64,000 nucleotides of DNA, from the NCBI RefSeq assembly GCF_029623755.1, contig NZ_CP121106.1:1065001-1129000 (forward strand), read 5' to 3'. The notes beneath the pieces are model-generated. The model did no database searches, was not told where the DNA came from, and worked only from the letters and a program-made list of their open reading frames with translations. The translations under genes were made by a program, and so were the position numbers. Numbering within the stretch: position 1 is the first letter of the stretch; each line of letters starts with the position of its first letter. This stretch comes from Altererythrobacter sp. CAU 1644 (GTDB lineage: Bacteria; Pseudomonadota; Alphaproteobacteria; Sphingomonadales; Sphingomonadaceae). Below are positions 1 through 64,000 of this stretch, piece after piece.

Positions 1-2
1 TT

Positions 3-686
3 CCGGCTTTCGCCGCAACCGCATTGATGAACCTGCATGACGATCCCGCCGCTCCCGCGACCCTCACCATGATGGGCGGCCCGATCGATACGCGCGAAAG
101 CCCGACTTCGGTCAACGACCTCGCCATGGAACGCCCGATCGAATGGTTCCGCCAGACGGTGATCGCAACCGTGCCGATGAACCATCGCGGCGCCGGGCGG
201 CGCGTCTACCCGGGCTTCCTGCAACTCGCCGGTTTCATGAGCATGAACCTCGGCAGCCACATGATGAGCCATTACGAGATGTTCAAGCATCTGACCGTGG
301 GCGATGGCGACAGCGCGCAGGCGCACAAGGATTTCTACGACGAGTACCGCAGCGTCTGCGACATGACCGCGGAATTCTACCTCCAGACGGTCGAGGAGGT
401 CTTCCAGAAGCACTCGATCCCCAATGGCGAGTTCCGCCACAAGGGCGAGATCGTCGATCTCGGGGCTATTACCGAGACTGCCCTGCTGGCCGTCGAAGGC
501 GAGCGCGATGATATCTCGGGGCTCGGCCAGACCAAGGCCGCGCTCGATCTCGCTACCGGCCTCTCAAAGAAGAAAAAGCGGTATTACATGGCCGAGGGTG
601 CTGGGCACTACGGCATCTTCAACGGCAGCCGCTGGCGCACCAAGGTCGCCCCGGTGGTCGAGGAATTCATCGCCAAGCACGGTTGA
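3..686 (+). CDS. phaZ: Intracellular polyhydroxybutyrate depolymerase, 3' part only
   Basis: This frame is open to the left edge, so the N-terminus is missing and 227 residues remain. They match the C-terminal half of intracellular PHB depolymerases (PhaZ type), alpha/beta hydrolases that release hydroxybutyrate from storage granules in the cytoplasm. The stretch around VEGERDD supplies the likely acid residue and GAGHYGIF the likely catalytic histidine; the nucleophile would lie upstream of the window. The TTG and ATG codons near position 24 are internal, because coding continues before them. A PHB-synthesis reductase gene (phaB) lies about 29 kb away, so PHB genes are scattered here. Family assignment is firm; substrate is known from the family. 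Confidence 0.88.
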   Translation, partial: PAFAATALMNLHDDPAAPATLTMMGGPIDTRESPTSVNDLAMERPIEWFRQTVIATVPMNHRGAGRRVYPGFLQLAGFMSMNLGSHMMSHYEMFKHLTVGDGDSAQAHKDFYDEYRSVCDMTAEFYLQTVEEVFQKHSIPNGEFRHKGEIVDLGAITETALLAVEGERDDISGLGQTKAALDLATGLSKKKKRYYMAEGAGHYGIFNGSRWRTKVAPVVEEFIAKHG

Positions 687-784
687 TCGGCGGACGGCCG
701 TTCACAAACATTGAGCGCAAGTTCCGGGACGCATCGCGATGCGCCTCTTTATACCCTTTGCCGGTAGCGGAAGGGCAAGCGAGC

Positions 785-1702
785 ATGATCGATATCCGGA
801 TGACCAAGGCGCAATGGGCGATGCTGGTGCTCCTCTCGATGCTCTGGGGAGGCTCGTTTTTCTTCGTCGAAGCGATCCTGGTTGATCTTCCTCCATTGAC
901 GCTTGTGCTGGGCAGGGTCACGATCGCCGCAACCTGCCTATGGGTGTTTCTCCTAGTGACCCGGCGCCCGCTCGCCCTGCAACCGAGAATCTGGCTGGCA
1001 TTCGCAATCATGGGCCTGCTCAACAACCTCATCCCGTTCAGCCTGATCGCCTGGGGTCAGACCGAGATCTCTTCCGGGTTGGCTTCAATCCTCAACGCGA
1101 CGACACCGCTGTTCGCGGTCCTTGTCGCTGCGCTCTGGTTACCGGATGAACGTCCCGGCCCTGCCAAGATCACAGGCGTGGCGATCGGTTTCGTCGGCGT
1201 AGTAGTTCTGATCGGCAGCGACGCTCTCGGCGGATTGGGTGCGAGCACCATGGCGCAGGCAGCAATCCTGCTTGCCGCGATTTCCTATGCTTTCGCGGGG
1301 GCATTCGGCCGGCGGTTTCGCGACTACGGAGTCGACCCGGTGATGGTCGCCGCAGGACAACTCTCTGCGTCGGCGGTCTTCCTCGCTCCGGTCGCCATCC
1401 TGATCGACCGTCCCGGCCAGATGGCGATGCCCGGGATCGCAGCCATGCTGGCGTTGCTCGGACTGGCGCTGTTCTCGACCGCGCTCGCCTACGTCCTCTA
1501 TTTCCGGCTGCTGGCGCAAGCAGGCGCGACCAACCTCCTGCTCGTCACATTCCTCATTCCGGTTTCGGCGATCGCACTCGGCACCACCTTTCTTGCAGAG
1601 CAGCTATCCCCCAACGAGATCACCGGCATGGCAATCATTGCGCTGGGACTGGTCGTACTGGATGGCCGCGCGTGGGAGGCGACCAAGCGGGGGACGGCTT
1701 AG
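785..1702 (+). CDS. EamA/DMT-family transporter
   Basis: A 305-residue integral membrane protein with about ten hydrophobic segments arranged as two EamA repeats, the layout of drug/metabolite exporters in the inner membrane. The substrate cannot be read from sequence. The frame is open further upstream, but the ATG at 785 is preceded at the right distance by GGAAGGG (769-775) and begins just before the first membrane segment, so it is preferred; a second ATG at 800 lacks such a site. Between the phaZ stop and this start lies a 14-bp perfect palindrome, CGCATCGCGATGCG (730-743), which could be an operator or chance. The gene ends 30 nt from the convergent DUF4126 gene. Confidence 0.85.
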   Translation: MIDIRMTKAQWAMLVLLSMLWGGSFFFVEAILVDLPPLTLVLGRVTIAATCLWVFLLVTRRPLALQPRIWLAFAIMGLLNNLIPFSLIAWGQTEISSGLASILNATTPLFAVLVAALWLPDERPGPAKITGVAIGFVGVVVLIGSDALGGLGASTMAQAAILLAAISYAFAGAFGRRFRDYGVDPVMVAAGQLSASAVFLAPVAILIDRPGQMAMPGIAAMLALLGLALFSTALAYVLYFRLLAQAGATNLLLVTFLIPVSAIALGTTFLAEQLSPNEITGMAIIALGLVVLDGRAWEATKRGTA

Positions 1703-1732
1703 CCCTCTATCCGGCAAAAAACAGAAAGGCGG

Positions 1733-2341
1733 CTACGATGCTGGCGGCGGTTCCTTGGGTCGCGGATTGAAGAAGCCGCGGATCAAGCGCCGCAAAGCAA
1801 GAATGAGCCAGATGGTCAGACCCAGCAGGACCAGTGCGATACCGGCCGCGATGTAGGGATATTCGTAGGCCGCCCAGAGTAGGCCCACGGTCGCGACATC
1901 CTCGGCCGTCGAAACCGCGATATTGCTGACCGGTTCAGGGCTGGCATTGACCGCAGCGCGTGTCCCCGCCTTGCCCGCATGCGCGGCGAGGCTTGCCCCG
2001 CCGCCGAGGAGGAAGGCAACCACCTGCATCGCCGGATCGGACGGATCGACAATGGCGAGCGCGAGCAATGCGCCGCCGACCGGGCGGACCAGCGTGTGGA
2101 CCGTGTCCCAAATGCTGTCGAGCCACATCACCTTGTCGGCGAAGAACTCCGCCAGTGCGCCGAGCGCGGCGATACCCATCACCCACGGGTTGGCGAGCAC
2201 GCCCAGCGAAGCGAGGTGTTCGGGGATCGGCAGCGCTTCGAGCCGCATCGCCAGGCCCGTCGCGAAGATGCAGAGATAGAGCCGCCAGCCTGACAGCAGG
2301 CTGACGCTTCCCGCGATCCCGATGATTTCCATGATGCCCAT
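1733..2341 (-). CDS. DUF4126 family membrane protein
   Basis: A 202-residue, strongly hydrophobic protein with roughly five to six membrane segments and a glycine-rich centre (FLLGGGASLAAHAGKAGTR, about residues 110-130), typical of DUF4126 proteins, whose function is unknown. The C-terminus is a short basic-proline tail. The frame is open upstream of 2341, but the ATG at 2341 follows GGAGAGGA at correct spacing and opens directly into the first membrane segment (MGIMEIIGIAG), so it is chosen. It lies 78 nt downstream of the carboxymuconolactone decarboxylase gene on the same strand and may be read through from that operon. Confidence 0.8.
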   Translation of the reverse strand: MGIMEIIGIAGSVSLLSGWRLYLCIFATGLAMRLEALPIPEHLASLGVLANPWVMGIAALGALAEFFADKVMWLDSIWDTVHTLVRPVGGALLALAIVDPSDPAMQVVAFLLGGGASLAAHAGKAGTRAAVNASPEPVSNIAVSTAEDVATVGLLWAAYEYPYIAAGIALVLLGLTIWLILALRRLIRGFFNPRPKEPPPAS

Positions 2342-2419
2342 TGTCGCGTCCTCTCCGCCCGGGAGAATGCGCGCAAATGCCGAAAACGGCAATCCCGCCA
2401 GCTATTTGTAAACTCCAGG

Positions 2420-3004
2420 CTAGCTTGGCGTCAGGTCCGGATCGGCCATGTCGCCCTCCTCGAGCTGCACCCCAAAGCTGTTCAGCATCATCGAAACCTG
2501 GGTGTACTGGCCCACCGTCATCACCAGATCCACGCGCCCCTTAGTACCGAGTTCGGACAGGTCGTCCCAGGTCGCATCGCTGACATGGTGGTCCGTAACG
2601 AGCTCGTCGCAGGCGCGCAGCATCGCGCGCTCGAGCGGAGTCCACCCCTCGGCATCGGGGCCTCGCTTGATTCGCGCCACCTCATCATCGCTGAGGCCGC
2701 AGAGCTTGCCGATCCGCGTATGCTGGGCGAACTCGTAACCCGACCGGCACAGCCAACCCGTGCGCAGGATCACGATCTCGCGTTCGCGTGGCGGCAGGCT
2801 GTTGCGGCGCGACAGGATATAGCTGCCCCAGCCGAGGAAGGCTGCGAGCCCCTTTGGCGCATGGGCGAGCGTGCGAAAGATATTCAGCACCTTGCCGCCC
2901 CCGACCATGTTGTCGGGATTGGTGAGGGGTGCGAGCACAGTCTGCTGCTCCTCGTCGAGCCGATCCATGTCGACCGGCTCGATCCGAGGAGACTTAAGGC
3001 GCAT
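2420..3004 (-). CDS. Carboxymuconolactone decarboxylase (AhpD-like) family protein
   Basis: A 194-residue helical protein of the CMD/AhpD-like superfamily. The core EREIVILRTGWLCRSGYEF followed by a histidine matches the family pattern of a Glu/Cys/His-lined pocket; there is no CxxC pair of true AhpD, so peroxidase activity is doubtful. Members occur in aromatic, terpenoid and steroid catabolic operons as isomerases or decarboxylases of uncertain substrate. Its ATG shares one base with the TGA of the thiolase gene (TGATG at 3006-3002 on this strand), so the two are translationally coupled. It is the last gene of the maoC-thiolase-CMD operon. Confidence 0.82.
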   Translation of the reverse strand: MRLKSPRIEPVDMDRLDEEQQTVLAPLTNPDNMVGGGKVLNIFRTLAHAPKGLAAFLGWGSYILSRRNSLPPREREIVILRTGWLCRSGYEFAQHTRIGKLCGLSDDEVARIKRGPDAEGWTPLERAMLRACDELVTDHHVSDATWDDLSELGTKGRVDLVMTVGQYTQVSMMLNSFGVQLEEGDMADPDLTPS

Positions 3005-4185
3005 CAGAAAATCTCGAACAGGCCCGCTGCACCCATGCCGCCGCCGACGCACATAGTGACGACGCCGTATTTCGCCTTGCGGCGCTGACCTTCGCGCAGG
3101 ATGTGACCGACGCAGCGCGCCCCAGTCATGCCATAGGGGTGGCCGATCGAGATCGAGCCGCCGTTGACGTTGAGCTTGTCGTTGTCGATGCCAAGCTTGT
3201 CGCGGCAATAGAGCACCTGAACCGCGAAGGCCTCGTTGAGCTCCCACAGGTCGATATCGTCGATCGAGAGATCGAAGCGCTTGAGCAGCTTGGGAATGGC
3301 AAAGACCGGGCCGATGCCCATCTCGTCGGGTTCGGTCCCGGCAACCGCCATGCCGATGCAGCGGCCAAGCGGGGTGAGACCCTTCTGAGCGGCAACGGCG
3401 CCTTCCATCACCACCACTGCAGCCGCACCGTCCGACAACTGGCTGGCATTGCCCGCGGTAATCGTGGTGCCTGGGCCGAGCACCGGTTGGAGCGAAGCCA
3501 GGCCTTCGAGCGTGGTCGATGGACGATTGCCCTCGTCCTTGGCGATGGTCACGTCCTGTTCGGAGACTTCGCCGGTCTCCTTGTCCTTGACCATATGCGT
3601 GGTGCTGACCGAGACGATCTCGTCGCCGAACAAGCCCGCTTCCTGCGCGGCAGCCGTGCGCTGCTGCGACTGCAGGCTGTACTCGTCTTGCGCCTCGCGG
3701 CTGATGCCGTAACGCTGCGCAACCGTTTCGGCCGTCTGGAGCATCGGCATGTAGATCGCGCCGTGCATCGCCATCAGCGACTTGTCGGGCATGACGCGCA
3801 TTTCGGGTGTCTGCACGAGGCTGATCGACTCCTGGCCGCCTGCGGCAACCACATCCATCCGGTCCATCACGACCTGCTTCGAAGCGGTCGCGATCGTCAT
3901 GAGGCCCGAGGAGCACTGGCGATCGATCGTCATGCCGCTGGTGGTGATCGGGCAGCCGGCGCGCAAGGCGACCTGGCGCCCGAGATTTCCCGCCTGGGCG
4001 CCCTGCTGGAGCGCTGCACCCCAGATCACGTCATCGACCTCGCCCGCTTCGATGCCGGCCCGCTCGATGGCGGGCGCGAGGGCATAGGAGCCGAGCGTCG
4101 CACCGGGCGTCGAATTGAATGCGCCCTTGTAAGCCTTGCCCATTCCGGTGCGGGCGGTGGAGACGATGACTGCGTCACGTGACAT
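3004..4185 (-). CDS. Acetyl-CoA acetyltransferase (thiolase family)
   Basis: A 393-residue thiolase with all landmark residues: nucleophilic Cys91 in RQCSSG, the NEAF loop, the GHPYG histidine near residue 350 and the C-terminal [10 protein letters not shown] cysteine near 380. It condenses or cleaves acyl-CoA in the cytoplasm. Operon partners are a MaoC-type hydratase and a CMD protein, which suggests beta-oxidation-like catabolism rather than PHB synthesis, although phaA-like activity cannot be excluded. The ATG at 4185 has AAGGA seven bases upstream; an ATG five codons earlier lacks one. The C-terminus is fused by a TGATG overlap to the CMD gene. Confidence 0.92.
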
Positions 4186-4235
4186 GGGGTATTCCTTCAA
4201 ATTGTTTCGAGGGTCCGTATCCCTGGGGAGGGGAT

Positions 4236-4257
4236 GCGCCCGGGCGAGGCCGGGCGC
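4236..4257 (-). other. Intercistronic GC hairpin between maoC and thiolase genes
   Basis: GCGCCCGG (4236-4243) and CCGGGCGC (4250-4257) form a perfect 8-bp stem with a 6-nt loop seven bases after the maoC stop codon. No T-rich tract follows on the minus strand, so a full intrinsic terminator is unlikely. It may instead protect or process the upstream part of the mRNA, or cause partial termination. Confidence 0.55.
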
Positions 4258-4263
4258 CTGGGA

Positions 4264-4713
4264 TCAGACGAAGAACTGCGTGATCCATTCGCAGATCAGT
4301 GCGGGCTTGTCCTCGCCTTCGATCTCGATGGTGATCTCGGCGGTCTGTTGCCACTGGCCGGGGCGCTTCTCGACCATCTCGACGAGCTTCCAGTGGCCGC
4401 GGATACGCTTGCCCGAGCGGACGGGCGAAATGAAGCGCGTCTTGTTGCCACCGTAGTTTACGCCCATCTTCACGCCGTCGATCTTCGGTATGTCGCTGTT
4501 GGCCGAGAGATAGGGGATCATCGAGAGCGTCAGGAAGCCGTGGGCGATCGTTCCGCCGAAGGGCGTCATCTTGGCCGCTTCTTCGTTGATATGGATGAAC
4601 TGGTGGTCGCCGGTCGCATCGGCGAACTGGTTGATGCGGTCCTGGCTCATTTCGACCCACTCGCTGGTGCCGATGTTTTCGCCGGTCTTTGCTGCCAATT
4701 CCTGCGGGGTCAT
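4264..4713 (-). CDS. MaoC-like enoyl-CoA hydratase/dehydratase
   Basis: A 149-residue single hot-dog-fold protein of the MaoC/(R)-hydratase family. The hydratase-2 motif is intact: the segment at residues 32-55 carries the expected Asp36 and His41, followed by the GTIAHGFL sequence. Such enzymes hydrate 2-enoyl-CoA in the cytoplasm, either in beta-oxidation or feeding (R)-3-hydroxyacyl-CoA to PHA synthesis. The start is clear, with AGGAGAGG just upstream. It is the first gene of the operon that continues with thiolase and CMD. A 24-bp palindrome lies 91-114 bp upstream of the start and is a candidate control site. Confidence 0.88.
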   Translation of the reverse strand: MTPQELAAKTGENIGTSEWVEMSQDRINQFADATGDHQFIHINEEAAKMTPFGGTIAHGFLTLSMIPYLSANSDIPKIDGVKMGVNYGGNKTRFISPVRSGKRIRGHWKLVEMVEKRPGQWQQTAEITIEIEGEDKPALICEWITQFFV

Positions 4714-4803
4714 GCGCCTCTCCTAAATCTGTGCGTTCGAAATCGCGCGACTCCGGCGCGCGTTGTCGCGGGACTCATGGCGCATCGGAGCCAAGAGCGC
4801 AAT

Positions 4804-4827
4804 CAAGTTTCCGTTTACGTCAACTTG
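4804..4827. promoter_or_regulatory. 24-bp palindrome between maoC operon and sulfatase gene
   Basis: Arms CAAGTTnnCGT and ACGnnAACTTG are perfectly inverted across a 2-bp centre. The inner 16 bp (4808-4823) resemble the TTTACGT/AACGTAAA-type boxes bound by MerR-family regulators of acyl-CoA and branched-chain catabolism (LiuR-like). On the minus strand it contains TTGACG, a good -35 element facing the maoC operon, though no clear -10 follows. Binding partner is inferred, not shown. Confidence 0.5.
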
Positions 4828-4957
4828 CCGTTACGGCTTGGCGGGCTTGGGAAAGCTTCAATTTCGGCCCTACTTGCGCGTGACCGTGCATTAACCGCCG
4901 CCCGCTATGGCTGACGCGGGCGCATTCGCGATATTGGGCGGTGTGAGGGAAGGGGCG

Positions 4958-6937
4958 ATGCTCGCAGGATTGTTCGACCGATCGCTGAGGCCGCGGCTCG
5001 CGGTTCCGCTGGTTGTGCTGGCGGTAAGTGCGGCCGAACTGCTAGTTGCAGACCGCAAATACGGGGTGTTCACGGGCGGGTTCGGCCAGTCGCAGGCGGT
5101 CGACACCCCATCCGAACTGGCGATCTTTGCGATCGGCTACGTCCTCTCGCAGCTGGCGGCGGCCCTCCTGGCATGGGTTATCGCCAAGTGGATTGCCCGC
5201 GATTCAGGTTCGTCCGTCACGGTCGTGCATTTTGCCTTTCTCTATGGCGGGCTGAGCCTGATCGCGCTCAATGTTCAATACCAGCTCCATTCCTATTTCA
5301 GCGATGCCGTAAGCTTCGCCTTGCTCAAGCAATTGGGCGGAGGCAGCGCGACCGACGCGCTGTTGTTCGCCAAGAACGAGATCGCGCTGGGCCTGGGTGC
5401 GGTAGCAATCGTGATTGCGCTGTGGTGGGGGCTCGCCAGGCTGGTGCGGCGTATTGCGACGGCGGGTGACCGCGCGCCCGCCGGTCCGCTGCGCAAGCGG
5501 CATGTGGGTCTGGCCTGGGCCGCCTTCCTCGCCGCGCTCTTCATCGTCCCGCAATTCGGTGGCGACGCGACCAAGGGGCTGGGCCGGATGCTGGTCTGGC
5601 AGGGTGCCTCCTCCGCGCTCGCCGCGACCACCGATTTCGATGGCGATGGCTATGGCCTTGCGGGCAGGAGCATCGACACCCACCCCTTCGACGGCGCGCG
5701 CCATCCGCTGGCGCTCGACATTCCGGGCAATGGCGTGGACGAGGACGGCTATGGCGGCGACCTCGAGCTGGTGCCGGTGCCGGCCCCGCTACCGCTGACG
5801 CCGGTAGCAGGCGACCAACCGCACGTCGTGATCGTGATCCTCGAAAGCACCCGCTGGGACGCGATCGGCAAACGCATCGACCGCAAGCCGGTCGCGCCGA
5901 ACCTCGAAGCCGTGGTGGCCCAGGGCGGCGCAATAGTCCCGAGTTTCAGCCATATCGGGTTTACCACCGGCTCGCTGAAATCGATCTTTGCTGGAGCGAT
6001 CGAGGTCGCACCGGGCGCGCCCAGCCTGTTTCGCGAGCTCAAGCAGAGCGGCTACGGCATCTCCGTCTTCTCCGGCCAGCCAGAGGATTTCGGCGGCATC
6101 TCGGAAGCGGTCGGAATGCGCGAATTGGCCGATCGCTTCGTGGATGCCGAAGCGCTCAAGGAGCAGCGCGCCTTCAGCTTCGCAGCGCAAGGCTCACTGC
6201 TGGTCGACGAAGCGGTCGTGACCGGCGAGTTCGCCAAGGCGCTGGGCGAGAAGAGCCAGTGGGCCAAACCCCAGTTCGTCTATCTCAACTTCCAGTCGCC
6301 GCACTTCCCCTACCATCATCCCGGCGTTCCCGAACGCTTCGCGCATCCGCCGATCGAACGCGGCGAGATCGGCGCCGAGAATGCGGAGCGCGTGCGGCTG
6401 ACCTATTGGAACGCGGTGGCGCATGCGGATGCCGCCCTCGGCCAGATCGTCGATCAGTTGAAGGAGCTGGGGCAGTGGGACAACACCATCCTGCTGGTCA
6501 GCGGCGATCATGGCGAAGCGCTGTTCGAGGAGGGTTTCCTGGGCCATGGACACATGATCGACCGCCTGCAGTACGGCACCTTCCTCGCCAGCAATCGCCC
6601 GCTCGACCAGGTCACCGCGCCCATCGCGATCAGCGACTACCGCCGCATCCTGCATGGCCTGCTCGGCGCCAAACTGCCTTCCGCCCGGCAGTTTGCCCCC
6701 TTCATGCATGTTGGAACGCTCGATGAGCCGACCGCGATCGGCATGACTGACCAGCACCACGGAATTGTCTCGCTCCGCTTCGACCGCGAAGAGGCCTGCT
6801 TCGAGGCAAGCCGAAGCTGCACCCGCTATGGCGCGCTCAAGGGCGAGAAACGCTCGGCCGTCGATGCGCTGGTGGCGCGATGGGGCTCGGAACGGTGGGC
6901 TGCGCGCCAGCGCCTCCGCGAGGGCGCCGCTCAGTAA
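4958..6937 (+). CDS. Membrane-anchored sulfatase/alkaline-phosphatase-fold transferase
   Basis: A 659-residue protein with about five N-terminal membrane segments (to roughly residue 210) and a periplasmic sulfatase-type domain (about 290-590), the architecture of LtaS/phosphoglycerol and phosphoethanolamine transferases. Seen: VILEST near 294 (metal-binding Glu), the nucleophile region FTTGSL with Thr336/Thr337, SGDHGE near 515 and GHGH near 530. There is Thr rather than Cys/Ser at the nucleophile, arguing for a phospho-transferase. Between the two parts lie DFDGDGYG (226-233) and GNGVDEDGYGGD (257-268), resembling MopE-type metal-binding motifs without cysteines. Start 4958 has GAGGGAAGGGG just upstream; an in-frame ATG at 4907 has none. 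Its last 101 bp overlap the convergent ligase gene. Confidence 0.8.
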   Translation: MLAGLFDRSLRPRLAVPLVVLAVSAAELLVADRKYGVFTGGFGQSQAVDTPSELAIFAIGYVLSQLAAALLAWVIAKWIARDSGSSVTVVHFAFLYGGLSLIALNVQYQLHSYFSDAVSFALLKQLGGGSATDALLFAKNEIALGLGAVAIVIALWWGLARLVRRIATAGDRAPAGPLRKRHVGLAWAAFLAALFIVPQFGGDATKGLGRMLVWQGASSALAATTDFDGDGYGLAGRSIDTHPFDGARHPLALDIPGNGVDEDGYGGDLELVPVPAPLPLTPVAGDQPHVVIVILESTRWDAIGKRIDRKPVAPNLEAVVAQGGAIVPSFSHIGFTTGSLKSIFAGAIEVAPGAPSLFRELKQSGYGISVFSGQPEDFGGISEAVGMRELADRFVDAEALKEQRAFSFAAQGSLLVDEAVVTGEFAKALGEKSQWAKPQFVYLNFQSPHFPYHHPGVPERFAHPPIERGEIGAENAERVRLTYWNAVAHADAALGQIVDQLKELGQWDNTILLVSGDHGEALFEEGFLGHGHMIDRLQYGTFLASNRPLDQVTAPIAISDYRRILHGLLGAKLPSARQFAPFMHVGTLDEPTAIGMTDQHHGIVSLRFDREEACFEASRSCTRYGALKGEKRSAVDALVARWGSERWAARQRLREGAAQ

Positions 6938-8258
6938 TCGGCACCTTTTCCGGCGTCTCGATCCGCTTGAGGTAGTTCCACAGCCCGATCTGCAGGCCAA
7001 GCAACATCAGGATGAAGGGCTGGTAGGCAATGCCCTGGAACAGCGAACCGACAAGATAGATTATCTGCGCCATCTGGAGTGCGGCAGCGAACGGCGCCTG
7101 CCACTGGTTACCCTCCCCGACCCGGTCCTTCCAGCGTCGCCGGATCTTCTCCATGTGGATGATCCCCAGTGCATGCAGCCACAGCCACAGGATCAGGCCG
7201 GGCCAGCCCTGCTCGCCGAGCATTTCGAAGATCGCCGAATGATAGGCGCGCCCTTCATCGACAACCTCGCGGTTTTCGATCAGCTGGGTGTTCCCCTGCA
7301 CCTCGACGACCGGCATGTCGTAGGCGAACTTGTTTCCGCGATAGGCGTCGAACCCGCCGCCAAGCGGGCGCTCCTCGGCGAACTCGATGGTCCATTCCCA
7401 CACGGCGAGGCGGGTCGAGGCCGACTGGTCTCCCTGGTGCCCGGTGATCGTCGCCATGCGCTCGTAATAGCTTTGCGGGAGGAACGGCAGGGCTGCCAGG
7501 CCAAGGGTCGCCCCGGCAATCATGTAGAGCACGCGCTGCTTGACGTCGCGCAGCATCAGCAGGCCGAGCGCGGCGATGCACAGCAGTCCGGTGCGCGCCT
7601 CGGTCCCGATCGGGATCAGCAGGCTGGCGAAGATCAGCGCATAGGCGAAGGTCTTGACCCGCCAGTCGGGCGGAAAGATCGAGCCGAAGCGCACGAACCA
7701 CAGGATCACCGGGATCATGGCAATGGCGACGGTCGCCAGTGTCGAGCTCTCGTAGATGCCGCTGTTGTTGTTCACGAACAGGTAGAGCCCGCCATAGCCG
7801 CCCCCACCAAGCACAGTCTTGATGCCCGCGCTGACCACGATAGTCGCCACCGTCAGCGTCATGACCAGCGCCAGCCCCTCGATCCTCAGTCGCGTCGTCA
7901 GGGTCAGCGGCAGGAAGATCGCGAACACCAACGCCTTCCACACCCACTCCCATTTCTCGAGCGCTTCAATCGGGAAATCCGCCCGCGAAGTGGTCCAGGC
8001 ACAATATGCCAGCAGAGCCAGCATCAGCGCCTGGCGCAGCGAAAAGCGTGCACCCTTCTTCCCGTCCAGAAGAAGCCAGCCGCCAAACGCCGCGACAAAG
8101 GCAATCAGCGAGACCGGGACCGACTGGATGATGCCGTAACCGATCTTCTGCGGCGCAAGGATGTCGATATAGGCATAGGCCAGCACCCAGAAAAACGGGC
8201 GCTTCAGTCCGAGCACCAACACGAAGCCGATGAAGGCAAGGAAAACGAGATCGATCAT
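6837..8258 (-). CDS. O-antigen ligase-like protein, exosortase A system-associated
   Basis: A 473-residue polytopic membrane protein with 10-12 hydrophobic segments. The N-terminal LKRPFFWVLAYAYIDILAP and the later YESSTLA and GTEARTG stretches match the putative O-glycosylation ligase family found beside exosortase A (XrtA) and PEP-CTERM loci (TIGR03097 type, recognised from memory). It would transfer or ligate lipid-linked glycan at the periplasmic face. A large soluble loop, rich in acidic residues, lies around residues 270-340. The ATG overlaps the stop of the upstream small gene by ATGA, so translation is coupled. The final ~33 residues (Pro/Arg-rich) lie entirely over the 3' end of the sulfatase gene on the other strand. 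Confidence 0.85.
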   Translation of the reverse strand: MIDLVFLAFIGFVLVLGLKRPFFWVLAYAYIDILAPQKIGYGIIQSVPVSLIAFVAAFGGWLLLDGKKGARFSLRQALMLALLAYCAWTTSRADFPIEALEKWEWVWKALVFAIFLPLTLTTRLRIEGLALVMTLTVATIVVSAGIKTVLGGGGYGGLYLFVNNNSGIYESSTLATVAIAMIPVILWFVRFGSIFPPDWRVKTFAYALIFASLLIPIGTEARTGLLCIAALGLLMLRDVKQRVLYMIAGATLGLAALPFLPQSYYERMATITGHQGDQSASTRLAVWEWTIEFAEERPLGGGFDAYRGNKFAYDMPVVEVQGNTQLIENREVVDEGRAYHSAIFEMLGEQGWPGLILWLWLHALGIIHMEKIRRRWKDRVGEGNQWQAPFAAALQMAQIIYLVGSLFQGIAYQPFILMLLGLQIGLWNYLKRIETPEKVPITERRPRGGAGAQPTVPSPIAPPAHRRPSVSRP

Positions 8259-8500
8259 CGCCTGACCCGGTTTCCCGAGCGATAACGGCGCGGCTCGTCC
8301 GGCTCGGCAACGGGGGCCGTCGTCGGTTCCGGTGCCAGCACTTCCTCGTCCAACTCGTCGCGCGCCATCAGCCGCAGCAGCGCGACGATCAGAAGTCCGT
8401 GGCCAAGGGCAAGGGCGAAATAATCGATCAAGCGCCGCTTCCGTTTCGTGATCCATGGCGAGCGCACAATGCGCCCATCGTGATTCCCGCCTAGCAGCAT
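8255..8500 (-). CDS. Small single-pass membrane protein coupled to the ligase
   Basis: An 81-residue protein with a basic N-terminus (ITKRKRR), one hydrophobic helix (YFALALGHGLLIVALLRLM, about residues 27-45) and an acidic, proline-rich tail ending in basic residues. No known family was recognised. Its TGA overlaps the ligase ATG by 4 nt, which strongly suggests it is translated and works with it. The start is uncertain: ATG at 8500 lacks a clear ribosome-binding site, and a GTG around 8467 is an alternative. The gene is divergent from the glycosyltransferase 46 bp away. Confidence 0.55.
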   Translation of the reverse strand: MLLGGNHDGRIVRSPWITKRKRRLIDYFALALGHGLLIVALLRLMARDELDEEVLAPEPTTAPVAEPDEPRRYRSGNRVRR

Positions 8501-8546
8501 GCAGTTGACGGCCCGTTAAGCACATTCGTGGCAAAGGAAGGTCGCC

Positions 8547-9773
8547 ATGCGCATCTTGCACGTCCTCGACCACTCGCTCCCGCTCCACAGCGGCTATACC
8601 TTTCGCACACGTGCGATCCTCAAGAGCCAGCAGGCCGCAGGCCTCGAGGTGCGCGGCGTCACGGGCCCGCGCCAGCTCGGCGACGGCCCACCAGTCGAGG
8701 AAGTCGACGGGCTGCTGTTCCACCGTACTGCCGGGACTGCCGAGGGCCCCGCCGGCCTGCGCGAATGGCGCGAGATTGCCGCTTTCGCAGAGGGGATCGA
8801 GCGGGTCGTCACGGACTGGCGCCCTGACGTCATCCATGCCCATTCACCCGCTCTATGTGGCGCCGCCGCACACAAGGTGGCGCGCAAGCACAATATCCCG
8901 CTGGTCTACGAGATCCGCGCCTTCTGGGAAGACGCGTCGGTCGGCAACGGCACCGGACGCGAAGGATCGATCAAGTATCGGCTTACCAGGGCGCTGGAGA
9001 ATCGGGTCGTAGCCAGTGCCGATGCCGTTTTCACCATTTGCCACGGACTTCGCGACGACCTGATCGCGCGGGGCTTCAATCCGGGAAAGATCGGCATCTC
9101 ACCCAACGGCGTCGACATGGCGCTGTTCGGGGAGCCGGCGCCGCGCGACGACGCGCTGGCAGCCGAGCTTGGCATCGCGCCAGACGAGCCGGTGATCGGC
9201 TACATCGGCAGCTTCTACGATTACGAAGGGCTCGACGATCTCATCGCGGCGATGCCGCTGCTGCGCGCGGAACACCCGGGCGCCCGACTGCTGATGACCG
9301 GTGGAGGTCCGATGGAGGCTGCGTTGCGCGCGCAGGTTGCGGCCCTGTCCGATCCCGAAGCCGTGATCTTCACCGGACGCGTCCCGCATTCGGAGGTCGA
9401 GCGCTATTACTCGCTGATCGACATACTGGCCTACCCTCGCAAGAGAAGCCGCCTGACCGATCTCGTCACTCCGCTGAAGCCGCTTGAGGCAATGGCCCAG
9501 CAGCGGCTGGTCGCCGCGAGCGACGTCGGCGGTCATCGCGAACTCATCACCGATGGTGCGACCGGCACGCTGTTCCCGGCCGACGATCCCGAAGGCTGCG
9601 CCGATGCGCTCGGCGACCTCATCCGTCACCGGCACGAATGGGACGCAATCAAGCAGCGTGCGTTGGCGCATGTCCGCACGCGGCACGACTGGGCCAAGAA
9701 CGTCGAGCGTTATCTGCTCGTTTACCATGAACTGCTAGGCAATCGGACAAGCGGCGACAGGCAGGCAGCCTGA
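8547..9773 (+). CDS. GT4 glycosyltransferase, exosortase A system-associated
   Basis: A 408-residue cytoplasmic GT-B glycosyltransferase of the GT4 family. The N-terminal MRILHVLDHSLPLHSGYTFR is characteristic of the exosortase-A-associated glycosyltransferases (TIGR04063 type). Later landmarks are HAHSPALCG near 105, SPNGVD near 190, GYIGSFYDYEGLDDL near 220, and the donor-binding KPLEAMAQ region near 311-318. It probably adds a sugar during synthesis of the exopolysaccharide made by XrtA loci. GGAAGG sits just before the ATG. With the divergent ligase and the remote polyprenyl-phosphate sugar transferase it implies an exopolysaccharide pathway whose other genes lie outside the window. Confidence 0.87.
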   Translation: MRILHVLDHSLPLHSGYTFRTRAILKSQQAAGLEVRGVTGPRQLGDGPPVEEVDGLLFHRTAGTAEGPAGLREWREIAAFAEGIERVVTDWRPDVIHAHSPALCGAAAHKVARKHNIPLVYEIRAFWEDASVGNGTGREGSIKYRLTRALENRVVASADAVFTICHGLRDDLIARGFNPGKIGISPNGVDMALFGEPAPRDDALAAELGIAPDEPVIGYIGSFYDYEGLDDLIAAMPLLRAEHPGARLLMTGGGPMEAALRAQVAALSDPEAVIFTGRVPHSEVERYYSLIDILAYPRKRSRLTDLVTPLKPLEAMAQQRLVAASDVGGHRELITDGATGTLFPADDPEGCADALGDLIRHRHEWDAIKQRALAHVRTRHDWAKNVERYLLVYHELLGNRTSGDRQAA

Positions 9774-9809
9774 AGCCGGACGACCGAACGCAGGAAACAG
9801 GTGTATTTC

Positions 9810-10847
9810 ATGGCTTTGGGCCGCAGGACAACCGCAACACCGCGCCAGCCGCTCGCTGCGCATCCCGCCTTTGCCGCGATCCTGTGCCTGTGGGTCGCAG
9901 CTCTGTTTGGCCTCGCCGTAATGGTCCTGCCAGGCGCCATGCTGGAGGGGTTGGTTGCACGAAGCGGTCTTGCCGCCGTGCTCCCCGCAGCCGAACCTCC
10001 GCTCGGCAGCACTGCCCGATTTCTGGTCGCAGCAGCCGCGGCAGTATTCGGCGGAGTGGCCGGATTCATGATCGCCCGGCTGCTGGCACGCCTCACCGCC
10101 CGCAAGGCCAGGGTTGCAGTAGAGAATGTCGCAGATCCCGAGATTGAGGATCCAGTCTTCGCACCGGAAATCGACAGCGAAGAAGAGGACCCGTTCCCCT
10201 TCGACATCGACCCCGACATGCTCGATGATGAAATCGAAGAACCGGCGATCGCCGAAATTTCGGTAGAACCCAGCGAACCGGCCATCCTTACAATCGAGGA
10301 ACTCGATCAGGCCGGGCTCGACCGAGCTGTCGCCAAGGACGAGGCGCAGGATTGGGACTTCGAACAAGCAAGCCACGATCCAGAGGATTTCAGGCCCGAT
10401 GTGGGCGCATGGGGTCTTGAGGAAGAGGTTGAAGACTTCGAACCCACGCCCGAGCCTGCGCCGCTTGCTCATGCTCCTTCGCCCCACTCGGTGGCTCCAC
10501 AAGCGCCTGCGCCCGATGCCCGCGATGGGCTCGGCAGGCTTCGCTCGCGCAGGCTCGAGGAATTGAGCCTTGCGGAAATGGTCGAAAGGTTCGGCGGTGC
10601 GCTCTCCGAACACCGTGACGCCATCGAGCGCGACCCGGCGCTGCGCAACGAGGTCCAGCCCGTGATCGCAGCCGCGCTCAAGGCCCTGACCGGTCACGAA
10701 CGGGCAAAGCGCGCGGCGCCCACTCAGTACCAGGCGACCCAGGGAAATGCCGCGCTCGACATCTCGACGCGCGAGCAGGCCGAGGCCACTGAAGAAGCCC
10801 TGCGCGAGGCGCTGGAGAAGCTCCAGCGCATGAGCGGCAACTTCTGA
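9810..10847 (+). CDS. Two-helix membrane protein with long acidic domain, unknown function
   Basis: A 345-residue protein not recognised as a named family. Residues about 20-45 and 68-92 are two membrane segments, followed by RLTARKARV. Residues about 105-210 are strongly acidic and proline-containing (e.g. EEDPFPFDIDPDMLDDEIEEP), likely disordered. The C-terminal part (about 240-345) is charged and helical, with a coiled-coil-like end (TEEALREALEKLQRM). The arrangement suggests an inner-membrane scaffold with a cytoplasmic tail. An in-frame GTG at 9801 has AGGAA five bases upstream and is an alternative start. It begins 36 bp after the glycosyltransferase and could be co-transcribed with it. 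Confidence 0.7.
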   Translation: MALGRRTTATPRQPLAAHPAFAAILCLWVAALFGLAVMVLPGAMLEGLVARSGLAAVLPAAEPPLGSTARFLVAAAAAVFGGVAGFMIARLLARLTARKARVAVENVADPEIEDPVFAPEIDSEEEDPFPFDIDPDMLDDEIEEPAIAEISVEPSEPAILTIEELDQAGLDRAVAKDEAQDWDFEQASHDPEDFRPDVGAWGLEEEVEDFEPTPEPAPLAHAPSPHSVAPQAPAPDARDGLGRLRSRRLEELSLAEMVERFGGALSEHRDAIERDPALRNEVQPVIAAALKALTGHERAKRAAPTQYQATQGNAALDISTREQAEATEEALREALEKLQRMSGNF

Positions 10848-10893
10848 TCCGACGCTACGGCAGCCGGCGACAGAGGCCAAATTTGCGCGGCAA

Positions 10894-10914
10894 GGCTAAA
10901 GTCGGCCTTTAGCC
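10894..10914 (+). terminator. Hairpin in the gap before gltB
   Basis: GGCTAAAG and CTTTAGCC form a perfect 8-bp stem with a TCGGC loop, 46 bp after the acidic membrane protein gene and about 170 bp before gltB. No T-tract follows, so it may be a weak or factor-assisted terminator, or part of the gltB leader. Confidence 0.4.
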
Positions 10915-11082
10915 GGGGCAATCGAATTCACTTCCCTTCGCAGTTGCAAAAACACGTTCATTTCTTCAAGAAGTTCCTTCGCGACATTTTCGAAGCCCTG
11001 ATGCGGGGCGAATCGCGCTTCATTGCCCACTGGCCGCTCCGGCGAGCAGGGCAGGATGCAGCGACGATGGGATGGAGATTGA

Positions 11083-15744
<4,662 letters not shown>

Positions 15745-15756
15745 GGGTCAGAAGGT

Positions 15757-17193
<1,437 letters not shown>

Positions 17194-17404
17194 GTCGGGG
17201 ACCTCTCCAGCTTGTCGCGTTTGTACAATTCGCGAAGTTTTCGCTGATTCATAACGAATTAGTTGGGACCAGAATGGATGTATTCCGGCATTTCGCGTTG
17301 CTGCGAATTGTCGCGCATGCTTCCATTCCGCCCGATAGAAAAATGCACAAGACCCGGCCCCCGCAACCTGCGGACCGACCGGGCGGGACGGGGGTCGCGA
17401 CATC

Positions 17405-18679
17405 GTGATAGCCAGATGCAGGCGGGAATTGCTGTCCAAGGCGCGCTTGCTGGCGGGAACCTCGGTTCTTCTCCTGGCCTTGTCGGGCCCGCTTGCCGCG
17501 CAGGGCGCCGATGCCGCTTCTGCAGAAGAACCACAGGAAGCTGGGGCGGCGATCGCTCCTGTTGCACCGGTAGCCCAACCGGACCCCGGTCCAATCGCGG
17601 CCCGGCTGGTCGTCTCTCAGTTCGTCGATCGACCTATCTCTGGCGATGCGGAAAAAACGCTCCGCTACAGCGGCAGGGCGGATGCCTATGTCGACATCGG
17701 CGGTAGCAGCTTTGGTGCAGACGACAGCCTCACCCTGACAATCCGCCCGGAGTTCACTTGGGGCAAGGATTCGAACGGCACCATCGGTCTGATCCCCAAT
17801 AACACGGCGCTGTTTCGGGGCGAGGGCCGGGAAGATTTCGATCTGTCGGTCAGCATCTCCAAGCGCTGGAATTCGGGCGCCAAGCTGATCGTCGGTAAGG
17901 TCAACGTGCTCGACCAGGGCGGCAGGCTCCCGGTGGTCGGCAGCGACGGCCATTATGGCTTCCAGAACCTCTCGATGGCGCTGCCGCCTTCCGCGATCAT
18001 CCCCAACACGATTACGGGCGCGCTCCTCGAAGTGCCAACCGAGAAGGTGCTCTATCGGCTGTGGGTGTTCGATCCCGATTCGCAATATGGACGCAGCGGT
18101 TTCGAGACCGCCTTCGGCAGCGGAGTCGGCTTTCTTGGTTCGGTCACCTTCCCGGTCAAGATTGGGGGCAAGCCGGGCTATTATGCGCTCAAGCTCTCCG
18201 GCTCGACCCGCAACGACATCAACGCCGATTCGCTGCCGGCGGTGCTGATCCCTGCGCCTGGATCGGGCTTCGGCACCGATCGCGGCGAGTTTGCCGCCGT
18301 GCTGGCCGGCTACCAGTATCTCGGCGTCTATCCCGAGGCGCCCGGCAAGGGCTGGGGCATCTTCGGGCAGGTCTACCTCTCGAAGGGCGACCCGACCTTC
18401 CTCGACAAGAGCGGATTCATCGGCATTTCGGGCAATCCGCGGGCTCGGCCGCAGGACCGGTTCGGCCTCGCCTGGTTCCGCTACTCGCTGACCGACGGCC
18501 TGGTCGATGCTCTCGCGAACCGCATTCCGCTCGAAGACGAGGAAGGAGTCGAGGCTTTCTACACACTCGGGATTGGCGAGCACCTCCAGCTCACCGCCGA
18601 TGTTCAGCTCGTCGATAGCGCCATCGCGCCGCGCGATACTGGCGTGATTGCCGGGCTGCGACTTACGGCAGCGTTCTAG
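17405..18679 (+). CDS. Carbohydrate-selective porin, OprB family
   Basis: A 424-residue exported outer-membrane protein. An N-terminal signal peptide ends near ...SGPLAAQGADA (about residue 35), followed by a low-complexity Ala/Pro/Glu linker and a beta-rich barrel with many aromatic turns. The C-terminus GLRLTAAF ends in Phe, as expected for the Bam signal. The family takes up sugars or other small solutes by diffusion. The start codon is GTG with a G-rich stretch upstream; exact start is moderately certain. The 211-bp gap before it has no convincing promoter but contains a GAATGG/TGTATTCC element at 17272-17286. Its TAG overlaps the stop of the convergent phosphatase within one CTAG. Confidence 0.8.
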   Translation: MIARCRRELLSKARLLAGTSVLLLALSGPLAAQGADAASAEEPQEAGAAIAPVAPVAQPDPGPIAARLVVSQFVDRPISGDAEKTLRYSGRADAYVDIGGSSFGADDSLTLTIRPEFTWGKDSNGTIGLIPNNTALFRGEGREDFDLSVSISKRWNSGAKLIVGKVNVLDQGGRLPVVGSDGHYGFQNLSMALPPSAIIPNTITGALLEVPTEKVLYRLWVFDPDSQYGRSGFETAFGSGVGFLGSVTFPVKIGGKPGYYALKLSGSTRNDINADSLPAVLIPAPGSGFGTDRGEFAAVLAGYQYLGVYPEAPGKGWGIFGQVYLSKGDPTFLDKSGFIGISGNPRARPQDRFGLAWFRYSLTDGLVDALANRIPLEDEEGVEAFYTLGIGEHLQLTADVQLVDSAIAPRDTGVIAGLRLTAAF

Positions 18680-19500
18680 GCGCCCGGGTTCTCCGCCTCG
18701 GCAGCACAGATTTCATCAACGGGCGCTGGAGCAAGGCTTGCCGCTTCCTCACGCGCTGCTGCGTAGTCCGCCTGGAAATCGGGATTGGACTGGAGCCGGG
18801 CGAAGGTCGCGCCGGCAAAGGCCTGCGATTCCACCGTGTCGCTGTACCAGTGGACATTGCAGACCCAACGGCTGTTGGCATAGCCGCGCCCGCGCTTCGC
18901 CAGTTCGGCAGCGCGGTCGGGCAACAGGCTTGCCAGCACCAACGCCGTCCCATAGCCGATTGCGCTGTGGCCGGAAGGATAGGATCCGTTGCCGCGCAGC
19001 GCTTCTTCCTCCTGCGGAGTGCAGCTCGTCGAGCCATTGACCGTGAACGGTCGCGGTCGCTTGAACACGTCTTTCACCGCGCCGGTCGACATGCCGAAAT
19101 CCGTTCCGGCACGGCGCAGGAGATTGGCGATCCTGGGCGTCGCCTCCGGAGATATCCTGACCCCTGCGGCGCAAGAGAAGGCACGCCCGTACCAGTTCTC
19201 ACCCAGGTCGGCGTCGCGCGCAGCCTGCTCCCAGCGCGGCGATCCACGTAGCGACAGGGACCGGGCATTGGCCTCCTCGTCGATCGTCATGCGCGTGCTG
19301 CCAGCTTCGGGTGGCGGATGGATGAGGCTTTCCCCGCCGGAAAGCGGGCCGCCGATATAGGGCCGACCGAGATCGTACCTGGGTGCCTCCGCCTGGGCTG
19401 CGGCTTCCTTGGCCATGGGCGCGTCCGCGACCTGTGGGACCACGACGCATGCGGCGAGGACCAGTCCTCCAGCCAAGGCCAATGTTGCCGATTTGCGCAT
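18676..19500 (-). CDS. Class A (PAP2-type) acid phosphatase, lipoprotein
   Basis: A 274-residue exported phosphatase of the PAP2 superfamily, closest in layout to PhoN/class A acid phosphatases. The three-part signature is complete: KDVFKRPRPF, GSYPSGH and SRWVCNVHWYSD, giving the nucleophilic and acid-base histidines. The N-terminus MRKSATLALAGGLVLAAC ends in a lipobox cysteine, so it is probably an anchored periplasmic lipoprotein. Start 19500 follows GGGAGGAAGCG; open frame further upstream is not used. It would dephosphorylate diverse organic phosphates. It is tail-to-tail with the porin gene, sharing the tetranucleotide CTAG. Confidence 0.86.
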   Translation of the reverse strand: MRKSATLALAGGLVLAACVVVPQVADAPMAKEAAAQAEAPRYDLGRPYIGGPLSGGESLIHPPPEAGSTRMTIDEEANARSLSLRGSPRWEQAARDADLGENWYGRAFSCAAGVRISPEATPRIANLLRRAGTDFGMSTGAVKDVFKRPRPFTVNGSTSCTPQEEEALRGNGSYPSGHSAIGYGTALVLASLLPDRAAELAKRGRGYANSRWVCNVHWYSDTVESQAFAGATFARLQSNPDFQADYAAAREEAASLAPAPVDEICAAEAENPGA

Positions 19501-19522
19501 CGCTTCCTCCCTCGACGCCTGC

Positions 19523-19855
19523 CTAGATGCCGCTGGCGCATTTGACGCAGCGTGGCACGCCGGGGTCGTTACGCAAGCGCTTTTCGGCGATCTCCTCACC
19601 GCAGGAGAGGCAATAGCCCCATTCGCCCTCGTCGATCCTCGCCAGCGCCGCCAAGATCCGTTGCCTTTCGGCCTGACGCCTGCGCTCTGTAGCCTGCGCC
19701 ATCGCTTGCTGCTGCAGCGCGTCCATTCGGCTCAACCGCCCGACACTGTCCTGCTGCAATTCGACCGTATCGCGCGCGTCTGCATTGGCCGCATCCTCGC
19801 GCTCGATCTGCGCAAGACGCGTTGTCAGCAAATCTTTCGCCTCGTCCTCGGTCAT
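19523..19855 (-). CDS. TraR/DksA-type zinc finger protein
   Basis: A 110-residue DksA/TraR family protein with an N-terminal helical hairpin (about 1-70) and a four-cysteine zinc finger, CLSC and CVKC separated by 17 residues (about 82-106). It is shorter than classical DksA (~150). Such proteins bind in the RNA polymerase secondary channel or act in stress responses; whether it responds to ppGpp is unknown. The acidic tip residues of the coiled coil cannot be assigned with confidence. The ATG at 19855 lies 10 bp after the uracil-DNA glycosylase stop, so the two are probably co-transcribed. Confidence 0.82.
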   Translation of the reverse strand: MTEDEAKDLLTTRLAQIEREDAANADARDTVELQQDSVGRLSRMDALQQQAMAQATERRRQAERQRILAALARIDEGEWGYCLSCGEEIAEKRLRNDPGVPRCVKCASGI

Positions 19856-19865
19856 TGCGATGAGC

Positions 19866-20582
19866 TTACCAGTCGATCGGCGCGCGTCCATGCCGTTCGA
19901 GAAAGGCGTTGGCCTGGCTGAAAGGGCGTGAACCGAAAAAGCCGGCATGCGCCGAGAGCGGGCTTGGATGCGGGCTGGTCAGCACGAGGTGATGGTCCCC
20001 TGCACCCAACCCCTTGACCCGGCTGGCTTTTTTCTTGGCATGGCTGCCCCACAGAATGAACACCGCGGGATCGCCGCGATCCACCACAGCCTGCACACAG
20101 GCATCGGTGATCGCATCCCAACCGCGCCCCGCATGGCTGCCGGCCTGCCCAGCCTCCACGGTGAGCGTGTTGTTGAGCAACAGCACGCCCTGCCGCGCCC
20201 AATGCTCGAGGTTGCCGTTCTCGCGCCGCGCTACCCCGAGATCGCTTTCGAGTTCCTTGTAGATATTGACCAGCGAGGGCGGCACCTTCACCCCATCCCG
20301 CACCGAAAAGGCGAGCCCATGCGCCTGTCCCGGCCCGTGATACGGGTCTTGGCCCAGGATCACGACCCTGACCTGATCGAGCGGCGTGAGCGCCAGCGCA
20401 TTTAGCCGCTCGCCACGCGGCGGATAGACCGTCCGACCGGCATCCTCCTGTTTTCGCAGCCACCCGCCCAGCTTGCGCGCCTCGGGCGCGGCAAGCACCG
20501 GCTCGATCGCCTCACGCCAGCTTTCGGGGACCTGATCCGCGCTCATACCAGCCTGATACGCGGCGCGTCCTTCACTCGCCAC
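19866..20582 (-). CDS. ung: Uracil-DNA glycosylase, family 1
   Basis: A 238-residue enzyme that removes uracil from DNA to start base-excision repair. Motif A GQDPYHGPGQAHG (catalytic Asp, about 77-89) and motif B HPSPLSAH (about 204-211) are intact, with the FILWG and NNTLT segments in place. The GTG at 20582 has GGAAGGGG immediately upstream; an ATG 12 codons later (20546) has a weaker site but would suit the family length too. It is divergent from the RNase D-like gene, with 45 bp between starts. It likely forms an operon with the DksA-like gene. Confidence 0.95.
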   Translation of the reverse strand: MASEGRAAYQAGMSADQVPESWREAIEPVLAAPEARKLGGWLRKQEDAGRTVYPPRGERLNALALTPLDQVRVVILGQDPYHGPGQAHGLAFSVRDGVKVPPSLVNIYKELESDLGVARRENGNLEHWARQGVLLLNNTLTVEAGQAGSHAGRGWDAITDACVQAVVDRGDPAVFILWGSHAKKKASRVKGLGAGDHHLVLTSPHPSPLSAHAGFFGSRPFSQANAFLERHGRAPIDW

Positions 20583-20627
20583 CGCCCCTTCCCTTCAATC
20601 CCCAATCAGCCTAAGCGACAATCGCAT

Positions 20628-21245
20628 ATGGCTGTACATTTTCACGAAGAAGACCTGCCCGCAGGCGTGCTCGCCGATGGACCAATCGCGGTCGATACCG
20701 AAACCATGGGTCTCATCACCCATCGCGACCGCCTGTGCGTGGTCCAGATCAGTGACGGCAATGGCGACGAACATCTGGTGCGCTTCGGGCCGGAAAGCAC
20801 CTACGACGCCCCCAACCTCAAGGCAGTCTTGGGCGATCCCGATCGGCTCAAGCTCTATCATTTCGCCCGGTTCGATCTTGCAGCGATCGAGCACTACCTG
20901 GGGGTTGAGGCGGGACCAGTCTTCTGCACCAAGATCGCGAGCAAGCTGACCCGCACCTACACCGACCGTCACGGCCTCAAGAACCTGGTCGAAGAACTGC
21001 TGGGCGAGAGCCTGTCCAAGCAGCAGCAATCGAGCGATTGGGGTGGGCCCGAACTGAACGAGGCGCAACGCGAATACGCCGCCAGCGACGTACGCTATCT
21101 GCATCGCCTGCGCGAGGAACTGCTGCGCCGGCTCGAACGCGAAGGGCGCTTGGAGATCGCGCAAGCCTGCTTCGACTTCCTCCCAACCCGGGCGAAGCTC
21201 GACATGGCCGGCTGGGCCGACCACGATATATTCAGCCACGCCTAA
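20628..21245 (+). CDS. RNase D-like 3'-5' exonuclease (DEDDy)
   Basis: A 205-residue protein consisting of only the DEDD exonuclease domain. The catalytic motifs are visible: AVDTET near 21-26, HFARFD near 77-82 and YAASDVRYL near 147-155, giving the DEDDy set. Full-length RNase D also has HRDC domains, which are absent, so this is the short form common in alphaproteobacteria before lptC. It would trim structured RNA 3' ends in the cytoplasm. No convincing ribosome-binding site precedes the ATG. lptC starts 25 bp later. Confidence 0.88.
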   Translation: MAVHFHEEDLPAGVLADGPIAVDTETMGLITHRDRLCVVQISDGNGDEHLVRFGPESTYDAPNLKAVLGDPDRLKLYHFARFDLAAIEHYLGVEAGPVFCTKIASKLTRTYTDRHGLKNLVEELLGESLSKQQQSSDWGGPELNEAQREYAASDVRYLHRLREELLRRLEREGRLEIAQACFDFLPTRAKLDMAGWADHDIFSHA

Positions 21246-21270
21246 TCAGCCGGAGCGTCATACAAGCGAC

Positions 21271-21936
21271 ATGGTTATCAAGCGCCGCATCGAAACCAGC
21301 GAAGCGAAGGAGTTGCGCACCAAGCGCCAGCATTTCGCCGCGCCCGGCGGTAGCCATGACAAGCTCGTCTCGTTCCTTGCCAAGGCGCTGCCGATGGCAG
21401 TGGGAGTGATCGCGGCGTTAATGGTGATCACGCCGTTGAGCCCGCGCGGGGAGATCAGTTTTCTGCTCGATCGCAACAAGGTCGCGATGATCGACGAGCG
21501 ACTGACTGTCGATAACGCGATGTACCGCGGCGAGGACGACGATGGCCGCCCCTTCTCGCTCACGGCAGGGGAGGCCGTGCAACGTTCGAGCCGCGAGGGC
21601 ATTGTGCGGATGCAGGACCTCGTCGCCAGCATCGTGCTTCCCGAAGGGCCTGCCCGGATCGGCGCCGAGGCCGGCGCCTACGACATCGACGATGAGCGGG
21701 TCTCGGTCATCGGGCCGCTGCGCATGACCGCCGCCGACGGCTATTCCATGGTCGCGCGAGGCGTTTCGATCGACCTCGAGGAACGCCGCATGGTTGGCGC
21801 TGGCGGGGTCGAGGGGGCGGTACCGGCGGGAACTTTCTCGGCCGACCGGCTCGAAGCAGACCTGCCCGAACGCACCGTCACACTGATCGGCAATGCCCGG
21901 CTCTACATGCGCCCGGGCGAACTGAGGATGCCCTGA
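21271..21936 (+). CDS. lptC: LPS export system protein LptC
   Basis: A 221-residue bitopic protein: a cytoplasmic basic N-terminus, one membrane helix (ALPMAVGVIAALMVITPL, about 38-56) and a periplasmic beta-jellyroll segment, matching LptC. It receives lipopolysaccharide from the LptBFG transporter and passes it to LptA. Its stop shares a base with the lptA start (TGATG at 21934-21938), so both are coupled. Family similarity is low in sequence but topology, size and position support it. Confidence 0.87.
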   Translation: MVIKRRIETSEAKELRTKRQHFAAPGGSHDKLVSFLAKALPMAVGVIAALMVITPLSPRGEISFLLDRNKVAMIDERLTVDNAMYRGEDDDGRPFSLTAGEAVQRSSREGIVRMQDLVASIVLPEGPARIGAEAGAYDIDDERVSVIGPLRMTAADGYSMVARGVSIDLEERRMVGAGGVEGAVPAGTFSADRLEADLPERTVTLIGNARLYMRPGELRMP

Positions 21937-22511
21937 TGACCGATACGCAACGCCCGCTTTGGAAAACCTCGCTCCGCTCCGGTCTCGGCGCCTTTGCGCT
22001 GACGGCGGTTGCGCTTGGAGGGATGCAACTCAACGCGCAGGCGATCGCCGGACACAATTCGAACGCGCCCGTTTCCTACGAAGCGGGCAGAATCGAACTG
22101 CAGGACAAGCAGAACCGGGTGGTGCTGTCTGGCAACGTCGTCGTGACCCAGGCCGGCCTGACCGTCCGGTCCGACCGTATGCTGGTCAATTACAGCGACG
22201 CAGGATCGCTCAGCATTCAGCGCATCACTGCGACAGGCGGCGTGTCGGTGACGCGCGGCAACGAGGCTGCGCGCGGCGATGTCGCGGTTTATGACTTCAA
22301 CCGGCGGATCATCACCATGGCGGGCAATGTCAGGCTCAATCGCGGCGGGGACACGCTCAACGGCGGACGCCTAGTGATCGACCTGCGCAGCGGGGTCTCG
22401 AGTGTCGATGGTCGCGCCAGCGGCTCGTCGCCGGTCGCAGGGTCTGCCACCTCGGGTCCCGGCGGCAGGGTCTCGGGCACCTTCCAGGTCCCCGAAGACG
22501 GCGGCAATTGA
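21936..22511 (+). CDS. lptA: LPS transport periplasmic protein LptA (OstA-like)
   Basis: A 191-residue periplasmic protein with an N-terminal signal segment (GLGAFALTAVALGGMQLNAQA) and the OstA/LptA beta-repeat (YEAGRIELQDKQNRVVLSGN and following). It forms the bridge that carries LPS across the periplasm. The C-terminal ~40 residues are Gly/Ser-rich and probably disordered. Translation is coupled to lptC. The usual next gene, lptB, is not present: a sugar transferase on the other strand follows after 7 bp. Confidence 0.88.
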   Translation: MTDTQRPLWKTSLRSGLGAFALTAVALGGMQLNAQAIAGHNSNAPVSYEAGRIELQDKQNRVVLSGNVVVTQAGLTVRSDRMLVNYSDAGSLSIQRITATGGVSVTRGNEAARGDVAVYDFNRRIITMAGNVRLNRGGDTLNGGRLVIDLRSGVSSVDGRASGSSPVAGSATSGPGGRVSGTFQVPEDGGN

Positions 22512-22518
22512 ACGAGGA

Positions 22519-23922
22519 TCAGTAGGCGCGTTCGTGGCGCAGTACGCTGAGCGTGCGCCACGCGATCAGCATGTCGCGCCAGATCGACCATGCCGCGATA
22601 TATTCAAGATCGGACTGCAACCGGTCGGTGAGGTCCTTTTCCTCCCAGGTGCTGCCCCTTTGCCCGCGGACCTGCGCCAAACCCGTCAGTCCCGGCTTGA
22701 GCGAATGCCGTTTCCAGTAGCGGGTGTCGATGTCCCAGAACAGCTTGTCATTCGCCCGGCTTCCCAGCGCGTGCGGACGCGGGCCGACGATCGACATCTC
22801 ACCCCGGATGACGTTCCATAGCTGGGGCAGCTCGTCGAAGCTGTTGCGCCTGAGCCACCGACCGATGCGAGTCACCCGGCGATCATCCTCGCGCGTCGAA
22901 CGCGCTCCCTCTGCGTCCCGGCCGTCCTCACGCATGGTGCGTAGCTTGTACATCGAGAAGAAGCGGTTCCCCTGGCCCATGCGGCGCTGCACGAACAGCA
23001 CCGGGCCGCCGTCTTCGAGCTTGATCAACAGCGCCGCGACCAGCAGCAGAGGCGCAAGCAGCACGAGCCCAGTAGCGGCCACCGCCAGGTCGAAGACGCG
23101 CTTCATCGTTCGCGCCCGCAGGCCTTGCTTGCCCACCGAGACGACCAACGTCGCCACGCCCTGATCTTCATGACGTCGCACGCCGACAGCGCCGAGTTCA
23201 TAGGCACTGGCGCTGACCACCTCGCCATGTACGCCGATCGACCTCAAGAGCAGGGCCCACTGGCCGCGTCTTTCGTGCGGGCAACTGACCACGACCCGAT
23301 CGCGAGCTGCGAACAAGCGACCCAGGCGATCGAGCATCTGCGGATCGTTTCTGAACGGATCGATATCCATCGACGCCGTACTGACGCGGTCGGAGTCCCG
23401 TTCGGAGAATTCGGGACCGCCATCGTCGATGACCAGGCAATTGCGCACTCGCCCTCCCCAGATGGATCGAACGAGCCAAGTCACGCCGAGCCGCGAGCCG
23501 GCGATCAGGATGAATGTGAAGACCAAGCCAAGCGTGAAGCTCCCGCGCGAGAAAGTCGCATTGGTCTTGAGGTAGAATGCGATGAAGTTGAGCAGCCCGG
23601 CGCCAATCATGAGCGCGACGGCCGCCTTGCCGATGGCAAAGCGCCAATCGGTCAGAGCCTGGGCGCAATAGGTGCGATTGTAGAGCGCGATGGTGTAGAA
23701 CAGCGGCATCAGCAATTGCCCCTGTTTCATCGCCCTCGGTTCGAGCCATGCGCCTTCGTAGGCGAGACCCGCGATCGCGAAACCGAGCAGGAGCAGCGCG
23801 CCATCGCCGAACAGCAAGGCGGCATAAAGTCGGAGCCGCCGCTGCTCAAGCGACGATGCCACGGGGATTTCCGTGTCATGCGCCCTGATGGCGCGGGTGA
23901 GGTCGGCAACCGGCTTGTTCAT
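22519..23922 (-). CDS. Polyprenyl-phosphate sugar-1-phosphate transferase (WcaJ/PssY type)
   Basis: A 467-residue exopolysaccharide-initiating enzyme. The N-terminal half has about four membrane helices and a CoA-binding-like domain; the C-terminal bacterial sugar transferase domain carries KRVFDLAVA (about 273-281), the YKLRTM segment, DELPQLWNV and SIVGPRPHA. It loads the first sugar phosphate onto undecaprenyl phosphate at the inner membrane. It fits functionally with galU and the exosortase-A-associated ligase and glycosyltransferase in this window. It lies downstream of holA on the same strand with a 103-bp gap; its own promoter there is not clear. Confidence 0.88.
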   Translation of the reverse strand: MNKPVADLTRAIRAHDTEIPVASSLEQRRLRLYAALLFGDGALLLLGFAIAGLAYEGAWLEPRAMKQGQLLMPLFYTIALYNRTYCAQALTDWRFAIGKAAVALMIGAGLLNFIAFYLKTNATFSRGSFTLGLVFTFILIAGSRLGVTWLVRSIWGGRVRNCLVIDDGGPEFSERDSDRVSTASMDIDPFRNDPQMLDRLGRLFAARDRVVVSCPHERRGQWALLLRSIGVHGEVVSASAYELGAVGVRRHEDQGVATLVVSVGKQGLRARTMKRVFDLAVAATGLVLLAPLLLVAALLIKLEDGGPVLFVQRRMGQGNRFFSMYKLRTMREDGRDAEGARSTREDDRRVTRIGRWLRRNSFDELPQLWNVIRGEMSIVGPRPHALGSRANDKLFWDIDTRYWKRHSLKPGLTGLAQVRGQRGSTWEEKDLTDRLQSDLEYIAAWSIWRDMLIAWRTLSVLRHERAY

Positions 23923-24025
23923 TTCTCGACCCGCTACTTCGCTGGAGCCGAATTACGCGCAAATACCTGGTTTGTGGAGCGAGCGAGGCGCCGAAACTGT
24001 TGATGAATCTACTGATTCCAACTGC

Positions 24026-25054
24026 TTAGCGGCGCGAGGCGAAGCGGGCGATCTCGACAAGGTCTTGAGCCAGCAGGGTTTCCGCCGCCTGGCTGTTGGT
24101 AATGAGCGCCCGATGCAATTCGATCAGACGCGGCCCCAATCGCTCCAACCGGTCCCCGCGCCAACGCGTCAACTGGTTGCGGATCTCGCGCTCTTCCTTC
24201 CAGAAGATCCCCAGTTGGGCCTTCTCGCCCTTGTTCATGGATTCAAGCGAGCCGCGTGGGCCAAGCTTCGCCGTGATCTGCGCCAGTTGCGCCGCGCGGC
24301 GCTCGATCGCCAGCAGCAGGCCGACCGGGTTCATGGAATGCTCGCGCATGCGCGCCAGTTCGCGGCCCAGCTTGCCAGTCTCGCCGGAGAGCACCGCATT
24401 GACCAGCGGCATGAAGCCGTCTTCTTCGGTCGCGGCACCAATCGCCTCGAGATCCGCCGCCTCGACGGTTTTGGGCGATTGCGGCGAGGCATCGCAATAG
24501 AGCGCAAGCTTGGTCACCTCAGATTGCGCCAGACGCACATCGAGATTGGCCCCTCGCGCGATCCGTTCCGCCAGGTCGCCATTGAGCCGAAGACCCGCAG
24601 CATCAGCCATTTGCCGGACGTTCGCCGAAACCGTCGCGAGGTCGGGCGGCCAGAACATGGCGACGAGCGCATCCTTGCGCTTCTCGAGCAGCTTTGCCGT
24701 GCGTGACTTGTCGGTTGCGCTCGTGGCGACGACGATCACCGGGCAGCCTTCGCCCTCGGCCAGCAAATGGTTGCCGATCGCGTCGAGCGCCTCATCACCA
24801 TTCGCGCGGACATAGATGTAGCGCGTGTCTCCGAACAGCGAGCCCGAGCGCGCCTCGTCGCCCAGGATAACCGGATCGCGCCGCAGGTCGGCGCCCGACA
24901 TTTCAACCCGCTCGCCGGGATCGTCGAGAAGCGTAATCAGATGCGCCGCTGCGGCCGCTGCCCCCGCCTCGTCAGGACCGCAAAAGAAAAAGGTCGAACA
25001 CTGCTCTGCCGCGCGCTGCGAAACCTGCCTGAAATCGCGCTGGGTCGCCTTCAC
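24026..25054 (-). CDS. holA: DNA polymerase III delta subunit
   Basis: A 342-residue protein with the HolA layout: N-terminal AAA+-like domain (FFFCGPDEAG near 22), middle VVVATSATDKSRTAKLLEKR segment and a C-terminal clamp-loader collar. It opens the sliding clamp as part of the replicative clamp loader. Its start overlaps the lptE stop by ATGA. This lptE-holA pairing after leuS is the usual alphaproteobacterial order. Confidence 0.9.
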   Translation of the reverse strand: MKATQRDFRQVSQRAAEQCSTFFFCGPDEAGAAAAAAHLITLLDDPGERVEMSGADLRRDPVILGDEARSGSLFGDTRYIYVRANGDEALDAIGNHLLAEGEGCPVIVVATSATDKSRTAKLLEKRKDALVAMFWPPDLATVSANVRQMADAAGLRLNGDLAERIARGANLDVRLAQSEVTKLALYCDASPQSPKTVEAADLEAIGAATEEDGFMPLVNAVLSGETGKLGRELARMREHSMNPVGLLLAIERRAAQLAQITAKLGPRGSLESMNKGEKAQLGIFWKEEREIRNQLTRWRGDRLERLGPRLIELHRALITNSQAAETLLAQDLVEIARFASRR

Positions 25055-25578
25055 TGGCCGAGGTTCTCCCCATCGCCCGGGCCTTCGGGTTCGACACCCT
25101 GACGCAGCCGCAAGGCAACGCGGCGGACCATTCGGTCGGCAAGATCGCTGGCGAGGTTTTCGAGTGCTGTCTGCTCGGCGGCAATTGTCGCATACTCAGA
25201 ACTCACCACATCGATCCCTGCATCGCTTCCGGCGCTTGCATCGAGCAGGATCTCGCCGCTCGCAAGCTCGATCAACTGGTAGCGCGAGCGCAAGATGCGG
25301 CGTTCGCGGCTGATCGTATCGTCACCCAGAACCCCAAGCCCTTCGAGCGAATCGTCGAGCCGGACATCGAGCCGATAGCGGGCGTCGGCATTGCCGGCGA
25401 CGCCGAGGCGATCGACCAGCGCATTGCGCACCAGCCAACCCGCCCTCCCCGGAATAGCAGGGACCTCTACCGCTGCCAGCCCCTGTGCCACATCCGCCCG
25501 GTTGCCTCCCGCATACATCGGCTGAAGGCCGCAAGCGGCGAGCGCGACACACAGGAAAAGGGCGAAGGCAGAACGCAT
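25051..25578 (-). CDS. lptE: LPS-assembly lipoprotein LptE
   Basis: A 175-residue lipoprotein: MRSAFALFLCVALAAC gives a signal peptide with lipobox cysteine at 16, then GLQPMYAGG, a hallmark of alphaproteobacterial LptE. It plugs the LptD barrel in the outer membrane during LPS insertion. Its ATG shares one base with the leuS TGA and its stop overlaps holA, so three genes are translated in series. Confidence 0.87.
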   Translation of the reverse strand: MRSAFALFLCVALAACGLQPMYAGGNRADVAQGLAAVEVPAIPGRAGWLVRNALVDRLGVAGNADARYRLDVRLDDSLEGLGVLGDDTISRERRILRSRYQLIELASGEILLDASAGSDAGIDVVSSEYATIAAEQTALENLASDLADRMVRRVALRLRQGVEPEGPGDGENLGQ

Positions 25579-28103
25579 CAGGTTACGATATTCACCAGCC
25601 GGTCGGGCACTACGATCACCTTGCGGATCTCTGCCCCGTCGAGCGAACGCTGGACCTTCTCGCTCGCCAGTGCAAGCGCCTCGAGGTCTTCTTTCGACGA
25701 ACCTTTGGGCGCAGTGAGCGTATCGCGCAGCTTGCCCTTGTGCTGGACGGCGATCGTCACCTCATCTTCGACCAACATGGCTTCGTCGACTTCGGGCCAG
25801 GCGGCGTTTGCGATCAGGCCCGACTCCCCTGCCTTGGCCCAGGCCTCTTCCGCGAGGTGCGGCATCATAGGTGCTGACAACAGCATCACGGAGCGAATGG
25901 CGAAATTGCGCGAGGCGCTCGACGGCGCCTTCTCTGCCGCGGCGGTGAGTTCGTAGATGCGGGCGACGGCCTTGTTGAACGAGAGCGCCTCGATATCCTC
26001 GGCGACCGCCTTGATCGCCTGATGTGCCTTGCGTTCAAGCGCGATGTCCTCGCCCTGGGCCGCGTCGTCGACGCTTTCGAACAGGCGCCACAGACGCTGA
26101 ACGAAGCGACCGCAGCCCTCGATCCCGGCGACCGACCACGGCAGGTCGCGCTCGGGCGGGCTGTCGGACAACATGAACCAGCGCACGGCATCGGCACCGA
26201 AGCGATCGATGATGTCGTCAGGGTCGACCGTGTTCTTCTTCGATTTGGACATCTTGACGACCCGGCCGATCTCGACCGGAAAGCCGTCTTCCTTGAGAAT
26301 CGCGCTGTCGCTTCGACGCTCGACTTCGGCAGGACTGAAATAGGTCTGCCGCCCGTCTTCCGGCGATCGGCGCGAGTAGAGCTCGTGCGTGACCATGCCC
26401 TGCGTAAACAGCGAAGCGAAGGGCTCGGCGAGATCGATCTGGCCCATGTGCGCCAGCGCGCGGGTCCAGAACCGGGCATAGAGCAGGTGCAGGATCGCAT
26501 GCTCGATCCCGCCGATATATTGCTCGACCGGGAGCCACTTGGCGACTTCGTCCTTGTCGAACGGCTTGTCGTCGGGCTGGCTGGCGAAGCGCAGAAAATA
26601 CCACGAACTGTCGACGAAGGTGTCGAGCGTGTCCGTTTCGCGCTCGGCCGCGCCGCCGCATTTGGGGCAATCGACGTGCTTCCAGCTTGGGTGGCGCAGC
26701 AGCGGATTGCCGGGCGTCTGGAAGTCGACATCTTCGGGCAGGGTGATCGGCAAGCTTGCCTTGGGCGCCGGCACGACGCCGCACTTGTCGCAATGGATGA
26801 ACGGGATCGGCGTGCCCCAATAGCGCTGGCGGCTGACGCCCCAGTCGCGCAGGCGCCACACGGTCGTGCCCTGACCCCATCCTTCGCGCTCGGCACGCGC
26901 GATCACTTCCGTCTTGGCGTCCTCGACAGCCATTCCGTCGAGGAAATCGGAATTCACGCAAACGCCGTCGCCCGGCTCGGCCTCGGTCCCGAACGGCCGG
27001 TCGGCCTGATCCATATCGGGCGCCACCACCCGCAGGATGGGTAGCCGATACTTGCTGGCGAACTCGAAGTCGCGCTGGTCGTGGCCGGGCACCGCCATGA
27101 TCGCTCCGGTGCCGTAGTCCATCAGCACGAAGTTCGCTATGTAGACAGGCAGATGCTCGCCGGTGAATGGGTGCACCGCGCCGATGCCGGTATCGAAGCC
27201 GAGCTTCTCGGCCGTCTCCAGCTCGGCTGCGGTCGTACCGCCGCGCTTGCATTGCTCGATGAATTTGGCTGCGTCGCAGTTCTGCGCCGCGACGGCCTGC
27301 GCCACCGGATGATCGGCAGCGACTGCAACGAAGCTCGCGCCGAAAATCGTGTCCGGCCGCGTGGTGTAAACCGGCAAGGTCTCGCCGTTCGAAAGCTGGA
27401 AGCTGAATTCGAGGCCCTGGCTCTTGCCGATCCAGTTCTCCTGCATCAGCCTGACCTTTTCCGGCCAGTCTTCGAGATCGCCCAGCCCCTCGAGCAACTC
27501 CTCGGCAAAATCGGTGATCTTGAGGAACCACTGGTTGAGCTTGCGCTTCTCGACCTCGGCGCCGCTGCGCCAACCCTTGCCGTCGATCACCTGCTCATTC
27601 GCGAGCACCGTCATGTCGACCGGGTCCCAATTGACCTCGCTCTCCTTGCGGTAAACCAGCCTCGCCTCATAGAGATCGAGGAACAGCGCCTGCTCATGGC
27701 CGTAGTATTCGGGCTCGCAGGTCGCCAGTTCGCGCGACCAGTCGAGCGCAAATCCAATGCGCTTCAATTGCGCCTTCATGTGTTCGATGTTGGCGCGGGT
27801 CCAGCCTCCCGGATGGACGCCCTTTTCCATGGCGGCGTTTTCGGCTGGCATGCCGAAGGCGTCCCATCCCATCGGGTGAAGAACTTCGAAACCGCGCATG
27901 CGCTTGTAACGGGCCAGCACGTCGCCCATCGTGTAGTTGCGCACATGGCCGATGTGGATGCGCCCCGAGGGATAGGGAAACATCTCGAGGACGTAGCTCT
28001 TGGGTTTGGGCGAGTTGCTGTCTGCCTCGAACGTGCCCGCTTTTTCCCAGGCACGCTGCCAGCGACCGTCGGCCGTGGACGGATCGAAACGCGTATCGGT
28101 CAT
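25578..28103 (-). CDS. leuS: Leucyl-tRNA synthetase
   Basis: An 841-residue class I aminoacyl-tRNA synthetase. The HIGH motif appears in SGRIHIGHVRNY (about 46-57) and KMSKSKKN lies near 619-626. The editing CP1 insertion (about 215-420) and the cysteine-rich zinc region CDKCGVV ... CPKCGG (about 440-490) are present. Length is normal. It follows the DUF3576 lipoprotein gene by 25 bp and is coupled to lptE. No leucine-rich leader peptide was found before this operon. Confidence 0.97.
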   Translation of the reverse strand: MTDTRFDPSTADGRWQRAWEKAGTFEADSNSPKPKSYVLEMFPYPSGRIHIGHVRNYTMGDVLARYKRMRGFEVLHPMGWDAFGMPAENAAMEKGVHPGGWTRANIEHMKAQLKRIGFALDWSRELATCEPEYYGHEQALFLDLYEARLVYRKESEVNWDPVDMTVLANEQVIDGKGWRSGAEVEKRKLNQWFLKITDFAEELLEGLGDLEDWPEKVRLMQENWIGKSQGLEFSFQLSNGETLPVYTTRPDTIFGASFVAVAADHPVAQAVAAQNCDAAKFIEQCKRGGTTAAELETAEKLGFDTGIGAVHPFTGEHLPVYIANFVLMDYGTGAIMAVPGHDQRDFEFASKYRLPILRVVAPDMDQADRPFGTEAEPGDGVCVNSDFLDGMAVEDAKTEVIARAEREGWGQGTTVWRLRDWGVSRQRYWGTPIPFIHCDKCGVVPAPKASLPITLPEDVDFQTPGNPLLRHPSWKHVDCPKCGGAAERETDTLDTFVDSSWYFLRFASQPDDKPFDKDEVAKWLPVEQYIGGIEHAILHLLYARFWTRALAHMGQIDLAEPFASLFTQGMVTHELYSRRSPEDGRQTYFSPAEVERRSDSAILKEDGFPVEIGRVVKMSKSKKNTVDPDDIIDRFGADAVRWFMLSDSPPERDLPWSVAGIEGCGRFVQRLWRLFESVDDAAQGEDIALERKAHQAIKAVAEDIEALSFNKAVARIYELTAAAEKAPSSASRNFAIRSVMLLSAPMMPHLAEEAWAKAGESGLIANAAWPEVDEAMLVEDEVTIAVQHKGKLRDTLTAPKGSSKEDLEALALASEKVQRSLDGAEIRKVIVVPDRLVNIVT

Positions 28104-28128
28104 GCTATCCCCGTTAGGGAAAGTTGGA

Positions 28129-28581
28129 TCAGGAAGCCACAGCCTGGCGGCGCAAGTCGCGCGCCTTGGTCAGGATAATGTCTTCGAGCTTCTGTACGGT
28201 CGCCGCCTGCACCGGCGCGTCGACCCAAGCGTTGCCCTGTGCGACCTGGCGGCTGGCGGCCACCCGAATGGCGTCGGCACGGAGATCCTGGTCGAGGATG
28301 GTCACAGTCACCTTGACCCGCTCGCCCGGATTGCTCGGGTTGGCGTACCAGTCCGTGATGATCACGCCGCCGGCGCTGTCGGCCTGCACCAGCGGCGCGA
28401 AGCTGACGGTTTCGAGCGCGGCGCGCCACAGGTAGGAATTGACCCCGATCGTGGTGATCTGCGACGCGGCAAGATCTGCTACCGGACGATCGCGACCACC
28501 GCAGGCTGCGAGCGTAGCGAGAGCAGCACAGACAAGCGCGAAGCGGGCCGGGCGGAAGGTCGAGAATTTCACGGCGCTCAT
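28129..28581 (-). CDS. DUF3576 lipoprotein
   Basis: A 150-residue protein of the DUF3576 family, which in alphaproteobacteria commonly precedes leuS. The N-terminus FALVCAALATLAAC ends with a lipobox cysteine near 27, so it is a predicted envelope lipoprotein. The rest is a compact alpha/beta domain (GVNSYLWRAALETVSFAPL). Function is unknown; linkage to lptE suggests an envelope role by inference. It is the first gene of the leuS operon, about 32 bp behind the predicted transcription start. Confidence 0.82.
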   Translation of the reverse strand: MSAVKFSTFRPARFALVCAALATLAACGGRDRPVADLAASQITTIGVNSYLWRAALETVSFAPLVQADSAGGVIITDWYANPSNPGERVKVTVTILDQDLRADAIRVAASRQVAQGNAWVDAPVQAATVQKLEDIILTKARDLRRQAVAS

Positions 28582-28619
28582 GATCGGTAGTGGTCCTCAG
28601 TCAAAATCTGTGATTGCGC

Positions 28620-28647
28620 TCTATAACCGCCCCGACGCAAGCGGCAA
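28620..28647 (-). promoter_or_regulatory. Sigma70-like promoter of the DUF3576-leuS-lptE-holA operon
   Basis: On the minus strand TTGCCG (28647-28642) and TATAGA (28625-28620) are separated by 16 bp and sit about 40 bp before the DUF3576 start. This gives a short leader with no room for an attenuator. Confidence 0.5.
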
Positions 28648-28948
28648 GGCGTGAGACGCAGGCTGCGGCCATGAATGGTGTATTCCATGCCCCGATTTCT
28701 CAAGCGGTCCTGCAGTTTACCATAGCTGAATGGACGGGAAGATCTGCTGAAGCATTCGAATCGTGCCGGCCCGAATCGATTCTGTTGAGCCTGTGCAACA
28801 GATTCTTGCGCAAGGCCTAATAAATGCGAGAATTGATTGCGCGGCTGGCGCAAGCGATTCTATTGTTTGAAATTATCGACTCAGGTGTCCTGCGCCAACT
28901 GCACAACGGTCAGGCACAGTTCAGCCAGAGTCCGCATAGGAAGTGGCG
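28648..28948. other. Divergent intergenic region, relatively AT-rich, with short inverted repeats
   Basis: About 300 bp without a convincing gene. Seen: a GAATGGTGTATTCC element (28673-28686), a 7-bp hairpin TCTGTTG/CAACAGA with an 8-nt loop (28781-28802), and the palindrome CTTGCGCAAG (28805-28814). No tRNA or clear terminator. It must hold the promoter of the exported protein gene at 28949; none could be assigned. Confidence 0.5.
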
Positions 28949-29725
28949 ATGATTCGCCGTAGTGGGAATGGACGAAACGTGATGGCACGCAAGGCATCCA
29001 AGGCAGGAAAGGCGCTCCGGCTGCCCTTGCTGCTGGCCGGCGTCGGTATCGCCTTTGCAATTCCTTCGGCCGGACTTGCCGCGCTGGCGCTGGCAAATGG
29101 CGAGACTACGGCGCGGGCCGACTTCGGAATTTTCACGCCGGCCTCGGTCGATCCCCAGCTCGCGCGCCGCGTGGCAGCCAAGATCGGTGACCCTAAGCTG
29201 CGGTTCACTCCTGCTGGGACTGCGACCAGGCGCGATCGCACGGTAACCGTCGCGGTGCGCGTCGATAGCGACGTAGCCCAGGCGATCTCGGTCCGTCAGT
29301 CGATTGAATCTGCGCCCGGCGCGGCCAAGGGCATCGCCGCGATTACTCCGGCGCGGTATAACCTCGGGCTGGCTCGCGGTTACCAGAGCTTCGCGCGGCC
29401 TGTTGCCCTGCCCGATACCGTGCGCAAGATCGATATGCCCGATCTTTCCAAGTTCGAGCCTGCCGGTCCGACCGCTCCCGACAAGCCAAGCCGCTTCCAA
29501 CCGCGCATCGCGCTGGAAGAAAAAGGGCAGACTGGTCGTACGGCCGGGACGCTCGAGGGGCTCGGCACCTCCACCGTCGATCTTGGCGGTTCCTATCGCG
29601 TGGTCGGCAACCTCAACGTGACGGCTGGTGTCCGCCTGTCGCAAGAGCGCGATCGCCTCGCTCCGCTCACCGATGCCAAGGCCGACAATCAGGCTGTCTA
29701 TGTCGGCACGCAAATTCGATTCTAG
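28949..29725 (+). CDS. Exported protein with beta-barrel-like C-terminus, unknown function
   Basis: A 258-residue protein not matched to a named family. A basic start (RKASKAGKALRLP) precedes a hydrophobic signal or anchor (about 25-50). The middle is Pro/Ala-rich and probably flexible. The last ~50 residues alternate hydrophobic and polar positions and end in YVGTQIRF, the pattern of a final outer-membrane beta-strand recognised by Bam. ATG 28949 is preceded by AGGAAG at 5 bp, so it is preferred over the GTG two codons earlier. A strong terminator follows. Likely envelope protein; no enzymatic motif seen. Confidence 0.68.
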   Translation: MIRRSGNGRNVMARKASKAGKALRLPLLLAGVGIAFAIPSAGLAALALANGETTARADFGIFTPASVDPQLARRVAAKIGDPKLRFTPAGTATRRDRTVTVAVRVDSDVAQAISVRQSIESAPGAAKGIAAITPARYNLGLARGYQSFARPVALPDTVRKIDMPDLSKFEPAGPTAPDKPSRFQPRIALEEKGQTGRTAGTLEGLGTSTVDLGGSYRVVGNLNVTAGVRLSQERDRLAPLTDAKADNQAVYVGTQIRF

Positions 29726-29766
29726 AGCGGTTTCCGTCTGATCGCCTCATACATTCGTATGCCCCA

Positions 29767-29787
29767 CCCCGCTTCGGCGGGGTTTTT
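29767..29787 (+). terminator. Rho-independent terminator
   Basis: CCCCGC, a TTCG loop and GCGGGG (29767-29782) followed by five T (29783-29787). It closes the exported-protein gene 41 bp after its stop and lies before phaB. Confidence 0.92.
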
Positions 29788-29849
29788 CATTCCATTTACG
29801 CTACGGCACCGCTAGTCCATGGGAAAAGCCTATGTATGGAGAGTGACTT

Positions 29850-30572
29850 ATGGCGCGTGTTGCAGTTGTTACGGGTGGGACTCGCGGGATCGGCCGCGCG
29901 ATTTGCGAACGGCTGCAGGCGGACGGGTTTACCGTCGTGGCCAATTACGCCGGCAATGATGCTGCCGCCAACCAGCTGAAGGCCGACACCGGAATCGCTA
30001 GCTACAAATGGGACGTGGGCGACCATCAGGCGTGCCTTGAAGGCTGCAAGAAGATCGAAGAAGAGGTTGGCCCGATCGATGTGGTCGTGAACAACGCCGG
30101 GATCACGCGCGACGGCACGCTGCACAAAATGTCCTACGACGACTGGCACGAGGTCATGCGCATCAACCTCGGCGGTTGCTTCAACATGGCCAAGGCCTGC
30201 TTCCCGGGCATGCGCGAGCGGGGCTGGGGCCGGATCGTCAATATCGGCTCGATCAACGGGCAGGCCGGCCAATATGGCCAGGTCAACTACGCCGCAGCCA
30301 AATCCGGCATTCACGGCTTTACCAAGGCGCTGGCGCAGGAAGGCGCGAAGTTCGGCGTGACCGTCAACGCGATCGCGCCGGGCTATATCGATACCGACAT
30401 GGTTGCCGCCGTGCCCGAGCCGGTTCTCGAAAAGATCGTCGCCAAGATCCCGGTGGGCCGGCTGGGTCATGCCGAAGAAATCGCCCGCGGGGTCAGTTTC
30501 CTCTGCGCCGAAGAAGGTGGGTTCGTCACCGGCTCGACCATGAGCATCAACGGCGGCCAGCACATGTATTGA
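29850..30572 (+). CDS. phaB: Acetoacetyl-CoA reductase
   Basis: A 240-residue short-chain dehydrogenase. TGGTRGIG (8-15) is the cofactor loop, NNAG sits near 88-91, and the catalytic Ser-Tyr-Lys are in GSINGQAGQYGQVNYAAAKS (about 138-157). The GYIDTDMV segment is typical of PhbB-type reductases that make (R)-3-hydroxybutyryl-CoA with NADPH for PHB synthesis. GGAG lies upstream of the ATG. phaA and phaC are not adjacent. A hairpin follows the stop codon directly. Confidence 0.92.
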   Translation: MARVAVVTGGTRGIGRAICERLQADGFTVVANYAGNDAAANQLKADTGIASYKWDVGDHQACLEGCKKIEEEVGPIDVVVNNAGITRDGTLHKMSYDDWHEVMRINLGGCFNMAKACFPGMRERGWGRIVNIGSINGQAGQYGQVNYAAAKSGIHGFTKALAQEGAKFGVTVNAIAPGYIDTDMVAAVPEPVLEKIVAKIPVGRLGHAEEIARGVSFLCAEEGGFVTGSTMSINGGQHMY

Positions 30573-30577
30573 GGCAA

Positions 30578-30600
30578 GGGGCGCCGCCGTCTGGCGTCCC
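30578..30600 (+). terminator. Hairpin just after phaB
   Basis: GGGGCGCC and GGCGTCCC pair over 8 bp (one G-T) around a 7-nt loop, starting 6 bp after the phaB stop. No T-tract follows, so it is a possible weak terminator or 3' stabiliser. Confidence 0.45.
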
Positions 30601-30723
30601 TACCATCAGGTTGGCCTGCAAGTTAACGAAACTGACCATAAAGTAGGCCGAGTGCGAATTTTTCCCGGAATCCTGCGGGTAAGCGATGTGCAGTCTGCAC
30701 TTTCCGGCTAGAATGCCTGGCAG

Positions 30724-30987
30724 ATGCCGCCGCCCTACCACCCTCCTGTCAAGCGTTCGGTCGAGATCGCCGGGCACAAGACCTCGATCAGCCTTGAGCC
30801 GATCTTCTGGGATATGCTGCGCGAGGCTGCGGAGGAACAGGGCCTCCCGATCAACGCCCTAGTCGCCGCAATCGACGAGGAACGCATCGCATCGGACACT
30901 CCGCCGGGATTGGCGGGCGCGATCCGCATCTGGCTGGTCGACAGATACGCCAAGGGCGGCCCCGCGAAGGAGCCGCCCCTGGATTAG
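30724..30987 (+). CDS. Ribbon-helix-helix domain protein
   Basis: An 87-residue protein with an N-terminal RHH_4-type fold: the strand KRSVEIAGHKTSISLE is followed by two helices (PIFWDMLREAAEEQG and PINALVAAIDEER). Such small proteins may bind DNA as dimers, but targets are unknown. The C-terminal tail is Gly/Pro-rich. The ATG lacks a strong ribosome-binding site. It is convergent with the small membrane protein gene, 12 bp apart. Confidence 0.75.
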   Translation: MPPPYHPPVKRSVEIAGHKTSISLEPIFWDMLREAAEEQGLPINALVAAIDEERIASDTPPGLAGAIRIWLVDRYAKGGPAKEPPLD

Positions 30988-30999
30988 CGCTTTAATCGC

Positions 31000-31233
31000 T
31001 TAGTAGTTGGCTGGCGGATCGCTGGCGGGAAAGCTCTCGTCGCTTTCCTCGTCGGTCTTGTCCCATTCGCCCGCGGGCTTGTCGCGCATGGCTTCAGGCC
31101 CGGCATCGCGAACGTCGGTGTGGCTTCCTTGAGGCTGGTTGCCGGCAAAAGCGGCATGGCCGCCCTTGTTCTTCTCGTAATAGCGATAGCCGAGATAGCC
31201 GAGGGCTCCCAGGCCGAGCATCTTGATAAGCAT
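31000..31233 (-). CDS. Small membrane-anchored protein with DESFPASDPP tail
   Basis: A 77-residue protein: short hydrophobic N-terminus (MLIKMLGLGALGYLGYRYY), glycine/charged middle and a C-terminal SDESFPASDPPANY. The DESFPASDPP sequence recurs at the ends of small alphaproteobacterial proteins of unknown role. AAGGAA precedes the ATG at 31233, supporting translation. It lies 62 bp after murA on the same strand and is probably in its transcript. Function unknown. Confidence 0.7.
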   Translation of the reverse strand: MLIKMLGLGALGYLGYRYYEKNKGGHAAFAGNQPQGSHTDVRDAGPEAMRDKPAGEWDKTDEESDESFPASDPPANY

Positions 31234-31295
31234 CGGAAAATTCCTTTCTTGCCCCTTCAACGGACGAGGCTGCCGAAAGGTCCGAAAGCGAATGC

Positions 31296-32579
31296 CTAGT
31301 CGTCGCCGACCCGTTCGATATCCGCGCCGACCAGCTGCAGCTTCTCCTCGAGCCGCTCGTAACCGCGGTCGAGGTGATAGAGGCGACGCACCGTTGTCTC
31401 GCCTTCGGCCGCGAGCCCTGCCAGCACAAGGCTGAAGGAAGCGCGCAGGTCGGTCGCCATCACTTCGGCACCGGTTAGGCGCTCGACGCCCTTGACGATA
31501 GCCGTGCGACCTTCTGTTTCGATATCCGCACCCATGCGCCGCAGTTCGGGCACGTGCATGTAGCGATTCTCGAAAATCGTCTCCTTGAGCACGCTGGTGC
31601 CCTCGGCCTTGCACAGCAGCGCCATCAGCTGCGCCTGCATGTCGGTGGCCAGCCCGGGATAGGGCGCGGTAGTCAGATTGGTCGCTCGGGTAGCGCCATT
31701 GGAGCTTACGGTAATCCCCTTGGCGTCTTCCTCGATATTGACCCCGATATTGCGCAGCGCGTGGATCGTCGCTGCCATCTCGTCGCCCTTGGCGCCCTCG
31801 AGGCGGATGGCGCCACCGGTGATCGCGGCGGCACAGGCGTAGGAGCCGGCCTCGATCCGGTCGGCCATGACCTTGTAGGTCGCGCCGTGAAGCCGCTTGA
31901 CCCCGTGGACGATCAGATCGGAGGTGCCGATGCCCTCGATCTCGGCCCCCATCGCCACCAGCAGATTGCAGAGGTCGACTATTTCCGGTTCGCGCGCCGC
32001 GTTGAACAGGCGGCAGGTCCCGTTCGCAAGCACGGCGGCCATCAAGGCGTTCTCGGTCGCCCCAACCGAGACCACGGGAAAATCGAATTCCCCGCCTGGC
32101 AGGCCGCCGTCGGGTGCCATGGCCTTCACATAGCCTTGCGCCAGCTCGATCTCGGCGCCGAACGCCTCCAGCGCTTTCAGATGCAAGTCGATCGGGCGGT
32201 TTCCGATCGCGCACCCCCCGGGCATCGAGACGGTCGCTTCGCCCATCCGCGCCAGCATCGGGCCGAGCACGAGGATCGAGGCGCGCATCTTGCGCACCAG
32301 GTCGTAGGGCGCGACGGTCGAGGTGATCCGCGTTGCCTCGAGCGACATCACCCGGCCGAAATCCTCCGGCCGCGTTCCCTGGATCACTGTCGTCACGCCG
32401 AACTGGTTCATCAGGTGCTGGAAGCCGTCGATATCGGCCAGCCGCGGCAGGTTCCTGAGAGTGACCGGTTCCTCGGTCAGCAAGGCACAGGGGATCAGCG
32501 TCAGGGCAGCGTTCTTGGCGCCCGAAATGGGAATCGTCCCTTCCAGCCGATTGCCACCGCGAATTACAAGTTTATCCAT
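31296..32579 (-). CDS. murA: UDP-N-acetylglucosamine 1-carboxyvinyltransferase
   Basis: A 427-residue enzyme for the first committed step of peptidoglycan synthesis, adding enolpyruvate from PEP to UDP-GlcNAc in the cytoplasm. The PEP-binding cysteine is Cys123 in [11 protein letters not shown]; Lys22 in SGAKNAAL and the [15 protein letters not shown] segment near 377-391 are also present. Because the Cys is retained, fosfomycin sensitivity at the target is expected from family knowledge. It is divergent from galU with 102 bp between starts. Confidence 0.97.
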
Positions 32580-32681
32580 GGATTGCCCTTACCCCATCTA
32601 CACCGGCTGGCAACTGCAACTCGGCGCCAACCGGTCCATCCCTGTTGCCGAACCAATCGCGCGGCCTTATCGCAAGTTCCC

Positions 32682-33554
32682 ATGAACGCACACAAACCTA
32701 TCCGTAAAGCCGTCTTCCCCGTCGCCGGGCTGGGGACGCGATTTCTGCCGGCGACCAAGGCCATTCCCAAGGAAATGCTGGCGGTGGTCGATCGCCCGCT
32801 GATCCAATATGCCGTCGACGAAGCGCGCGAGGCGGGGATCGAGCAGATGATCTTCGTGACCGGGCGCGGCAAGACCGCGATCGTCGAGCATTTCGACATG
32901 GCATTCGAACTCGAAGCCACGATGAGCGATCGCGGCAAGGACATGGGCGTCCTCGAACCAACCCGCGCCACCCCCGGCGATATCATCACCGTGCGCCAGC
33001 AGGTGCCGCTGGGCCTCGGCCACGCCATCTGGTGCGCCCGCGCCATCGTCGGCGATGAACCCTTCGCCATCTTCCTCCCCGACGAGCTCATGATCGGCAA
33101 GCCCGGCTGCATGAAACAGATGGTCGACGCTTACGAGAAGGTCGGAGGCAATCTGATCAGCGTGCTGGAGGTCCCGCGCGAAGAGGTATCGAGCTACGGC
33201 GTGATCGCACCTGGCAAGGTGGAGGGCGCGCTGACGGAGGTGACGGGACTGGTCGAGAAACCGCCGGTCGAGCAGGCCCCCTCCAACAAGATCATCTCGG
33301 GCCGCTACATCCTGCAACCGGAAGTGATGAGAGTGCTCGAGGACCAGGAGAAGGGTGCCGGCGGCGAAATCCAGCTGACCGACGCCATGGCCAAGATGAT
33401 TGGCCAGCAGGCGTTCCACGCGGTGACTTTCGACGGGCGTCGTTACGACTGCGGCAGCAAGACCGGCTTCGTCGAGGCGACGCTGGCGCTGGCGCTCGAA
33501 CGTGAGGACATGGGGACCGAGGTACGCAGGATCGCCGAGCGTTTGCTGAAGTAG
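32682..33554 (+). CDS. galU: UTP-glucose-1-phosphate uridylyltransferase
   Basis: A 290-residue nucleotidyltransferase making UDP-glucose for polysaccharides. FPVAGLGTRFLPATKAIPKEM (about residues 12-32) is the nucleotide loop, and LGHAIWCA, LPDEL and VEKP segments follow as in GalU. No ribosome-binding site precedes the ATG. TTGCCG (32645-32650) and TATCGC (32668-32673) with 17 bp between would start transcription at or next to the ATG, so a leaderless mRNA is possible but weakly supported. An in-frame open stretch upstream, antisense to murA, is not part of the gene. Confidence 0.96.
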   Translation: MNAHKPIRKAVFPVAGLGTRFLPATKAIPKEMLAVVDRPLIQYAVDEAREAGIEQMIFVTGRGKTAIVEHFDMAFELEATMSDRGKDMGVLEPTRATPGDIITVRQQVPLGLGHAIWCARAIVGDEPFAIFLPDELMIGKPGCMKQMVDAYEKVGGNLISVLEVPREEVSSYGVIAPGKVEGALTEVTGLVEKPPVEQAPSNKIISGRYILQPEVMRVLEDQEKGAGGEIQLTDAMAKMIGQQAFHAVTFDGRRYDCGSKTGFVEATLALALEREDMGTEVRRIAERLLK

Positions 33555-33591
33555 CGCGGATGCTACAGCCCCGCCAAAAGCGGAGCGTCTC

Positions 33592-36387
33592 TTACTTCCG
33601 TACCTTGCGGGCGACGCGGCGGCGAGTGCGCTGGTTCGCCTTGGCAGCGCCGGAGAGCGGGTTCACCAGCTTTTCGTAGAGACCGAACAGGTGCTCCACC
33701 CGGTCGCGATCGCTGTTGAACGGAGCGCGGCGATAGAGGCTATCGACAGCGGCATCGAGCGCCTTGTGCGCCTTGCGCAGATTCGCAGGCATCGTGTCGG
33801 GATCGTAGAGATCGGCGAGGCTGGAGGTCGGATGCGTCGCACGGGCATCGAGCACGGCCTGCGCCAGTTGCTCGATCTTTTCGCGCTGCACGTCGGAGGA
33901 TTCGGGCCAGGGGAAGGTGTTGTAGACGAGACCGATTGAGTAACGATAATCGCTTTTAAGCCGACCCCCGATATGGCTGAGCCACGCCATATGCGCGCGG
34001 CTCGTAAGGATGGCGAAATCGTAGAGAGTGGCATCGACGAACGTCTGAACTAGGTTTGATGGTATTGTCGGCGGCTCAAGCCAGCCAATAGGGACGTAAT
34101 CACGTCGTTCGGAACTCACTTCAGGAAAAACGAGAAAGCTATCGCCGGGGATCGTCGCAACTTCAAAACGCGTCGGGAAATCACCTAGCTTCCGTGTCGC
34201 CGCCTTCTTGCTCGATTTGCGAAATTCGGTAACTTTCTTCAACCGCTCGACGACGTGCGACATGGACCTGAGCTTGCTAGGTGGGACGCTATCAAGCGAA
34301 AGAATCCACCGGATGGTTCCATTGATATATTCGTAAGAGCCCACGAGCGGGACCATATGCTGCCTCGCTTCTGGCTCGGCTTGCAGAAAATCCTCCCGTT
34401 CGCCTGGCTCAAAAATCAAGTGTCCGCCATCGACGATCTTGCTCCCCATTCTCATAGCCTTGGGAGCCGATATCGGTTTGCGCGTATCCCGCACAACCAA
34501 ATGCTGATTAGCCCGCATCGCATCGAACAGATAGGCGGTCAGTGCGCCGTGGCGGCTTTCGACAGGATCGCGCTTGATATCGGGATAGCTGAACAACCGC
34601 TTTTCACTCGGTTCAAAATCACGGTGCGTCAGCCCGATTATCACCACATGCACCTGGGCCTTGCCGCGCGCTTCGCTGCCCCAGCTGAAGGTGCGGTGGG
34701 CAAAGGCGATTTCCAGCCCGTAGCGGTCGAACAGCAACGGCCATAGCTGCGCCACCTGTTCGCCCTGAGTGATCGAATTGGTCGCTACGAAGGCGATGCG
34801 AATTCGATGATTGTTTTGAATATAGGCACCAGCGGTGAGAAACCATGCACTCACATAATCGAGCGAACCCGCACGACCCGAGTCAGCATCGATTACCCGG
34901 GACATCTGCTCTCGCTGAACCTTGGACTGATAACTTTGCCCAATGAAGGGCGGATTACCCATCACGTAGCTGCACTGGCCAGCGGGCAGCACCTCGTTCC
35001 AATCCACCTCCAGCGCATCGCCGTGGCGAATCGTCGCACCGCCGGTCAGCGGAATGCGCGCGTAGTTGAGGCGGAAAGCCTCGTTGATCTCGTTGTTGGC
35101 GATATGGTCGGCCATCCACATCGCGACCTCGGCGATCATCGCCGGGAATTCCTCGTACTCGATGCCGTAGAACTGGTCGACCGTGACGCGGGTCATCAGT
35201 TCGGCATCGATCCGCTGGTCGCCGTAAAGCTCCTGCAGGCATTCCAGTTCGAGCCGCCGCACTTCGCGATAGGCGATGACGAGGAAATTGCCGCAACCGC
35301 ACGCCGGATCAAGGAAGCGCATCCGCGACAGACGCGCCTGGAATTCGAGCAGTAGCTTATCCTTGGCGGTTTTGCGCGCCTTCAGACCTTCCAATTCCTC
35401 GCGCAGATCGTCGAGGAACAGCGGCCCGATCACCTTGAGGATATTTTCCTCGCTGGTGTAGTGCGCCCCCTTCGCGCGGCGTTCCTTCGCGTCCATCACG
35501 CTCTGGAACAGGCTGCCGAAGATCGCCGGGCTGACGGCAGACCAGTCGTGACGGCATGCATCGAGCAGGTGTTCGCGCATTCTCGCATCGAAGATCGGCG
35601 TGCGTAGGTTTTCGCGGAACAGCCGGCCGTTGACGTAAGGAAACTGGCTCAGTTCGCCCGACAGGCTAGACTGCCGCCTGTCCTCGGGCGTGTCGAGCAC
35701 CTCGAACAGTTCGTTGATGACGCGGCCGACATTGCTGCCGTCCTCGAAGGTGTCGTTCTCGACCAGCTGGAGGAAGATGTCCTTGGGCTGGAAGATGCCG
35801 GTGTCGTCGGCGAACATGCAGAACAGTAGGCGGACGAGGAAGCGTTCGAGGTCGTGGCCGACATAGCCGTTTTCCTCCAGCGCATCGTGGATCTTGCCCA
35901 TCAGCTCGGCGGCCTTGATCGTGACCGCTTCCTGCCGCTCGAAGCTGACGCGCCGCCCAAGCATGAAATCGAAGGCGGTCACGTGCTTGTAAAGGTCGGC
36001 AAGGGCGAACTTGAGCTCTTTGCCGGTTTCCAGATCGAGCAGGTCCCACCTCTGGAAATCGCACGTCAGAATCCAGCGAGGTTGTTCGGTAGGATGGACG
36101 CCGTGCAGGTAATCGAGCGCCTGGCCCTGCGCGCGCCCCAGTTTCAACCCGGCACTCTTCTGTTCGATCAGGAGTGTTCGCGGCCAGAACAGGTCGATGA
36201 AACCCTGTTTGTTGTCGAGCAGCTTTACCCGCTGTTCGTATACCGCGACCGTGCGGCGCTTGATCCCGAATATCTCGAAAAAGTCATTGTAGAAGCTTTG
36301 GGTTTCGCCCTTTTCATAATGGGCGCCTTGCCATTCCTCGCTGAATGCCTTGGCGCGGCGCGCGATTTCATCCCAGCCAAGTCTCAT
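33592..36387 (-). CDS. MmeI-like type IIL restriction-modification enzyme
   Basis: A 931-residue single-chain nuclease-methyltransferase. The endonuclease core D65-X9-E75-X-K77 (IDLFWP ... IEQKS) matches MmeI spacing. A helical linker leads to the gamma-type adenine methyltransferase with FLDPACGCGNFL near 355-366 and MGNPPFIG near 474, then the target-recognition domain (about 610-800) and a helical C-terminus ending in a basic tail. Such enzymes need no separate methylase: the same protein modifies one strand for self-protection. Recognition sequence cannot be read. The recognition-domain DNA (about 34,040-34,900) is less GC-rich than flanks. No mobility gene is nearby. Neighbours galU and P450 are unrelated. 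Confidence 0.87.
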   Translation of the reverse strand: MRLGWDEIARRAKAFSEEWQGAHYEKGETQSFYNDFFEIFGIKRRTVAVYEQRVKLLDNKQGFIDLFWPRTLLIEQKSAGLKLGRAQGQALDYLHGVHPTEQPRWILTCDFQRWDLLDLETGKELKFALADLYKHVTAFDFMLGRRVSFERQEAVTIKAAELMGKIHDALEENGYVGHDLERFLVRLLFCMFADDTGIFQPKDIFLQLVENDTFEDGSNVGRVINELFEVLDTPEDRRQSSLSGELSQFPYVNGRLFRENLRTPIFDARMREHLLDACRHDWSAVSPAIFGSLFQSVMDAKERRAKGAHYTSEENILKVIGPLFLDDLREELEGLKARKTAKDKLLLEFQARLSRMRFLDPACGCGNFLVIAYREVRRLELECLQELYGDQRIDAELMTRVTVDQFYGIEYEEFPAMIAEVAMWMADHIANNEINEAFRLNYARIPLTGGATIRHGDALEVDWNEVLPAGQCSYVMGNPPFIGQSYQSKVQREQMSRVIDADSGRAGSLDYVSAWFLTAGAYIQNNHRIRIAFVATNSITQGEQVAQLWPLLFDRYGLEIAFAHRTFSWGSEARGKAQVHVVIIGLTHRDFEPSEKRLFSYPDIKRDPVESRHGALTAYLFDAMRANQHLVVRDTRKPISAPKAMRMGSKIVDGGHLIFEPGEREDFLQAEPEARQHMVPLVGSYEYINGTIRWILSLDSVPPSKLRSMSHVVERLKKVTEFRKSSKKAATRKLGDFPTRFEVATIPGDSFLVFPEVSSERRDYVPIGWLEPPTIPSNLVQTFVDATLYDFAILTSRAHMAWLSHIGGRLKSDYRYSIGLVYNTFPWPESSDVQREKIEQLAQAVLDARATHPTSSLADLYDPDTMPANLRKAHKALDAAVDSLYRRAPFNSDRDRVEHLFGLYEKLVNPLSGAAKANQRTRRRVARKVRK

Positions 36388-36486
36388 CCGGCGTTTCCCC
36401 TTCGAGCCGGTTCTAGCGAACGGCCAAGCCCCTGCAAGCGAATGATTTTCCGACCTGCCGCGCGATCCGGTCGCAGGCAGCGCGGA

Positions 36487-37788
36487 TCAGCGGGCTTGGA
36501 TGCGCACAGGTAAGGTCTTGAGCCCGCCGACAAAGGTCGAGGTCGCCCGCCGCGGTTCGCCCGCCAGTTCGATGCTGTCGATCCGGTCGAGCAGGGTCTC
36601 GAACAGGATTTTCATCTCCATCCGCGCCAGATGGAGGCCGAGACACTGGTGCGCCCCGGCGCCGAAGGCGAGATGGCGGTTGGGCGAACGCGAGGCGTCG
36701 AACTTGCGCGGGTTGTCGAACTGCGCCGGGTCGTGATTGGCGGCGACATAGTTGATCATCAGCCAGTCGCCCTTCTTCACCTGCTGCCCACCCAGCTCAA
36801 CGTCTTCCGCCGCCGTACGCATGAAATGCTGGACCGGTGTGGTCCAGCGGATCGCTTCCTCGACGATCCCCGGCAACAGCGAGCGATCGGCCTTGACCCG
36901 CGCCCATTGCTCCGGGTCCTGCGCCAATGCGAGCATTGCGCCGGCGGTGCTCGCCGAAGTGGTGTCGTGGCCGGCGGTCGCGACGATGATGTAATAGCCC
37001 GCCATGTCACGTTCGGGCAGCGACTTGCCGTCGACCGTGGCGTTGGCGATGACGCTGGCGACATCGTCGGTCGGATGGGCCCGGCGATCGGCGGCGATCC
37101 CGGCAAAATAGTCCTCGAAGCTCTTCACCGCGCCAGCGACGAGCTGGATGACCTGTTCCTGGGTCATGTTCTCCATGCCCGAGCCGGACAGATCGGCATC
37201 TTGCCCCCCGAACATCTGCTGCGTCAGCATCAGCATGCGCGGCTCGTCCTCCTCGGGCACGCCGAGGATCTGCATTACCACATGGAGCGGATAGGGCGCG
37301 GAGACGAGCTTGCAGAAATCGACGATTTCACCCGCGGCGCAGGCCGCAACCAGTCGGTCCACCGTTGCATTGGCGATGCCGCGGATCTCCTCCTCCATCC
37401 GCGCGAGGTTGCGCGGCATGAACCAGTCCTGCGTCAGCCGGCGGTACTTGGGGTGGATCGGAGCGTCGAAAACCACCAATGAATCGACCAGGATGTCGCT
37501 GCCGGTGGCGGCGCGCGAGAACTCGATCGCCTTGCGGAAACTGAACACCACCGGGCGCGGGTTGTTGAGGAAGGTCGTGTTGTCCTTCGAAATCCGCATC
37601 ACGTCGTCGTAGCGGGTGACCAGCCAGAAGGGATCAAACAGCTCGCCATCTTCCGCCACGACCTTGGCGACGGGGCTTTCTGCCCGCAGCCGGTCGAAGG
37701 TGTCGAGCAAATCGTCCCACTGGGCATAGGCGTGCGGGTCGATCACCTCGCGCGCGGTTTCAGGCGGGAGGACGGCGTCGCCCGGCAC
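36487..37788 (-). CDS. Cytochrome P450
   Basis: A 433-residue soluble bacterial P450. I-helix oxygen-binding motif TAGHDTTSAS near 262-271, EAIR (ExxR) near 302, and heme loop FGAGAHQCLG near 374-383 with cysteine ligand. It hydroxylates a hydrophobic substrate using electrons from a ferredoxin. The start is GTG sharing its G with the TAG of the upstream CoA-ligase gene (TAGTG), so both are coupled, which suggests a steroid, terpenoid or fatty-acid substrate activated to CoA. No ferredoxin is adjacent; a ferredoxin-reductase-type gene lies at 60,031. Confidence 0.95.
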   Translation of the reverse strand: MPGDAVLPPETAREVIDPHAYAQWDDLLDTFDRLRAESPVAKVVAEDGELFDPFWLVTRYDDVMRISKDNTTFLNNPRPVVFSFRKAIEFSRAATGSDILVDSLVVFDAPIHPKYRRLTQDWFMPRNLARMEEEIRGIANATVDRLVAACAAGEIVDFCKLVSAPYPLHVVMQILGVPEEDEPRMLMLTQQMFGGQDADLSGSGMENMTQEQVIQLVAGAVKSFEDYFAGIAADRRAHPTDDVASVIANATVDGKSLPERDMAGYYIIVATAGHDTTSASTAGAMLALAQDPEQWARVKADRSLLPGIVEEAIRWTTPVQHFMRTAAEDVELGGQQVKKGDWLMINYVAANHDPAQFDNPRKFDASRSPNRHLAFGAGAHQCLGLHLARMEMKILFETLLDRIDSIELAGEPRRATSTFVGGLKTLPVRIQAR

Positions 37789-39326
37789 TAGGCCTGCTCC
37801 TGGGCTTTCGCGGCGAACTCGTCGCGCAGTTCGCGCTTGTAGAGCTTGCCATTGGCCTCGCGCGGAAGATCGGGACGGAAATCGAACAGCTTGGGCATCT
37901 TTATCCGGGCCAGCTGCGGGCTGAGATAGTCGCGCAGTTCCTGTTCGAGCGCTTCGCCAGCGATAGCCATGTCGACCGGCTGGACGACCGCGACGACTTT
38001 CTCGCCCAGGTCGGGATCGGGCGCGCCGATCACCGCGGCATCCATCACCTTTTCATGGCTGACGAGCAGGTTCTCGACTTCCTGCGGGTAGATGTTGACG
38101 CCGCCCGAGATGATCATGTGGCTCTTGCGGTCGGTCAGGTAGAGGAACCCGTCCTCGTCGAGATGGCCGATGTCGCCCAGCGTCATCCAGCCGTTGTCAT
38201 GCATAGCCTCGCGCGTCTTCTCGGGATCGTTGAGATAGGTCGGCAGGATGTCGTTCTCGTAATAGATCAGACCGTCCTCGCCCGGGGCCAGCTCCTCGCC
38301 GTCGGGTCCGCAGACATGCAGCTTGCCATAGATCGCCTTGCCCACTGTACCGGGATGAGTAAGCCAGTCGGGGCTGTGCACCATGGTCATGCCGATACTC
38401 TCGGACCCGGCGTAATATTCGATGATGATCGGCCCCCACCATTCGATCATCGCCTGCTTGACCGGGATCGGGCACGGCGCGGCAGCGTGGATCGCACGCT
38501 TGTGGGTCGAGAGGTCGTATTTCGTGCGGATCGCGTCATCGAGGCGAAGCATGCGGACGAAATGGGTCGGCACCCACTGGCTGTCGGTCACTTTGTATTT
38601 CTCGATCGTCGACAGCGCGAGTTCGGGATCGAATTTCTCCATCATCACCACCGTCCCGCCGAGCCGCTGGACGAGGCCGCACCAGCCGATCGGCGCCGCA
38701 TGATAGAGCGGCGCAGGCGAGAGATAGACCATCGACCCGTCGGCCGGCATGCCCGCGCCCATCGTCGCCACCGCCATCAGCGGAACGACTGCCTGCGGAT
38801 CGGGATCCGCCTGCGGCTTGGGCCGAATGCCCTTGGGCCTGCCGGTGGTGCCGGAGGAATAAAGCATGACAGCGCCAGCGGTCTGGTCAGCAATAGGCTC
38901 GCCCGGCTGGGCGTCGAGCGCGGCGGCGAAATCCTCCGCCCCGCCCTGATCCATCACCAGCACGTCGAGATCGGGGCATTCCTCCCTGATACCCAGCAAC
39001 ACTTCGGCAAACTTGGGCGAGGTGATGAGCAGCTTTGCGCCGCTGTCGCGCAAGATATAGGCAATCTCGGGCGCGGTCAGGCGTGTCGAGATGGGCACCA
39101 GCATGGTGCCGGCGCGCTGGGAGCCCCAGATCAGGGTGAAGAATTCGATGCGGTTTTCGAGCAGCACCGCAAAGGCGCCATCACGCCCAATGCCCCGTGC
39201 GCGCAGGAGATGGGCGAAACGGTTGGCCGCCTCGTCCATCTCGCCATAGGTCATTATGGCGCCCGACCCTGCCATGATGACGGCGGGGTGGTCGGGGCGG
39301 GTCTGCGCGTGCTGGATCGGATGCAT
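37788..39326 (-). CDS. AMP-dependent acyl-CoA synthetase/ligase
   Basis: A 512-residue adenylate-forming enzyme. YSSGTTGRPKGI (about 152-163) is the P-loop-like motif, YYAGSESIG near 303 the A5 region, and YLTDRKSHMIISGG ... ANGKLYKRELR the C-terminal hinge and catalytic lysine. It activates a carboxylic acid with ATP and CoA. GAGAGG precedes the ATG. The coupled P450 suggests the pair acts on the same compound. Substrate cannot be fixed; long-chain, steroid side-chain or terpenoid acids are options. Confidence 0.92.
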   Translation of the reverse strand: MHPIQHAQTRPDHPAVIMAGSGAIMTYGEMDEAANRFAHLLRARGIGRDGAFAVLLENRIEFFTLIWGSQRAGTMLVPISTRLTAPEIAYILRDSGAKLLITSPKFAEVLLGIREECPDLDVLVMDQGGAEDFAAALDAQPGEPIADQTAGAVMLYSSGTTGRPKGIRPKPQADPDPQAVVPLMAVATMGAGMPADGSMVYLSPAPLYHAAPIGWCGLVQRLGGTVVMMEKFDPELALSTIEKYKVTDSQWVPTHFVRMLRLDDAIRTKYDLSTHKRAIHAAAPCPIPVKQAMIEWWGPIIIEYYAGSESIGMTMVHSPDWLTHPGTVGKAIYGKLHVCGPDGEELAPGEDGLIYYENDILPTYLNDPEKTREAMHDNGWMTLGDIGHLDEDGFLYLTDRKSHMIISGGVNIYPQEVENLLVSHEKVMDAAVIGAPDPDLGEKVVAVVQPVDMAIAGEALEQELRDYLSPQLARIKMPKLFDFRPDLPREANGKLYKRELRDEFAAKAQEQA

Positions 39327-39419
39327 TCGGCCTCTCTCGATTGTCGCCGGTTTTCGCGACTGGTTTTGGAGAGAAACCTAAACAGGATCGAGGCCAGAAC
39401 AAGGAAAAAGCGGGACAAG

Positions 39420-39449
39420 AAAAAAGGCGGCGGGGAAACCCCCGCCGCC
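39420..39449 (-). terminator. Rho-independent terminator of the M23 peptidase gene
   Basis: On the minus strand a 10-bp perfect GC stem (GGCGGCGGGG with CCCCGCCGCC, loop of 4) is followed by six T (39425-39420). It lies about 60 bp after the peptidase stop and insulates the CoA-ligase/P450 genes. Confidence 0.9.
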
Positions 39450-39510
39450 GTAACCGGACATCCTCTCCTATGTCCGTACCCGCTTCCAGGCGGGAACTTG
39501 TGATCGGCGA

Positions 39511-40191
39511 TCAGTCGCCGCCCTGGCCACCCTGACCGGTGGCGAGAGCGAAGGCCTGCTGCGCTTCCGATTCGACCATGTAGGGAATCGGGTTCACCGC
39601 AGCGCCGTCGATGCGAACTTCGTAGTGCAGGTGCGGGCCGGTCGAACGTCCAGTCGAACCGACGTAGCCGATAATGTCGCCCTTCTTGACGCGCTCGCCG
39701 GCCGAAACCGCGAGCCGCGACATGTGGGCATAGCGGGTTTCGAGATCCGCGCCATGTTCGATCTGGACGTAAAGGCCATAGCTCGAGAACCAGTCGGCGC
39801 GGCCAACGATGCCGTCAGCGGTCGCATAGACCGGCGTGCCGGTCGGTGCGGCAAGGTCGACGCCCTTGTGATTGCGACGGCCGCCAAGCACCGGATGGGT
39901 GCGCATGCCATAGTCGCTGGTCAGCTTCGAACCCTCGAGCGGCATGCGCGAAGGGATCGACACGGTGGAAGTGTTGGCCGGTCCATTGGGACCGTTCCTG
40001 TCGAGCGCTTCCCACTTGGCGAATAGCTGCTGGAAACGAACATCGCCCGCGACGCCATTGCCTGCCTGCGCTTCGCGCACGGGCTCAGTCACGTCGACTG
40101 CAGCGGCAGATGAATTGGCGATTGCGGGGGTTGCTGCGATTGAGGCGAAGCCTGCTGCGACGATGGCAACGACCTGCAAGCCCTTTCGCAT
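39511..40191 (-). CDS. Exported M23 (LytM-type) peptidoglycan metallopeptidase
   Basis: A 226-residue protein with a Sec signal peptide (MRKGLQVVAIVAAGFASIAATPAIA) and a C-terminal M23 domain. Zinc ligands are complete: HKGVD (HxxxD) and HLHYE (HxH), so it should be an active endopeptidase rather than an EnvC-like activator. No LysM or coiled-coil domain is visible. The ATG at 40191 fits the signal peptide, but a TTG at 40209, six codons earlier, has AAGGA at 7 bp and may be the true start. A GGCGC-GAAA-GCGCC hairpin lies in the 5' leader around 40,229-40,242. Confidence 0.87.
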   Translation of the reverse strand: MRKGLQVVAIVAAGFASIAATPAIANSSAAAVDVTEPVREAQAGNGVAGDVRFQQLFAKWEALDRNGPNGPANTSTVSIPSRMPLEGSKLTSDYGMRTHPVLGGRRNHKGVDLAAPTGTPVYATADGIVGRADWFSSYGLYVQIEHGADLETRYAHMSRLAVSAGERVKKGDIIGYVGSTGRSTGPHLHYEVRIDGAAVNPIPYMVESEAQQAFALATGQGGQGGD

Positions 40192-40370
40192 GGTTTGCGT
40201 TAGAAACAATGACCCGTCCTTGTTGTGGGCGCTTTCGCGCCTCGCGATCCGTTTTATCGAGGCTCCCGTGACCACCCCCTAGCGGCTGAAGTGGAAGCCT
40301 CATTTTCTGCCAAAAAGTCCGTTGGAACCTTTCAGCGCCTCGTGTGTTTGCGAGTTATCGGGCGAAATCT

Positions 40371-41162
40371 TTACGAAGCAATACCCGCGTAATAGTCGCG
40401 CGATAGACCGGCTGCGAGACGCGCCGAGTCGTTGAATGGCGGCTTCAGCTGCCCGCGAAAGTGCCGCTCAACCAGTTTTTTCCAAGCTTTCTGAGGGGAT
40501 TCGCCGCGCGCCTCAGCCCATGCGACAAAGTGCTTGGCGCCGTAACCGACGTGGCGGATTTCGTCGTCAAGGATTCGCGCGAGTATTTTTCCACCGCCCA
40601 CGTCACCCTGCGCCCGGACGCGCTCTATCGTTGCCGGCGTGACATCAAGCCCGCGCGCCTCAAGCACCATCGGCACCACCGCCAGCCGGGCCGCGACATC
40701 GTGGCGTGTCTCGTAGGCCGCCTCCCATAGTCCGGCATGGGCGGGGAGCGCGCCGTAATGGCTCCCGAGCGATTCGAGCTTGCGGGCGAGCAATGCGAAA
40801 TGCATCGCCTCGTCCGCCGCGACCGCGAGGAAATCGTCGGCAAACTCGCGCCCCATCTCTGCGCCGAAGCGCCCCACGATATCGAGCGCGAGGTCGATGG
40901 CGACGAATTCGATATGCGCCAGCGCATGCCATAGCGCGATCCGGCCGCGCTCCGAACCGCCCTTGCCGCGCTTGGGCATTTGGCCGGGAGGCAACAGTTC
41001 GGGCCGCTCCGGACGGGCCGGCTGGTCGGGCATGGTGACGTCAAACTGCCACTCGAGCCTGCCCAGGCGCCAGTCGCGCGCCAGCTTGCGCGCAGCAAAG
41101 CACTTTGCGCGCGGATCGGCGGTCAGCAATGCGGCACGGATGGCGGAGGCCAGGGAGGTCAT
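40371..41162 (-). CDS. DUF455 ferritin-like protein
   Basis: A 263-residue helical protein of the DUF455 family, related to ferritin-like di-iron proteins. Candidate metal ligands are Glu/His pairs in HALAHIEFVAIDLALD (about 78-93), DEAMHFALL (about 117-125) and DDEIRHVGYGAKH (about 201-213). The function is unknown; oxidase/hydroxylase chemistry is a family-based guess. It follows bcp by 30 bp and is the last gene of the glnE-bcp-DUF455 run. Confidence 0.85.
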   Translation of the reverse strand: MTSLASAIRAALLTADPRAKCFAARKLARDWRLGRLEWQFDVTMPDQPARPERPELLPPGQMPKRGKGGSERGRIALWHALAHIEFVAIDLALDIVGRFGAEMGREFADDFLAVAADEAMHFALLARKLESLGSHYGALPAHAGLWEAAYETRHDVAARLAVVPMVLEARGLDVTPATIERVRAQGDVGGGKILARILDDEIRHVGYGAKHFVAWAEARGESPQKAWKKLVERHFRGQLKPPFNDSARLAAGLSRDYYAGIAS

Positions 41163-41192
41163 GGCTGGCGACGGGTTGGCGTCAGGCAGAAG

Positions 41193-41666
41193 TCACAAGG
41201 CCTGCGCGGCCGCGAGCACCTCTTCGGCGTGACCCTTCACCCGCACCTTGTTCCACACCTGCGCGATCTTGCCTTTGGCGTCGATCAAATAGGTCGTGCG
41301 GACCATGCCCATATAGGTGCGGCCGTAATTCTGCTTCTCGGTCCAGATCCCGATCGCATCCGACAGTCCGCCCGTTTCTGCATCGGTGGCGAGCGGCGTC
41401 GTGAGATCGTGCTTGGCGATGAAGTTCTGGTGCTTCTTGGGCGAATCCTTGCTCACGCCCAGCAGCGCCACGCCCGCCTTGTCGAATTGCGGCTTGAGCG
41501 CGGTAAAGTCTTTCGCCTCGGTGGTGCAGCCGGGCGTGTTGTCCTTGGGGTAGAAGAACAGCACCAGCTTCTGTCCCTTGAAGTCGGACACTTTCACAGT
41601 GCCCCCATCGGGCGTTTCCATCGCGACATCGGGCATGGCGTCGCCCGCTGCGAGCTTGCTGCTCAT
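41193..41666 (-). CDS. bcp: Thioredoxin-dependent peroxiredoxin (Bcp family)
   Basis: A 157-residue peroxiredoxin. The peroxidatic cysteine is in YPKDNTPGCTTEA (Cys47). The usual Bcp resolving cysteine five residues later is absent (TTEAK), so it would be a 1-Cys type or rely on thioredoxin/glutaredoxin. It reduces peroxides in the cytoplasm. Its ATG overlaps the glnE stop by ATGA. Confidence 0.93.
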   Translation of the reverse strand: MSSKLAAGDAMPDVAMETPDGGTVKVSDFKGQKLVLFFYPKDNTPGCTTEAKDFTALKPQFDKAGVALLGVSKDSPKKHQNFIAKHDLTTPLATDAETGGLSDAIGIWTEKQNYGRTYMGMVRTTYLIDAKGKIAQVWNKVRVKGHAEEVLAAAQAL

Positions 41667-44359
41667 CTTTCGATCTCCAGTGCTTCGCCGAAGGTGTCGG
41701 CCCAGGTTGCAGCGACCCCTTGGCGTGCCTCGCCGAAAAATTGCAAGAGGTCATCGAAACTTTCGACCTGGCAGGCGCGCGCCAGCGCCAGCGCCGCCGC
41801 CGGTGAGGGGCGCTGCAGATCCGGCGCCAGCAATCGCCCGGCAACCAGCAGCCGCGTCATCAGCGCGTGCGCTTCGACCAGGCTCTCGGGCAGGAAGCCT
41901 TTCCGGCCAAGTTGCGCGATCGCCTCGCCCAGATCGGGCGTGAACGCGGTCCGCTCGCGCAATTGCAGGAAGTGGATCAAGAACTCGAGATCGACGAGCG
42001 CTCCGCGCGCGAGCTTGGCGTCGAGCGGCCCCTGCGCCGGCTTGTGTTGCGCCATCTCGGCGCGCATCTTGAGCACATCGGCGCGCAGCTCCACCGGATC
42101 GCGTTCCTGCCGCAAGACCTCGTCGATGATCGACTGCAGCTCGACGCGGGCAGCGTCGCTCGCGACCAGCACGCGGGCGCGCGTCAGCGCCATATGCTCC
42201 CAGGTCCACGCCGCCTCGCGCTGGTACTTGGCAAAGCTTTCGAGCGAAGCGGCCAGCGGCCCCTGCGCACCCTGCGGCCGCAATCGCGTATCGACCTCGT
42301 ATAGCGCGCCATGCGCGGTCGGCACCGAAAGCGCCGCGCCCACGCGCTGCGCCAGGCGGTTGTAGTAGAGCGTGCCCCCGAGCGGGCGCGGGCCATCCGA
42401 TTCAGCGCTCGAATCCCCGGTGAAGATATGGATGATGTCGAGGTCGGAGGCATGGGTCAGCGCGCCGCCGCCCAGCCTTCCCAGGCCCAACACGAGCAGT
42501 TCGCTGCCGACGATCCGGCCATGCTGGCGCGCGAATTCCGCCTCGGCCGCATCATGCGCGACTTGCAGCGCCGCCTCGGCCGTACGCGAGAGTGCCGCGG
42601 CGATGGCGAGGGGATCGTGCACCGCCTCGATCATCTGCAGCCCGATGGCGAAGCGCACCTCGCCGGTGATCACGCGGATCCGGTCGAGCTGGCGCTCGTA
42701 ATCGCCCCCCGCATCGCCTCCGCGCATCCGCGCCGCGAGCTGTTCGACCGTGCCCGGCAGGTCGAGCGCGGTGCGATCGATCAGCGTGTCGAGCAGTTCG
42801 GGCCGTCGCCCCAGCTCGTCGGCCAGCGTCGGGGCGAGCGTGAGGATCGCGACCAGCTGGTCGAGCAGCGCCGGGCGCGCCTCGATCAGGCGGAAGAGGT
42901 TGATGGCGGAGGATGCGCTCGCCAGCACGTTCTCCCACCGCATGATCGCGCGATCGGGATCGTCCGCTTCGGCCAGCGCCTCGATCAGGTTGGGCAGCAT
43001 GGCGTCGAACGCGCTCAGCGCCGCCGACGAGCGCAAGGTGCGATAGCGGCCGTCGCGCCAACCGGTGATGCGCTCCGCCAGCCGCGCGGGATCGTCGAAG
43101 CCGAGCTCATCGAGCCGCGCTGCCAGTGGCTCGGCGCGCACGGGGACCGGGCGCGAGGCATCCTCTTCGGCGATAAGCGTGTCGTAGATGCGCGCGACGC
43201 GATCGGTCAGCTCGGTCAGCTCGGCAACCAGCGCCGCGCCGTCCTCGAGTCCGTCGAGACGCGCCACGCCATCGAGCGCTTCGCCCTCGGACAGGGCGTG
43301 CGTCTGGCGATCGTTCACCATCTGCAACCGGTGCTCGACCACGCGCAGCCGGTCGTAGGCGTCGCCCAGCACCCGCGCCTCTTCCTCCGCGATCCGGCCG
43401 GCGGCTGCCAGCGCATCGAGCGCCGCACGCGTGCCCCTGAGCCGCAGCGAATGGTCGCGCCCGCCATGGATCAGCTGGTGCGTCTGGGCGAAGAATTCGA
43501 CTTCGCGAATGCCGCCGCGCCCATGCTTGAGGTTGAAACCGGGGCCGACCTCGACCGGGCCCTTGTAATTGGCGCGGATACGCGTCGTCAGGCGGCGAAT
43601 TTCCTCGATCGCGCCATAATCGAGGCTGCTGCGCCAGACGAAGGGGCGGATCGCCGCGAGGAAGTTCTCGCCCGCCTCTACATCGCCCGCCGCCGCACGC
43701 GCGCGGATGAAGGCGGCGCGCTCCCACGCCAGTGCCGAGCTTTCGTAATGGGTCAGCGCGGCATTGCACGAGATCGCCAGCGGGCTCACTTCCGAGGCCG
43801 GGCGCAAGCGCAGGTCGACGCGGAACACGTAGCCTTCCTCGGTCACGTCGGACAGCAGCTTGACCACTTCGCGCGCGTATCGCTGCGCCGCCTCGCCCGG
43901 CTCGTCGCGTTCGCGCCGCGGCAGGGTCTGCGGATCGTAGAGCAGGATCGGGTCGATATCCGAGGAGTAGTTGAGCTCGTGCGCGCCATGCTTGCCCAGC
44001 GCCAGCGCGATCATGCCGTTGGGATCGCCGCTTTCGACCCGCCGCGTGATCGCTTCGCTGATCGCGAAGTCGAGCGCGCGGTCGGCCAGGTCCGACAGTT
44101 CGACCATGACCTGGTCGAGCGGGAAGTCGCCCGCCAGATCGCCCACCGCCAGCGCTGTCGCATAGGCTAGCCGCTCGCGCCGTAGTGCCGAGCCGACCGA
44201 ACCGGCATTGTCGCCAGCCTGCCGCGCCCATTCGAGCGCGGCGTCGCCTTCGCCCCGCTCCAGCAGGTCGGCAAGTTCGGGCTGGCGCTCGAGCGCGCGG
44301 CGCAGGAACGGCGCCTCCGCCCGCGCCCTTGCCAATGCATCCTGCCATTCGCTCGCCAT
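41663..44359 (-). CDS. glnE: Glutamine synthetase adenylyltransferase/adenylyl-removing enzyme
   Basis: An 898-residue two-headed nucleotidyltransferase that adds or removes AMP on glutamine synthetase in response to PII. Both catalytic halves show the expected acidic signatures: N-terminal LGKHGAHELNYSSDIDPI (about 123-140) and C-terminal LGRLGGGALTHASDLDII (about 624-641). Length is normal. It is the first gene of a three-gene run with bcp and DUF455 and is divergent from the M28 peptidase, 107 bp apart. With gltBD and NAD-GDH it belongs to the nitrogen-assimilation set of this window. Confidence 0.95.
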   Translation of the reverse strand: MASEWQDALARARAEAPFLRRALERQPELADLLERGEGDAALEWARQAGDNAGSVGSALRRERLAYATALAVGDLAGDFPLDQVMVELSDLADRALDFAISEAITRRVESGDPNGMIALALGKHGAHELNYSSDIDPILLYDPQTLPRRERDEPGEAAQRYAREVVKLLSDVTEEGYVFRVDLRLRPASEVSPLAISCNAALTHYESSALAWERAAFIRARAAAGDVEAGENFLAAIRPFVWRSSLDYGAIEEIRRLTTRIRANYKGPVEVGPGFNLKHGRGGIREVEFFAQTHQLIHGGRDHSLRLRGTRAALDALAAAGRIAEEEARVLGDAYDRLRVVEHRLQMVNDRQTHALSEGEALDGVARLDGLEDGAALVAELTELTDRVARIYDTLIAEEDASRPVPVRAEPLAARLDELGFDDPARLAERITGWRDGRYRTLRSSAALSAFDAMLPNLIEALAEADDPDRAIMRWENVLASASSAINLFRLIEARPALLDQLVAILTLAPTLADELGRRPELLDTLIDRTALDLPGTVEQLAARMRGGDAGGDYERQLDRIRVITGEVRFAIGLQMIEAVHDPLAIAAALSRTAEAALQVAHDAAEAEFARQHGRIVGSELLVLGLGRLGGGALTHASDLDIIHIFTGDSSAESDGPRPLGGTLYYNRLAQRVGAALSVPTAHGALYEVDTRLRPQGAQGPLAASLESFAKYQREAAWTWEHMALTRARVLVASDAARVELQSIIDEVLRQERDPVELRADVLKMRAEMAQHKPAQGPLDAKLARGALVDLEFLIHFLQLRERTAFTPDLGEAIAQLGRKGFLPESLVEAHALMTRLLVAGRLLAPDLQRPSPAAALALARACQVESFDDLLQFFGEARQGVAATWADTFGEALEIER

Positions 44360-44466
44360 CTGCGCGTCCTGCCCGCCTGCCGCTTTATTCGCAAGCGCGA
44401 GTGCCTTGCCCCGGCGCCGAGCCTCTGCAAAGGAAGCGCCAGCAAGATGAGAGAGGATTCCCCCAA

Positions 44467-46161
44467 ATGATCAGGACTGCAGTTGTCGCAGCCGCTTCGC
44501 TTGCCCTCGCTGCATGCAACATGTCTGGCAGCGACGCGGCGATGGTGCTCGACATCCCCGAAGTCGCCAATGGCGAACTTTCCGAAGACACGATGAAGGA
44601 CGTTACGCGCATGCTCGCGTCCGACGAGTTCGAGGGGCGGATGCCCGGCACGATCGGCGAGGAAAAGACCGTTGCCCTGCTGACCGAGCGCTTCGAAGCC
44701 GCGGGGCTCAAGCCCGGCAACAATGGCAGCTGGGTGCAGGACGTCCCGTTGGTGGAGATCACCGGCAAGGATTACGCCCCCCTCACCATCACCGTTGGCG
44801 AGGGTCACGAGGACGATCTGGTGTTGCGTTACGGCAGCGATTGGGTGGGCGTGAGCTACCGCGAGGCTGCCACGACCAGCATCGAGAACAGCGAGATGGT
44901 GTTCGTCGGATACGGCATCAACGCGCCCGAACGCGGCTGGAACGACTACGAGGGCGTCGACGTCAAGGGCAAGACCGTGGTCATTCTGGTCAACGACCCG
45001 GACTATCAGACCGCCGGGCTCGAGGGCACCTTCAACGGCCGGGCGATGACCTATTACGGGCGCTGGACCTACAAATACGAGGAAGCCGCACGGCAGGGCG
45101 CAGCCGCCGCGATCATCGTTCACGATACTGAACCGGCTAGCTATGGCTGGAACGTGGTCGAAAGCTCGTGGTCGGGGCCGCAAGCCTATGCCCAGCGGGG
45201 CGAAAACCCGCCCCCGTTGACCGTGATGAACGGCTGGATCAGCAATTCAGCTGCGCGCCAGATGTTCAAGGCCGCAGGGCAGGATCTCGACGCGCTCAGC
45301 GCTGCGGCCAAGCAGAAGGGCTTCAAACCGGTCCCGCTAGGTCTCAACGCCTCGACCAGCTTCTCCAACGACATCCGCAACTACAATTCGAAGAACGTCA
45401 TCGGCGTCCTCGAAGGGAGCGAGAAGCCCGACGAATACGTCATCTACACCGCGCATTGGGACCATCTCGGTCGCTGCACGCCCGCGCCGGACGGAGACGA
45501 CATCTGCAATGGCGCGGTCGACAATGCCACCGGCACCGCCGCGCTCGTGGCGCTCGCGGAAGCCCATGCCAAGGCCGGCGCACCCAAGCGCAGCCTGGTC
45601 TTCCTGGCAGTGACGGCGGAGGAGCAGGGCCTGCTCGGCTCCGATTACTATGCCGCCAACCCCGTCTATCCGCTCGACCAGACTGTCGGCGGGGTCAATA
45701 TGGACGCCTTCATCGTGGCCGGACCGTCGAATGACGTGGTCGCGATCGGGCCGGGCAAGTCAGAGCTCGACAAGTTCCTCGAAGCCTCGCTCAAGGCCGA
45801 CGGCCGCACGGTCAAGTCCGACCCGCATCCCGAAGCGGGCTATTACTATCGGTCCGACCACTTCGGCTTCGCCAAGCGCGGCGTGCCTATGCTTTACGTC
45901 AAGGGCGGCGAGGACCTGGTCGATGGCGGCGTCGAGGCTGGCTCGGCCATCTACACCGAATATCGCGCCAATCGCTATCACGGCCCTAAGGACGAGTTCA
46001 GCGAGGACTGGGACTGGTCGGGCGTGATGGCCGATCTGCAGCTCTACTATCGTCTCGGCAGGATGATGGCGGAAAGCGCCAGCTGGCCTAACTGGGTCGA
46101 AGGTGACGAGTTCAGGGCCAACCGCGACGAAAGCTGTGCTGCGGCCGATACCGGCTGCTGA
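44467..46161 (+). CDS. M28-family metallopeptidase, lipoprotein
   Basis: A 564-residue exported aminopeptidase-like protein. The N-terminus MIRTAVVAAASLALAAC ends in lipobox Cys17. A protease-associated insertion (about 140-250) interrupts the M28 fold. Zinc ligands are visible in order: HWDHLG, VDNATG, TAEEQGLLGS, NMDAF and SDHFGFAKRG. It probably trims peptides in the periplasm or at the outer membrane. GAGAGGA precedes the ATG; the frame is open upstream but antisense to glnE, so it is not used. The agmatine deiminase gene starts 31 bp later. Confidence 0.92.
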   Translation: MIRTAVVAAASLALAACNMSGSDAAMVLDIPEVANGELSEDTMKDVTRMLASDEFEGRMPGTIGEEKTVALLTERFEAAGLKPGNNGSWVQDVPLVEITGKDYAPLTITVGEGHEDDLVLRYGSDWVGVSYREAATTSIENSEMVFVGYGINAPERGWNDYEGVDVKGKTVVILVNDPDYQTAGLEGTFNGRAMTYYGRWTYKYEEAARQGAAAAIIVHDTEPASYGWNVVESSWSGPQAYAQRGENPPPLTVMNGWISNSAARQMFKAAGQDLDALSAAAKQKGFKPVPLGLNASTSFSNDIRNYNSKNVIGVLEGSEKPDEYVIYTAHWDHLGRCTPAPDGDDICNGAVDNATGTAALVALAEAHAKAGAPKRSLVFLAVTAEEQGLLGSDYYAANPVYPLDQTVGGVNMDAFIVAGPSNDVVAIGPGKSELDKFLEASLKADGRTVKSDPHPEAGYYYRSDHFGFAKRGVPMLYVKGGEDLVDGGVEAGSAIYTEYRANRYHGPKDEFSEDWDWSGVMADLQLYYRLGRMMAESASWPNWVEGDEFRANRDESCAAADTGC

Positions 46162-46192
46162 ACGCGCACCGAAAAGGAAAGAAAGCCGGTTC

Positions 46193-47173
46193 ATGACCAA
46201 TATCGTGATGCCGCCCGAATGGGCGCCGCAGGAATGGTTGTGGATCGGCTTTCCGCATCTGGCCGAGGAATGGCCGGGCTTCCTTGAGCCGGCGCAGGAG
46301 CAGATCGCCGCCTTCGCCAGCGCTGTTGCCGATAGCGGGCAGGCAGTTCGCCTGCTGGTCCGCGACGAGGCCAACGAGGCGCGGGCACGCGCGCTGGTGT
46401 CGGCCAGGGTTTCGCTCGAGCGCCGCGCCTATGGCGATATCTGGCTGCGCGATACCGGACCGCTCGTGCGAGGAGATGGCAACGCGCTGCGCTGCCGCTT
46501 CAACGGCTGGGGCGAGAAATACCTAATGGAGGGAGACCAGACCATCGGGGCGGAGATTGCGCGCGATGCGGGGCTGCCCGTGATCGACAGCGACTGGATC
46601 CTCGAAGGCGGTGCCATCGATGGCGACGGCACCGGGACGGTGCTGACCACCGAGCAATGCCTGCTCAATCCCAACCGCAATCCCGAACTGTCGCGCGAGG
46701 ACATCGAGGCGCGGCTGGCGCGCGACCTCGGCTTCACCCGGACCGTGTGGCTGGGCGATGGCCTGATCAACGACCATACCGACGGCCATGTCGACAACCT
46801 TGCGCGGTTCGTCGCCCCGGGCGAGGTCGTCTTGCCGCGCGCGACCGGCGCGGACGATCCCAATGCGGAGATCTATGCGGCTGCCAGGGCGCACATCCTC
46901 GACGCCGAGCTCAAGCTGCACGAGATTCCCTCGCCGGGCCGGATCGAGCGGGATGGACGGGTCGAGCCGGCGAGCTACGTCAACTTTGCGATTACCACCC
47001 ATCTGGTGGTGGTCCCGACCTTTGGTTCGCCCCATGACAAGGACGGCGTGGCGGCAATTGCCGCGTTGTTCCCCGACCGCGAAACGCTCGGTCTCGCCGG
47101 CGATGCGGTGCTCGCTGGCGGCGGCGGCTTCCATTGCGCCAGCCAGCAGATGCCGCAGCTAACCGGAATTTAA
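46193..47173 (+). CDS. aguA: Agmatine deiminase (peptidyl-arginine deiminase family)
   Basis: A 326-residue deiminase of the PAD-porph family. GDIWLRDTGP (about 80-89), HTDGHVDN (about 190-197) and the nucleophilic cysteine in GGGFHCASQQ (about 308-317) match agmatine deiminases, which turn agmatine into N-carbamoylputrescine. The partner aguB is not adjacent. AAAGGAAAG lies upstream of the ATG. The frame continues upstream into the peptidase end, but 46193 aligns with family starts. Confidence 0.9.
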   Translation: MTNIVMPPEWAPQEWLWIGFPHLAEEWPGFLEPAQEQIAAFASAVADSGQAVRLLVRDEANEARARALVSARVSLERRAYGDIWLRDTGPLVRGDGNALRCRFNGWGEKYLMEGDQTIGAEIARDAGLPVIDSDWILEGGAIDGDGTGTVLTTEQCLLNPNRNPELSREDIEARLARDLGFTRTVWLGDGLINDHTDGHVDNLARFVAPGEVVLPRATGADDPNAEIYAAARAHILDAELKLHEIPSPGRIERDGRVEPASYVNFAITTHLVVVPTFGSPHDKDGVAAIAALFPDRETLGLAGDAVLAGGGGFHCASQQMPQLTGI

Positions 47174-47208
47174 CGCCGCATTAGGATTTGCGCGCGACAA
47201 TCGCCCGC

Positions 47209-47349
47209 ATGTCCAAAGTCATTACCCTTTCGCGCGCGGTCCGGTTGGCGGATAAAGTCGCAGAGGCACGGCTCGAGGTGATCCGCTTTACGCTGGTCAG
47301 CACCTGCGCCGTCGCACTCATCGTCGCCGACCGCGCGCTACCTTTATAG
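47209..47349 (+). CDS. Possible 46-residue membrane peptide
   Basis: A short frame starting MSKVITLSRAVRLADKVAEA, followed by a hydrophobic stretch (FTLVSTCAVALIVADRAL). It fills the 185-bp gap between aguA and thrS and ends 9 bp before the thrS stop on the other strand. No ribosome-binding site is evident and no relative was recognised, so it may be chance. Confidence 0.28.
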   Translation: MSKVITLSRAVRLADKVAEARLEVIRFTLVSTCAVALIVADRALPL

Positions 47350-47358
47350 GGTTTCGGA

Positions 47359-49362
47359 CTAGGCGCTCCGCAAGTCCGGCGGGGTCGCTGCTTCCGTCAA
47401 CATCGCAATGGCTTCGTCGAGCGGCATCACCTTCTGGTGCTGTTCGCCCAGCGTACGGATTGCGACGGTGCCTTCTTCCGCCTCGCGCATGCCGACCACC
47501 AGCAGGTGCGGCACCTTGGCGACCGAGTGCTCGCGCACCTTGTAGTTGATCTTCTCGTTGCGGAAGTCGCTCTCGACGCGGATCCCAGCCGCCTCGAGCT
47601 TCTCGACCACTTGCTCACCGTAGCCATCGGCGTCCGAAACGATCGTTGCGACCACCGCCTGCACCGGCGCAAGCCACACGGGCAGCCGCCCGGCGAAGTG
47701 CTCGATCAATATCCCGATGAAGCGCTCGTATGAGCCGAAGATAGCGCGATGGAGCATGACTGGGCGATGCTTCTCGCCGTCCTCGCCGATATAGGTCGCA
47801 TCGAGCCGTTCGGGCAGCACACGATCGGACTGAATCGTCCCGACCTGCCAGGTCCGCCCGATCGCGTCGGTCAGGTGCCATTCGAGCTTGGGCGCATAGA
47901 AGGCCCCTTCGCCGGGCAGTTCCTCCCAGCCATACTCGTCGGTCGCCATGCCCGCCTCGACCACGGCATCGCGCAGCTCCTGCTCGGCCTTGTCCCAGCC
48001 CTCGTCCGAACCGAAGCGCTGTTCGGGCCTCAGCGCCAGCTTGATGTGATAGCTGAAGCCGAAATCCTTGTAGACGGTGTCGGCGAGTTCGCAGAATGCG
48101 CGCACTTCATCGACGATCTGCGCCTCTGTGCAGAAGATATGCGCATCGTCCTGCGTGAACTGGCGCACGCGCATCAGCCCGTGGAGCGCACCATGCGGCT
48201 CGTTGCGGTGGCAACAACCCATCTCGCCCAGCCGAATCGGCAGTTCGCGGTAGGAAGTGATGCCCTGCTTGAAGACGAGGACATGGGCGGGACAGTTCAT
48301 CGGCTTCAATGCCATCCAGTCGGCATCGCCGCTGATGATCTCGCCTTCGTCCTCGGTATTGGGCACCTCGTCGGGAATGACGAACATGTTCTCGCGATAC
48401 TTGCCCCAGTGGCCGGATTGCTCCCACTGGCGCGCATCCATTACCTGCGGCGTCTTGATCTCCTGGTAGCCCGCGCCGTCCATCTTGCGGCGCATATAGG
48501 CCTCCAGCTCGCGCCAGATCTTGTAGCCATTGGGGTGCCAGAAGACCGAGCCATGTGCCTCCTCCTGGAGGTGGAACAGGTCCATCTCGCGGCCGAGCTT
48601 GCGGTGGTCGCGCTTGGCGGCCTCCTCCAGCCGCATCAGATGTGCGTTGAGCTGCTTCTTGTTGAGCCAGCCGGTGCCGTAGATGCGCGTGAGCTGCGCA
48701 TTCTTCTGATCGCCGCGCCAATAGGCCCCGGCGACGCGCATCAGCTTGAAGGCATCGGGATCGAGCTTGCCGGTCGAGGCGAGGTGCGGGCCGCGGCACA
48801 TGTCGAGCCAGTCCTCACCGCTGCGATACACCGTCAGCTCTTCGCCCTCGGGCAATTCCCTGGCCCATTCGGCCTTGAAGGTCTCGCCTTCGGCTTCCCA
48901 CTTGTCGATCAGTTGCTGGCGCGACCAGATCTCGCGCGTCAACGGTTTGTCGGCGCGGATGATCTCGCGCATCTTCTCCTCGATCGCGGGAAGATCGTCC
49001 ATGCTGAAGGGGTCGCGACTGTCGGGCGCCTTGACGTCGTAATAGAACCCATCGTCCGTAGCCGGGCCGAAGGTGATCTGCGTGCCGGGCCACAGCGCCT
49101 GTACTGCCTCGGCGAGCACATGGGCATAGTCATGCCGGGCAAGCTCGAGCGCCTCTTCCTCGTCGCGACTGGTGACCAGTGCCAGCTCGGCATCACCCTC
49201 GAAGGGCCGGTTGATGTCGCGCAACTCGCCGTCCACGCGCGCCGCGATGGCCGCTTTGGCAAGGCCCGGGCCGATCGCCGCGGCGACGTCCGCAGGCGTG
49301 CTGCCGCGTTCCATCTCGCGCACCGAACCGTCGGGCAGGCTGATCTTGAGCAGTTCCGTCAT
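47359..49362 (-). CDS. thrS: Threonyl-tRNA synthetase
   Basis: A 667-residue class II synthetase with the full layout: N-terminal TGS domain (about 1-65), editing domain with [10 protein letters not shown] (about 76-85), catalytic core and anticodon-binding C-terminus. Zinc ligands are visible in [20 protein letters not shown] and the later HRAIFG. It charges tRNA-Thr. The ATG at 49362 is preceded by AGAGAG. A ~210-nt leader with a threonine-rich reading frame precedes it, suggesting regulation by threonyl-tRNA supply. Confidence 0.97.
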
Positions 49363-49498
49363 CGCACTCTCTAAACGTCTCTTTGCCGGGCGCCTTGGCA
49401 CAAGCGCGGGCGCACCGGAAGGGCGGTGTCGATCAAACTTCGATTTTTCGGGAGGCCGACACCAGCGCCACCCGAAACCGGGTGGCTGGTGACTGCCG
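49363..49498 (-). promoter_or_regulatory. Candidate threonine attenuator, structured thrS leader
   Basis: Between the leader peptide stop and thrS, RNA segments can pair in exclusive ways. Segment B (49479-49491) pairs with C (49460-49474) as 7 plus 6 bp with a 2-nt bulge and a GTTT loop. Segment A, in the last codons of the leader frame (49510-49516), can pair instead with B. C can also pair with D (49425-49431) through a perfect 7-bp match, and 49471-49477 can pair with 49446-49452. No clean T-tract follows any stem, so the output may be Rho-dependent termination or control of thrS translation. Confidence 0.6.
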
Positions 49499-49570
49499 CT
49501 AAGCCGCGATCACCCGCCCCCGGATATCCGAGGTGGTAGTGGTCGTCGTAGTGGTCAGAGCCAAAGCCAT
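49499..49570 (-). CDS. thrS leader peptide with eight consecutive threonine codons
   Basis: A 23-residue frame: MALAL, then eight Thr (codons ACC ACT ACG ACG ACC ACT ACC ACC, 49555-49532), then [10 protein letters not shown] and TAG. A run of eight Thr codons directly before a threonyl-tRNA synthetase gene is the classic design of a ribosome-mediated attenuator. The predicted transcription start falls about on this ATG, implying a leaderless AUG; an in-frame ATG three codons earlier (49579) overlaps the -10 element. No ribosome-binding site is seen, in keeping with leaderless initiation. Confidence 0.75.
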
Positions 49571-49576
49571 GCCGGC

Positions 49577-49605
49577 CATATAGCGACGCTATCTTGCGAT
49601 GTCAT
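49577..49605 (-). promoter_or_regulatory. Sigma70-like promoter of the thrS leader
   Basis: On the minus strand ATGACA (49605-49600) and TATATG (49582-49577) are 17 bp apart, matching the consensus at 5 and 4 of 6 bases. Transcription would begin near 49570, on the leader peptide AUG. Confidence 0.6.
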
Positions 49606-49617
49606 TACCCTGGAAGC

Positions 49618-49688
49618 TGGAAAGCAAGCACTCCATTATGGAAAGCATCCTTGACTTTCCGATGAATCGGTGACAAGTGTGCTTTCCA
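49618..49688. repeat. Three copies of TGGAAAGCA before the XRE/membrane module
   Basis: TGGAAAGCA occurs at 49618-49626 and 49639-49647 on the plus strand, 21 bp apart (two helical turns), and inverted at 49680-49688. They flank a TTGACT -35-like element (49651-49656) of the plus-strand operon and suggest an operator array. Confidence 0.5.
49659..49670. promoter_or_regulatory. Palindrome CCGATGAATCGG, candidate operator
   Basis: A 5-bp inverted repeat with a 2-bp centre immediately downstream of the TTGACT -35 element, in the spacer region. The position suits a repressor site, perhaps for the XRE regulator encoded by the operon. The -10 element is weak. Confidence 0.4.
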
Positions 49689-49710
49689 TTGAATCAAGGG
49701 AGCTTTACTT

Positions 49711-49890
49711 ATGACTGGCAACTGGAAAGCGCTCGCTTGGGCAGCGCTCATCATCGGGGCGGCCCTGCTGGCCAAGGCGCAGGGGCTGAGCGACGCAGCG
49801 AGCTTCGGCATTGTCGCAGGTCTTTCGGGCGCCGCAGTCGGATCGCTGCGCAGCCGGGTCGGCGGCTGCATCAAGGCTATCGGGCAATGA
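49711..49890 (+). CDS. Small two-helix membrane protein
   Basis: A 59-residue protein with two hydrophobic segments (LAWAALIIGAALLAKA and FGIVAGLSGAAVGSL) joined by a short loop and ending with a basic/Gly-rich tail. GGAG precedes the ATG at good distance. Its TGA overlaps the next gene by ATGA. No family recognised. It is the first gene of a three-gene operon ending in an XRE regulator, so a sensing or assembly role with the larger membrane protein is an inference. Confidence 0.65.
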   Translation: MTGNWKALAWAALIIGAALLAKAQGLSDAASFGIVAGLSGAAVGSLRSRVGGCIKAIGQ

Positions 49891-50486
49891 CGGACACAGG
49901 ATCTGCATCTGTCAGGTTGTGCCTCGGCGCTGCTGGTGCATCGGTAATCGGGGCGCTCGCCTTGCTGTTTCTCTGGAAAACCGGCGCGCTGAACGCCACC
50001 ACCGCCTACCTACTCGCAACCATTCCTGTCGGCCTGATGGTGTTCGCTTTCGTCAGGGGGCTTTCGCTCACGAAAGACAATGCGCGCGCTGCGCATCGCT
50101 ACCTGTTGCGCATGGCGCTGACCATGGCGTTCTACCTTGTTACGCTACTCGCGGCCGAACACTTCATCGAAGATCGCGGGGTAACAGGTTGGCTGGCAGC
50201 CCTACTCGCTTTCCTGCCGGGACTTTCCTTCGCAGGTGTGATCTGGATCTTTGGCGGCCTCATCGTCGAGGAGCAGGATGAATTCTACCGGATGCTCTAT
50301 GTGCGGCAGGGCCTCATCGCGACCGGCATCTCCTTCACGCTCGCGGCGATCTGGGGCTTTCTCGAAACATATAATATCGTCAATCCGGTCGCCGCATTCT
50401 GGTGGCCAACGATCTGGTGCTTCGGACTGGGCATCGGCGCAATCTTCAACAAGCTCAAATACGGGACTTACGGAGAGATCCGATGA
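49887..50486 (+). CDS. Six-helix membrane protein paired with XRE regulator
   Basis: A 199-residue integral membrane protein with six hydrophobic segments and the conserved-looking charged loop EEQDEFYRMLYVRQG between helices 4 and 5. It resembles small membrane proteins (DUF2178/DUF2975-like in style) that are encoded with YozG-type HTH proteins; the exact family is not certain. It overlaps both neighbours by ATGA, so the three proteins are made together. No enzymatic motif is visible. Confidence 0.72.
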   Translation: MTDTGSASVRLCLGAAGASVIGALALLFLWKTGALNATTAYLLATIPVGLMVFAFVRGLSLTKDNARAAHRYLLRMALTMAFYLVTLLAAEHFIEDRGVTGWLAALLAFLPGLSFAGVIWIFGGLIVEEQDEFYRMLYVRQGLIATGISFTLAAIWGFLETYNIVNPVAAFWWPTIWCFGLGIGAIFNKLKYGTYGEIR

Positions 50487-50674
50487 AGAACCGCCTCAAG
50501 GTGCTGCGAGCCGAGCGAGACTGGAGCCAGCAGGATCTGGCGGAGCGGCTCGAGGTCAGCCGACAGAGCGTCAATGCCATCGAAACGGGACGCTACGATC
50601 CCTCGCTGCCGCTCGCCTTCAAGATCGCCGATATCTTCGGGCTGACGATCGAGGAAATCTTCAGCCGCGACTAG
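50483..50674 (+). CDS. XRE-family HTH regulator (YozG-like)
   Basis: A 63-residue protein that is almost only a Cro/C1-type helix-turn-helix: MKNRLKVLRAERDWSQQDLA, then LEVSRQSVNAIETGRYDPSL and the C-terminal GLTIEEIFSRD typical of YozG-like regulators. It binds DNA as a dimer. It is encoded last in the coupled three-gene operon and probably controls that operon; candidate sites lie upstream of the first gene. Confidence 0.9.
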   Translation: MKNRLKVLRAERDWSQQDLAERLEVSRQSVNAIETGRYDPSLPLAFKIADIFGLTIEEIFSRD

Positions 50675-50682
50675 GCCCCAAC

Positions 50683-52338
50683 TCAAATCGCGATGCTGTG
50701 CGAGCCTGCGATGCTCTCCAGGCGCCGAGTCGCGATGACCTGTGAGGAGCGCGTGCGCGTACCGCCAGTAAAGCGGTACTCGTTCACCGCCTTCTCCTGC
50801 GTCAATTCGAGCAGCGAATAGCCGCGCTGCGATGTGTCCGCGAATTTCAGCCCCTCATTGTGCGAAACCAGCGACCGCGCCAGCCCGGCGGGGTCGGCGC
50901 TGCCGAGATAGGCCTCGAGTCCGGGCGAACTGACCGACTGCACGGCGAACTCCACCCCCGCCTTCTCGCCCGCATGGCTCAGCTCGAACGACCAGGCATT
51001 GTGCGAATCGCCTGCAAGCACGACGAGATTGGCATCGGCTTCGCGCGCCGCGCCAAGCAGGCGCTCCCGCGCCGCCGGATAGCCGTCCCATGCATCCATG
51101 TTCGAAGGCAGTCCCGCACGTCCGGCCATCGCGGCCGCCATGACCCTGCGGCGGGCGAAGTCCGGCACATTGTCGCCGACCGCCTCGACCAGCGAGGGCG
51201 GCGTCATCAACTGGCCCATCACCACTTGCTGCGCCAGCACTTGCCATACCTTGCCCGAACCGCGCGAATTCTTCAGCCCCTGGGCCAACCAGCCTTCCTG
51301 CGCCATGCCCAGCAATGTCCGCCCGGGGCTGGCCCACTCACCCGTCCGGAAGGCGGTGAGCGCGGCGACGGCTTTTTCCGGGCTGTCCGCACCCGCCAGC
51401 ACCCGCGCAAGATTGAACGGTTGCTCGCGGCCCTCGAGCCGCGTGTCGAGGCGGAACAGCGTCGCGAGGTCGCCGATCTCGTAGCTGGCATAGACCTCGT
51501 CCGATACCGGCATCCATTCGCGATAGGCGCGCAGGGCCACGGCCTTTCGCACTTCCCACTCGCCTTCGCTGTCGCTCTGGTGGTTTTCCGCCCCGTCCTT
51601 CCAGCTGTCGTTGGCGCTCTCGTGATCGTCCCAGATCGTGATCATCGGCAGCAGCTGGTGGATGCGCCGCAGGTCCGGGTCCGCACGATAGGTCGCGTAA
51701 CGCAGGCGATAGTCGGCCAGCGCGACGATCTCGTTCTCGGGATAGAGCACGCGGCCCGGCGCGGTGTCTCCCGCCGAAGGATATCGCCCGCGATTGTATT
51801 CGTAGATGTAATCGCCGAGATGGACGGCGAAGTCGGCATCGTTCGTCTCTGCCGCATGGGCATAGGCGTTGAAATAGCCGAAGCCGAAATTCGAGCACGA
51901 GAAGATCGCCATGCGAAAGGGATCGGTTCCGCCGGCCGGCAAGGTGCGGGTTCGCCCGACATCGGACATGGAGCCATCGGGGGCAACGAAGCGGTAGTAG
52001 TACCACCGGTTCGGCGCCAATCCGCTGGCGATCCCCTTCGCACACCAGTCACTCTCGGCTGAAGCGGCGGCATTGCCCGAGGCGACAACGCTTAAGAACT
52101 CCATCGAATCGGACACTTCCCACGTGAGTACGCTCTCGCCCGATCCGACGAAGCGCGTCCACAGGAGGACGCTTGCCTGCGACGGCTCGCCGCTCGCTAC
52201 GCCATGGGTGAAACCGGTCCCGAAACTCTGCGCCGCGAGCGGAGTTGCTGCCAGCGCAGCTCCCGCGGCACCAAGTTGGAACAGGCCGCGGCGGGTGAGT
52301 GCGGCGGTCGGGCGAGCGGGCGGTTCGGATGCGATCAT
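50683..52338 (-). CDS. phoD: Alkaline phosphatase D (PhoD family), Tat-exported
   Basis: A 551-residue metallophosphatase. The N-terminus holds a twin-arginine signal, LTRRGLFQLGAAGAAL, so it is exported folded. Metal-site motifs are HLGDYIYEY, WDDHESAND and AGDSHNAWSF, as in PhoD. It cleaves phosphodiesters and monoesters in the periplasm with Fe/Ca. No Pho box was recognised upstream. It ends 8 bp from the convergent XRE gene. Confidence 0.93.
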   Translation of the reverse strand: MIASEPPARPTAALTRRGLFQLGAAGAALAATPLAAQSFGTGFTHGVASGEPSQASVLLWTRFVGSGESVLTWEVSDSMEFLSVVASGNAAASAESDWCAKGIASGLAPNRWYYYRFVAPDGSMSDVGRTRTLPAGGTDPFRMAIFSCSNFGFGYFNAYAHAAETNDADFAVHLGDYIYEYNRGRYPSAGDTAPGRVLYPENEIVALADYRLRYATYRADPDLRRIHQLLPMITIWDDHESANDSWKDGAENHQSDSEGEWEVRKAVALRAYREWMPVSDEVYASYEIGDLATLFRLDTRLEGREQPFNLARVLAGADSPEKAVAALTAFRTGEWASPGRTLLGMAQEGWLAQGLKNSRGSGKVWQVLAQQVVMGQLMTPPSLVEAVGDNVPDFARRRVMAAAMAGRAGLPSNMDAWDGYPAARERLLGAAREADANLVVLAGDSHNAWSFELSHAGEKAGVEFAVQSVSSPGLEAYLGSADPAGLARSLVSHNEGLKFADTSQRGYSLLELTQEKAVNEYRFTGGTRTRSSQVIATRRLESIAGSHSIAI

Positions 52339-52435
52339 GATTGCGACCTAGGCTGCCCCCATGTCGAGGAAATGACAAGGCAAATGGTCGCGCCCTACTT
52401 GCCTTCCGGCGGCCAGCACGGGCATGAGACCCGAG

Positions 52436-53167
52436 ATGAGCGATATTGCCTTTCATTCCATGCCCGCCGGACGCCGGATCGCCTACCGCTACCTCGCAGG
52501 TCGCGGCCCGACGCTGGTGTTCCTGCCCGGCTACATGTCCGATATGGAGGGCGGCAAGGCGACCTCCGTGTTCGACTGGGCGCGCCAGAATGGCCGCGCC
52601 TGCCTGCTGCTCGACTATTCGGGTTGCGGTGCGAGCGAGGGCGAGTTCGCCGATGGCACGCTATCGCGCTGGCGCGAGGAAGTGCTGGCGCTGATCGAAG
52701 CCCAGGTCGAGGGCGAGGTGGTGATTATCGGCTCGTCGATGGGCGGCTGGCTGATGCTGTTGGTGGGCGAAGCGCTCGGGGTGCGTCTCGCCGGAGTGGT
52801 CGGCATCGCCGCAGCGCCCGACTTTTCGGATTGGGGCTATGACGATTCCCAGAAGGCGGCTCTTGGCGCCGGGGAAACGATATTCGAGGACAATCCCTAT
52901 GGGCCCGATCCGACCCCCACTCATGCGCGCTTCTGGCAGGACGCGGAGGCCCAGCGGCAGCTCAATCGCGCGATCGCAATCACCTGCCCCGTTCGCCTGC
53001 TCCACGGCCAGCGCGACGCCGACGTGCCTTGGGACATTAGCCTGAAGCTCGCGCAGGCCTTGCGTTCGGACGCGGTACAGGTGACGCTGGTCAAGGACGG
53101 CGACCACCGCTTGTCGCGCGAGGAAGACATCGCGCTGTTGCTACGTACAATCGCCGAGCTCGGCTGA
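52436..53167 (+). CDS. Alpha/beta hydrolase
   Basis: A 243-residue serine hydrolase. The nucleophile elbow is GSSMGG (about 101-106), the acid is in GQRDADVPW and the histidine in GDHRLS near the C-terminus, a complete triad. It resembles bacterial ABHD10/palmitoyl-thioesterase-like hydrolases; substrate unknown. Start is ambiguous between ATG 52424 and 52436; the latter has a weak GAG upstream and fits the fold. The TPR gene follows after 14 bp. Confidence 0.88.
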   Translation: MSDIAFHSMPAGRRIAYRYLAGRGPTLVFLPGYMSDMEGGKATSVFDWARQNGRACLLLDYSGCGASEGEFADGTLSRWREEVLALIEAQVEGEVVIIGSSMGGWLMLLVGEALGVRLAGVVGIAAAPDFSDWGYDDSQKAALGAGETIFEDNPYGPDPTPTHARFWQDAEAQRQLNRAIAITCPVRLLHGQRDADVPWDISLKLAQALRSDAVQVTLVKDGDHRLSREEDIALLLRTIAELG

Positions 53168-53181
53168 CGGGATAACGCATT

Positions 53182-54024
53182 ATGACGCTTTCCACTCTCA
53201 TCCTTCCGCTGCTGCTGCAGGTCGGCCCCAATCCCTCGGGCGGTGCCATCCCCGATGTTCCCGATGAGCTGGCCAATCGCCCGGCGCGCGAAGCCCCCGC
53301 GGCGATAACCGCCAACAAATCGCCCTGGCTGATCGATTGCCTCGAGATGCTCGAGGAGGATGCGGCGCGGGCGCATAGCCAGGCCCAGATCCGTCGCACC
53401 GAAACCGCAGGCACCGATCGCGTGCTCGCGAACCATTGCCTGGGTCTCGCAGCGACGCGGCTGGGGCGGTGGAGCGAGGCGCAATCCGCCTTTACCGCAG
53501 CCCGCGACGAGACGCCCGCGAACGAAGCTGCCATGCGCGCGCGTTTCGGCGCCATGGCGGGCAATGCTGCGCTCGGCGGCAACGACGCGGATAGTGCCCT
53601 CGCGCTGCTTGCCGCCGCGCGGGTCGATGCGGTGAGCGGCAATGCGCGCGAACTTCTTGGCCTGATCGCGCTCGATCGCGGGCGTGCGCTGGTCCAGCTC
53701 GACCGCATGGAAGATGCAACCGCCGAACTGATCGCCGCGCGCGATGCCCGCCCGGATGACGCCGAGATCCGCCTGCTGCTGGCCACCTTGCTGCGCCGCA
53801 CCGGCAATCTCGGCCCCGCGCAGTCGGAGATCGAGGCGGCGGCGACGCTTGCGCCCGGAATGGCGGAGGTGGCGCTCGAAGCAGGCGTGATCGCCGTGCT
53901 TGGCGGACGCGAGGCGGCTGCCCGCCAAAGCTGGCAGTCGGCGATTGATCTCGCTCCCGGCACCGAAACCGCGGCAACGGCGAGCTCCTATATCGGCCAG
54001 CTCGACGCGACGCCCGAATCTTGA
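53182..54024 (+). CDS. TPR-repeat protein, exported
   Basis: A 280-residue protein with a short hydrophobic N-terminus (LSTLILPLLLQVG) and several degenerate tetratricopeptide repeats (about 80-270), for instance CLGLAATRLGRWSEAQSAF. It is probably a periplasmic scaffold; partner unknown. Its TGA overlaps or abuts the next gene. Confidence 0.78.
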   Translation: MTLSTLILPLLLQVGPNPSGGAIPDVPDELANRPAREAPAAITANKSPWLIDCLEMLEEDAARAHSQAQIRRTETAGTDRVLANHCLGLAATRLGRWSEAQSAFTAARDETPANEAAMRARFGAMAGNAALGGNDADSALALLAAARVDAVSGNARELLGLIALDRGRALVQLDRMEDATAELIAARDARPDDAEIRLLLATLLRRTGNLGPAQSEIEAAATLAPGMAEVALEAGVIAVLGGREAAARQSWQSAIDLAPGTETAATASSYIGQLDATPES

Positions 54025-54029
54025 ACGGC

Positions 54030-55013
54030 ATGCCAGCCCTTTCCGTGCTCGACCTCGTGCCGGTGCGCGAGGGCGGGACCGTGGGCGAGGCCCTTTCGGC
54101 TGCAACCGAACTCGCCCGCAAGGCGGAAGACTTCGGCTACCGGCGCTTCTGGGTGGCCGAGCATCACGCGATGGAGGGCATTGCGGGCGGCGCGACCTCG
54201 GTCGTGCTGGCGCACCTCGGCAATGCAACCTCTACCATCCGCATCGGATCGGGCGGGATCATGCTCCCCAATCACACCCCGTTCCAAATTGCCGAGCAGT
54301 TCGGCACGCTCGATGCGCTGTTTCCGGGGCGGGTGGACCTCGGCCTCGGGCGAGCCCCGGGGGCAGGGCCGGAGCTTCAGCGCGCGCTGCGCAAAGATCT
54401 TCACCGCGCCGCCGAAATGTTTCCGCAGGACGTGGTTGAACTCCGCGCGCTGGTCACTGGCGACCCTGCCCTGCCGATCAAGGCCACCCCAGTGCTGGGT
54501 GCAGGGATAGAATTCTGGATGCTGGGGTCGAGCCTGTTCGGGGCGCAGCTCGCAGCGCAGTTGGGCATGCCCTACGCTTTCGCGGCGCATTTCGCGCCCG
54601 ACCACCTCGACACGGCGCTGGAGGTCTATCGCCGCGACTTCCAGCCATCCGCAGCGCTCGATCGCCCGCACGTGATGGTGGCGATGAATATCTTCACCGC
54701 GGATACCAGCGAGGAAGCCCGCTTGCTCGCCTCGAGCCAGCAGCAAAGCTTTGTCCGGCTGCGCAGCGGCAGCCCCGGCAAGCTGCCGCCCCCGATCGCC
54801 GGGTACACCGAGACGCTGCCGGCGCCGGCACGCGCAATGCTCGACCATCTCGGCCAGGCGGCTGCAGTGGGTACGCCGGAGGAAGTTCGCGCGGCCATCG
54901 CCGCTTTCGTCGCGCGCACCGGGGTCGACGAGATCATCAGCTGCGGCGCGACCCATGATCCCGATGCCCGGATCCGGTCGCTCGAGCTGACGATGGGTGC
55001 TATCGCCAACTGA
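54030..55013 (+). CDS. LLM-class flavin-dependent oxidoreductase
   Basis: A 327-residue luciferase-like monooxygenase, subgroup with SVLDLVPVREG start, RFWVAEHHAMEGIAG near 44-58 and IRIGSGGIMLPNHTP near 71-85, all typical of the family. It uses FMNH2 to oxidise an unknown substrate. A TTG at 54021 would overlap the TPR stop as TTGA and is an alternative start. A 6-bp hairpin without T-tract follows at 55021-55035. Confidence 0.9.
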   Translation: MPALSVLDLVPVREGGTVGEALSAATELARKAEDFGYRRFWVAEHHAMEGIAGGATSVVLAHLGNATSTIRIGSGGIMLPNHTPFQIAEQFGTLDALFPGRVDLGLGRAPGAGPELQRALRKDLHRAAEMFPQDVVELRALVTGDPALPIKATPVLGAGIEFWMLGSSLFGAQLAAQLGMPYAFAAHFAPDHLDTALEVYRRDFQPSAALDRPHVMVAMNIFTADTSEEARLLASSQQQSFVRLRSGSPGKLPPPIAGYTETLPAPARAMLDHLGQAAAVGTPEEVRAAIAAFVARTGVDEIISCGATHDPDARIRSLELTMGAIAN

Positions 55014-55251
55014 ACGACCGGACCCGGAACGGGTCGGGGTACGCGTCCCAGGGGACCGGTGGCGACGAACCCAATCCGGTTGGGAAAGGGGCCGAGTTCG
55101 CCGCCACCTCCGACTTTATAGAGAGAAGGCGCTGGCGGCGGGCGCCGCTACGGAAATCGGCGCTTGCGGTTGCGGCGTCACGGCCCTATCGGCGCAGGCC
55201 TGCCGCGAATGTGCATACGATTTCGCAAGGCCCAACGGAGCGAGCAGGACG

Positions 55252-58200
55252 ATGGCTGCAAAATCCAGGCAATCGACAAACAATAACCCGCAGGAACCCA
55301 TGCTCAAGCAACTCGCGCAGCACATGCGCAAATCGATTCTCCCTGGAGATACCCCGCTCACCGGCAAGGCCCTCGAAGCCGCTGCAGGCTTCATGCTCGA
55401 CACCGCCGGCCAGCGCGAAGCGGACCGGTCCGCGATGGCCATCGAGACCGCCAGCGACGAGCGGCGCCTCACCCGCATCGCGATCATCAACGACGACATG
55501 CCGTTCTTGGTCGATTCGATTGCGGCGGCCATTTCCGCGCAGGGACTATCTATCGATCGTCTGATCCACCCGATCGTGCCTGTGAAACGCAACGCCAAGG
55601 GCAAGCTGACCGATCTGCAGGCCAAGTGCGGTGACGGCGTACAGCTCGAATCGATGATCTACCTCGAGACCGAGCGCGTCGATGCCAAGCAGCGGCGCGA
55701 ACTCGAACAGGCGTTGCGCCTGACCCTGGGTGACGTCCGCGCGGCGGTGACCGATTGGCCCAAAATGCAGGAACGCATGCGCGCCGACGCCGAGTTGCTC
55801 CAGCAGGACGAGAACGTCGCGCTGCTCGACTGGCTCAATTCGGGCATGCTGACGCAGCTTGGCCATATTACGCGCAACCGCGACGGGAGCCATTCGGAGC
55901 TGCACGGCATCTGCCGCAAGAGCGCACGGCAATTGCTGGCCGACAGCTCCTATGACCGAGCTTTCGAATGGTTCGAGGGCAAGATCGGAAATTCCGACAA
56001 TCGCGACCTGCTGGTGGTCAAGGCCAACCGGGTCTCCAAGGTCCATCGCCACGTCCCGCTCGATCTCTTTATCGTGCCGATCCGCAAGGACGGGAAGCCG
56101 GGCGGCAAGGTCGAGGCGATCTCGATCCACGCCGGGGTCTGGACCAGTGCCGCACTCGCCAGCCCGCCCGACCGCGTTCCGCGCCTGCGAGCGGCGCTAT
56201 CCTCGCTGTCCAAGAAGCTCGGCTACGATCCCGTCAGCCATGCGGGCAAGTCGCTCGTTCACGCGCTTACGGCCCTGCCCCATGACCTGCTGATCGGCTT
56301 CGAGAGCAGCGATATCGAACGCGTCGCCACCGCCATGATGAGCCTCGTCGACCGGCCCCGCCCACGGCTTGCGCTAATCGAGGCGCCGCTCGCCCGCCAC
56401 ATGTTCGTGTTCGTGTGGATGCCGCGCGACATGGTCGCGACCGAATTGCGCAACCAGATCCAGGACGTCCTGACCGAGGCCGAGGGTGCGGCAATTCTCG
56501 ACTGGAGCCTCGAAGTTGAGGGCGGCAACCTCGCCATGCTTCGCTTCGTGCTTGATATCCGCGATGCCAAGAACCTCCCTGACGAAGGCGAGCTCGACAG
56601 CCGCCTGCAGGATCTCTTGCGCGGCTGGAGCGAGGCGGTCGAGAAGCACCTGTCGGAACATGAGGACGCAGGCCGCGCGGCCGCGATCTCGGCCCGCTAC
56701 GCCAGTGCCTTCCCGGCATCATATCGTTCGCATTATGGGGCAGCCGAGGCCGCGGTCGACATTCGCAGACTGCGCGCGCTGGGCGGTGAGCATGGGGTCG
56801 AGCGCGATGCGCGGCTCTATCACCTCGATGGCGACGCAGAAGACCGCCTGCGGCTCAAGATCTACCAGCACGAGGGCTCGCTGCCCCTGTCCGACGCGGT
56901 CCCCGCGCTCGAGAATTTCGGCTTCCGCGTGCTGACAGAAGTGCCGACCCCGCTCGACGGGGGAGCGCTGGGCACGATTCACGATTGCGTGCTCGAACTG
57001 GCCGAGGGCGACAGCGCCCAGCCCTTGCTCGAGCGGGCGACGGCAATCGAATCGGCGATCGCGGCCGTGCTCAACGGCCATGCCGAGGACGATGCCTTCA
57101 ATCGCTTGGTGGTCGGCACCGGCCTGTCGGCGCGCGAGGCCGACTGGATGCGGGCCTTCTACCGCTATCTTCGCCAGGCGGGGATGGGTTTCACCATCTA
57201 CACCGTGGTCGACGCGCTCCGCGGTGCCCCGCAGGTGACGAAGCCGTTGGTCGAGCTGTTCACCGCCAAGCACGACCCGGCCTTCAAGGGTGATCGCAAG
57301 GAGGCCGCCAAGTCCGCGCGCGACGCGATCCGGCGCGGTCTGTCCAAGGTTGCCGCGATCAATGACGACCGGCTGCTGCGGCTCTACCAGTCTCTGGTCG
57401 GCGCGATCTTGCGTACCAATGTCTTTGCTCCGGCGGCCGAGGAAGCGCTCGCCTTCAAGATCGATTCGAGCAAGGTGCCGATCCTGCCCAAGCCGATCCC
57501 GTGGCGCGAGATCTTCGTCTATTCGCGCCGGGTCGAGGGTATTCACCTGCGCGCCGGCCCGGTGGCGCGTGGCGGTCTGCGCTGGTCCGACCGGCGCGAC
57601 GACTTCCGCACTGAAATTCTCGGGCTAATGAAGGCGCAGCGGGTCAAGAACGCGGTGATCGTACCGACCGGCGCGAAAGGCGGGTTCTATCCCAAGCAGC
57701 TGCCCAATCCGGCCAAGGATCGCGATGGCTGGGCGGCCGAAGGTCAGGCCAGCTACGAAGTCTTCATCCGCACGCTCCTGTCGGTCACCGACAACATCGT
57801 CGAGGGCAAGGTCGTTCATCCTGAACAGGTCGTCGTTCACGATGGCGAAGACCCCTATTTCGTGGTCGCAGCCGACAAAGGCACGGCGAAATTCTCGGAC
57901 GTCGCCAACGGCATCGCCGAATCGCGCGATTTCTGGCTCGACGATGCCTTCGCCAGCGGCGGCTCCAATGGCTACGACCACAAGGCGATGGGCATTACTG
58001 CCAAGGGCGCCTGGGTTTCGGTCCAGCGCCATTTCCTCGAGATGGGCGTCGATGTGCAGAGCGACCCGGTTCGCGTGGTCGGCTGCGGCGACATGTCGGG
58101 CGACGTGTTCGGCAATGGCATGCTCCTGTCTAAGGCGATCAAGCTGATTGCGGCCTTCGATCACCGCCATATCTTCATCGACCCCGATCCCGACCCGGCA

Positions 58201-59961
58201 ACCAGCTGGAAGGAGCGCAAGCGGCTCTACGATCTGCCCCGCTCGAGCTGGGAGGATTATGACGCGGCTTTGATCAGCAAGGGCGGCGGGGTCTATCCGC
58301 GCGATGCCAAGTCGATCAAGCTGTCCAAGGCGGCGCAGGATGCGCTGGGCATCGAGGCCAAGACGATCGAGCCGGAGGCGCTGATCAGCGCGATCCTCAA
58401 GAGTTCGGTCGATCTGATCTGGTTCGGCGGCATCGGCACCTACATCAAGGCCGAAGCCGAGAATAACGTCCAGGTCGGCGACCCGGCCAATGATGCGATC
58501 CGCGTCAACGCCAACGAGGTCCGCGCCAAGGTGATCGGCGAAGGCGCCAACCTGGGCGTGACCCAGGCTGGGCGCATCGGCTTTGCGCTGCGCGGAGGCC
58601 GGATCAACACCGACTTTATCGACAACTCTGCGGGCGTCGACTGTTCGGACAACGAGGTCAACATCAAGATCGCGCTCGCCGCCGCACGCCGCGAAGGCAA
58701 GCTGAGCGAGCCGAAGCGGATCAAGCTGCTCGAGGAAATGACCGACGAAGTCGCCACCATCGTGCTGGAGGACAACCGGCTCCAGGCGCTCGCGCTGTCG
58801 ATCGCCGAAGCCGGCGGCCCCGATTCGCTCGCCTCGCACATGCGGTTGATCGAACGGCTCGAGGAAATGAACGCGCTCGACCGGCGGACCGAGGGGCTGG
58901 CGGATCACGACACCCTGTCGCGCCGTGCTGGCGACGGTCACGGTCTGACCCGGCCCGAGCTGGCCGTGCTGTTGTCGTCTGCCAAGCTGGTGCTGCAGGA
59001 TGCGATCGAGTCAAGCGACCTGCCCGATGACCCCTGCATGGAGCAGGCGTTGCTCGGCGCCTTCCCCGAACCGATGCAGAAGAAATTCGCCGCGCAGATC
59101 AAGGATCATCGCCTGCGTCGCGAAATCATCGCGACCGAGCTCGCCAACCGGATCGTCAACCGGATCGGCATGGTGCATCCGTTCGAACTGGTCGAGGAAG
59201 AGGGCGTCGAACTGGCACAGGTCGCCGCGGCTTTTGTCGCCGCCGACCGGCTGTTCGGGTTGGGCGACCTGTGGGCGGAACTCGACCGGGCCAAGATGGA
59301 CGAGAGCGTCCGCCTGGTGCTGTTCGATCGCCTGTCCGCTGCGGTCGGCAATCTGATGTCCGATGTGCTGCGCACCTCCTCCGGACAGGTCCAACCGAGT
59401 GCGATGGTCGAGCGGCTGGGCAAGGGCGTGACTTGCCTGATCCAGAAGACCGACGACTTGCTCGGCGGCCAGTCGCGCAGGCAGTCGGGCGACTTGCGCG
59501 ACAGCTTCATCGGCAAGGGAGCGCCCGAAAAACTCGCCGGACAGGTCGTTCACATGTTCGACGTCGACGGTTCGGTTGGTCTGGCCAGCCTGGCGCGCGA
59601 AGCCGAGATCGATCCGGCCGAGTTGACCAAGGCATTTACCCATGTCGGCGAGACGCTCGGCCTCGACTGGGCGCAGGGAACCGCGGCACTGATGAGCCCC
59701 TCGGACGTCTGGGAGCGACTGCTGGTCGACGGGCTGGCGCGCGACTTCCAGCACATGCGACTGGAATTCCTGCGCCGCGTTCTGCGCCGCAAGGAAGGTC
59801 GCGCCGATCCGCAAAATGCGGTTGCCGAATGGGCCGAAGCCAACCAGGTCGCGGTGCGGCAATTCCGCGCCATGATTGCGCGGGCGCAGGCGCACACGCC
59901 GGTCGCTCCAGCCATGCTCGCGCAGATCGCCAGCCAGGCGCGCAACCTGCTCGAACGATAG
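55252..59961 (+). CDS. NAD-specific glutamate dehydrogenase, large (GDH-180) type
   Basis: A 1569-residue enzyme that oxidises glutamate to 2-oxoglutarate. The N-terminal ~650 residues contain ACT-like regulatory segments; the catalytic core begins near 780 with GPVARGGLRWSDRRDDFR and VPTGAKGGFYPK, and the Rossmann part includes VVGCGDMSGDVFGNGML near 943-959. ATG 55252 has AGGA just upstream and aligns with the family; the longer open frame to 54997 is not used. The 238-bp gap before it has TATAGA near 55,116 but no good -35. A strong terminator follows. Confidence 0.95.
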   Translation: MAAKSRQSTNNNPQEPMLKQLAQHMRKSILPGDTPLTGKALEAAAGFMLDTAGQREADRSAMAIETASDERRLTRIAIINDDMPFLVDSIAAAISAQGLSIDRLIHPIVPVKRNAKGKLTDLQAKCGDGVQLESMIYLETERVDAKQRRELEQALRLTLGDVRAAVTDWPKMQERMRADAELLQQDENVALLDWLNSGMLTQLGHITRNRDGSHSELHGICRKSARQLLADSSYDRAFEWFEGKIGNSDNRDLLVVKANRVSKVHRHVPLDLFIVPIRKDGKPGGKVEAISIHAGVWTSAALASPPDRVPRLRAALSSLSKKLGYDPVSHAGKSLVHALTALPHDLLIGFESSDIERVATAMMSLVDRPRPRLALIEAPLARHMFVFVWMPRDMVATELRNQIQDVLTEAEGAAILDWSLEVEGGNLAMLRFVLDIRDAKNLPDEGELDSRLQDLLRGWSEAVEKHLSEHEDAGRAAAISARYASAFPASYRSHYGAAEAAVDIRRLRALGGEHGVERDARLYHLDGDAEDRLRLKIYQHEGSLPLSDAVPALENFGFRVLTEVPTPLDGGALGTIHDCVLELAEGDSAQPLLERATAIESAIAAVLNGHAEDDAFNRLVVGTGLSAREADWMRAFYRYLRQAGMGFTIYTVVDALRGAPQVTKPLVELFTAKHDPAFKGDRKEAAKSARDAIRRGLSKVAAINDDRLLRLYQSLVGAILRTNVFAPAAEEALAFKIDSSKVPILPKPIPWREIFVYSRRVEGIHLRAGPVARGGLRWSDRRDDFRTEILGLMKAQRVKNAVIVPTGAKGGFYPKQLPNPAKDRDGWAAEGQASYEVFIRTLLSVTDNIVEGKVVHPEQVVVHDGEDPYFVVAADKGTAKFSDVANGIAESRDFWLDDAFASGGSNGYDHKAMGITAKGAWVSVQRHFLEMGVDVQSDPVRVVGCGDMSGDVFGNGMLLSKAIKLIAAFDHRHIFIDPDPDPATSWKERKRLYDLPRSSWEDYDAALISKGGGVYPRDAKSIKLSKAAQDALGIEAKTIEPEALISAILKSSVDLIWFGGIGTYIKAEAENNVQVGDPANDAIRVNANEVRAKVIGEGANLGVTQAGRIGFALRGGRINTDFIDNSAGVDCSDNEVNIKIALAAARREGKLSEPKRIKLLEEMTDEVATIVLEDNRLQALALSIAEAGGPDSLASHMRLIERLEEMNALDRRTEGLADHDTLSRRAGDGHGLTRPELAVLLSSAKLVLQDAIESSDLPDDPCMEQALLGAFPEPMQKKFAAQIKDHRLRREIIATELANRIVNRIGMVHPFELVEEEGVELAQVAAAFVAADRLFGLGDLWAELDRAKMDESVRLVLFDRLSAAVGNLMSDVLRTSSGQVQPSAMVERLGKGVTCLIQKTDDLLGGQSRRQSGDLRDSFIGKGAPEKLAGQVVHMFDVDGSVGLASLAREAEIDPAELTKAFTHVGETLGLDWAQGTAALMSPSDVWERLLVDGLARDFQHMRLEFLRRVLRRKEGRADPQNAVAEWAEANQVAVRQFRAMIARAQAHTPVAPAMLAQIASQARNLLER

Positions 59962-59979
59962 GTTTCCTTATCCTGTTGC

Positions 59980-60011
59980 AAATCGCGCCACGCTTGACGT
60001 GGCGCGATTTT
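59980..60011 (+). terminator. Rho-independent terminator after NAD-GDH
   Basis: A perfect 13-bp stem, AAATCGCGCCACG with CGTGGCGCGATTT, around a CTTGA loop, ending in a TTTT tract (60008-60011). It lies 18 bp after the dehydrogenase stop. The A-run on the other side means it may also act weakly on the minus strand. Confidence 0.82.
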
Positions 60012-60030
60012 GCGGCAACCCCTCCGCGCC

Positions 60031-61260
60031 ATGACGAATGCAGATGTCGTGATCGTGGGGACCGGCCATGGCGGCGCGCAGGCGGCAATCGCCCTGCGCC
60101 AGCAAGGCCACGAGGAGTCGATCCTGATGGTGGGACGCGACAGCGAGCCGCCGTACGAGCGCCCGCCGCTCTCCAAGGAATACCTCGCAGGCGACAAGCC
60201 ATTCGAGCGGATCATGATCCGCCCGCCGCAATTCTGGGCCGATAAGAATATCGATCTGCGCCTGGGCGAAGCGGTGGTCGAAGTCGATCCCGAGGCACAC
60301 GAAGTCGTGCTCTCCGGCGGCGACCGTATCGGTTATCGCAAGCTGATCTGGGCCGGCGGCGGCGATCCGCGCCGGCTCTCGTGTCCGGGCGCCACCCTCA
60401 AGGGCGTCCATGCGGTGCGCGACAAGCGTGACGTCGACGCGATCATGGCTGCGCTCGAAGGCGGGGCGAACAAGGCCGTCGTGATCGGCGGCGGCTATAT
60501 CGGGCTCGAGGCGGCGGCGGTGCTGCGCAAGCTCGATTGCGACGTGACCCTGCTCGAAGCATTGCCCCGCGTCCTGGCCCGCGTCGCCGGCGAGGAGCTG
60601 TCCGAGTTCTACCAGCAGGAGCATCGCAATCACGGCGTCGACCTGCGGCTCGAAACCCTCGTCGAGGCGATCGAGGGCGACGATGGTCGGGTAACCGGGG
60701 TCAAGATCGAGAATGGCGAAACGATTGCCTGCGATTTCGTGATCGTCGGGATCGGGATCGTGCCCGCAGTCGCCCCGCTGATCGCGGCGGGCGCGGCAGG
60801 CTCCAACGGCGTCGACGTCGATTTCTACTGCCGCACGACGCTCGACGATATCTACGCGATCGGCGACTGCGCGGCGCATGTGAACCCCTTTGCCGACCAG
60901 GCGGTGATCCGGCTTGAATCAGTCCAGAATGCCAACGACATGGCGAACACTGTCGCGCGCGCGATCACGGGGGAGAAGGAGCCCTATCACGCGCTCCCGT
61001 GGTTCTGGTCGAACCAATACGACCTCAAGCTGCAGACGGCAGGCCTGAACCTCGACTACGACCAGACAGTGCTGCGGGGGGATCCCGCCGAGCGCAAATT
61101 TACCGTGGTGTACCTCAAGGAAGGGCGGCCCATCGCCTTCGACTGTGTCAACACGATCAAGGACTATGTCCAAGGGCGCAAGCTGCTCGAGAGCGGCGTC
61201 GGCGCGATCGATCCCGAACTGCTCGCCAATACCGAGATCCCGCTGAAGGAAATGGTCTAG
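60031..61260 (+). CDS. Ferredoxin reductase-type FAD/NAD(P) oxidoreductase
   Basis: A 409-residue flavoprotein of the putidaredoxin/rubredoxin reductase group. [13 protein letters not shown] near 7-19 binds [17 protein letters not shown] near 39-52 is the family signature, [14 protein letters not shown] near 150-163 binds NAD(P)H, and [13 protein letters not shown] near 278-290 closes the FAD site. It could feed electrons to a ferredoxin serving the P450 of this window, but no ferredoxin is adjacent and the link is an inference. The frame before 60031 runs into the terminator, so the ATG is preferred. Confidence 0.92.
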
Positions 61261-62297
61261 AGGCGGGCGATCGCCCAGCTGGCCGCGTCGGCCACGACCG
61301 GGTCTGAATCGTCCAGCAATAAGGCAACTGGTTCCTTCAACTGCGGATCGCCGCTGTTTCCGGCGGCATAGAGGCAATTGCGGACGAAGCGATCACGCCC
61401 GATCCGCTTGATCGGCGAGCCCGAGAACAGCGCCCTGAACCCCGCGTCGTCGAGCACAAGCAGGTCTTCGAGCCGCGGCGCGACGAGCTCCGCGCGCGGC
61501 AGGAAATCGCGGTGCCTATGCGCCGCTGCGGCAAACTTGTTCCACGGGCAGACCGCCAGGCAATCGTCACAGCCGTAGATCCGGTTGCCGAGGGCCGCCC
61601 GGAACTCCTCTGGGATCGGTCCCTTGTGCTCGATCGTGAGATAGGAAATGCAGCGCCGCGCATCGAGCCGATAGGGTGCGGGAAAGGCATCCGTCGGGCA
61701 GGCGCGCTGGCAAGCATTGCAGGAACCGCAACGGTCACTATGCGGCCGGTCGACCTCGAACCCGATGGTGGTGTAGATCGCCCCCAGGAACAGCCAGCTG
61801 CCGTGCTCGCGGCTGACGAGATTGGTGTGCTTCCCCTGCCACCCAATTCCGGCCGCCTCGCCGAGCGGCTTTTCCATCACCGGCGCGGTATCGACGAAAA
61901 CCTTGAGCTCGCTGTCAGGCGCGCGCTCGATCAGCCAGCGCGCCAGCACCTTGAGCCGTTTCTTGACCGTGTCGTGATAGTCCTTCCCCTGCGCATAGAC
62001 CGAGATCCGCGCGCGATCCGGGTGCCGCTCGAGCGCCAGCGGGTCCTTTTCGGGCGCATAGCTCATGCCTAGGGCGATGACGGATTTCGCCTCGGGCCAT
62101 AGACCCTGCGGCGAGCGGCGCTGCGCCGCGCGCGCCTCCATCCATTCCATGGAACCGTGGCTGCCTTCCCCCAGCCATTCCTCCAGCCGCTGTGCCCGCA
62201 GCGAGTCTTCCGAAGCGGGAGCAAAGCCGATGGCAACGAAGCCCTGGCGCCTTGCCTCGGCGACAAGCTCCTCGCGCAGATCAGAAATTGCCTCCAT
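61257..62297 (-). CDS. queG: Epoxyqueuosine reductase
   Basis: A 346-residue cobalamin/iron-sulfur enzyme for the last step of queuosine synthesis in tRNA. Two 4Fe-4S motifs are visible, [12 protein letters not shown] (about 190-201) and [11 protein letters not shown] (about 240-250); the catalytic-type [10 protein letters not shown] lies near 136-145. A C-terminal HEAT-like segment is present. ATG 62297 is favoured over GTG 62306. Its stop overlaps that of the FAD reductase in one CTAG. Confidence 0.95.
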
Positions 62298-62350
62298 GTT
62301 AACCACGCTTGGGGTTGCTCCCGTTTAGTCCTCAAAGTTAACTGGGCGGA

Positions 62351-63346
62351 ATGGATATGGCGGTAGGCGATCAGACAGGGGCTAGCAATCGGCTGCATCG
62401 GGACAGTCGCAGCCTCGCCATCGAGGCCCGCGGCCTCGTCAAACGTTTCGACGGCACGCTGGCGGTCGATGGCGTTGATATCTCGGTGCCCGAGGGCGCG
62501 ATCTATGGCATCCTCGGCCCCAATGGTGCAGGCAAGACCACCACGCTGCGCATGCTGCTGGGCATTATCGATCCCGACGAAGGTGTCCGCCGCGTGTTCG
62601 GCCACGACCGTCCGCACGATATCGCCCGCCTGATCGGTTATCTGCCCGAGGAACGCGGCCTTTATCCCGCGATGAAAGCGATCGAGGCGATCGCCTTCAT
62701 GGGGGCATTGCGCGGGCTGCCGCTCGCCGAAGGGCGCCAGCGCGGCCTCGAACTGCTCGCACGGCACGATCTTTCCCACGCCGCCGACCGCACGATCCGC
62801 CAACTTTCCAAGGGCATGGCGCAGACGGTCCAGCTCCTTGGCACGCTGGTTCACCGTCCGAAGCTGGTCGTGCTCGACGAGCCCTTCAGCGGCCTCGATG
62901 CGATCAACCAGGGCAAGCTGGAGCGGATGATCCGCACGCTCGCCGACGATGGTACAACGGTGATCTTCTCGACCCATGTCATCCATCACGCAGAGCGGCT
63001 GTGCGAAGGCGTAGCGATCATTGCCGGGGGCAAGGTGCCCTATGCCGGATCGGTCGAAGCTGCGCGCGACCGCATCCCGGCGCAGGTCAGGCTCGAGACC
63101 CGTGCACGCGAAGGAGCGTGGATGGCAGCGCTGCCCGACGACGCGCGCCGCGAAGGTGATTTCTTCTATTTCTCATTGCCCGAAACCGGGATCGAGCCGC
63201 TGTTGCGACAACTTATCGAGGGCGATGCGGGAATTCTCTCGCTGTCGATCGAGCGCGCCGGACTGCATGACGCCTTCGTCCATATCGCGGGCGAAGCTGC
63301 GGCTCGCGCGCTCGAGGCCGACACACAGGCGGAGTTGAACCAATGA
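62351..63346 (+). CDS. ABC transporter ATP-binding protein (NatA-like)
   Basis: A 331-residue ATPase. Walker A GPNGAGKTT (about 57-65), signature QLSKGMAQ (LSKGM instead of LSGGM) near 156 and Walker B LVVLDEPFSGLD near 173-184, then a DUF4162-like C-terminal domain. It pairs with the downstream permease through an ATGA overlap and fits sodium/antibiotic-type exporters (NatAB). A second ATG at 62357 is an alternative start. Confidence 0.92.
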   Translation: MDMAVGDQTGASNRLHRDSRSLAIEARGLVKRFDGTLAVDGVDISVPEGAIYGILGPNGAGKTTTLRMLLGIIDPDEGVRRVFGHDRPHDIARLIGYLPEERGLYPAMKAIEAIAFMGALRGLPLAEGRQRGLELLARHDLSHAADRTIRQLSKGMAQTVQLLGTLVHRPKLVVLDEPFSGLDAINQGKLERMIRTLADDGTTVIFSTHVIHHAERLCEGVAIIAGGKVPYAGSVEAARDRIPAQVRLETRAREGAWMAALPDDARREGDFFYFSLPETGIEPLLRQLIEGDAGILSLSIERAGLHDAFVHIAGEAAARALEADTQAELNQ

Positions 63347-64000
63347 CCGACGCCTGGACCGACAACGCCCGCCTTTCCGCGCTGCAAGCCGCCTGGGTTG
63401 TGGCTCGGCGCGATTTCGTCGCGGTGCTGTTTAGCCGCGCCTTTTTCTTCTTCCTGCTCGGCCCGCTGTTCCCGGTGTTCGTGGGCGGGCTTGCCGGGGG
63501 CATCGGCAGCCAGGTCCAGAAAGAGACCTTCGTCTTTGAAATCGGCCTTGCGATGGATGAAGCCGACAGCGCGGCGATGATCGCAGCGCAGAACGAACTC
63601 GTCAGCCAGGTTGGCGGCCAGCTCCCCAAGCTCGTGCCGATCGGCGAGGAGGCGCAGGACCCCGAATTCGACGCCAAGTCCTACCTCCAGCAGAAACGAC
63701 GCAGCTTCGCGGCAATCGTCAGTGGAACGCTCGAGGCCCCGGTCATCGTCGGTACGGAAGGGCAGATCAAGCGCTGGGAAGGCCCGGTCCGACTGATTGC
63801 CGCGGCAGCCGCGCGGACGGCGCCGACCCTTTTCCCCACTGTTGAACGGGAAGTGGTGGCAACCAGCGCCTCTGCCCAGCGGGGTGACCGGATCCGCACT
63901 GCGCAGGCGGCGCAGATGCTGCTGTTCCTGCTGACCATGCTGTTGGCGGGCATGGTGCTTTCGAACCTCGTCGAGGAGAAGGCCAACAAGATTATCGAGA
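63343..64000 (+). CDS. ABC transporter permease (NatB-like), 5' part
   Basis: The frame runs past the window end; 219 codons are visible. A first membrane helix (AFFFFLLGPLFPVFVGGLAGG, about residues 33-53) is followed by a large extracytoplasmic domain and a second helix near 200 (MLLFLLTMLLAGMVLSNLVEEKANK). The EEKANKIIE end is typical of NatB/ABC-2 permeases. It overlaps the ATPase gene by ATGA and forms the exporter with it. Confidence 0.88.
   Translation, partial: MTDAWTDNARLSALQAAWVVARRDFVAVLFSRAFFFFLLGPLFPVFVGGLAGGIGSQVQKETFVFEIGLAMDEADSAAMIAAQNELVSQVGGQLPKLVPIGEEAQDPEFDAKSYLQQKRRSFAAIVSGTLEAPVIVGTEGQIKRWEGPVRLIAAAAARTAPTLFPTVEREVVATSASAQRGDRIRTAQAAQMLLFLLTMLLAGMVLSNLVEEKANKIIE

Follow-up and report, generated by a model that had tools for sequence, protein, structure and literature searches.

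In bacteria, the genes for aminoacyl-tRNA synthetases are controlled through T-boxes, protein binding and leader peptides. The question raised by the present locus, which lies in a 64,000-nucleotide stretch of the Altererythrobacter sp. CAU 1644 genome (the window), is whether a short threonine-rich frame upstream of thrS is part of such a control element, and by what route thrS expression would respond to it. As the conserved RNA ahead of thrS starts with this Thr-rich frame and then offers competing hairpins, it is probably a sensor of threonine supply.

The threonine-rich leader frame

Reading of the minus strand from the ATG at 49570 confirmed the 23-residue frame with eight Thr codons in a row that had been described in the original prediction. 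The frame starts 208 nt upstream of thrS and ends with a stop codon at 49501-49499 (Table 1), while a mechanically generated ORF list places its start 9 nt further upstream, at an ATG within the -10 box. Eight consecutive ACN codons occur at a single site in the 3.24 Mb genome, within the leader, and since the reversed control pattern also gives one match, the Thr run by itself is not proof; the 12-base pattern used in the first search matched at two further places in the genome. On the plus strand, a divergent ORF of 59 aa lies opposite the thrS leader (window 49711-49890) and has no Pfam match.

Table 1. Features of the thrS leader region, in window coordinates.
Feature	Position	Strand	Evidence
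thrS, threonyl-tRNA synthetase, 667 aa	47359..49362	-	Pfam TGS, tRNA_SAD, tRNA-synt_2b, HGTP_anticodon
thrL leader ORF (name proposed here), 23 codons and stop	49499..49570	-	Sequence; homologues
Eight consecutive Thr codons	49532..49555	-	Sequence; coding signature
P1 -35 element, ATGACA	49600..49605	-	Sequence; TTGAC-like box at the same distance in 127 leaders
P1 -10 element, TATATG	49577..49582	-	Sequence; conserved spacing in 127 leaders
Segment 1, partner of segment 2, overlaps last Thr codons	49528..49536	-	Covariation, compensatory events
Segment 2, RGR codons (taken to be A of the original prediction)	49514..49523	-	CGG and GGG codon counts; covariation, compensatory events
Segment 3 (B of the original prediction)	49478..49488	-	Covariation, compensatory events
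Segment 4 (C of the original prediction)	49467..49477	-	Covariation, compensatory events, hairpin energies
Segment 5, GGUGUC, pairs with segment 6	49458..49463	-	Covariation, compensatory events
Segment 5b, CCUCCCGAAA (D of the original prediction), pairs with segment 4	49446..49455	-	Covariation, compensatory events
Segment 6, GACACC	49425..49430	-	Covariation, compensatory events
P2 -35-like element, TTCCGG	49415..49420	-	Promoter-like pair score
P2 -10-like element, CAAGGC, 17 nt spacing	49392..49397	-	Promoter-like pair score

An alignment of 61 leaders (A1) was obtained from 63 picked sequences after removal of a false pick (L023) and of a leader with a deletion (L028). L098 and L103 were dropped as exact duplicates. 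Note—a leader position p is obtained by subtracting the coordinate from 49571. Thr is encoded at p28, p31 and p34 in 59, 59 and 61 of the 61 leaders, with third-base entropies of 1.38, 1.34 and 1.36 bits against 0 to 0.21 bits at the first and second bases. These varying third bases rule out that RNA constraint alone explains the Thr run at the three codons, and comparison of the leaders shows the frame to be coding and Thr-specific. The last Thr codon (37) is constrained in both ways, as it is ACC in 58 of 61 leaders and forms part of segment 1. The RGR stretch shows the reverse of the Thr pattern, its two Arg codons being CGG in 55 and 59 of 61 leaders with a nearly invariant third base, which suggests RNA constraint; the intervening Gly codon (GGG in 49 of 61, third base 0.89 bits) is more variable than the Arg codons.

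Across 127 unique leaders, the frame is 21-27 codons long (23 codons in 83 of them) and contains 4 to 13 Thr residues, encoded by ACC (517), ACT (185), ACG (177) and ACA (46). In the 61 aligned leaders, the peptide varies outside its Thr run and segment 2. As in a leader-peptide attenuator, a short ORF carries consecutive codons for the very amino acid that the product of the downstream gene loads onto its tRNA. In the leader set aside for its deletion (L028), the ORF is retained 119 nt upstream of thrS and the region of segments 3 to 6 is missing, which is possibly a natural loss-of-switch variant or an artefact of MAG assembly.

Distribution of the element and evolution of its helices

A covariance model built from 50 of the 61 leaders (A2) matched 100 of 297 Sphingomonadales genomes, a strictly filtered sample of genomes at least 90% complete, with one copy per genome. 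All 100 positive genomes fall in one family (f1), in 22 of 77 genera. In every one of them, thrS lies downstream on the same strand (87 read from the locus sequence, 13 taken from coordinates), and in the 87 loci its distance from the start of the model match is 183-236 nt or 711-725 nt. The ORF scan detected a Thr leader in 97 of the 100 genomes, 92 of which have it less than 300 nt and five more than 600 nt from thrS, and inspection by eye of the other three found seven (L187), six (L205) and three (L191) Thr codons in a row. The presence of the Thr run in these matches is partly circular, because the Thr codons are inside the model; the position before thrS is not. This comparison shows that the element belongs to thrS, and a chance Thr run is ruled out by the matches before thrS together with the coding signature.

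A homologous leader is present in only 44 of 80 named thrS loci, which we counted against the reading as a switch. Among these 80 loci, the leader was seen in Erythrobacter, Qipengyuania, Tsuneonella and Porphyrobacter, and in part of the Croceicoccus, Novosphingobium and Aurantiacibacter loci, while ORF scans of the thrS loci of Sphingomonas soli, Sphingopyxis flava, Sphingorhabdus and Stakelama revealed no leader. At the level of the class, 7 of 387 genomes matched the model, four of them in the same family and three weakly. The weak matches (L146-L148, E 5e-5 to 5e-4) lie outside the order, no thrS was found in their loci, and they were not counted; one of them, L148, has a Thr-rich short ORF ending in MTKTTTTTKTTASAGRSLVRAG at position 1483-1575.

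The original prediction described three mutually exclusive stems (A:B, B:C and C:D) and gave no segment coordinates; they are taken to be helices 2:3, 3:4 and 4:5b, and helices 1:2 and 5:6 were absent from that description. Through their common segments, 1:2 excludes 2:3, 2:3 excludes 3:4, and 3:4 excludes 4:5b. A pseudoknot could arise from 4:5b together with 5:6. Folded by itself, the leader sequence of this genome does not stand out (z -1.25, with 20 of 200 shuffles folding equally well), so the stems are not proven by one genome alone, and it is the comparative data that prove them. In A1, the share of paired cells is 92.7% for the set 1:2, 3:4 and 5:6, 92.5% for 4:5b and 85.6% for 2:3; slid controls reach at most 59.1%, 78.9% and 65.3%, respectively. 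In none of the three tests did any of 500 shuffles attain the observed number of paired cells, number of double-changed cells or covariation score. For the number of pairs with a double change, the observed value was attained by 7 shuffles for the set, 93 for 4:5b and 272 for 2:3, so that this measure is weak for the latter two; the number of pair types was reached by 196, 0 and 219 shuffles, respectively. Strong pair changes include p88-p101 (GC in 33 leaders, AU in 18), p110-p144 (CG in 38, UA in 21) and p97-p122 (CG in 42, GC in 9).

In an initial covariation test, for which the tree null was crude, the null maximum was not surpassed by any pair, which counts against the helices; the later compensatory counts use a tree from thrS itself. 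On the thrS tree of 61 leaders, 4 compensatory events were counted for 1:2, 2 for 2:3, 5 for 3:4, 9 for 4:5b and 17 for 5:6, against 1, 0, 1, 1 and 3 in the best of eight slid controls. Helix 2:3, with its two events, is the weakest. With 126 leaders, the counts were 11 for 1:2, 7 for 2:3, 13 for 3:4 and 13 for 4:5b (controls at most 3, 3, 1 and 4); helix 5:6 is misaligned in this larger alignment, with 3 events at slide 0 and 4 at slide -1. Among all 8001 pairs of the 126-leader alignment, 14 have at least five events, and 12 of those 14 lie outside the helices. Mean hairpin energies were -8.5 kcal/mol for 1:2, -10.2 for 2:3, -12.4 for 3:4, -7.4 for 4:5b and -4.1 for 5:6, making 3:4 the strongest single hairpin on average, and when the helices were forced, the ensemble with 3:4 and 5:6 was the more stable in 42 of 58 leaders. 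In total, comparison shows that these helices, which are exclusive, overlap or follow the ORF and are backed by covariation (most weakly for 2:3), have been maintained in evolution. The comparison across relatives that the original prediction had proposed thereby lends it support, as the 61 leaders show conservation and covariation of both the Thr run and the paired segments, and the three stems described there all have compensatory events above slid controls.

Predicted promoters, output and the proposed switch

The P1 elements are separated by 17 nt, and the -10 element ends 6 nt before A49570, the first base of the leader AUG. Because of this spacing, a leaderless transcript with its +1 at the A of the AUG is predicted. 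Over the 127 leaders, the TTGAC-like box near -35 keeps a constant distance to the AUG, and the -10 region shows T at 13 nt before the AUG in 62% and A at 12 nt in 58%, with a one-base smear. The spacing is supportive rather than independent proof, as the choice of AUG slightly favored A at -11. A generic promoter scan reported no site at P1, which it missed because it demands T at the last -10 position. The promoter proposed originally, with its start on the AUG, agrees with the spacing in the sequence and with the distance conserved among the leaders.

A second promoter-like pair, P2, lies just before thrS, with its -35 element 4 nt after the end of segment 6, and had been overlooked in the first reading. 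A P2-like score of at least 11 out of 12 was found for 93 of 126 thrS genes with the leader and 25 of 47 without it, where 0.6 would be expected in each group, although these counts are optimistic because the score was devised after viewing the same sequences. The occurrence of the pair in about half of the thrS genes that lack the leader suggests an element independent of the switch. Transcription of thrS therefore probably starts as well from a promoter of its own, which lies beyond the switch and does not depend on the leader. A transcription start downstream of 49532 had originally been named as evidence against the switch; an additional start there is expected from P2, so it would not speak against it. 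Of the original interpretation, the conserved and covarying Thr run and pairing and the conserved P1 spacing stand, and the downstream start as a counter-test does not.

An intrinsic terminator with a U tract was looked for as the output and not found. Among 119 leaders, the mean highest T count per 8 nt was 4.16 against 4.46 in shuffles; five or more T within 8 nt occur in 34 leaders, and five T in succession in four. The window leader has a hairpin and no terminator-like site, so that the missing U tract remarked upon originally holds for the window sequence and, in the sense that no U tract is conserved, for the 119 leaders. Its absence is here only weakly informative, because canonical U-tract terminators are not enriched in window positions 1-20000 (11 found, 12.6 expected from shuffles).

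It is likely, in our assessment, that the element is a ribosome-sensed RNA switch of the leader-peptide attenuator type that controls thrS. P1 would make a leaderless transcript that begins at the AUG of the 23-codon Thr-rich leader. With ample Thr-tRNA, the ribosome would reach the stop codon and cover segment 2; then, or after ribosome release when 1:2 forms, hairpin 3:4 and stem 5:6 would form, and little P1 transcript would get to thrS. When Thr-tRNA is short, the ribosome would pause in the Thr run and cover segment 1, so that segment 2 could pair with 3, the freed segment 4 with 5b, and the P1 transcript could extend into thrS, while P2 would supply basal thrS expression regardless. Were the ribosome to stall as early as the first Thr codons, however, segment 1 would stay exposed, and this would count against the switch. 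We infer the ribosome pause, the direction of the response and the activity of P2; that starvation would raise thrS expression is suggested by the geometry and by known attenuators. The most likely output would be premature transcription end at a hairpin that has no U tract, perhaps requiring Rho. Possible, though doubtful, is that the element represents a new class of switch, in which at least five alternative helices rather than an intrinsic terminator govern read-through from an add-on promoter and a basal promoter is kept.

The lack of a conserved U tract would also suit translational attenuation, in which the hairpins hide or free the ribosome binding site on the P1 transcript and transcription does not end. 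For thrS itself, the predicted accessibility of this site in 58 leaders was 0.56 with 3:4 and 5:6 forced and 0.48 with 2:3 and 4:5b forced; because the effect is small and of opposite sign, it gives no support to translational switching of thrS in the direction expected. In addition, the switch ends (segment 6) 62 nt before the thrS AUG in the window, with P2 in between. The geometry differs in seven loci (L011, L027, L084, L100, L138, L151 and L166), in which 704-735 nt separate the leader from thrS. There the switch is followed first by a gene for a protein of 161-168 aa that begins MRY[YF]IDTEF and only then by thrS, a point against the main reading. In all seven, this gene starts 86-90 nt after the leader stop, which places its ribosome binding site roughly just behind segment 6; since the switch abuts the gene start, a translational output could operate there. 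The L011 protein has no Pfam match. Pairing of segment 5b with the Shine-Dalgarno box was looked for by eye in L011, L027 and L084, appeared plausible in L011 only and was dropped. Overall, we regard translational attenuation as improbable.

Still less probable is an action in trans of the leader RNA or its peptide, as known for Sinorhizobium rnTrpL and peTrpL, in which case the switch would mainly make a small RNA, even though excerpts of PMC7298713 describe a leaderless alphaproteobacterial trpL that yields a trans-acting sRNA and peptide, and P2 could feed thrS independently of the leader transcript. That the element sits ahead of thrS in all 100 genomes matched by the model argues for control in cis, and the peptide's variability outside the Thr run and segment 2 also argues against action in trans. 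E. coli thrS is autoregulated by ThrRS through a tRNA-like operator, and control of that kind here, with the Thr frame incidental, is very improbable: the conserved stretch like CUUGUGCCAU ahead of thrS, which could be read as an operator, is also found in loci lacking the leader (e.g., L008, L016 and L062) and is compatible with a -10 region at a spacing of 17 nt, and the Thr run has a coding signature.

As controls within the same genome, short-ORF lists covering about 500-700 nt upstream of pheS, ilvB and trpE contained no clear leaders. Upstream of one leuA gene (L213, G000:C1:2654468-2656117, minus strand), a leaderless-looking Leu-rich ORF, MTIEIGLLLRLTRPWA, is followed by a hairpin without a U tract, and 12 other leuA loci of the same genus have similar leaders (LRL..RPW[AG] followed by CCCAAGGG or a near variant). 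The leuA leader of these genomes may share the U-less output.

Comparison with known systems

A search with the covariance models of 4227 Rfam families, T-box included, gave no match in the window at the gathering score; Rfam also includes the enterobacterial threonine operon leader. In pheST attenuators, the terminator is followed by poly-U. If the proposed switch is real, thrS of Alphaproteobacteria would be under the control of a leader peptide that is phylogenetically conserved. The original prediction regarded such control of thrS as undescribed for this group, and this stands insofar as nothing on a thrS leader in Alphaproteobacteria was found in the open-licence literature, while in another phylum, according to excerpts of PMC8079986, a Streptomyces lividans thrS leader peptide with two Thr codons has been proposed as a candidate. 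This candidate is the closest counterpart known. In those excerpts, the S. lividans thrL resembles the present element as a leaderless short ORF before thrS, with a hairpin and no uridine-rich stretch, and differs as an 18 aa frame with two Thr, described in one strain with one hairpin and without comparative support. Here there are 4-13 Thr residues, 100 genomes and five helices with compensatory changes. PMC2965389 mentions threonyl-tRNA synthetase once, for self-regulation in E. coli, and thrS does not appear in it.

Within the Alphaproteobacteria, the Sinorhizobium meliloti trpL portrayed in parts of PMC7298713 and PMC10117765 likewise has a leaderless ORF whose AUG is the 5' end of the transcript, but it concerns Trp and trpE and has a described transcription terminator. 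In PMC10117765, a leader peptide is also given as a possibility upstream of a gene in the threonine and lysine pathway. The actinobacterial LEU element before leuA combines a leader peptide with alternative structures, and the cys leaders have a leader peptide and no obvious terminator (both from excerpts of PMC1262725). The genes concerned differ from thrS, and the base stem of LEU includes the Shine-Dalgarno box (same excerpts), whereas none was seen in that position in the thrS leader. For actinobacterial leaders that have no terminators, the excerpts of PMC1262725 discuss Rho as a possible output, so the question of attenuation without an intrinsic terminator is already open there; because no U tract is conserved across the family, the present element offers a system for studying it. 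Related as well are the attenuators of pheST in gammaproteobacteria and of leuS and trpS in Streptomyces, which share a leader peptide containing the cognate residue and competing hairpins (PMC1262725, in excerpt). The leuS attenuators of that source have a terminator and then poly-U where the thrS leaders have no conserved U tract, and, compared with all three, the thrS leader adds a further layer, 4:5b/5:6, and has a promoter-like pair downstream of the switch.
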